A stretch of 29,416 bases of DNA. It comes from a virus. The notes beneath the pieces were generated by a model. The model saw only the letters and a program-made list of their open reading frames with translations, ran no database searches and was not told the DNA's origin. The DNA lies in the IMG/VR virus record IMGVR_UViG_3300005584_001325, positions 1 to 29,416 of that record. The stretch is one strand, 5' to 3'. Each line of letters opens with the position of its first letter. Positions within the stretch are counted from its first letter, which is position 1. Both the position numbers and the translations under genes were made by a program. This document shows, in pieces, positions 1 through 29,416 of this stretch.

Positions 1-12
1 TAAACTAATGCG

Positions 13-50
13 CCGCGCCGTCCGGTTTTTCTGGACGGCGCGGTTTTTTT
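13..50 (+). terminator. Strong rho-independent terminator
   Basis: An 11-bp perfect GC-rich stem (13-23 pairing with 33-43) closes a 9-base loop and is followed at once by seven T residues (44-50). This is a textbook intrinsic terminator for + strand transcripts. It sits just before the first complete gene, so it ends the unit entering from the left. In many tailed phages such a terminator follows the major capsid gene, but the upstream gene is outside the window, so that is only an inference. The TAA at 1-3 could be the upstream gene's stop codon. Confidence 0.93.
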
Positions 51-52
51 CT

Positions 53-60
53 TATAAATA
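53..60 (+). promoter_or_regulatory. TATAAATA box, possible T4-type late promoter
   Basis: The octamer TATAAATA lies between the terminator and the ATG at 67. It equals the -10 consensus of T4-type late promoters, which need no -35 box. The sequence where a -35 would lie is terminator hairpin and has no TTGACA-like hexamer. With normal spacing, transcription would start about six bases downstream, at or next to the ATG, giving a leaderless or nearly leaderless message. I did not see the octamer elsewhere in the window. An AT-rich chance match or an ordinary extended -10 remains possible. Confidence 0.45.
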
Positions 61-66
61 CACACC

Positions 67-651
67 ATGCCGTTGCGTTATTTCAAAAAGGAACTTGTAA
101 CTCAGAACCAAATCCGCACCCGCCACGGGAAAACGGTCAACTGGCAACTCATTCCTGGCAATACGGGCCTTATCATTTTGGATAGCGAGACGGACGCCGA
201 ACTCATTGAGGATCTTGTCGCTGCGGTTGGAACCCGAGGAATTATTGAGATTAACGAGCCTCGATTTAACGAACTAAAAAAAAAGCGGGAAGGACAGAAA
301 TTGCCACAAAAATCGATCAATTTCGGCGGGCCAATCCGAGTCATCCCCCAGCACCTCCCGGTAAAAAAACCGGCGGTTGCTCAGTCTGTGGTCGAAGGAA
401 TAAGGGGTGAGGTTGAAACCCAAGTGCAGAAAGCTGTGGCTGCTGCCTTACAGAACACTCCGCTACCGGGTGGCGATACAGCTCTTGCTGCTACCAGCGT
501 TCCAGCCGCCAAGCCAAAGGCTAACTTATCCCGAGTTCGCCGCGCTAGGACCGCCTCGGGCGAGCTGGCCCCCTCTGCGGTCCCTCCTGGTGTCCCCCCA
601 GCTAATTTTCCAAGGGGTTTAGTATCCAACCCTGAACCTGTCCCAGCCTAA
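67..651 (+). CDS. Small phage structural-region protein of unknown function (194 aa)
   Basis: I do not recognise the family. Residues 1-100 look like a compact mixed alpha/beta domain with a basic, Lys-rich patch around 70-80 (KKKREGQK). Residues 100-194 are rich in Pro, Ala and Ser with a short Arg cluster (RVRRAR), probably a flexible tail. There is no signal peptide or membrane segment. The ATG lies 7 bases after the TATAAATA box, with no Shine-Dalgarno sequence. It is the first gene of the + strand unit and is followed 6 bases later by the adaptor/adhesin gene. A small gene between a terminator and a head-tail gene is often a head accessory or connector protein in phages; that role is inferred from position only. 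Confidence 0.6.
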   Translation: MPLRYFKKELVTQNQIRTRHGKTVNWQLIPGNTGLIILDSETDAELIEDLVAAVGTRGIIEINEPRFNELKKKREGQKLPQKSINFGGPIRVIPQHLPVKKPAVAQSVVEGIRGEVETQVQKAVAAALQNTPLPGGDTALAATSVPAAKPKANLSRVRRARTASGELAPSAVPPGVPPANFPRGLVSNPEPVPA

Positions 652-657
652 ACCTTT

Positions 658-3318
658 GTGCCTTACACGTTCGCCCAATTAAAGGCCGAGATAAGCCCGC
701 TCCTGTGGCCACAGGGGGAGGCGGAGAACCTTGTTACAGCACACAACAAGTTCTTTATTGAAGCCCTGTTGGAGATTCAGCGTTGGGCCAACTGCTTTCA
801 GCACAATAACTCTCAGATTTACCGAGCTTGCTCACGTTTCTACAAGTGTGGTGTTAATGTGATGGATGGTCCCAACTCGGAGAGTTCTAGGAGCATTGCT
901 AACTCCATTCAACGGCTGTCTGTCATTGACCAACTCGACCCAGTGACCAGACGCGAATCGGCCAGTGCGCCTGACGAGTGGTGTTCTCAGATATTCTACG
1001 AGCAGGTTGGGTATTCCAAGATTCTAAAATACCAACAGCATGTTGAGAGCTGTTCTTCGTGCGGCGGTTTTGCAAACTTCACAGGCATCTTTGGGTTTAA
1101 CACTGGCAATTTCTGCAAGGGAAATTTCCCGACACCGGATGATGCCGAATACCTCTCTAGTCCCGGCTTGCCGATGGGGCATCATTACCAACCGCAAGCG
1201 TCAACAAACTCACCCAGAGGCAGGGCCAATCGCGGTGTGTGGGCATTAGAGCGGGGGCGCATCTACATTGCTCCGTGGTTGCAAAACACGGAGACGGTAA
1301 TTGTGGAGTGGGATGGAATTAAGAGTGATTGGGAAAGCCTTGATATTGTTGATGACAATCCCCAACTCAAGCGAGCGGTGCGCTACTATGTGGCGTGGAA
1401 CCACGCAAAGGATTATGACCGGGATGATGTGGCTGCTGCGGCGGCTGAAAAGAGCTGGCGCATGGCCTTGAGTCAGTTGATGCGCGATTGCCGCGAAGAG
1501 GGGAGAATTCGCAGTAACGGACTTGATGGTATTAGTGATGGCAGTGACGGAGATAGTGGCGCGGCTAAAGGAAGCCACGGTAAGATTGGCAGTGGTGGTG
1601 GTGGTGGTGGTGGTGGTGAACCTCCTGGTTGCCCTGAAATTGCCACACCGATGTTCAACCCTCCCAGTGGAGAGATTGTCACATACCCGATATTTGTGGT
1701 TATCACTTCGGCGACTGCTGGCGCTGTTATTTACTTCACGACTGACGGAACAACCCCCACACGGGCAAGCCAGCTATACACTTTACCGTTTCAGATTGCG
1801 TCTGGAACGCAGGTAAATGCGAAGGCGTTCCTTGGAGTTTGCACCTCATTGGAGAACTCTACTGACTATCTCAACGCGGAAGATTTCTCAAGCCATCCCC
1901 CAACTTTGTCGGTTCTTTGCACTGATACAGATAAGTCTGGTGCTTGGTATGTGTTTCAGCCAGACGGCAGCAAAGACATCAATTGGAACGTAGAATTTGC
2001 CTATAATGAGGGTGCGGTTGTTAAGCGGTTGGAGATGTATGAAACAGACGAAAATGGAATTTGGATGAGTGGAAGAAGTTGGGCAACAGAATTTACGATA
2101 TACCCATTGGATATAAATCCTCGTGCTTTCAATTCATATCCAATCGTTATTTATTCACAAGGCATACAGATAAATCATGCTTACACCTCTAACTTGGATC
2201 AAGTTGGAAGCGGCATGCATTCATGGGATCTGTTTGGCGAGTCAGTGGGGGTTGGTAGCTCTGGAAGCCACTACCAACTAATCATGTTTTTGACTGACGG
2301 AACAAAGTTCTACGCAACTCACTCAATAACTTGTGATGATGATAATAGTTGCAGGCAACTAAATGGAAATGGAACATTTACCTTCATAGAGTTTGCGGCC
2401 CCACGCGGCGTAAAATTCACAATGGAATGCAATGGCGACGGGTGGCTTCTGGCGGATTACGAGGCGGCGGGCGATGTTGTCTTTTTGCCAACTGGAAAGA
2501 AGATTGGTGACACAATTGCCCAAATCGCAACATTTAATCTTGATGTAACAGTGGACGGAGTCTTTCACAGTAAGTGTTTCAGAGCGCCTCTTAAATGCCA
2601 CGTTGATCCTCCTCCAACAACGACAACAACGACAACGACAACGACCTTGCCGCCTTGCACCGTTGAGATAACGGCTAATAACCTAACCGTGGAAGTGCAG
2701 CAATACGACTGCCCGTGCTACACAGTCAACCTTGCCGCGCAAGTTTCGGTAGTGAATGGAACTCTGACTGGTTTCTCCGACGGATCGGGAAATCACGGCC
2801 CAGATTATCAACCGTGCCTCAACAACCCAGGCACCTACTCGTTTACAGCCCACGCGACTAACGATATTCTACCTTGCACAGGCTCACAAACAGTCAGCGC
2901 AAACTTTACCGTGGAGTTGGCGTGTATTGAGCCTCCTGCCGATTGCAATGATTGCGGGCGACTTCCAGCCACATTCCAAGCAAGTGTTACTATTGTGCAT
3001 ACTTACCCTGGCAATGTTCTCGTTTACACAGGCGTCAACACAGTTACAAGGATAGAAGGTGATAGTTGCCAATACAATAATACTGAAGCTGCGTTTACCG
3101 ACCAACATGGCGAACCGGCGATATTTACCATAGAGTTTATTTGCTCTGGCGATCTTAGTTTGCCAGATTGGATTGCAAATGAGAGTGGTGTTCCATTTGA
3201 AATTTATTCTGGTCCAAGTCTTGAAAATGGACCTAAAGGTGCATATTTTTCATATAAGTTGTTTAATCCCGATGATCCAGAGCCCCAGCCGTGGTCCATG
3301 ACGGCAACCCTCACCTGA
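658..3318 (+). CDS. Virion protein: head-tail-adaptor-like N-terminus fused to adhesin-type domains (886 aa)
   Basis: The start is GTG at 658, six bases after the previous stop. Residues 1-300 are mostly helical, with Cys-rich stretches and a closing block (a run through KRAVRYYVAWNHAKDYDR) that resembles phage head-tail adaptor or tail-tubular proteins; this is a moderate-confidence resemblance. A run of eight glycines (313-320) leads to a domain around 325-400 with the pattern of the chitobiase/hexosaminidase C-terminal domain (FTTDGTTPTRAS, then SQLYTLPF), a beta-sandwich common in surface proteins. A further beta-rich part follows, then about ten consecutive threonines (654-663), then Ig-like beta-rich modules with paired cysteines to the end. 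The layout suggests a virion protein that joins the portal or tail to displayed binding domains. It is much longer than ordinary adaptors, so it may be a fusion. No signal peptide is seen. Confidence 0.68.
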   Translation: MPYTFAQLKAEISPLLWPQGEAENLVTAHNKFFIEALLEIQRWANCFQHNNSQIYRACSRFYKCGVNVMDGPNSESSRSIANSIQRLSVIDQLDPVTRRESASAPDEWCSQIFYEQVGYSKILKYQQHVESCSSCGGFANFTGIFGFNTGNFCKGNFPTPDDAEYLSSPGLPMGHHYQPQASTNSPRGRANRGVWALERGRIYIAPWLQNTETVIVEWDGIKSDWESLDIVDDNPQLKRAVRYYVAWNHAKDYDRDDVAAAAAEKSWRMALSQLMRDCREEGRIRSNGLDGISDGSDGDSGAAKGSHGKIGSGGGGGGGGEPPGCPEIATPMFNPPSGEIVTYPIFVVITSATAGAVIYFTTDGTTPTRASQLYTLPFQIASGTQVNAKAFLGVCTSLENSTDYLNAEDFSSHPPTLSVLCTDTDKSGAWYVFQPDGSKDINWNVEFAYNEGAVVKRLEMYETDENGIWMSGRSWATEFTIYPLDINPRAFNSYPIVIYSQGIQINHAYTSNLDQVGSGMHSWDLFGESVGVGSSGSHYQLIMFLTDGTKFYATHSITCDDDNSCRQLNGNGTFTFIEFAAPRGVKFTMECNGDGWLLADYEAAGDVVFLPTGKKIGDTIAQIATFNLDVTVDGVFHSKCFRAPLKCHVDPPPTTTTTTTTTTLPPCTVEITANNLTVEVQQYDCPCYTVNLAAQVSVVNGTLTGFSDGSGNHGPDYQPCLNNPGTYSFTAHATNDILPCTGSQTVSANFTVELACIEPPADCNDCGRLPATFQASVTIVHTYPGNVLVYTGVNTVTRIEGDSCQYNNTEAAFTDQHGEPAIFTIEFICSGDLSLPDWIANESGVPFEIYSGPSLENGPKGAYFSYKLFNPDDPEPQPWSMTATLT
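1594..1617 (+). repeat. (GGT)8 trinucleotide run encoding eight glycines
   Basis: Eight perfect GGT codons form a hinge between the adaptor-like part and the first adhesin-type domain of the 886-aa protein. Because the unit is three bases, slippage changes linker length without breaking the frame. Confidence 0.9.
2617..2646 (+). repeat. Threonine-codon run (ACA/ACG/ACC) in the 886-aa virion protein
   Basis: Ten consecutive Thr codons follow three prolines and precede Leu-Pro-Pro-Cys. Codons alternate mainly between ACA and ACG. The run separates the middle beta-rich part from the C-terminal Ig-like modules. It matches in kind the Thr/Ser linkers found in three other virion genes here and is a plausible mucin-like O-glycosylation or recombination site. 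Confidence 0.85.
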
Positions 3319-3324
3319 CCCGCC

Positions 3325-3380
3325 ATGCGCTTTGACCGAATCATAACCACCCCCTGCGAGACGCCGGGTTCGGACATAGC
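3325..3380 (+). repeat. 56-bp perfect direct repeat, unit A
   Basis: The first 56 bases of propeller copy 1 are identical to 4348-4403. The repeat distance is 1023 bases, exactly one gene plus spacer, which marks a tandem gene duplication. Confidence 0.9.
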
Positions 3381-4344
3381 TACCACTACTGGTTCTGACT
3401 CCACCACCACTACGGGTGGGGATTCTACCAGCACCACGGGTGGGGATGTGAGCAGTAGCACGGGTGGGGATTCTACCAGCACTACGGGTGAATACGGAGC
3501 AACTTGGACAGCGCAGGCGAGCGGTAGCCAGAGTTGGTTTTCCATCGCCTCATCGTCAGACGGGACGAAGCTGGCTGCGGTGGCACAAAACGGCCAGATA
3601 TACACCTCGGTGAATTCAGGTGTCACCTGGGTAGCCAAAGACAGTGCCCGCGATTGGCGTTCTATTGCGTCATCTTCTGATGGCACAAAGCTGGTAGCAT
3701 CGGCATATAACGACCGAATCTACACATCGGTGGACTCGGGCGAGACTTGGACGGCGAGGGGGACCGTCCAATTTTGGTTTTACGGCCTTGTTTCGTCGTC
3801 AACCGGACAATATCTTGCGGCGGTGGAATCTGGCGGCCAGATATACACCTCGACCGACTACGGCGTAAACTGGACAGCGCAGGCGAGCGGTAGCCGGGGT
3901 TGGTTTTCCATCGCCTCATCTTCGGACGGGACGAAACTGGCGGCGACGGAGGAGAACGGACAGATTTGGACTTCGACCGACTACGGCGTGAACTGGACAG
4001 CACGGGATAGCAATCGGTTTTGGCGGTCCATCGCCTCGTCGGCGGATGGAGAGAGGCTGACAGCGACGGTTAGCGGTGGCCAGATATACACCTCGACCGA
4101 CTACGGCGTAAACTGGACAGCGCAGGCGAGCGGCAGCCGGAATTGGAACTACATCGCCTCGTCGGCAGACGGAGAGAGGCTGGCGGCGGTAGTCCAAAAC
4201 GGCCAGATATACACCTCGACGGACAGGGGCGTGAACTGGACAGCACGGGACGGCAGCCGTAATTGGTGGTCCATCGCGTCGTCGGCGGACGGGAGCAAGT
4301 TGGTGGCTGGGGTTTGGAACGGTCAGATTTATACCTCACCTTGA
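3325..4344 (+). CDS. Seven-bladed beta-propeller virion protein, copy 1 (339 aa)
   Basis: Residues 1-15 form a short anchor (MRFDRIITTPCETPG). Residues 16-55 are a stalk built from 8-residue repeats of the type GGDSTSTT. From about 58 to the end there are seven repeats of about 40 residues. Each runs TWTAQASG, an aromatic position, IASS-DG-KLAA, GQIYTS, then an Asp-box-like end (STDYGVNW, resembling the BNR/Asp-box SxDxGxTW). Seven blades make a complete propeller, the shape used by sialidase-like and lectin-like binding proteins. No catalytic sialidase residues are recognisable, so carbohydrate or receptor binding is likelier than hydrolysis. The ATG is 6 bases after the previous stop, with no Shine-Dalgarno. 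The next gene is its tandem duplicate. Role as tail tip or receptor-binding protein is inferred. Confidence 0.8.
   Translation: MRFDRIITTPCETPGSDIATTTGSDSTTTTGGDSTSTTGGDVSSSTGGDSTSTTGEYGATWTAQASGSQSWFSIASSSDGTKLAAVAQNGQIYTSVNSGVTWVAKDSARDWRSIASSSDGTKLVASAYNDRIYTSVDSGETWTARGTVQFWFYGLVSSSTGQYLAAVESGGQIYTSTDYGVNWTAQASGSRGWFSIASSSDGTKLAATEENGQIWTSTDYGVNWTARDSNRFWRSIASSADGERLTATVSGGQIYTSTDYGVNWTAQASGSRNWNYIASSADGERLAAVVQNGQIYTSTDRGVNWTARDGSRNWWSIASSADGSKLVAGVWNGQIYTSP
3370..3489 (+). repeat. 24-bp repeats encoding an 8-residue Ser/Thr/Gly stalk (copy 1)
   Basis: The stalk contains about four imperfect octapeptides (GSDSTTTT, GGDSTSTT, GGDVSSST, GGDSTSTT). At DNA level they are 24-base units with the shared core ACGGGTGGGGAT. 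Ser plus Thr make up over half of the residues and no hydrophobic core is possible, so it should be an extended linker. Confidence 0.85.
3500..4344 (+). repeat. Seven tandem ~120-bp propeller-blade repeats (copy 1)
   Basis: Blades repeat about every 120 bases and keep high nucleotide identity, for example around GGCCAGATATACACCTCGAC, which recurs almost unchanged. Later blades are the most alike, suggesting recent internal amplification. Differences concentrate at a few positions per blade, just before IASS and just before GQIYTS. Confidence 0.8.
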
Positions 4345-4347
4345 CCC

Positions 4348-4403
4348 ATGCGCTTTGACCGAATCATAACCACCCCCTGCGAGACGCCGGGTTCGGACAT
4401 AGC
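4348..4403 (+). repeat. 56-bp perfect direct repeat, unit B
   Basis: Second copy of the 56-base direct repeat. Identity ends where the Ser/Thr stalk begins, so the anchor is strictly conserved while the stalk and blades have diverged. Confidence 0.9.
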
Positions 4404-5367
4404 CACAACTACTAGCTCTGACTCCACCACCACTACTGGCTCTGACTCCACCAGCACAACGGGTGGGGATTCCACCAGCACAACGGGTGGGGATGTGAGC
4501 AGCACTACGGGTGGGGGCGATACATGGACAGCGCAGGCGAGCGGCGACCGGGATTGGATTGGCATCGCTTCCTCTGATGACGGGACTAAGCTGGCGGCGC
4601 TGGCGTTTATTGGCCAGATTTACACCTCGACCGATTCGGGTGTGACCTGGACGGCGCGGGACAGCAACCGGGCGTGGCAGGGCATCGCCTCGTCCTCGGA
4701 CGGGACGAAGCTGGCGGCGGTGGTTGCCAGCGGCCAGATTTATGTGTCCAGTGATTCGGGTGTTTCTTGGACAGCAAGGGATAGCAACCGGAGTTGGCGG
4801 GGCATCGCCTCGTCGGCGGACGGGACGAAGCTGGCGGCAACAGTTGAAGGGGGCCAGATTTACACCTCGACTGACTCAGGCGTAACTTGGGTAGCGCAGG
4901 CGAGCGGCAGCCGGGGTTGGGCATTTATCGCCTCGTCAGCGGACGGGACGAAGCTGGCGGCGACCGTGTTTGCACCCGCTGGTCAGATTTACACGTCCAC
5001 TGATTCGGGTGTTACTTGGGCAGCGCAGGAGAGCAACCGGGCTTGGTATTCCATTGCCTCTTCTTCGGACGGGACGAAACTAGCAACTTTTGTTGTTAAC
5101 GGCCAGATTCACACCTCGACCGATTCGGGCGTGACTTGGACGGCGCGGGACAGCAACCGGGCGTGGCAGGGCATCGCCTCGTCTAGTGACGGGACAAATC
5201 TGGTTGCAGTGGTTTGGCCCGGACTTATCTACACGTCCAGCGATTCAGGCGTAACTTGGGTAGCGCAAGCAAGCGGAAGCCGTAATTGGTGGTCCATCGC
5301 CTCTTCTTCGGACGGGACAAAGTTGGCGGCGGGGGTAGCTGGCGGCCAGATTTATACCTCACCTTGA
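4348..5367 (+). CDS. Seven-bladed beta-propeller virion protein, copy 2 (339 aa)
   Basis: This is a tandem duplicate of the preceding gene with the same length, the same anchor and the same design: anchor 1-15, Ser/Thr/Gly stalk 16-57, then seven blades of about 40 residues ending in Asp-box-like STDSGVTW. The first 56 bases are identical to copy 1, and the last 24 bases (GGCCAGATTTATACCTCACC and the stop) are nearly so. Blade 4 carries a small insertion (FAPAGQ). The ATG follows copy 1 by three bases, with no Shine-Dalgarno. Its stop overlaps the TTG start of the first cassette gene (TTGA), which ties the carbohydrate cassette translationally to the tail genes. Likely a second receptor- or glycan-binding tail component. 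Confidence 0.8.
   Translation: MRFDRIITTPCETPGSDIATTTSSDSTTTTGSDSTSTTGGDSTSTTGGDVSSTTGGGDTWTAQASGDRDWIGIASSDDGTKLAALAFIGQIYTSTDSGVTWTARDSNRAWQGIASSSDGTKLAAVVASGQIYVSSDSGVSWTARDSNRSWRGIASSADGTKLAATVEGGQIYTSTDSGVTWVAQASGSRGWAFIASSADGTKLAATVFAPAGQIYTSTDSGVTWAAQESNRAWYSIASSSDGTKLATFVVNGQIHTSTDSGVTWTARDSNRAWQGIASSSDGTNLVAVVWPGLIYTSSDSGVTWVAQASGSRNWWSIASSSDGTKLAAGVAGGQIYTSP
4393..4518 (+). repeat. 24-bp repeats encoding an 8-residue Ser/Thr/Gly stalk (copy 2)
   Basis: The equivalent of the copy 1 stalk, with octapeptides SSDSTTTT, GSDSTSTT, GGDSTSTT and GGDVSSTT. Unit order and composition differ from copy 1, as expected from slippage or recombination within the repeats. Confidence 0.85.
4519..5367 (+). 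repeat. Seven tandem ~120-bp propeller-blade repeats (copy 2)
   Basis: Blades share near-identical DNA such as ACCTCGACCGATTCGGGTGT and CATCGCCTCGTC. Blades 1, 2 and 6 are particularly close (ARDSNRAWQGIASSSDG occurs twice), evidence of internal duplication or gene conversion. Variation is again focused on the positions flanking the conserved Trp and before GQIYTS. Confidence 0.8.
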
Positions 5368-6020
5368 AATTTGTCATAAAATACCCAACTCGGGGTAGGC
5401 CATCCCAGTTCATTCGGCAGATGCAGACGTATCGCTCCATGCTGTCCAGGAAGCACCCTGTCAGATTTGTTATCTCCATAGATGAGGATGACAGGTTTAT
5501 GAAAAGCAAGGAGATGGACAACTACTTTCGCAGGCAAAAAGATTGCCAAGTATTTGTCGGTCAATCGAAGGGCAAGATCGAGGCGGTCAACGCCGACTTC
5601 GACAAGCTGGGGAACTATGATGTGTTGATTCTAGCCAGCGACGACATGATCCCGACAACTCGGCATTACGATCTGGTTATTGCAGACCTGATGAAGGAGC
5701 ATTTCCCTGCTATGGATGGCTGCCTGCATTTCTATGATGGGCTTAATGCTCACGGGCTTAACACCATGCCGATTGCGGGTAAGAGGTTGATCGACAAGCA
5801 GGGCTACATCTACCAGCCAGACTACATTTCAGAGTGGTGCGACAATGAGTGGCAAGACGTAACAGAGCGCGACGGTAAGAGCTTTAAGTCTGAGAAGATT
5901 TTGTTTTGCCACGAATGGATAGCAAAGACGGGTCAGGATGCAACTTTTAAGAGGAATTCTGGGTTTTATTCTATCGACAAGTTGACCTATCAACGGAGAA
6001 AGGCGGCAGGCTTTCCGTGA
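5364..6020 (+). CDS. GT-A glycosyltransferase-like protein, first gene of the cassette (218 aa)
   Basis: I choose TTG at 5364 because it overlaps the upstream stop (TTGA) and yields the typical N-terminus of this phage/environmental family (KFVIKYPTRGRPSQF); the frame stays open further upstream only as a shadow of the propeller gene. Visible motifs are an early beta strand with acidic residues (ISIDEDD), a DXD-like metal-binding site (LILASDDMIP), a central HFYDG segment and a late conserved His (LFCHEW). These fit a GT-A sugar-nucleotide fold acting in the cytoplasm. Donor and acceptor cannot be told. The stop overlaps the next start (GTGA), so it is translationally coupled to another glycosyltransferase. 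Confidence 0.72.
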   Translation: MKFVIKYPTRGRPSQFIRQMQTYRSMLSRKHPVRFVISIDEDDRFMKSKEMDNYFRRQKDCQVFVGQSKGKIEAVNADFDKLGNYDVLILASDDMIPTTRHYDLVIADLMKEHFPAMDGCLHFYDGLNAHGLNTMPIAGKRLIDKQGYIYQPDYISEWCDNEWQDVTERDGKSFKSEKILFCHEWIAKTGQDATFKRNSGFYSIDKLTYQRRKAAGFP

Positions 6021-6571
6021 GCGTCTTCCGGCTCTCCATTCTCATCGCAACGCTGCCTGAGCGGGCTGGGTTCCTGCGCCGACTACGCGCCGTGCTAGAC
6101 CCGCAGATGCGAGGTCAGCCGGTGGAGCTGCTGCTAGACGCCCGCCCAAGGCCCGTGTCTATCGGCACCAAGCGCAACGCCCTGCTTGACCGGGCCAGGG
6201 GCGACTATGTGGCCTTTTGCGATGACGACGACTTGGTTAGCGCAAACTATGTGGCAGACGTGCTGGCGGCTCTCAAGGACGGGCCGGACTGCGCGGAGCT
6301 TCGTGGTGTCATCACTACAAACGGGACTCAACCAAAAAGGTTTCACCACTTTATACAATGTCAGAAATGGGAAGAGAAGGATGGGGTGTATCTACGCTAC
6401 GCCAACCACCTGAACGCCATCAAGCGCGAGCTGGCTTTACAAGCGAGGTTCCCGGAAATCAACCACGGCGAAGACAAGGATTTCAGCGACCGGGTAAAGC
6501 CGTTGCTCAAGACAATGGGAGCCGTGCCGCGCACGATTTATTTCTACGATTACAGGACCAAGAAACCATAG
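6017..6571 (+). CDS. Family 2-type glycosyltransferase (184 aa)
   Basis: A GTG start overlaps the upstream stop. The N-terminus (FRLSILIATLPER) is the first strand of a GT-A fold. GTKRNALLDRARGDYVAFCDDDD places the DXD metal-binding acidic cluster at residues 69-72, and a late acidic segment (NHGEDKDFSDRV) matches the position of the catalytic base region. At 184 aa it is shorter than usual GT2 enzymes (230-300 aa) and contains little beyond the catalytic core. Its base composition is clearly more GC-rich than the genes that follow, suggesting a separate origin. A 37-base gap follows, the largest in the cassette. Confidence 0.75.
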   Translation: MSVFRLSILIATLPERAGFLRRLRAVLDPQMRGQPVELLLDARPRPVSIGTKRNALLDRARGDYVAFCDDDDLVSANYVADVLAALKDGPDCAELRGVITTNGTQPKRFHHFIQCQKWEEKDGVYLRYANHLNAIKRELALQARFPEINHGEDKDFSDRVKPLLKTMGAVPRTIYFYDYRTKKP

Positions 6572-6608
6572 ATGGCCCGCTGAACCCGCTTAACTTGCTT
6601 TACACATT

Positions 6609-7304
6609 ATGGCTGATTCAGTCCTGATAACGTCACTCTTCAAATGTTCCGCATTAAGAACTTGCGATATAAGGATTGCACTTGAACAAAATCGGAGAAA
6701 TCCACACATCAAAGAATTTGTTTTTCTTTGCGAAGGAAATCCAACTGTTCTTGCGGAAACCTTTGGCATTGATCTCTGGACGGAAAGAAAGGTGGAGCTT
6801 GTTGAAATTAAAGAGCGCGTTAGATTCCATGATTTTTTTGAACACGCCAACCGACTCTACAGGGGTAAGGTTGTAATTGCCTGCAACTCTGACATATACT
6901 TCGATGACACTCTTGGAATGGTTTTGAATTTGGACTATCTGGCTGACCCTTCTGGCAACAATTCAAGACTGATGGTCTTAACAAGGCACAATCTTTGCAT
7001 GGTTAACGGAATAAAAATTGAGGGTGTTGGCCGCATTAACGGCGGATCTAACGATGCTTGGATTTTTAAGTCTCCAATACTAAGGTTTGCATGGGACATA
7101 AAAGTTGGAATAATTGGATGCGACGCTTATGTAGCGCAAAGCGCAAAGAGGGGTGGGTTAATAGTTACAAACCCATGCCTTAGTGTCAGGGCAATTCATT
7201 TCCACCCATCACTAGAGCGAGGCGAACAAAACTTGAAAGGCGACCAGAATTACTGGCACGCCAATGATTATGTGTGTGCTGAAATAGCCCCATGCAGTTT
7301 ATGA
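6609..7304 (+). CDS. GT-A-like glycosyltransferase domain protein (231 aa)
   Basis: The segment VVIACNSDIYFDDTL resembles the NSDIYFD signature seen in a family of viral and bacterial glycosyltransferase-like proteins, where the acidic residues occupy the DXD position. A C-terminal RAIHFHPS stretch supplies conserved histidines. No signal or membrane segment is visible. Its ATG comes after a 37-base non-coding stretch without a Shine-Dalgarno, so it is not overlap-coupled upstream, while its stop overlaps the next start (ATGA at 7301). The gene is visibly AT-richer than its left neighbour. Assignment to the GT-A superfamily is moderate; substrate unknown. Confidence 0.6.
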   Translation: MADSVLITSLFKCSALRTCDIRIALEQNRRNPHIKEFVFLCEGNPTVLAETFGIDLWTERKVELVEIKERVRFHDFFEHANRLYRGKVVIACNSDIYFDDTLGMVLNLDYLADPSGNNSRLMVLTRHNLCMVNGIKIEGVGRINGGSNDAWIFKSPILRFAWDIKVGIIGCDAYVAQSAKRGGLIVTNPCLSVRAIHFHPSLERGEQNLKGDQNYWHANDYVCAEIAPCSL

Positions 7305-8059
7305 GAGAAATTAAAACTTTTTGCGATTGGCATCTTGGAGACAATTTAATACATCTTAATTTCTTTAGGAGGCTGGCTGTTGCAAATCCAAATTCAAACT
7401 TCATTCACGCAGCTCCAGCAGAACAGGTTTGGCAGCTTAAAAAAGTTGTTTCTGACTTAGGGAATTGTCGGGTGGTTGATTCTCGTAGCGGAGATGGATG
7501 GATAGATTCTTGGAAAAACGCAGACAACTTCTTTACGGGGCATCCATTGATGGGAAAGTTTACAGCTTTCCACATTGAGCATTTTAATAGGCTCTCTGGC
7601 AAACTTGGTTTTGAGTCTCCTGTAAAGTGTTCGGATGACATGGTTTTTGATTATCCTGCGCTGTGGGAAGAGGCTTGGAGCGGAAGAGAATATGATTACC
7701 TATTTGTAAACAGTCGGCCAATGAGCGGTCAGCTTTGCAGCTACAAAGAAGGTTTTTTTGGTTCGGTTATTGATGAGCTTGTTCAACACGGAAAGCGGGT
7801 TGCCGTTACGCAAGATGACGGACACAAGGGGACGGTTTGCACAAAACCACTATCGGTTAGTGAGGTGGGAAACTTGTCCATCAGGTGCGCCAATATAATT
7901 GGAGTTGCAACCGGGCCAATATGGACAACATTCAATGTTCGATCAAAACCAAAACTTCGCATAGTTTGCTTGGACAATAACGAACAACTGGACCTGACCA
8001 GCGATATTATCCAATGTCAGAATATCAGTCAGGTTCGAGCGGCTATTGGCAAAATATGA
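7301..8059 (+). CDS. GT-B-like (GT9-type) glycosyltransferase (252 aa)
   Basis: I choose ATG at 7301 because it overlaps the previous stop (ATGA); an in-frame ATG at 7292 would add three residues. The N-terminal GDNLIHLNFFRRLA matches the GD-hLh glycine/aspartate turn that opens GT9 (heptosyltransferase-like) enzymes. The middle FVNSRPMSGQ and the late IGVATGPIWTTFN stand where GT9 enzymes have the sugar-nucleotide contact and the TGPMH-type motif. At 252 aa it is shorter than typical GT9 enzymes (about 340 aa). In the host this class adds sugars to lipopolysaccharide cores; the acceptor here is unknown. Confidence 0.55.
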   Translation: MREIKTFCDWHLGDNLIHLNFFRRLAVANPNSNFIHAAPAEQVWQLKKVVSDLGNCRVVDSRSGDGWIDSWKNADNFFTGHPLMGKFTAFHIEHFNRLSGKLGFESPVKCSDDMVFDYPALWEEAWSGREYDYLFVNSRPMSGQLCSYKEGFFGSVIDELVQHGKRVAVTQDDGHKGTVCTKPLSVSEVGNLSIRCANIIGVATGPIWTTFNVRSKPKLRIVCLDNNEQLDLTSDIIQCQNISQVRAAIGKI

Positions 8060-9096
8060 AAGCCGCATTGCTTGTAGAAACTGGCAAACCGCTGGAAATT
8101 TGGGACGTGTTTTGTAGCCGTCTTGAATACGGACAGGTCAAAGTGAAAGTTTTGGCCAGCGGGATTTGTGGCGCTCAACTGCAAGAAATAAGTGGAGAAA
8201 AGAAAGGCGGAAAACTTCCTCATTTAATTGGTCACGAAGGCGTTGGAATTGTGATTGAAATTGGGGTTGGAGTGACGCGCATGAGTGTTGGTGACAAAGT
8301 GGTAATGCACTGGAGAAAGGCTGCTGGGATTGAGTCTCCAAATCCGACTTATGTGATAGGCGGAAAATCAGATAGATACAAAAGCCCAGCATTCCTAAGC
8401 GACATAACATCTGGCAAAGTAAACACGCTAACTGAAGAGGCGATATGTTCGGAGAACAGGCTAACTCCAGTCACTCACGATACGCCAAATGATTTATGTG
8501 CGCTGCTTGGATGCGGACTTTCAACCGCGCTTGGAACAATTGAGAACGAGGCGGATCTAAAGTTTGGCGAGACAGTTTTAATTATAGGCTGCGGCGGGCT
8601 TGGGGCAAATCTAATCCTGGCGTCGAAGTTGCGGCAAGCCAGTCGAATCGTGGTGGTTGACGTGGAGCAATCTAAGGAAAAGTTGGCGATTTCTCTTGGG
8701 GCGCACAAGTTTATGGTTCCCGACAATTCGTTAAAACTTTTGCCAGCTTTTGACGTGATTGTTGATACCACTGGTAATTTTTCAGCGGTGCGTGACGCTT
8801 TTCAACTGCTTGCCAGCGGAGGAAGATTCATCATGGTTGGGCAACCAAAGCCAGGAGCCAGCATGGAAATACCAAACGCGATTGGCTTGTTCTACGGTGA
8901 AGGCAAGCGAATCATAGCCACCCAAGGAGGGCAGTTTAGACCGCATCTGGACGTGCCGAGATACGTTGCAATGTGGCGGGCTGGACTGCTCAATGTTGAA
9001 GGTTTAGTGACGCACAGGTTTCCGCTAAACAGGATTAATGAAGGTTTGGACTTGGTGCGGTCAGGTCAGGCCGGAAGGGTTATGGTGGAAATGTGA
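8056..9096 (+). CDS. Zinc-type medium-chain dehydrogenase/reductase (346 aa)
   Basis: ATG at 8056 overlaps the previous stop (ATGA) and gives the canonical MKAALLVETGKPLEIWDV start; the frame is open 14 codons further upstream. Catalytic zinc ligands are visible as Cys38 (SGICGAQ), His60-Glu61 (LIGHEGVG) and Cys153 (GCGLSTALG). The Rossmann motif GCGGLG starts at 178 and Asp202 ends the second strand, favouring NAD over NADP. The four cysteines of the structural zinc lobe are absent. The length is normal for the family. It oxidises an alcohol or reduces a carbonyl. Next to a thiamine-diphosphate enzyme pair and sugar transferases, a nucleotide-sugar or ketosugar substrate is plausible but unproven. 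The stop overlaps the E1 beta-like start (GTGA). Confidence 0.85.
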   Translation: MKAALLVETGKPLEIWDVFCSRLEYGQVKVKVLASGICGAQLQEISGEKKGGKLPHLIGHEGVGIVIEIGVGVTRMSVGDKVVMHWRKAAGIESPNPTYVIGGKSDRYKSPAFLSDITSGKVNTLTEEAICSENRLTPVTHDTPNDLCALLGCGLSTALGTIENEADLKFGETVLIIGCGGLGANLILASKLRQASRIVVVDVEQSKEKLAISLGAHKFMVPDNSLKLLPAFDVIVDTTGNFSAVRDAFQLLASGGRFIMVGQPKPGASMEIPNAIGLFYGEGKRIIATQGGQFRPHLDVPRYVAMWRAGLLNVEGLVTHRFPLNRINEGLDLVRSGQAGRVMVEM

Positions 9097-9617
9097 ACTA
9101 CAAACAGATTATTTGCGATTCGATGCTGGAGTTTTCCAAAGACAATTCCGTTATTTTTGTTGGTTATGGTCTTGAGAAAGGACGAGCCAACGGAACGCTG
9201 GCCGGAATACCAAACGATAGAATTGCACAACTAGGTGAAATGCCGGTTGCTGAGAACTTGCTCATTGGAGTGGCAATCGGTCTGGCACTAAAAGGTCGAA
9301 AGGTCATCGCCTACATTGAGCGTTTCGATTTTGCATTGCTGGCCGCTGATGTGATTGTAAACCAGCTCGACAAGATTGGTAGAATCTCAAATGGAGAGTT
9401 TAGCCCTGGCGTTATGATTCGATGCAATGTTGGGGGAAAGTCTCGACCGCTGTTCACTGGGCTTCCGCATACGCAGGATTTGACGGCAGGCTTTGCAGCA
9501 ATGGTTTCATTTCCAGTTGTGCGCTACACGGATTCTACCAGCCCACCATACGTTGAAGCCTTTGCTGCTCTTCCAAATCGATCTACCATGATTGTGGAGT
9601 ATCGAGATCTCTATTGA
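9093..9617 (+). CDS. Thiamine-diphosphate enzyme, E1 beta-type pyrimidine-binding half (174 aa)
   Basis: A GTG start overlaps the dehydrogenase stop. The sequence follows the N-terminal half of 2-oxoacid dehydrogenase E1 beta and transketolase pyrimidine domains: GLEKGRANGT, then LGEMPVAEN with the conserved Glu54 that contacts N1' of the cofactor, then GVAIGLALKGRKVIAYI and FALLAADVIVNQLDKI. It stops after about 174 residues, so the C-terminal transketolase domain normally present in E1 beta (about 325 aa) is missing. It should pair with the next gene product to build an active site at the subunit interface. Such stand-alone pairs occur in antibiotic and polysaccharide clusters where they make or attach two-carbon units on sugars; the role here is inference. 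Confidence 0.8.
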   Translation: MNYKQIICDSMLEFSKDNSVIFVGYGLEKGRANGTLAGIPNDRIAQLGEMPVAENLLIGVAIGLALKGRKVIAYIERFDFALLAADVIVNQLDKIGRISNGEFSPGVMIRCNVGGKSRPLFTGLPHTQDLTAGFAAMVSFPVVRYTDSTSPPYVEAFAALPNRSTMIVEYRDLY

Positions 9618-10276
9618 TGAAAACTGCTGTTGAACTAATCGCATTCGAGCGACGCATTGCCTCCCTGTGGGAAGCTGGTGAGCTTCCTGATTTGGTTCAC
9701 CTAGCGGGCGGGAACGAGGACGCGCTGCTGAATGTTTTTAAGCATGTAAAACCGGAAGATTGGGTTTTTGCAAGCCACCGGTCGCACTATCACGCGCTTT
9801 TGAAAGGCATCCCAGAGGAGAGGGTGGAGTCAGAAATCAAGTCTGGCCGGTCCATGTTCCTTTTTTCAAAAGAACATAATTTTGTTACTTCCGCAATACT
9901 TGGTGGAACTTCCTGCATGGCTGCTGGAGTAGCTTGGCAACTGAAGAGTGAAGGTTCAAAAGCGATGGTGTGGTGCTTTCTTGGTGATGGCGCTTCTGAA
10001 AATGGACACACCTACGAGGCTGCATTGTTTGTTGATGCAAACGATCTTCCATGCCGATTTGTCATCGAAAACTCTGGCTATCAAGTTGATACCGACCTTG
10101 CAACTAGGCGTGGAGGAAGTGAAAACCTTCACAACCCTCTGTCAAATTTCAAATGCGTAAGCAGTTATGACTACGTTCGGGTGTATCCGCACGCTGGAAG
10201 CGGAACAAAAAACAAAATTTTCTTTAATCCAAATGTCGTAGAGAGCAGGCTTTCCAAAGCAAATGAACGAGATTGA
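9617..10276 (+). CDS. Thiamine-diphosphate enzyme, E1 alpha-type diphosphate-binding half (219 aa)
   Basis: ATG at 9617 shares one base with the previous stop (TGATG); TTG at 9614 would add one residue. The cofactor diphosphate motif is complete: GDG at 123-125 and Asn152 in GDGASENG...FVIEN, a GDG-X26-N spacing. An early SHRSHYHALLKG matches the conserved His region of E1 alpha, and TSAILGGTSCMAAGVAW matches its glycine-rich helix. At 219 aa it is well below the usual 330-400, lacking the C-terminal part with the phosphorylation loop and partner contacts. No E2 or E3 genes are nearby, so a lipoyl-transferring complex is unlikely. Its end overlaps the methyltransferase gene by 14 bases. Confidence 0.82.
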   Translation: MKTAVELIAFERRIASLWEAGELPDLVHLAGGNEDALLNVFKHVKPEDWVFASHRSHYHALLKGIPEERVESEIKSGRSMFLFSKEHNFVTSAILGGTSCMAAGVAWQLKSEGSKAMVWCFLGDGASENGHTYEAALFVDANDLPCRFVIENSGYQVDTDLATRRGGSENLHNPLSNFKCVSSYDYVRVYPHAGSGTKNKIFFNPNVVESRLSKANERD

Positions 10277-10910
10277 AAAGTTTTACTCAGATTTAGTGGC
10301 GGATTCAAGCGTTGTCACAGTGTTTGAACTTGGTGCCTGTGACGGCAAGCATACCGCAATGCTGGAAAGAATAGCTGGTGACAAGCTGGCTTTGCTGGTT
10401 TCTTTTGAGGCTGCTCCATACAACTGGGACCGACTGCCGAAGCTGTCAGAAAAAGTTAAGTTTTTTAAGGGTGCAGCATCAGACCGGGATGGATTTTGTG
10501 ATCTTTGGCTTTCAAGCGGCCCTGGTTATCACGGATCGTCATCTATTCGGGAGCCAAAAAAGCACAAGGAGGTGTGGCCAAATTGCAAATTTGAAAGCCG
10601 CGTAGAGGTGGAGTGCATTACCCTGGATTCAGCAGCCAAGAGATTTGGAGTGGATGCCATTGACTTCATCTGGTGCGACATTCAGGGGGCGGAGCGAGAC
10701 GCCATCACAGGAGGAGCTTCCATCCTTGCTAAAACCAAGTATTTCTACACTGAAGTTTCAGAAATGGAACATTACCAAGGGCAACTTTTGAAAGCTGATT
10801 TTGTTAGTCACCTTGAAGCGAAGACGGGGGTTGGGTGGGTCATGGAGAAAGACTTTGGTGGCGACCAGTTCGGTGGAGACGTGCTGTTTAGGAATCTAAA
10901 AATCACTTGA
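10263..10910 (+). CDS. FkbM-type methyltransferase (215 aa)
   Basis: An AdoMet-binding Rossmann fold is visible: VFELGACDGKHTAML as motif I, VSFEAAPYNW as motif II with the acidic ribose contact, and IDFIWCDIQGAERDAITGG as the FkbM-family signature (IDFIKxDxxGxE form). FkbM-like enzymes methylate hydroxyls on sugars or polyketides, and they are frequent in capsule and O-antigen loci. The ATG lies inside the end of the E1 alpha-like gene, and the stop overlaps the next start (TTGA). The length agrees with the short form of the family. Likely function: O-methylation of a cassette-made sugar. Confidence 0.82.
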   Translation: MNEIEKFYSDLVADSSVVTVFELGACDGKHTAMLERIAGDKLALLVSFEAAPYNWDRLPKLSEKVKFFKGAASDRDGFCDLWLSSGPGYHGSSSIREPKKHKEVWPNCKFESRVEVECITLDSAAKRFGVDAIDFIWCDIQGAERDAITGGASILAKTKYFYTEVSEMEHYQGQLLKADFVSHLEAKTGVGWVMEKDFGGDQFGGDVLFRNLKIT

Positions 10911-11641
10911 AAATCTCAGTGTCGTGTTTAACTTACGGTAGAACCCCCCTCCTAGAAGAGGCCGTTCAGAGCTTCCTACAGCAAGACTACCCGGACAAGG
11001 AGATGGTCATTTTTAACTCGATGCAAGGCCAGCGCCTTACGTTCTTGCATCCGCAAGTTAAGGTTGTGAACCACCCATCCCGGCCATCAACTCTTGGCGA
11101 GACAAGGAATCTCTGCATCGAGCATTGCACGGGCGACTACATCGCCATCCTGGACGATGACGACATTATCCTGAAAGGCTACCTGTCTTGGCTGGCCGAT
11201 CACGTTGGGGACATGGACTGGATTCGGCAGGGAAGCAAGTTTACAGTGAAGCGTGGGATTGTTCAAAAGATGGGGGGTGCAGCCAACAACCAGCTCATGT
11301 TCAAGCGGTCTGCGTGGGAGGCTGTTGGTGGATACCCGCAGATGGATTCAGGCGAAGACGACGTGTTCAGGAAGGCTCTAATCCAGAAGACTAAAGGCAA
11401 AACCTTGCAGTGCGAGCCGAGGGAGATTGGTTTCATCTACCGATTTGGGCACGGGCTTTACAACATTTCATCTTTCGGCAGGAACAGCGATGGCTCAAAG
11501 ACGGGGCTTGAAAAATGCGACCAGAAGCTACGAGCGCGTGGCGGCGGAAAGAGCGGCGTGTTTGAGCTTCGTCCGCATTGGGATTGTAATTACTTTGTGA
11601 TTACAAGAAAATGGCTCGGAGCAAACGGATACTCTCACTAA
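10907..11641 (+). CDS. Family 2 glycosyltransferase (244 aa)
   Basis: A TTG start overlaps the methyltransferase stop. The N-terminus KISVSCLTYGRTPLLEEAV is the GT2 first strand and helix. TLGETRNLCIEHCTGDYIAILDDDD puts the metal-binding acidic cluster at residues 83-86. A later GGYPQMDSGEDDVF matches the GT2 acceptor-loop ED motif. The C-terminal part (about 165-244) is basic with no membrane helices, so it is probably a soluble cytoplasmic enzyme. The family transfers a sugar from a nucleotide donor with inversion. The stop TAA shares its last base with the next ATG. Confidence 0.82.
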   Translation: MKISVSCLTYGRTPLLEEAVQSFLQQDYPDKEMVIFNSMQGQRLTFLHPQVKVVNHPSRPSTLGETRNLCIEHCTGDYIAILDDDDIILKGYLSWLADHVGDMDWIRQGSKFTVKRGIVQKMGGAANNQLMFKRSAWEAVGGYPQMDSGEDDVFRKALIQKTKGKTLQCEPREIGFIYRFGHGLYNISSFGRNSDGSKTGLEKCDQKLRARGGGKSGVFELRPHWDCNYFVITRKWLGANGYSH

Positions 11642-12582
11642 TGATCTCCATCGTAATACCTGTCCGCAATGACCAAGAGGAGGCAAACGCCACCATTGCA
11701 AGCATTCGGGCCACTGCCGGGAAGGAGCCTGAGATTGTGGTGATTGACGATGGGAGCGATAAGCCGCTCACACTCGACCATGACGACATTGTTTTCAGGC
11801 GGGTAGATGGAAGGTGCGGAGTTGGTGGTTCAAGGCATCTGGGTTCCATTCTTGCGAGCCGCGAGAACATCCTGCTTTTGGACAGCCATTGCCGATTTGA
11901 ACCAGGTTGGTATGAGGAGGCTTGCAGGCGAATCAAGGACTACCCTCAAACCATCTGGACCACCACTTGCGTTGGCCTTAATGCCGCCAACATGGACATT
12001 GCGACAAGCAACAAATTCTACAACGGGGCGACGTTGAACCTCTTCGGTGAAAACCACAACAAGCCAGAGGATATGCAGTTCATCGAGGCGAAGTGGGTTC
12101 CTGGCTCCTTCTACAAGGACGGCGACGAGATAGCCTGCCTCCTTGGTGGAGCTTACTTCATGCGCCGAGACTTCTTCTTCAAGATCGGTGGCAGCAAGAT
12201 GCTCAATCAGTGGGGAAGCTCGGAGCCTCACCTCTCCTTGAAGGCGTGGTTGGCGGGAGGGGATTGCCGACTGATGAAGACCGTCAGGATTGGGCACCAG
12301 TTCAGGTCGGCAACTACCTACACCTCGAAGCGGGCTTCCTTGCTCTTTAACAAGATGATGATTGCCATGACGCTCTTTCCAGAGGGGGCAGCCGAGTTCA
12401 TTGTCCGAAAGCTGGAGCAGCACACCAAGCCGACTTCTGATTTGATGATAGCAAAGAACCTCATCAAGGGTGAGCAGCGGCACATTGAGTGTGACCGCGC
12501 CTACAATGAGGCTGTTTTCACTAGGGATTTGGAGTGGTATCTTGAGAAGTTCAAGCTGCCTAGATTTTGGCTTGAAAGATAA
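11641..12582 (+). CDS. GT-A glycosyltransferase resembling polypeptide GalNAc-transferases (313 aa)
   Basis: I choose ATG at 11641 (TAATG overlap), which gives MISIVIPVRNDQEE; an in-frame ATG at 11611 would add ten atypical residues. Motifs in order: EIVVIDDGSD (31-40), SRHLGSILA, LLLDSHCRFEPGW with the D-S-H metal triad at 81-83, GGAYFMRRDFFFKIGG (169-184), W191-G192 followed by EPHLSLKAW, and IGHQFR (217-222). DSHCE, GG-F-I, WG-E-N-E-S and GH-FR in this order are the hallmarks of the GT27 polypeptide N-acetylgalactosaminyltransferases and nearby GT2 enzymes. No lectin domain or membrane anchor is present. It is the last cassette gene, 26 bases before virion genes resume. Protein or glycan acceptor cannot be decided from sequence. 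Confidence 0.75.
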   Translation: MISIVIPVRNDQEEANATIASIRATAGKEPEIVVIDDGSDKPLTLDHDDIVFRRVDGRCGVGGSRHLGSILASRENILLLDSHCRFEPGWYEEACRRIKDYPQTIWTTTCVGLNAANMDIATSNKFYNGATLNLFGENHNKPEDMQFIEAKWVPGSFYKDGDEIACLLGGAYFMRRDFFFKIGGSKMLNQWGSSEPHLSLKAWLAGGDCRLMKTVRIGHQFRSATTYTSKRASLLFNKMMIAMTLFPEGAAEFIVRKLEQHTKPTSDLMIAKNLIKGEQRHIECDRAYNEAVFTRDLEWYLEKFKLPRFWLER

Positions 12583-12608
12583 CGCAGTAGTGGCAGAGTA
12601 ACCCGCAA

Positions 12609-12866
12609 ATGGCCTGCCCTCTTCCAAGCCAGTTCGAGAATCTGGTTCCATTGGACCCAGATAATCCTACCTGTGAAGAGCTGGCGGCCATTATGACCGA
12701 ACTGCCAAAACTGCTTTTGGAGTGGTGGTCCTGCTGGTTTAGAGAGGACGGAACTTTAACCGATGAGTTCAGCGATTCTATTTGCGCTATCTCATGCGGC
12801 GGCTCTCCTGTGACCACCACTACTGGCGGCGGGAGCGCAACAACTACTACTGGCGTTCCTCCATAA
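12609..12866 (+). CDS. Short virion protein: Cys-containing domain ending in a Thr-rich stalk (85 aa)
   Basis: Residues 1-65 align by eye with the N-terminus of the next gene: M-CP-PS-F--L, CE-L, then ED-T-T--F and C--CGG, with all five cysteines matched (3, 22, 42, 59, 63). Residues 66-85 are a Thr/Gly/Ser stalk (VTTTTGGGSATTTTG) followed directly by Pro-Pro and the stop. It looks like the anchor plus stalk of a display protein whose head domain is missing. It could be a truncated paralogue, a natural stub or a decoy. ATG without Shine-Dalgarno. Confidence 0.65.
   Translation: MACPLPSQFENLVPLDPDNPTCEELAAIMTELPKLLLEWWSCWFREDGTLTDEFSDSICAISCGGSPVTTTTGGGSATTTTGVPP
12804..12863 (+). repeat. Thr-rich stalk sequence (ACN repeats)
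   Basis: Two blocks of four Thr codons separated by Gly-Gly-Gly-Ser-Ala. The DNA core ACCACTACTGG also occurs in the stalks of the propeller genes, linking four unrelated virion genes by one kind of linker. Confidence 0.75.
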
Positions 12867-12892
12867 GCCTAGCAGACTACCCCTACTGACCT

Positions 12893-13960
12893 ATGCCATG
12901 CCCGACTCCATCTGACTTTAACGATCTAATCGTCTCCCTTGAAGCTCCGGTTTGCGAACAGCTACGCAAGTTGGGGCGACTCTCTAAAGCCGTTTCTGAC
13001 GCCTACTCTTGTATTTACAATGAGGATTTGACCTTCACTACGGATTTCAATACCAAACTTTGCGCGACTGGCTGCGGTGGTGGCGGTGGCGACACTAACA
13101 CCTCAACGTCTGACCCGACTGGGCCGGGAGCAGCCTACATGGCGACCCAGTTCCTCTCTGGTGGAGTTTACCGTGGCCGGTTGTTCAGCCTTGAGACTGG
13201 CGGTTGGACTTACGCCACAATCAGCGGCAGCATGGATCAGGTGATTGTTGGGATGGCAGTTCGCCCGAACGACTCTACGCTCTGGGCGATCTATTTCGAC
13301 GCGACTGGCGATGCGTCGCCGTATCCTTTGCGGCTTGGGACAGTGAACGTGACCACTGGGGCGCTGACCTACGTTGACACAATCAACTCGGGTGGATCTG
13401 ACTGGGATTCGACTACGCCGTGGATTGACTACTACAGCCTTGAGTTCAGGCCGAATTCCACGCTGCTGATGGGCTACTGGAGTTCGCCGTCCAGCACCGA
13501 CGCACAAATTTACTCAGTAAGCACCACCACTGCTGCGCTTACCGCCATTGGGACACGGTTGAACCCGGTTGGTGTGGCTTCCTACTTCTTTCCGTATTCT
13601 CTGTCTTACGATGCAGCAGCGACGCCCGCGCTTCATTGTTTGGGGCTGAATGCGGCAACTGGAGATGTTACCACGTCTTCAGTCAATCTCACTCCAAACC
13701 CTTCTGCTGGAAACGTCATCGAAGCAACCGAAGGTTGCGTCATCACAAACACCGGATCTAGCCTTCCTGCTGGCGCGGCGGCTCGCACCTACACCGGCTT
13801 GCTCAACAAAAACGGAAAGCAACAAATCGTTGTGCGTGCCCTTGGTGACATCTACGAAGTGACTAACACAATTGGTGGGTGCAGCAACCCGCATGTTCTA
13901 AAGATGACCGGAGCTGGCTCGATGACTGACGTGACTGCCGTTGCTGGAATTCCTTCCTAA
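12893..13960 (+). CDS. Virion protein: shared five-cysteine anchor plus beta-rich head, possibly a propeller (355 aa)
   Basis: Residues 1-62 are the same anchor domain as the preceding 85-aa protein (Cys 3, 21, 40, 57, 61). A Gly-rich hinge (62-66) and a short Thr/Ser stretch (NTSTSDPTG) follow. From about 80 to the end the chain is beta-rich with recurring elements such as GRLFSLETGGWTY, RLGTVNVTTGALTYV and AQIYSVSTTTAALTAI, separated by WAIYFD and LLMGYW strands. This is typical of irregular propellers that report value-versus-time text in annotations. No catalytic motif was found. The ATG is 26 bases after the previous stop. Likely a tail-tip or receptor-contact protein, inferred from the anchor-stalk-head design and location. 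Confidence 0.68.
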   Translation: MPCPTPSDFNDLIVSLEAPVCEQLRKLGRLSKAVSDAYSCIYNEDLTFTTDFNTKLCATGCGGGGGDTNTSTSDPTGPGAAYMATQFLSGGVYRGRLFSLETGGWTYATISGSMDQVIVGMAVRPNDSTLWAIYFDATGDASPYPLRLGTVNVTTGALTYVDTINSGGSDWDSTTPWIDYYSLEFRPNSTLLMGYWSSPSSTDAQIYSVSTTTAALTAIGTRLNPVGVASYFFPYSLSYDAAATPALHCLGLNAATGDVTTSSVNLTPNPSAGNVIEATEGCVITNTGSSLPAGAAARTYTGLLNKNGKQQIVVRALGDIYEVTNTIGGCSNPHVLKMTGAGSMTDVTAVAGIPS

Positions 13961-13961
13961 C

Positions 13962-15905
13962 GTGTCAACCAGTCCCTACAAATCAGTCATCATGCGACCC
14001 TTGACCGGGCCGCTAGACTGTCGTTCAAACCCAGAGGACGCTCCCCCTCTGTCGTTTCGGATGAAGCTGAACTTCGATGTGGACAAGGATGATAAGCTGT
14101 CTCGCTCTGCCGGTTGGGAGAAGCTGTTGTCCAAAACCCCCTACGCAAATCAAGACGCTCACGATCAGGGTGACTGCTTTGATGTGTTTCCCGTGCGGGA
14201 GCCGATTACATTCCTCTATGAGGCGACCACCAATGATGGCACTCGGAGGCTGGTTCGCGGAACTCAGTCGAAAGTTGCCATCCTCAATGAGGGAAGCGGT
14301 AACTGGGATGTCGTTGGCAGAGGCTTCGGAGGAAGCACAGTAAGCAGCCAGATTCGATGGAGCGCTGGGCAGTCTGGCAATACGATGGTTTTCACAAATG
14401 GCTATGACAAGCCTCAGAAATACACTATCGGAACAATCCCCGGTGTCTGCGGAGCGAATATGCTTGCGGAGATTGCAGAACTGAATGACCTGAAGATTTC
14501 GCGGGCTGGAGTGGTGGCAAGTTTCTCCGGGTGTGTTTTCCTGATGGACGTAACGCAGGAGGGGACTCGCGTTACAAGTCGGGTTCGCTGGAGTGGTGTC
14601 AACAGGCCGCTGGTGTGGAAGAGTGGGGATGACACCGTTGCGAACTACCAAGACTTGCCCTACACGGAAACCATTCTCGCCGCCTCAGAGTTGCAGGGCA
14701 ATCTGGTTATCTTCACGGACAAAAGCATCTACCGCTGTTTTGTCGCTGGAACCTCGTTTGGCTTCACTCGCGTTTACACAGAACCTCGCGGCCTTGATAA
14801 GTGTATCGCCTATCCGAAGTCGCTAGTTAGCGATGGCAACAGCCTTTGGTGGCTTGGGCGGGACGGCTTCTATCGGTGGGATGTTTACAGTCCAGAACCG
14901 GTAATAGCGGAATGGCTATATCGTTCCGAGACGCTGGTGATGAACGATCTCGACCCGACTTGCTGCGAAGGCCCGGTTGGGGAATACTGGCCTGACAGTA
15001 AAACGATATTCTGGTCGTGGCCGAAGTCGGACTCTAGCTGCATTCCTCACCGCACGATTAAAGCCAATCTGAGGGCTAACACGGTAAGCCTGGTTGACCA
15101 CGGGTTCACCGCCTTCTCCAACTACCGCAGCGATCTCCAGCAGTCTCTCCAAAACTGGCTGGACGAGTTCTGCGGCACTGACCTTGACAACCTGTGCATC
15201 GCAATCGGAACAAAGCGAATTGATGATTTCTGCCAGGTCTGCAACCAGACACAGCTTTTCATCGCTGCATGTTCGGACGACTTCTGCATCAAGCAGATTG
15301 GGACCGCTTACTCGCGTGAAGTCTGCACCAACGCAGCCAGCGGTTTTGGAGGATTTGGGCCTGGTGGCGACTACGTTCCTTTCACCGGACAATACACGCA
15401 GGATGGATACTTCTCTGTGGTGCGAGGGATGTTCCCGCTAGGTTTCTTGGACAAGGAGAAGTCCATTAAGAACTTCCTGATGGAACCGACCGTGCAAGAT
15501 TTGCTTGGGCAATCAAACTATTGGCGGCTGAGGATCGGAACCAGCTACCAGGCCAGGGACGCCAACGTGTCAGGAAACCCGCTGGCGTTTGCCTACCTGA
15601 CAGATGGAATCGCACCCACATACGAGGCGGAATTTGCTACAGACGGTGGAGATTGCGAAGTTATCTGGCGGCGGATGAGTGATAAGCCCATCCAATGCCC
15701 CGATACCAAAACGGTAGCCCAATACATTGCCCAGAACATTCGGCCTGTAAAATCAGTGAACTGGGTATTCCTTGAGCAGGGGAGGTTCCTCTACTACGAG
15801 CTTTCTGTTATAACCAAGAACGAGGCAGATGAAGTAGTTCCCCCGGTTGGGGCTGTGTTCACAATCAGCCGGTTTGCGGTAGAAGCTCGGGTTCTGAGTA
15901 TGTAG
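13962..15905 (+). CDS. Large tail protein, nozzle/tail-tubular-B-like (647 aa)
   Basis: I prefer GTG at 13962, one base after the previous stop; ATG at 13992 (MRPLTGPLDCRS) is a good alternative, and the frame opens at TTG 13941. The chain is beta-rich with recurrent strand pairs (RRLVRGTQSKVAIL, TMVFTNGYDKPQKYTI, NLVIFTDKSIYRCF, SLWWLGRDGFYRWDV). Such patterns occur in podovirus nozzle and stabilisation proteins (the T7 gp12/P22 gp10 class of ring proteins). A Cys-rich middle section (about 380-450) is unusual for that class. The length fits (about 470-800 aa in known relatives). The gene ends one base before the convergent - strand operon. The tail-ring role is inferred from pattern and position. 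Confidence 0.6.
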   Translation: MSTSPYKSVIMRPLTGPLDCRSNPEDAPPLSFRMKLNFDVDKDDKLSRSAGWEKLLSKTPYANQDAHDQGDCFDVFPVREPITFLYEATTNDGTRRLVRGTQSKVAILNEGSGNWDVVGRGFGGSTVSSQIRWSAGQSGNTMVFTNGYDKPQKYTIGTIPGVCGANMLAEIAELNDLKISRAGVVASFSGCVFLMDVTQEGTRVTSRVRWSGVNRPLVWKSGDDTVANYQDLPYTETILAASELQGNLVIFTDKSIYRCFVAGTSFGFTRVYTEPRGLDKCIAYPKSLVSDGNSLWWLGRDGFYRWDVYSPEPVIAEWLYRSETLVMNDLDPTCCEGPVGEYWPDSKTIFWSWPKSDSSCIPHRTIKANLRANTVSLVDHGFTAFSNYRSDLQQSLQNWLDEFCGTDLDNLCIAIGTKRIDDFCQVCNQTQLFIAACSDDFCIKQIGTAYSREVCTNAASGFGGFGPGGDYVPFTGQYTQDGYFSVVRGMFPLGFLDKEKSIKNFLMEPTVQDLLGQSNYWRLRIGTSYQARDANVSGNPLAFAYLTDGIAPTYEAEFATDGGDCEVIWRRMSDKPIQCPDTKTVAQYIAQNIRPVKSVNWVFLEQGRFLYYELSVITKNEADEVVPPVGAVFTISRFAVEARVLSM

Positions 15906-15906
15906 G

Positions 15907-16458
15907 CTACTCGGCTGTCCATATCTTCGATTGTCTTTTCATGGCGTCGGAAAACTCCAGCTTGTTGTCGGTAAAGCTGCGTTCCCGAAAAACGATATGG
16001 TTTGTTGGCTGCACGGTCAGATGGTCGTTGTCGAGCCGAACAAAGCTAAACTCTTTGGACTGCTCTGGGTAAGCAGAAAACCCATCGCCCACAGGCGACA
16101 CGGTAAATAGATATTCTCCAAGGTGTTCCTTACCACCCGCTCTCACCTTACATTCCAACCCTCGCAAGAAACTGTATTCCACCGCCGACCAGTCCCAACC
16201 GTAGCAGTCCCACGTTTGAGCGTCCCGCTCCGTCCATTTGCCTTTCGGTTTATTGCTGAACGCAATAGCGTGAGAGGGGATGTTGCGATACACCGATCCC
16301 GATTCGAGCATGACGGTGCAACCCCAAACACGGCCCGGATAGCTGACTAGCCCATACCAGACGGCGGGGACATAACCGCAAGGCTTTTTGTGGGTGTGCC
16401 GACTGTCCACCCAAACGTAAAAGTGTCTTGGAATCTCACCAGTCAGCGTGTTTCTCAT
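15907..16458 (-). CDS. Conserved-looking phage protein of unknown function (183 aa)
   Basis: Last gene of the - strand unit; its ATG overlaps the upstream stop (ATGA). The sequence is rich in aromatic residues (TWDCYGWDWSAVEYSFL) and looks like a single compact alpha/beta or beta domain; I recognise no catalytic motif. It begins MRNTLTGEIPRHFYVWVDSR without a signal peptide, and no membrane helix is seen. I believe similar short proteins occur in other phages, but cannot name the family. It converges on the tail protein gene with a single base between the two stop codons. Confidence 0.65.
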   Translation of the reverse strand: MRNTLTGEIPRHFYVWVDSRHTHKKPCGYVPAVWYGLVSYPGRVWGCTVMLESGSVYRNIPSHAIAFSNKPKGKWTERDAQTWDCYGWDWSAVEYSFLRGLECKVRAGGKEHLGEYLFTVSPVGDGFSAYPEQSKEFSFVRLDNDHLTVQPTNHIVFRERSFTDNKLEFSDAMKRQSKIWTAE

Positions 16459-16802
16459 GGCAAGTTAAGATATGCCGTAACCCGCCTTAATGTCGCAGCC
16501 CTTGAATTCTTGGACAGGTGAGGAAACGGAATTTTCGCTTTCATGGTGCTTTTCAGGTATCGGCGGATAATGGATGGCTTTAGGAGATCAACCTGACAGG
16601 CTTCAGCGTATCTGCTTTGCACGTCGCTATCAACCCCTTTCCACACTATCTTCGCAGCCAGCCTCTCAATCATCCTCAAGGATAGCCCGCTGCGCTTCGC
16701 CAGAACCTCGTGGGTGAGCTTCCTGCGAGGAGCGGAGGCATACACCGCACAGATGAATGGAGGAACCTGAGCAAGCCTCTGGGAGAGCGTGAGTGTTTTC
16801 AC
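16455..16802 (-). CDS. Small protein with a possible helix-turn-helix (115 aa)
   Basis: A GTG start overlaps the upstream stop (GTGA) and the stop overlaps the next start (ATGA). Residues 30-49 (LTHEVLAKRSGLSLRMIERL) have the spacing of a helix-turn-helix, with Ala/Gly at the turn positions. The protein is basic throughout (many Arg and Lys after 75), consistent with binding nucleic acid. No enzyme motif was found. Possible roles are a late regulator or a packaging-associated DNA-binding protein; the sequence does not choose between them. Confidence 0.6.
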   Translation of the reverse strand: MKTLTLSQRLAQVPPFICAVYASAPRRKLTHEVLAKRSGLSLRMIERLAAKIVWKGVDSDVQSRYAEACQVDLLKPSIIRRYLKSTMKAKIPFPHLSKNSRAATLRRVTAYLNLP

Positions 16803-17173
16803 GGCTTCTTAATTTTTGCGAGCATATCGTCAGTGAAAAACAGCAAGTTCGCCGCCGCTCCAACGAGACGTATTGATTCGTGCCAGTAGCCAGTGCTGCC
16901 CCATACCCGAGAAAGTTTTCCGCCGATTATTTGAAAACCGTTGTAGGACCACGCGGTTCCATTTGGAGAGAATTCAACTTGGGTTATCAGCAGTGGTCGT
17001 TCTTTTGCTTCATCCCATAAATGGCCGTAGGTGATGATGTCGCCAATTTTGTATTTCGTGGCCTGCTTACGTCTGATGCGCTCACTGGTCAGTGCTTTTT
17101 TACGCGCAACTACGAGTTTCTTAAACTGCTCTTTTGTGCGTTCAATTTTACGGTCTATTTGTTTAATATTCAC
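16799..17173 (-). CDS. Small protein: basic helix plus SH3-like beta domain (124 aa)
   Basis: A GTG start overlaps the upstream stop (GTGA). Residues 1-40 form a strongly basic, probably coiled helix (KIERTKEQFKKL, ERIRRKQ). Residues 41-115 are beta-rich, opening with KYKIGDIITYG, a turn often seen at the start of SH3/KOW-like barrels. I do not recognise the family. The combination suggests a nucleic-acid or protein adaptor. It is transcribed with the zinc-ribbon gene upstream and the helix-turn-helix gene downstream. Confidence 0.6.
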   Translation of the reverse strand: MNIKQIDRKIERTKEQFKKLVVARKKALTSERIRRKQATKYKIGDIITYGHLWDEAKERPLLITQVEFSPNGTAWSYNGFQIIGGKLSRVWGSTGYWHESIRLVGAAANLLFFTDDMLAKIKKP

Positions 17174-17625
17174 GGCTTCTTGGTCAGATTCTCCACCGCA
17201 TCCATCTCCTCATCGGTCAATGTCACGGTTTCACCCGGCTCCATATTGACCAACTTGCCGAAGAACGCCCGGTCATCGGCAGTCAGGTCGTTGGCTTCGT
17301 CTCCCACGAGGGCCATTAGGCGGTCCCGCAGGGGCACTGGGAGCGTTACTAGCGCGTAACGCCTGCTGACAGTCACAAGAGCCGTGCAGCCATCCACGAG
17401 ATGTTTGCGGCACTTCTCGCACTTGCCCTCCTTCATCGCTGCTGGCGCATAAACCTTCAGCCGATCATACAGCAACCCGCAGATGGGGCAGAACCTCGCA
17501 TAACTGCGCTGCGCCTTGCTGGATTTCCTCTTCAGTTGCTCATCCACCATCGAAGGCACGGACTCCGCCAACCTTCGGATATGGTTCTCTGAATCTGGAT
17601 TCTTCGGGTCGAACAGGCTGCTCAT
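17170..17625 (-). CDS. Small zinc-ribbon protein (151 aa)
   Basis: Two CxxC knuckles are visible: Cys46/Cys49 (FCPICG) and Cys69/Cys72 (CEKC), separated by 19 residues, the geometry of a four-cysteine zinc ribbon. The N-terminal 45 residues are charged and helical. The C-terminal part (about 95-150) is acidic (LTADDR, LTDEEMDAVENL). Zinc ribbons of this size in phages usually bind nucleic acid or a partner protein; nothing more specific can be claimed. ATG without Shine-Dalgarno, 31 bases after the stop of the giant gene. Confidence 0.65.
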   Translation of the reverse strand: MSSLFDPKNPDSENHIRRLAESVPSMVDEQLKRKSSKAQRSYARFCPICGLLYDRLKVYAPAAMKEGKCEKCRKHLVDGCTALVTVSRRYALVTLPVPLRDRLMALVGDEANDLTADDRAFFGKLVNMEPGETVTLTDEEMDAVENLTKKP

Positions 17626-17656
17626 GCCGCGACTGTCCCGTCATTTTTGGCGGGAG

Positions 17657-20600
17657 TCAAGCGGTTAATCTCACCCGTTTGATGGAAACCTTTCGATTGC
17701 GAGGAGCGCGTAGCCGAGTCCTGAACTTCGGTCGGCTAAGGGAGGAGCGAGTCGTTCTGCCTGCCGTAAGCCTTGACCGGCCTGCTTTGACCATGCGCCC
17801 CCTACCGGACGTGGCGCGACCCACGCCCGAAGATGCGGTCATCGTTGCTCCGTATCCTCCCCCAGAGACTCCGCCACCCCCGCCGCTTGAAGATGCGGAG
17901 GCGGTTTCGCGGGTAACTGTTCCAGTCTTGTTGAACAGGGCGTTTGCGCCTTGCTGCCAAGCGGAGATACCGGCCTGCTGCGTAACGGCCCGTGCGCCAG
18001 TCGCCCCGGTGGTGAGTGTTTGGTATTCTGAGGCGGTCGGCCTGCGTCCACCGAGAGCGGAGCTGACAGGGTTGATCTCCTGATAGTCGCGCCACACGGC
18101 TGCTTTAGCTGCTTTGGCTGCTTCCTCTGGGGGCTTGCCACGTTCCGTCTCCCGCTTGATGTAATAGTTCTCCAGCTTGGCCATTTCTGCGCGAGCTTGA
18201 CCCTCGGCTTTGGCGTAAGCCTCGGTATCACCACTGACCCGCGCCTCTTCCATTGCTCCGACGGCGGATTCGAGGTTGCGTTTAACGATAGTGGTCGGGC
18301 CTGCGCTGCGTTGACCTCCCTGCTTGGGAAGCTCCATGTCAGCAGCGCGTCCCTCGGCTGTGGTGACTGACCTTGACCGGCGAAGTATTCGGTTGGCTCC
18401 AAACAAGTTACGGATTTCCATGCCTCCAGGCGTGAGTTTGGCGAAGAAATCAACCATTGGAGTCGCTACATCAGACATATCGCCCGATCCTTGGTAGGTT
18501 GCAAAGGTAGTCTGAATTGAGGATGCGAACGCTTGTGCCAATGAGATAGGGAACACTCGACTTGCTGGGTCGAACCCTCGGTTCCCTTGAATCTGGTTCT
18601 GCATTCCAAGGATTACGTCGCCAAGGTAGAACATGTTCGCGGCAAGGAACCTTCCAGCCCCAGACATGAGCTTGTCTTTGTTCTGCCAGAAGTCCCGATC
18701 AAGAACGCCAGCGTTTTGAGAGGGATTGCCCTGCAACTTGCGCTTCCAATACTCGGACGCTCCATCAGACATACCGCCGATGATGATAGCCATCATTGCA
18801 ATGCCGATAAGCAGCGGGAGCTTTGATGCGGCTTGGGCTGCCACGGTCCTGTTCCGAGTTCCACCAACCGCTGTGTTAATCAGCTTCAGGAAGGCGTCTG
18901 ATGGGTAGCCCTGAAGCGTTAGCAGGATTCTCCACATCCGGTTTCCCGCCGCAACGCTCGCACGGTTGGTCGGCAGCGAGGTGTTCATCTGCGCCAGCAA
19001 TCCGCGCTGAACGGCTTCAAACTGGGCAGCGGAGAAAATATGCGTTGGCTTGCCTGATTTGGTTTCCTGATAGAACTTTAGAAGGGCGTTTTCAAGCTGG
19101 AAGCCTTCGGAAGCTGCGCTGCCCTCAAGGAACAGTCGGAGTTGGCCAAGTGAATCAAGGCTTGCCTGAGCATTTAGGAAAGGACTCCACTCAGCCGGGA
19201 GCAGGATAGAACGCTTGTCAGTCGGATCTATGGATGTCATTCCGAGGCTTTCCAGTCGCGCACCAAACTTCATCGCCACCTCACCGAGCCGAGTCTCCAT
19301 CATCTGAGACTGGACAAGGTTGACTGAGTTCAACACTTGGTCAGAGTTCTCCACGCCAACGGCTCCAAGGAATGCGTTGATTCCCTTGGCAACCGTGAGT
19401 GTAACCCTGCCGATTTTAGTCGCTGTCGGGGAGCGAAGGGCGGCTTCCTCTTCCTCGCGGTTTGCGTAAAGCCCGCTTTCCTTCCAAGCCTGACGGAAGG
19501 CGTCCACGAACCCCATCTTGGTGTCGTAGCCAAGTTTTTGAACTTGATCCAAGTCACTCTTAACTCCTGCTATGATGGTGGTCGGGTTCTTCAAGGCAAG
19601 CAACACCGGGGAGAGAGCCACCTTCGCAATAATGTCCACGATGGCTTCAAGCTGCTGCTTGTTAGTCTTGAGCAGGTTCTTATCAAGGAACCGGGCGATG
19701 TTGAGTGCTGAAGCGTAAGAAGCCTTGGCGAGCGCCTTGGGAGCATTCTTGATTGCGTTATACATGGCCAACCGCGCCCCGGTGTAGCCCATTGCGCGTT
19801 CCATTAGGTAAACCACCAACTGTCCACCTGTCAGGTTTCGGATAGACACAGTTGGCAGAGCAAGCACGCCCGCAACTGGGAACCTAGCAAGCTCACTTGC
19901 CAACGCGGAGGGAGACAATGCCGGGTCTGCCCCTAACTTGTAGCCAGCCTCAAAGTCAACAAGCGAGGCTGAGAGAATTTCAAATGTGTCACGAAGCTCC
20001 TCCATGCCTCCCCCATAGCTTCGGGCTGCTTCGGCCTCGCTGATCTGGTTGTTATCGAATCTGTTGATCCTGTTTTTCAGATCACCGATTGCTCTGCGTA
20101 GCGCGTTAGCATACTCAACCAACATCTCATGGTTGGCGCGGGACTGCGCTGAGATGCGCTCGCCAGTTGTCAAAGCCCCGTAGTCATAAAGGGAGTGGGG
20201 AAGTTCGAGCTTGGCGGCTGGCTTAGTGAACTCGTTGTCCGATGACAAGGCAATGGACAGGCCGCTGTTTCTTGTGGATACGTCTTCGCGCTCCGCCTTA
20301 ATGCGGACAGCGTGTTCGTGATACTGAATCAACTCGCTGTTCAAGTGGCGAACCGCGTAGTCCATCGGGTTAATTCCGGGGACGGTTGCGAGTTCGGCTG
20401 CGAGCAGTTGAGCCAAATCTTGCAGGCTGCTTACCGGGTCAACTGCGCCTGATAGCCAGCGGTTAGCAATAGCCATCTCAGCCTTCCTCATGGTGGGGTC
20501 TTGGCGCATTGCCCGATCTGTCCGCGTGCTGTCCAAGAGGTGCTGCTTCAGCATATCCACCCGCTGATTCCAGAATGCCGGAACCGCTTCAGTGCTGGCC

Positions 20601-23600
20601 GCTGACAGGTCAGACGAGACAGTGAAGCCCTTGGTGTTGAGATACGAGCTGATGATGTCAGCGATGAAGGCTGTTGCGTTGCGACCAAGGTGGCGAGGCA
20701 TACCGTAGTCACCCACGCTGCCACCAGCTCGCACAAAGGTCTGGCCACCGATCTTCTCCCGCACGCCCCTGGTGTTATCCACTTCCGTAACAAACCGGCG
20801 CAACTGCTCCTCGAAGTCAATGGTGCGCTTGAAGAACACCATGTCTTCCTTGGTAATTGTCTGGCCTGACACGGGGAGGGTGAATCCAACCTTCAACCTG
20901 GAGCCGAACTCGCGCCCATACCCGCCCATCTGATTCCAGATTTGACTGCGATAGGTGGCGATGTTCTTGATGCCGTGAGAGGTCATTGCTGCGGCTTGCA
21001 GGTCGGGCAGGTCTTGGAACCTAGAAGCCACGCGGCGGGCATTAAGATGGCCACGAATCCATCGGCCTTGAGTAGCGCGAAGGTCGGTTCCGTAAATTCC
21101 ACCAACTAGGCGGGCAACAAAGTCGTGCTGCCGGAACATAGAACGCTTGAGCAGCTTCCTAACCACCTTGGGGATGCTGGTCCGTGCCGCTTCATCCATC
21201 AATGACACTTCCAAGAATGAGCCGTTCACCTGTTTCTCAAGAGCCGTCCTCAACCCAATCACTTTAGCTCTGTCAAAGCCAAGGCTTCCCGGCGTCGGGT
21301 TCGTAGCCGGGTTAGCGCGATGAGCCAGTTCAGCCAAATCAAAGTCAGCCACATAGCGTTTAGCTGCCTCACTCCACTGGTAGATATGGCCCTGGGTGCG
21401 GTGACTCATCGCCGGATCATCATCCACATTAATAACCAGTTCAGGATGATACACCGTGCTGGTCGTGCCGAATCCAAGGAAGGTTGTCTTTGCCGGTCCC
21501 GGCTCAATCATGTTGATAACCAACCCGTTCAAGCCGTTAGCGTTCTGACGCATGGCAACAAAAGCGGGATTATTGGCAACTTGATTAAACAAGCTCGCTC
21601 CATTGTTCACCGCCGCCAGTTGGGTGAGCGACTGGTTAATCGAGCTGGACAGTAATTGAGCGGTCTTGCTCGTTGCTCGAACACCGGGTTTCACCGCGTT
21701 GGCGAGCGTGGCGGCAGCGGCGTTAGCCTGATTCAGCAAGGCTTGGGCGTTTGACGGGACGGTGGAGGCTTGAGCTTGTGCTGCCAGTGAAGAGATGCTG
21801 GGAACCGTTGTTGCGAGACTGAGCGCGTAGTTATTTGCGCGGGTAGCCGCTGCGTGGTCTGCCAGCGTGACGAGGGCGGAACCAAGCGCAGGAGAGCTTT
21901 GAACGACATTGACGAGCTTGCGGAGCGTGTCCTCGCCAATTCCAAGAGCGTCAGCATTCGCCTTGGAGAAGGCCAAGATACCACCCGGAGTTGATCTTAC
22001 GCCAGAGAGGTAGTCGTAGAGCCAGCGGTTCTGCTCGATGTTTTGACCAAGCGTTTGAGCCATACCGCTAATGGCGGCTGTCTCCAAGAGCAACTGGTCA
22101 ATCCTGGCCGCGCCGCTTACCGAGCCAGCGAGTCCAGCCGAACCACGGGCGGATCGAAGGGCGGCATCAACTACCGCTTCTGTATCCAGATTCGCGCCTA
22201 AAGCTGCCTTGTAATCCTTCTCGGCCTGCGCGATGTCCTTCAGGATTCGGGTTTGCTCGGCAATGAGGAGGTCGTCCATGTTGGCCTTAGCCAAATCGAA
22301 CTCCACAAACGAATGTTGCAACGCGATAACGACAGAACTCAACTGAGCGTCGGTCATATTCCCGGCCACCAGCGCGTCACGCGCCGTCTCCGGCAGCTTG
22401 TCGAACCGCTCGAACTCAGCCGTGAGCTTGGCAAGCTCCGCTGGGTCGGTTGTCCCAGCCATCAATGCCTTCGCAAGGGCCGCAGAAGCCTTGGCTTTCT
22501 CGGTCAACTCCCGAAGGTTAGCCATGCGCCCGCCGAAGTAGTCATCAACCGGCGCAAGTTTAAGCGCGTCACGCTTGCCCTCTGCATCAATCTTGTTGCT
22601 CTCCGCCGTAGCTATCTCGTCAGCCCGCTGGCCAGCGGTAACACCATCATGCTCCGTCTGCTCAAGCGTGGCGATTTGCGCCCGGTTAGAGTTGATCGTG
22701 TTCTCCACCTGTGAAATATCAGCAGCCGGAGCCTTGATTGAGATGTAGTGGTTGCGCTTCGCCTCCAAATCCTTCAATCGCTCACGGGCGGTAGTGACTC
22801 CATCTGCCACCCGCTCGAAGAAGATCGCGCCCTGTTTGGCTTGAGCGTCTGCGGCGTTGTGCGCGACACCCAGGCTGGTGAGCTTATTGCTGAACTCAGG
22901 GCCGACCACAACCTGATTGGCTTGGACACTGATTCCCTCCATAGGGTCTGGCGTCATGCCGGGGGCAGGGTTTGGCAACTGAGTAATCCGCGCACTAGCG
23001 AGTGAGGTGAGCTTGTTTAACTCGGCCCTAGCTTGACGGAACTCCTTCTTTTCGAGGGCGAGCTGGCTTAAGGATTGCGCTCCAGCCTCGTAGTTGGCGT
23101 AGATAGACTCAACTTGAGCGGCAACCTGCTGGCCTGCTGTAGCAATCTCAAGGTCGGCTGCGTTGTCAGGGACAACCCGGCTTTGGAGGGCCAACTCGCT
23201 GCCCATAGAAACTTGCTGGATATTGGCCTGATCCGCCTTCAGCACCTCGGCCTTCACCTTCGCCACAGCCCTTGCAGCAATCAACTCCGCAGCGAGCCGG
23301 GTCATCTTCAGCCCGCGCTCACTTGCCCATGCCAGCACCCAGCCAACTACCTGAGTAAACCAGTTCCGACCGCGCCAAGCGTTAGCCAGTTGCTCGATGC
23401 CCCGCGCCCCGCCTTCCTCCTGGCGCGTGTCTGGCGTGTAGCCAAGCCGGGTCATGTCCGCCTCTATTTGCGACCGCTCTTGGTCGGTCAGGGATCCAAG
23501 AATGGACTGCACACCGGGGTCACGGAAGACGATGTGGCTGAACTCATGGGTGAGAATCCTGTCAATGTCATCAAGGCTGTTCAGCTTGGAGGCGTTGATC

Positions 23601-26600
23601 TCGATGCGGAGGAATTCGCCTGTCGCAGCATCCAGAATCACCTGACCATCGAAGTTGAGGTCTGGCCGCTCAACCACCCGGATAACCCCGTTTGGCACTG
23701 AGCCGTAGGCTTGGGCGATATGGGCTTCGACTGCGGAGGCGGGAAGGCCGGTGGCTGCGTCGCTCCTCCTGTAGAGCGCGTCTTCCTTATTTCCGAACCG
23801 AGGGTTCTTAACGAAGACAGTGTTGCCAACAGAGATAGCAATGTCGCCGCCAACCACAAGTTCTCCAGTCTTCTTGTCGTAGAAATAGGAGTGCTTAATC
23901 GGGTCGAACCCAACCGCCGTCCATTCGTTGATGTCGCTGGGAATTTCTCTGGACGGGTTAAAGTTGCCCTCGACTGTCGCTAGGGGTTTCTTGCTGGATT
24001 CTCCAAGAGCGATTTGTTCTGACCCGGATTCGTTTACCCAGAAGGTTGGGTTCGTAACGGTTGCAATGCCGTCGTAGCCAATAATCTTTCCAACCTTTCC
24101 GCCTGACTTAGATTCGTGAATTGAAATTGCATAGACAGGAGTTCCAGCTTTTTTAGACCTGTTGAAAGTCGGGATGTCTATTCTCAGGCCGACTTTGTGA
24201 CCGGCTGGAAGAGTTCTGGCATCTCCAATTTGGTCAGCCTTGCTATTGTTCTTGGGTTTGACCAGTGACTCGTTCATCGTTTCTACCCCTACCATCCACT
24301 TAGAAAGCTCTTCATCGCTGGGGATTGTTGTGAATTGATCGTTGCCTTCTATAAATCCAGAGACAACGCCAGTCCTTGATTCGCGGATGTCCTCGCTCTT
24401 CGTGTTGAAACGCTGGGAGAGGGGGATGACGTTGCCTTGGTCGTCGCGGGTGATAGGGTCGGCAAGCGGGCCTATTTTAGTTTTAGCCTTTAGTGCTTTG
24501 TTGTATTTAGGGAGAACTCGCAGGCCAATTTCTCGAAGGAGTCCCGTAACTTCGTGATAGTTAGTTAAAACGCCAAGGTGATTATATTTTTCACCAAGGG
24601 ATAGTCCGTATTTCTTTGCTTCTGCCATGAACTCACCAACCTTCACCACCGTAGGCTTTCCAAGACTTATTTCAACCACGCTCTTGCCGTCTATGGCGCG
24701 GCGTAGATTTCTGGATGCCGAAAGTTCCATTAACTGCTCTGGCGTTGTCGCGGCCTTCTTCGCCGCCTCATCCACCATCGCCTGCACCACCTTCATGTCG
24801 CCTGACTTCACCGCTGCTAGGTAATCGGCGTCCTTGGCTTGGACGGAGCTAGTCCTCGATTGAAGGGCGGTTTCGTTGGGGCTTGAGGGAGGCGCTGGCT
24901 GCTTACCCAACGAGAGAATTGCGTCAGGAGGTGGCGAGGAGGGATCAGTAGGTCCACGCTCTAATCGTCCAGCGTCACTCCCCTCAGTAACTGGCCGAAC
25001 CACGGCGGAAGAACCCCGTCGTCCACTGACTCCTCCAGCGTCTCCAGCGCGTTGTCCAGATCCCATCCGCCCATCCCTTCCACCTGAAGAAAGGACGCTT
25101 GTGTCATCGGCTTCTTGTGGCTCTCCAATATTAGATGAGCCGTCCCCCATCGTTGCTGCCCAGGAAGGCTCTCCCACGCCTGAACCATCTTCAATTGCTC
25201 GGTCAATGTCACGACCTTGGGGTTGCTCCTCGCTGGTTGTAGCGATTCGGAAGATGTCAGCTCTTGCTTGTTCAATTGTGAGTTCATTGTTGAGATAACG
25301 CTGCCACACCGCTCGCACATTTGCAACATTCGCCCGACTGCTTTTCCACTTTGCTGGGAACAGCATTCTGACTGCTTCCCACGTTATGGATTGCAGCTCG
25401 CGTGGAAGTAATCCGAGGGCTTTAGCTGCGCGTCGATAAGCCTCGGCGTTGGCCGCGTATGTCCCCTTGATGCCAGCAGCGCCAGAGTTCTGAACTCCCT
25501 TACCACCAAAGTTCTGAGTCACTTCAACGCTAGCGCCAGAGAGCGGTATCCACAGCAATGCCGCGACCGCATGAGTGTCCATCGTGACATGCCCACTCTG
25601 GTTCTGCGGGTCAACGATGTTGTTGTAGAAGCTGCGAACCTTGTGCTGGGCACCAAGTGCCCCGCTAATCACGTTGTGTTCGCTAGCTTGATCGGCTTGT
25701 AGGATGCTGATCGCCTTTTCAATTGTTCCATAACCGCCCCAAGCAATCTTCATCTCCACCCCTTTGTTGTTCGTCATGTTCCCGACGAACTCCCCGTTTG
25801 GAGCCACCTTCTGATAGGTGATGGGGTGGTTGACCTCAGAGAACATTCGGACAAACCGAGCCTGCAATTCGGGGTCGGTCAGGTCGCGCAGACGCTTCCC
25901 TTCCAGCTCCAGCAAATCCTTCTTCGCCTCTGCCAAGTTCCCGGCAGCCTTCTCATTGTTCCAGTTTGTCCAGACAATCGTTCCGTCCTCCTGCTCGACC
26001 GGCACAGCCCCACCTTGGTAGACAGTGTTCCCGTCCTCGTCCACCATCTCAACCTTGGTCCCGTCCTCGACCTTCTGCATCCTGGGTTGAGGCTCACCTG
26101 ATCGCTTGATGAACTGCTTGGTCATCTCCGGGGACCAGACCGCGTCCTGCTGATCCTGCCAGATCGCCATCATGCGCTCGGCTAGGCTCACGTTCATAAA
26201 CCAGTCCTTCTGCGGACTGAAGACCGCCAAGACCGCCGAAGCCTGCTCCAACGTCGTGCGATATTTCTTGCCGAACCTCTGTCCAATCAAGTTTGCGCCG
26301 TCATACCACAGGGTAGCGAGGTCGCGCAGTCGGGCTGGGAACAGCTTGGCGAGAGTCTCGAGGTTCGATTCGACCGAGTTGATGTAGCTCTCGTAGATAG
26401 CGTCCGCGTTCTCCAAAGTGATCAGGTCGCGGTTATTGATCAATTCCGCCAACGCAGCGTCATGCTTGTCGGATTCAACCTCGGCTAGTTTGGTCAGCAA
26501 ACGGATTTCTTTTTGCTGAACTTTAAACTTTACGGCCAAATCAGAGCGGCGATTTCTAGCAAAGAATCCCGTAATGTGCTTGCCCTTTACGGCGCTCTTT

Positions 26601-29416
26601 TTCCACTCGCGGGTGGAGGCGACAACTCCGATAGCCTCCTTCTTTAATTTTTCGAGTTCAGCCCGCGACCTATCTAGTGCGCGTTCAGCCGACAGGAGCG
26701 GCGCATCAATCTTGCGGACGAGGTCGGCAATGCGGGGTTGGTCCCGCGCCACAACCGGGTAGCGCGTGAGCAGCATCGCGTTCTTGCGATACGCGACTGG
26801 ATTAGCCTCTCGCAACCTTGTCAACTCAACATTGTGACTCGGATCTGTCCCCTCGCCAGTTCGGGTCTTAGTCGTTGGCTGGCTTGTCCCAACTGTACGG
26901 CCAGCAACGGTCTGGCTTTTGACGCGCAGGCTTGGGTTTTGAAGAATGGCTTTATCTAACTCGGCTCGGACCCGAGATTCGTTGAACTGCTGACCTTGGG
27001 CGCGGAGCCAGTCAATGCCAGCTTGGATTGCTTGCGCCAGCTTTTGCCCAGCGCGAAGCGAGAGTTGCACCGCGTTCAGCGTGCCGTTCCAAAGCGTAAC
27101 CGTGAGGCCGAGGTCGGGAAGGGAGTAGAGGCCACCGGGTTTAATTTTGGCGGACTCAATAGCGGCGTTTAGCTTCTGGACAAGTCCGGCTTTTGTGGGC
27201 TTGCGTGCTTCAATCTCAGCTTTAACAAGCCGTAAAGTTCTTTCAGCATTTGCTCCGAACACGTTGTTGAGAGACGCTTTGGTAAGAGATGCCTTTTCAG
27301 CGAGAAGGTCTGCGTTTGAGTATCCTTTAAGCACTTCTATGGCTTTTGGATAACCCAGATTTCCTTGTAATGGAGAATCGTCAAGCATCATCCCCATGTA
27401 TGGGCCTCGCGCCCCATCTTTTACCTGACTGGTCTGAGTGGGCTGTTCAGCGGCAGGCTGCGGTTTGGCGGCGGGGGTGGGCGCGAGGTCGGGGTAGTCG
27501 GCTAGGACTTGTGGATCAACTTCCTCTCCTTTTGCAACAGCACGTCGAACAGCATCTTCGTGAAATGATTTGTAATCTTGAAACGGAGCGTTGCGTGTTC
27601 CTGATTCCTCAGATTGTCCAAGTTGGCGGCGTTCTGCACGTTGAAGATTTATCCAATCCTGTTGAGTAACCTGTTCTGGAGCATATCCATTCTTCTCAAA
27701 TTCAGTTAAGTCCATCTTTCCTGCGATAGTATCAACTACGGCAGACAGCCTCCCCTTCGCCCCTGTCTCGGCGGCGGCAGGCTTGGCTACGTCAACCGGC
27801 TTCGCTTCGGCTGGGGCTTGCCCTGCCGCTGGACTCGTAAGGCGATTGCGAGTGCCTGCTTTTGGCTTCGCTTGCCCGACTGGAGGAGTTCCTTCAGGTT
27901 TGACCGGAAGGCCGACTTGCTGCGGGACTGGAGCAGGGGCATTGGGTGTTTTTTTAGAAGTTTCCAGCTTTGAAGACGCCACAAACCCGCTACCCCTTAC
28001 AGTTCCGTCAGGGTTTTTAGTAGCGATTCCAGCCTCCGCTAAATCCCCCCAAGTGACAGGGACTACCTCTCGTCCAAATCTAAACTCCCAAGCCACGCCT
28101 TTGGCCGGATTATCACCGAAGGTTCGACCTGTTCCGTCGGCTGATGCCAGATAAAAGGACAGGGATACACCACCATTGTCGCCAGAAAGCCCATTTGAAG
28201 CGTAGTTTCTGGATAGACTGCGGATGTCTGTCTTTCCTATGGAAGCTGCCTTCTTGAGAAAAAGATTGAAAATAGATTGCTTGAACTCTGGAGTTTCCTG
28301 TTCGTATAGGCCGCGTTGGTCAAGTCCGTTTTCGGCTATAGCGTCTGCGTCAATTACAGCAGTCTGTTTTTGGACTGGAGCAGGGGCATTGGTGGTGGGT
28401 GGTTTGACAGTTTTTGGTAAACGGCCAAGCAGGTTAAGGTTCTTGTCTATCGCTTCTTTTTCAAGACGGTTGTTTTCAGCAATGGCATCTCTAGCGATTT
28501 GCTGAGAAGTTTCAGGGCTGTTTTCACCAATCCAGTCTTCAGCCCGCTCTTTGTATCTGCGTTCCATTTTTGGAGGGCGAAACCCGGCAACGCGAACTGC
28601 CGCTAGCAAATCATCACGGAACTGCTCTGAGGTCTGCTCCTCTGTGGCAAAGTTGCTGGCATAGAATCTTCCATAGGCGTTGGCGGTTTGCTCATCAAAT
28701 CCAGCTCTGATTAAAACCCTGTAGGCTGTTTTCGATTTGCCTGAAAGCGGTGGCAATTCTGGTTGTTCAGCAACAACTGGTGTGACTATCGGAGCAACTG
28801 GCAAGGAAGACTTGACGGTTGCAGTTGACGCTACGCTTGCCGGGACGACGGGCTGGATGACATTTTGAGGGGCATTTTGATCTTGTGAAGCGATAGGGGC
28901 GGAAGGCTTAATAGTCCGCTGGGCTGGTAAGGGTTGTTTAACAACGGGAGCGGGAGTCCCCATCATGTCCAGCTCGATGGAGAGTTTGCGGACCAAGGCT
29001 CGGTCGCCTACCGCCCTAGCCGCATTGATTTTTGCCTGCAACTGCTCGGTGGCATCAAGCGGAGTTCTCCTTTGCTGATTGGTGTTTGCGGGGATTGGTT
29101 GCGGGGCGGTTCCTGGGCGGGGCGTGGGCGGCGTCCAGAGTGGGCCTGCCTTTATCGCAGTGGCCTGTGCGAAATGTTCCGCAAATGCAAACTCTTTGCC
29201 GTCGCTCTTGGCTTGTGCCCCATCAGCAAACCGGACTGTGACGACCGGGTTGCCGCCAGCAGGAGGCGCGGCAACGCTGACGACCACACCTGGCTTGCCG
29301 AAATTCCCGCTGGCCTGAGATACCTGCACCACCTGTTGCCCAACTCCAAAGGCATTGGGAGCTTGCCCTAGAACGTGGGGGCCGTTAGGGGCCGTGACCC
29401 AAGAGTTTATCGGGGT
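17657..29416 (-). CDS. Giant phage polyvalent protein, 5' end outside window (at least 3919 aa)
   Basis: The frame is open to the last base of the window; a GTG at 29332 is only internal, because the 28 codons before it are all sense and extend an SH3/KOW-like strand. Numbering is from the first visible codon. Visible in order: an SH3-like start; Pro/Ala linkers (NAPAPV occurs twice) between small domains to about 900; a domain with SPQKDWF (1067-1073) and VTMDTHA (1277-1283); acidic/Gly linkers near 1420-1530; a GLRIDIP domain (from 1743); a zincin domain with HEFSH (1957-1961) and a downstream EE/E-LA segment; long Ala-rich helices (about 2030-2550); a long alpha-rich part; a hydrophobic helix from about 3533 (LPLLIGIAMMAIIIGG); and an Arg/Lys-rich tail (last about 50 residues). 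The architecture matches phage polyvalent proteins, thought to enter the host with the DNA. The exact function is unknown. Confidence 0.82.
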   Translation of the reverse strand, partial: TPINSWVTAPNGPHVLGQAPNAFGVGQQVVQVSQASGNFGKPGVVVSVAAPPAGGNPVVTVRFADGAQAKSDGKEFAFAEHFAQATAIKAGPLWTPPTPRPGTAPQPIPANTNQQRRTPLDATEQLQAKINAARAVGDRALVRKLSIELDMMGTPAPVVKQPLPAQRTIKPSAPIASQDQNAPQNVIQPVVPASVASTATVKSSLPVAPIVTPVVAEQPELPPLSGKSKTAYRVLIRAGFDEQTANAYGRFYASNFATEEQTSEQFRDDLLAAVRVAGFRPPKMERRYKERAEDWIGENSPETSQQIARDAIAENNRLEKEAIDKNLNLLGRLPKTVKPPTTNAPAPVQKQTAVIDADAIAENGLDQRGLYEQETPEFKQSIFNLFLKKAASIGKTDIRSLSRNYASNGLSGDNGGVSLSFYLASADGTGRTFGDNPAKGVAWEFRFGREVVPVTWGDLAEAGIATKNPDGTVRGSGFVASSKLETSKKTPNAPAPVPQQVGLPVKPEGTPPVGQAKPKAGTRNRLTSPAAGQAPAEAKPVDVAKPAAAETGAKGRLSAVVDTIAGKMDLTEFEKNGYAPEQVTQQDWINLQRAERRQLGQSEESGTRNAPFQDYKSFHEDAVRRAVAKGEEVDPQVLADYPDLAPTPAAKPQPAAEQPTQTSQVKDGARGPYMGMMLDDSPLQGNLGYPKAIEVLKGYSNADLLAEKASLTKASLNNVFGANAERTLRLVKAEIEARKPTKAGLVQKLNAAIESAKIKPGGLYSLPDLGLTVTLWNGTLNAVQLSLRAGQKLAQAIQAGIDWLRAQGQQFNESRVRAELDKAILQNPSLRVKSQTVAGRTVGTSQPTTKTRTGEGTDPSHNVELTRLREANPVAYRKNAMLLTRYPVVARDQPRIADLVRKIDAPLLSAERALDRSRAELEKLKKEAIGVVASTREWKKSAVKGKHITGFFARNRRSDLAVKFKVQQKEIRLLTKLAEVESDKHDAALAELINNRDLITLENADAIYESYINSVESNLETLAKLFPARLRDLATLWYDGANLIGQRFGKKYRTTLEQASAVLAVFSPQKDWFMNVSLAERMMAIWQDQQDAVWSPEMTKQFIKRSGEPQPRMQKVEDGTKVEMVDEDGNTVYQGGAVPVEQEDGTIVWTNWNNEKAAGNLAEAKKDLLELEGKRLRDLTDPELQARFVRMFSEVNHPITYQKVAPNGEFVGNMTNNKGVEMKIAWGGYGTIEKAISILQADQASEHNVISGALGAQHKVRSFYNNIVDPQNQSGHVTMDTHAVAALLWIPLSGASVEVTQNFGGKGVQNSGAAGIKGTYAANAEAYRRAAKALGLLPRELQSITWEAVRMLFPAKWKSSRANVANVRAVWQRYLNNELTIEQARADIFRIATTSEEQPQGRDIDRAIEDGSGVGEPSWAATMGDGSSNIGEPQEADDTSVLSSGGRDGRMGSGQRAGDAGGVSGRRGSSAVVRPVTEGSDAGRLERGPTDPSSPPPDAILSLGKQPAPPSSPNETALQSRTSSVQAKDADYLAAVKSGDMKVVQAMVDEAAKKAATTPEQLMELSASRNLRRAIDGKSVVEISLGKPTVVKVGEFMAEAKKYGLSLGEKYNHLGVLTNYHEVTGLLREIGLRVLPKYNKALKAKTKIGPLADPITRDDQGNVIPLSQRFNTKSEDIRESRTGVVSGFIEGNDQFTTIPSDEELSKWMVGVETMNESLVKPKNNSKADQIGDARTLPAGHKVGLRIDIPTFNRSKKAGTPVYAISIHESKSGGKVGKIIGYDGIATVTNPTFWVNESGSEQIALGESSKKPLATVEGNFNPSREIPSDINEWTAVGFDPIKHSYFYDKKTGELVVGGDIAISVGNTVFVKNPRFGNKEDALYRRSDAATGLPASAVEAHIAQAYGSVPNGVIRVVERPDLNFDGQVILDAATGEFLRIEINASKLNSLDDIDRILTHEFSHIVFRDPGVQSILGSLTDQERSQIEADMTRLGYTPDTRQEEGGARGIEQLANAWRGRNWFTQVVGWVLAWASERGLKMTRLAAELIAARAVAKVKAEVLKADQANIQQVSMGSELALQSRVVPDNAADLEIATAGQQVAAQVESIYANYEAGAQSLSQLALEKKEFRQARAELNKLTSLASARITQLPNPAPGMTPDPMEGISVQANQVVVGPEFSNKLTSLGVAHNAADAQAKQGAIFFERVADGVTTARERLKDLEAKRNHYISIKAPAADISQVENTINSNRAQIATLEQTEHDGVTAGQRADEIATAESNKIDAEGKRDALKLAPVDDYFGGRMANLRELTEKAKASAALAKALMAGTTDPAELAKLTAEFERFDKLPETARDALVAGNMTDAQLSSVVIALQHSFVEFDLAKANMDDLLIAEQTRILKDIAQAEKDYKAALGANLDTEAVVDAALRSARGSAGLAGSVSGAARIDQLLLETAAISGMAQTLGQNIEQNRWLYDYLSGVRSTPGGILAFSKANADALGIGEDTLRKLVNVVQSSPALGSALVTLADHAAATRANNYALSLATTVPSISSLAAQAQASTVPSNAQALLNQANAAAATLANAVKPGVRATSKTAQLLSSSINQSLTQLAAVNNGASLFNQVANNPAFVAMRQNANGLNGLVINMIEPGPAKTTFLGFGTTSTVYHPELVINVDDDPAMSHRTQGHIYQWSEAAKRYVADFDLAELAHRANPATNPTPGSLGFDRAKVIGLRTALEKQVNGSFLEVSLMDEAARTSIPKVVRKLLKRSMFRQHDFVARLVGGIYGTDLRATQGRWIRGHLNARRVASRFQDLPDLQAAAMTSHGIKNIATYRSQIWNQMGGYGREFGSRLKVGFTLPVSGQTITKEDMVFFKRTIDFEEQLRRFVTEVDNTRGVREKIGGQTFVRAGGSVGDYGMPRHLGRNATAFIADIISSYLNTKGFTVSSDLSAASTEAVPAFWNQRVDMLKQHLLDSTRTDRAMRQDPTMRKAEMAIANRWLSGAVDPVSSLQDLAQLLAAELATVPGINPMDYAVRHLNSELIQYHEHAVRIKAEREDVSTRNSGLSIALSSDNEFTKPAAKLELPHSLYDYGALTTGERISAQSRANHEMLVEYANALRRAIGDLKNRINRFDNNQISEAEAARSYGGGMEELRDTFEILSASLVDFEAGYKLGADPALSPSALASELARFPVAGVLALPTVSIRNLTGGQLVVYLMERAMGYTGARLAMYNAIKNAPKALAKASYASALNIARFLDKNLLKTNKQQLEAIVDIIAKVALSPVLLALKNPTTIIAGVKSDLDQVQKLGYDTKMGFVDAFRQAWKESGLYANREEEEAALRSPTATKIGRVTLTVAKGINAFLGAVGVENSDQVLNSVNLVQSQMMETRLGEVAMKFGARLESLGMTSIDPTDKRSILLPAEWSPFLNAQASLDSLGQLRLFLEGSAASEGFQLENALLKFYQETKSGKPTHIFSAAQFEAVQRGLLAQMNTSLPTNRASVAAGNRMWRILLTLQGYPSDAFLKLINTAVGGTRNRTVAAQAASKLPLLIGIAMMAIIIGGMSDGASEYWKRKLQGNPSQNAGVLDRDFWQNKDKLMSGAGRFLAANMFYLGDVILGMQNQIQGNRGFDPASRVFPISLAQAFASSIQTTFATYQGSGDMSDVATPMVDFFAKLTPGGMEIRNLFGANRILRRSRSVTTAEGRAADMELPKQGGQRSAGPTTIVKRNLESAVGAMEEARVSGDTEAYAKAEGQARAEMAKLENYYIKRETERGKPPEEAAKAAKAAVWRDYQEINPVSSALGGRRPTASEYQTLTTGATGARAVTQQAGISAWQQGANALFNKTGTVTRETASASSSGGGGGVSGGGYGATMTASSGVGRATSGRGRMVKAGRSRLTAGRTTRSSLSRPKFRTRLRAPRNRKVSIKRVRLTA
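18760..18822 (-). other. Predicted membrane segment in the giant protein
   Basis: About 18-20 consecutive hydrophobic residues (LPLLIGIAMMAIIIGGMS) flanked by Lys and by a charged WKRKL segment. It is the only clear membrane helix in the visible chain and lies near the C-terminus, compatible with membrane passage or anchoring during DNA ejection. Confidence 0.65.
23534..23548 (-). other. HEXXH zincin motif (HEFSH) in the giant protein
   Basis: The codons read His-Glu-Phe-Ser-His in the context DDIDRILTHEFSHIVF. The two His and the Glu are the zinc ligands and catalytic base of zincin metallopeptidases. About 40 residues later QEEGGARGIEQLANAW offers Glu residues suited to be the third ligand. 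This is the pattern of the metallopeptidase domains found in phage polyvalent proteins, which may release the domains from the polyprotein or cleave host proteins. Confidence 0.75.

Follow-up and report, generated by a model that had tools for sequence, protein, structure and literature searches.

The virus record IMGVR_UViG_3300005584_001325, analyzed over its whole 29,416 nt (the window), carries ten co-directional, mostly overlapping glycan genes flanked by virion genes (Table 1). We propose that they constitute a phage-encoded glycan-building module, which would combine oxidation of a sugar, two-carbon addition by a ThDP enzyme, FkbM methylation and attachment by glycosyltransferases (GT), with the virion as the likeliest target. 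We give this reading a probability of about 45%. Sugar modification by the gene set is in itself well supported. The ThDP enzyme (PYR plus PP) is a minimal two-domain enzyme of the phrog_34187-type family.

The original prediction had placed four overlapping genes at 8056-10910. These are real, as supported by the open reading frames and family matches, and the ATG of the Zn-dehydrogenase gene overlaps the stop of the preceding gene. The interval includes the FkbM gene, which is not core, and leaves out the GT9-like gene, a frequent partner located upstream. The GTG at 5373 was chosen as start of the first glycosyltransferase gene (the longest ORF begins at 5286), and that of PP is a TTG or, alternatively, the ATG at 9617. 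The N-terminal stretches of the two tandem paralogues preceding the module reach S+T peaks of 63% and 70% per 30 aa. The 1122-aa ORF resembling the product of 6609..7304 lies within the glycan cluster of a 735-kb phage. Counting against the proposed path, no dehydratase or nucleotide-sugar synthesis gene was found within the 29-kb record; either the host or sequence beyond the record must supply the substrate.

Table 1. Coordinates and assignment of the module genes and of the preceding tail-type genes
Coordinates	Strand	Feature	Basis
3325..5367	+	Two tandem paralogues, candidate glycosylated tail proteins	Ser/Thr-rich N-terminal stretches, then BNR/beta-propeller repeats
5373..6020	+	Glycosyltransferase, PHROG 14945 type	Phage-family match
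6017..6571	+	GT2-type glycosyltransferase, PHROG 14775	Profile and phage-family match
6609..7304	+	ORF	29% identity over 113 aa with part of a 1122-aa ORF
7292..8059	+	GT-B glycosyltransferase, GT9/heptosyltransferase-like predicted fold	AF2, Foldseek
8056..9096	+	Zn-dependent medium-chain dehydrogenase, 346 aa	Cys38/His60/Glu61/Cys153; NAD(P) GCGGLG
9093..9617	+	ThDP enzyme PYR subunit, 174 aa, GTG start	E1-beta-like, Glu54, without transketolase C-terminal domain
9614..10276	+	ThDP enzyme PP subunit, 220 aa	E1-alpha-like, GDG motif; Ser154 at metal-ligand Asn position
10263..10910	+	FkbM-family SAM-dependent O-methyltransferase, 215 aa	Profile matches
10907..11641	+	GT2 glycosyltransferase	Profile matches
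11611..12582	+	GT2 glycosyltransferase	Profile matches

The dehydrogenase matched ADH_N (3e-14), ADH_zinc_N (1e-12) and phrog_2640 (7.6e-76). The Cys38, His60, Glu61, Cys153 and GCGGxG positions were invariant across the aligned phage relatives, and the zinc ligands Cys38, His60 and Cys153 together with the Rossmann GxGxxG identify a Zn-dependent medium-chain enzyme. The methyltransferase contains the DIQGAE motif and scored above the cut-offs of Methyltransf_21/FkbM (2.5e-13; 51 bits vs. the curated 22.7) and TIGR01444 (59.1 vs. 37.7). FkbM-like genes were present in 11 of 56 groups, most of them at much weaker E-values, and FkbM was thus rejected as a part of the core cassette. The AF2 model of the 7292..8059 product (pLDDT 89.7) retrieved WaaC (7e-08, TM 0.65) and TibC (2e-07) with Foldseek, suggestive of a GT9 heptosyltransferase fold. 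We call it GT9-like and not a GT9 member, because the likeness is one of fold and the protein had no Pfam or NCBIfam match. It has homologues at 77 loci and often accompanies the E1 genes on their upstream side. The glycosyltransferase at 5373..6020 accompanies the dehydrogenase and E1 genes in contigs L098, L099, L101 and L113 (39-41% identity).

PYR matched the E1-beta model PRK09212 (5e-10) and, below the Pfam cut-off, Transket_pyr (0.0016), and PP matched E1_dh (7e-20). Both PP (4e-59) and PYR (2e-37) matched phrog_34187, in which the two are fused; the shared PP and PYR homology, the absence of Transketolase_C and the adjacent Zn-dehydrogenase place the pair in this family. “Split,” as the E1 pair was described earlier, is a relative term, split and fused forms both being common. 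The E1-alpha homology of PP ends ~40 residues past GDG. The enzyme is not a host pyruvate dehydrogenase, because PYR lacks the transketolase C-terminal domain and PP the latter half of E1-alpha, both of which characterize the E1 of that complex. It probably cannot dock to a lipoyl-E2 complex.

The key motifs had been regarded as intact. This held for Cys38/His60/Cys153, GCGGLG, Glu54 and DIQGAE, but only in part for GDG-X26-N of PP, in which GDG is present. Glu54 of PYR, aligned to the catalytic Glu of E1-beta, is invariant. A gapless alignment of PP with human E1-alpha places Ser154 at the second N of “ENN,” which we take to be the metal ligand. Consequently, the N counted in “GDG-X26-N” is Asn153, the residue before the ligand position. 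Elsewhere in the PP family position 154 is occupied by Asn (278 sequences) or Asp (18), Ser being confined to this copy.

The alignment query detected 503 PP relatives in IMG/VR, where a scan with the single PP sequence gave no confirmed relative; at least 13 were found in 84,980 cellular genomes. The two-domain PP family is virus-rich, and the gene set is common to many unrelated phages. The enzyme is present in the cyanophages S-SM2 and P-TIM68 and in the 735-kb phage, in each case in a glycan gene context, and the cellular relatives adjoin GHMP kinase, nucleotidyltransferase and DegT genes. Although many environmental phages carry the family, its annotations do not go beyond “transketolase central region” or unknown function. 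L026 and L029 carry a major head gene upstream of the module; in L020 and L026 a tape-measure gene follows it downstream. Ser/Thr-rich virion linkers were rejected as a general feature of the carriers, since just one other ORF reached 55% S+T per 30 aa among the loci compared. The literature searched gave no report of an assay on a two-domain family enzyme.

The profile search and neighborhood survey suggested with the original prediction was carried out on 138 viral loci sampled from the 503 relatives, and it found relatives recurrently in phage glycan clusters. After dereplication into 45 groups, the ThDP enzyme was accompanied by a Zn-dehydrogenase only in 17 and by a radical-SAM protein only in 28, with no group having both or neither. 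In L007 and L026, the alternative neighbor is housed in the same slot (PYR-X-PP). L088 was discarded as a locus with both, its weaker radical-SAM match lying on the opposite strand ~2 kb past the PP-PYR gene, outside the cassette. The radical-SAM/SPASM family has CxxxCxxC and C-terminal Cys motifs and matches MoaA, BlsE, PqqE, BtrN and DesII; the likeness to BtrN is distant. This mutual exclusivity is a new observation, due in part to ancestry, as the tree has only about three label changes. The best trees need three and the starred branches force two on the larger tree. Multiple independent swaps are likely; we go no further than this because a single radical-SAM clade remains acceptable under the AU test (p = 0.22-0.23). 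From the swap one would predict that an alcohol is oxidized to a carbonyl and that this reaction is coupled to the ThDP step.

In the proposed pathway, the Zn-dehydrogenase would oxidize the hydroxyl of a nucleotide-linked or already transferred sugar to a ketone or aldehyde, a task that would fall to a radical-SAM dehydrogenase in many relatives. PYR+PP would then use a 2-oxo acid, e.g., pyruvate, as the donor of two carbons to be joined to the carbonyl. The resulting branched or chain-extended sugar would be O-methylated by FkbM in this phage and attached by the GT2 and GT9-like transferases. Gene content, fold families, the two-domain architecture, conservation and co-occurrence are observed; the substrate, the step order, the product and the target (a virion or host glycan) are inferred, as is a keto-sugar as the acceptor of the two-carbon unit. 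The small sugar pathway predicted originally is still the best reading, given the GT2-type and GT9-like neighbors and the relatives in phage glycan clusters, although methylation is not at its core; the “branched or keto sugar” is a putative product. Virion proteins are, narrowly, the likeliest target because of the late virion-operon position and the nearby Ser/Thr-rich tail-type proteins. A bolder version is speculative and rather unlikely. Here the pathway would be modular: a Zn-dehydrogenase or a radical-SAM enzyme, as exchangeable alcohol oxidases, would supply a minimal two-domain ThDP carboligase, and the branched or higher-carbon sugars so formed, a new class, would be placed on the phages' own virion proteins. 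The module, if it works as proposed, would bring ThDP-dependent C-C bond formation into the known repertoire of phage-encoded sugar chemistry, as a compact set of genes for unusual sugars whose parts can be swapped.

The same chemistry could instead decorate the host surface polysaccharide, for superinfection exclusion or receptor change, which we regard as a serious contender if still an unlikely one. The cyanophage and cellular relatives reside in heptose/nucleotide-sugar-type clusters, more like surface polysaccharide synthesis and speaking against a virion target; isolated dehydrogenase-E1-SDR modules are found away from tail genes (L028 and L037) and PP-PYR-radical-SAM-GT sets by recombination-type genes (L031 and L036). 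The module nevertheless sits amid virion genes here and in L020, L026 and L029, strongly Ser/Thr-rich proteins adjoin it here (not generally in other carriers), and no flippase or polymerase gene was recognized in the 29-kb record. Transketolase-type PYR+PP would change the chemistry itself: a two-carbon ketol transfer between sugars would yield a ketose or a heptulose/octulose-type higher-carbon sugar, to be processed and transferred by the dehydrogenase and the GT9/heptosyltransferase-like protein. The top Foldseek matches of the fused form are transketolases, the partner gene has the WaaC/TibC-like fold, and PfkB/GHMP-type sugar kinases, nucleotidyltransferases and phosphoheptose isomerase occur near relatives. 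We nonetheless find it fairly unlikely, as sequence profiles favor 2-oxo-acid dehydrogenase E1 alpha/beta, and neither the surroundings of the genes in this record nor the split viral two-domain groups have PfkB-type kinase genes.

An inactive or altered E1 pair, with the glycosyltransferases, dehydrogenase and methyltransferase still working, would explain the private Ser154 and the long branch of this phage on the tree. It is improbable, given that both frames are open, the gene overlap, Glu54 and the other invariant residues are retained, Ser can coordinate metal and is preceded here by Asn, and the residue two positions on is Tyr, as in human E1-alpha. Two doubts raised with the original prediction proved unfounded. 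Although PDH E1 alpha and beta are distant homologues, an auxiliary copy of the host pyruvate/2-oxoacid dehydrogenase E1 was rejected as very improbable on the domain loss and the lack of any recognized E2/E3 gene; the best plasmid-borne E1 proteins share just 27-31% identity, and the context is glycan throughout. A chimera of host and phage DNA is hardly credible: no evidence in its favor was found, most neighboring genes at 5373-12582 overlap on one strand, and it was rejected because independent contigs (L098, L099, L101, L113, L020, L029) and sequenced cyanophages show the same combination of GT, dehydrogenase and E1 genes.

The claim that no phage system of this composition had been described needs qualifying, because the minimal two-domain family is already in PHROGs and in two cyanophages. 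S-SM2 and P-TIM68 encode the same phrog_2640 dehydrogenase (50-53% identity over the full length) adjoining, in a sugar cluster, a phrog_34187 “transketolase central region” with the same PP (45-48%) and PYR (39-40%) domains. They differ in that PP and PYR are fused in one gene, which lies outside the tail region and has genes for a kinase, a nucleotidyltransferase and a phosphoheptose isomerase as neighbors. In the literature searched, no function was described for these two genes, and no relevant paper was found on a phage dehydrogenase E1 component alongside a glycosyltransferase. The closest relatives belong to this two-domain family and are not the antibiotic-cluster E1 pairs mentioned originally. 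We know of no Zn-dehydrogenase or radical-SAM partner of AviB1/AviB2 or Pau11/Pau12. These pairs, from avilamycin and paulomycin, respectively, are likewise stand-alone and E1 alpha/beta-like in a sugar pathway, and a proposed role for them is to equip a 4-keto sugar with a two-carbon branch derived from pyruvate (PMC4425429, PMC4753412); they are, however, full-size (Pau11, 325 aa; Pau12, 345 aa), whereas PYR and PP have 174 and 220 aa. Full-size phage pairs (e.g., 320 + 343 aa; L099, L101, L104, L105 and L113) have the same Zn-dehydrogenase upstream, and several of these contigs carry relatives of the g5 and g6 glycosyltransferases of this phage, but their chains are longer, Transketolase_C is kept (tested in L105), and they are deeply separate from the two-domain family on the PP tree. 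In one 2-deoxystreptamine pathway, an NAD-dependent dehydrogenase performs the oxidation that BtrN performs in its sister. BtrN, a radical-SAM/twitch dehydrogenase, oxidizes the alcohol of an aminocyclitol and so forms a ketone (PMC9012708). Those systems make aminocyclitol antibiotics without an E1 partner, and the radical-SAM similarity is distant, but the proposed swap between Zn-dehydrogenase and radical-SAM protein would parallel their interchangeable alcohol oxidases.

In the window, an IMG/VR virus record of 29,416 bases, open reading frames and profile matches confirmed the four overlapping genes of the original prediction, with scores far past chance level. They belong to a run of ten glycan genes on one strand, which also holds four glycosyltransferases (Pfam or PHROG matches) and one gene without an assigned family. 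On its flanks lie genes for virion proteins (one a structural protein by PHROG, others with BNR repeats) and a 3,919-aa reading frame. The GC content is 44-53% across 5-12 kb of the window, with no sharp break at the four genes. The long frame continues past the record end and matches only DUF7178 and, weakly, phage L5 gp82. A phrog_3704 homologue (PHROGs name "ferredoxin") lies nearby, and locus L101 carries a relative of it upstream of its E1 genes.

Window features discussed in the text
Feature	Coordinates	Evidence or position
Poly-Thr proteins	658-3318; 12609-12866	
Tandem BNR-repeat paralogues	3325-5367	
Glycan gene run	5373-12582	one strand
GT9-like gene	7292-8059	predicted structure
Zn-dehydrogenase	8056-9096	profile match
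PYR (E1-beta-like)	9093-9617	profile match
PP (E1-alpha-like)	9614-10276	profile match
FkbM	10263-10910	profile match
PHROG virion structural protein	13941-15905	flank of glycan run
phrog_3704 homologue	15907-16458	minus strand
3,919-aa open frame	17657-29416	minus strand

PP matched human pyruvate dehydrogenase (PDH) E1-alpha at 1e-16. PYR is E1-beta-like, its catalytic Glu54 being invariant. Both chains are minimal: PP homology stops ~40 residues past GDG, and PYR has no Transketolase_C domain. Since known PDH complexes dock E2 via the C-terminal part of E1-beta, a PDH role is unlikely for the window pair. The GDG-X26-N motif of PP had been called intact; GDG is present, but a gapless alignment with E1-alpha places Ser154 at the position of the Asn that we take to be a metal ligand. 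Among the other extracted sequences, this position was Asn in 278 and Asp in 18, one misread motif being set aside.

Scans with alignment queries found 503 PP relatives in IMG/VR and at least 13 in 84,980 cellular species genomes. Family HMMs (PP, PYR, dehydrogenase, radical-SAM, glycosyltransferase) were constructed and used to annotate the fetched loci. PP and PYR occurred together, fused as PP-PYR or split in either order, except for 12 of 165 PP loci without a PYR match, any contig-edge cases included. Each viral group from the PP scan carried either Zn-dehydrogenase (10/23) or radical-SAM/SPASM (13/23), never both or neither. To test this exclusivity, PYR served as the query for another scan, which had some contigs in common with the first and gave 9/30 and 21/30, again with no group having both or neither; the union comprised 17 and 28 of 45 groups (138 viral loci). 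In loci L007 and L026 the two families take the identical slot between PYR and PP. A radical-SAM scan, less independent as its query came from such loci, found PYR and PP in 10/10 radical-SAM groups. The same dehydrogenase also adjoins full-size E1 pairs in a separate set of phage contigs.

The exclusivity is partly explained by common ancestry. The tree needed three changes between dehydrogenase and radical-SAM, two of them forced by starred branches, and an AU test did not reject a single radical-SAM clade. Cellular contigs followed a looser pattern, 5/12 groups having neither family and some of these having B12-radical-SAM genes instead. Kaiserbacteria and Parcubacteria genomes (L088, L090) carry dehydrogenase, fused PP-PYR and a PfkB kinase, near phage copies on the tree; in Deltaproteobacteria, Desulfobacterales and Nanoarchaeota contigs (L086, L087, L089), two or three radical-SAM genes flank the pair.

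The neighbourhoods of the PP/PYR relatives point to carbohydrate chemistry. Testing of neighbour families on representative Verrucomicrobia, Omnitrophota and Acidimicrobiales contigs placed a GHMP kinase beside PP, with a nucleotidyltransferase in most and DegT aminotransferase and B12-radical-SAM genes in some; cellular PP-PYR at L091-L096 has these same neighbours. The outline of the predicted small phage sugar pathway is upheld, its product being unproven.

As for the target of the sugar in the window phage, virion proteins are favoured because of the gene position and two Ser/Thr-rich tail-type proteins, the tandem paralogues whose N-terminal stretches (63% and 70% S+T per 30 aa) precede BNR repeats. 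Poly-Thr stretches also occur in other window proteins. Loci L020, L026 and L029 share the order major head-type gene, glycosyltransferase, GT9-like gene, PYR/oxidase/PP genes and tail genes, with PHROG calls for head and tail in L026, head in L029 and tape measure in L020. Host glycans are an almost equally likely target. In L031 (7989-11009) and L036 (3140-6636), the PP, PYR, radical-SAM and glycosyltransferase set adjoins early-type genes, so called by the look of their sequences only, in an apparent replication/recombination region and not among virion genes. An isolated set of Zn-dehydrogenase, fused PP-PYR and short-chain dehydrogenase, with no glycosyltransferase recognised in it, was found in L028 (3896-6773) and L037 (6856-9825), in the latter beside a terminase gene.

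The dehydrogenase or radical-SAM enzyme would oxidise an alcohol to a carbonyl, a step suggested by the swap of the two families and by the distant similarity of the radical-SAM family to BtrN, a radical-SAM alcohol dehydrogenase (PMC9012708). A ThDP-dependent addition of a two-carbon unit would follow, by analogy with the E1-like pairs AviB1/AviB2 and Pau11/Pau12, proposed to form a two-carbon branch from pyruvate on a 4-keto sugar (PMC4425429, PMC4753412), and then methylation and transfer. The main chemical rival is a transketolase-type transfer, which would supply the GT9-like enzyme with a higher-carbon sugar. The GT9-like enzyme received no family name in sequence-profile searches, and its predicted structure (pLDDT 89.7) matches the GT9 heptosyltransferases WaaC and TibC.

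The view that no such phage system had been described is softened by existing PHROGs families, phrog_34187 being the same family with PP-PYR fused, and by the annotated cyanophages S-SM2 and P-TIM68; the searchable literature gave no function for any of these. In both cyanophages the fused PP-PYR lies directly 3' of the same dehydrogenase within nucleotide-sugar clusters, and in a 735-kb phage PP and PYR are separate genes within a glycan cluster.
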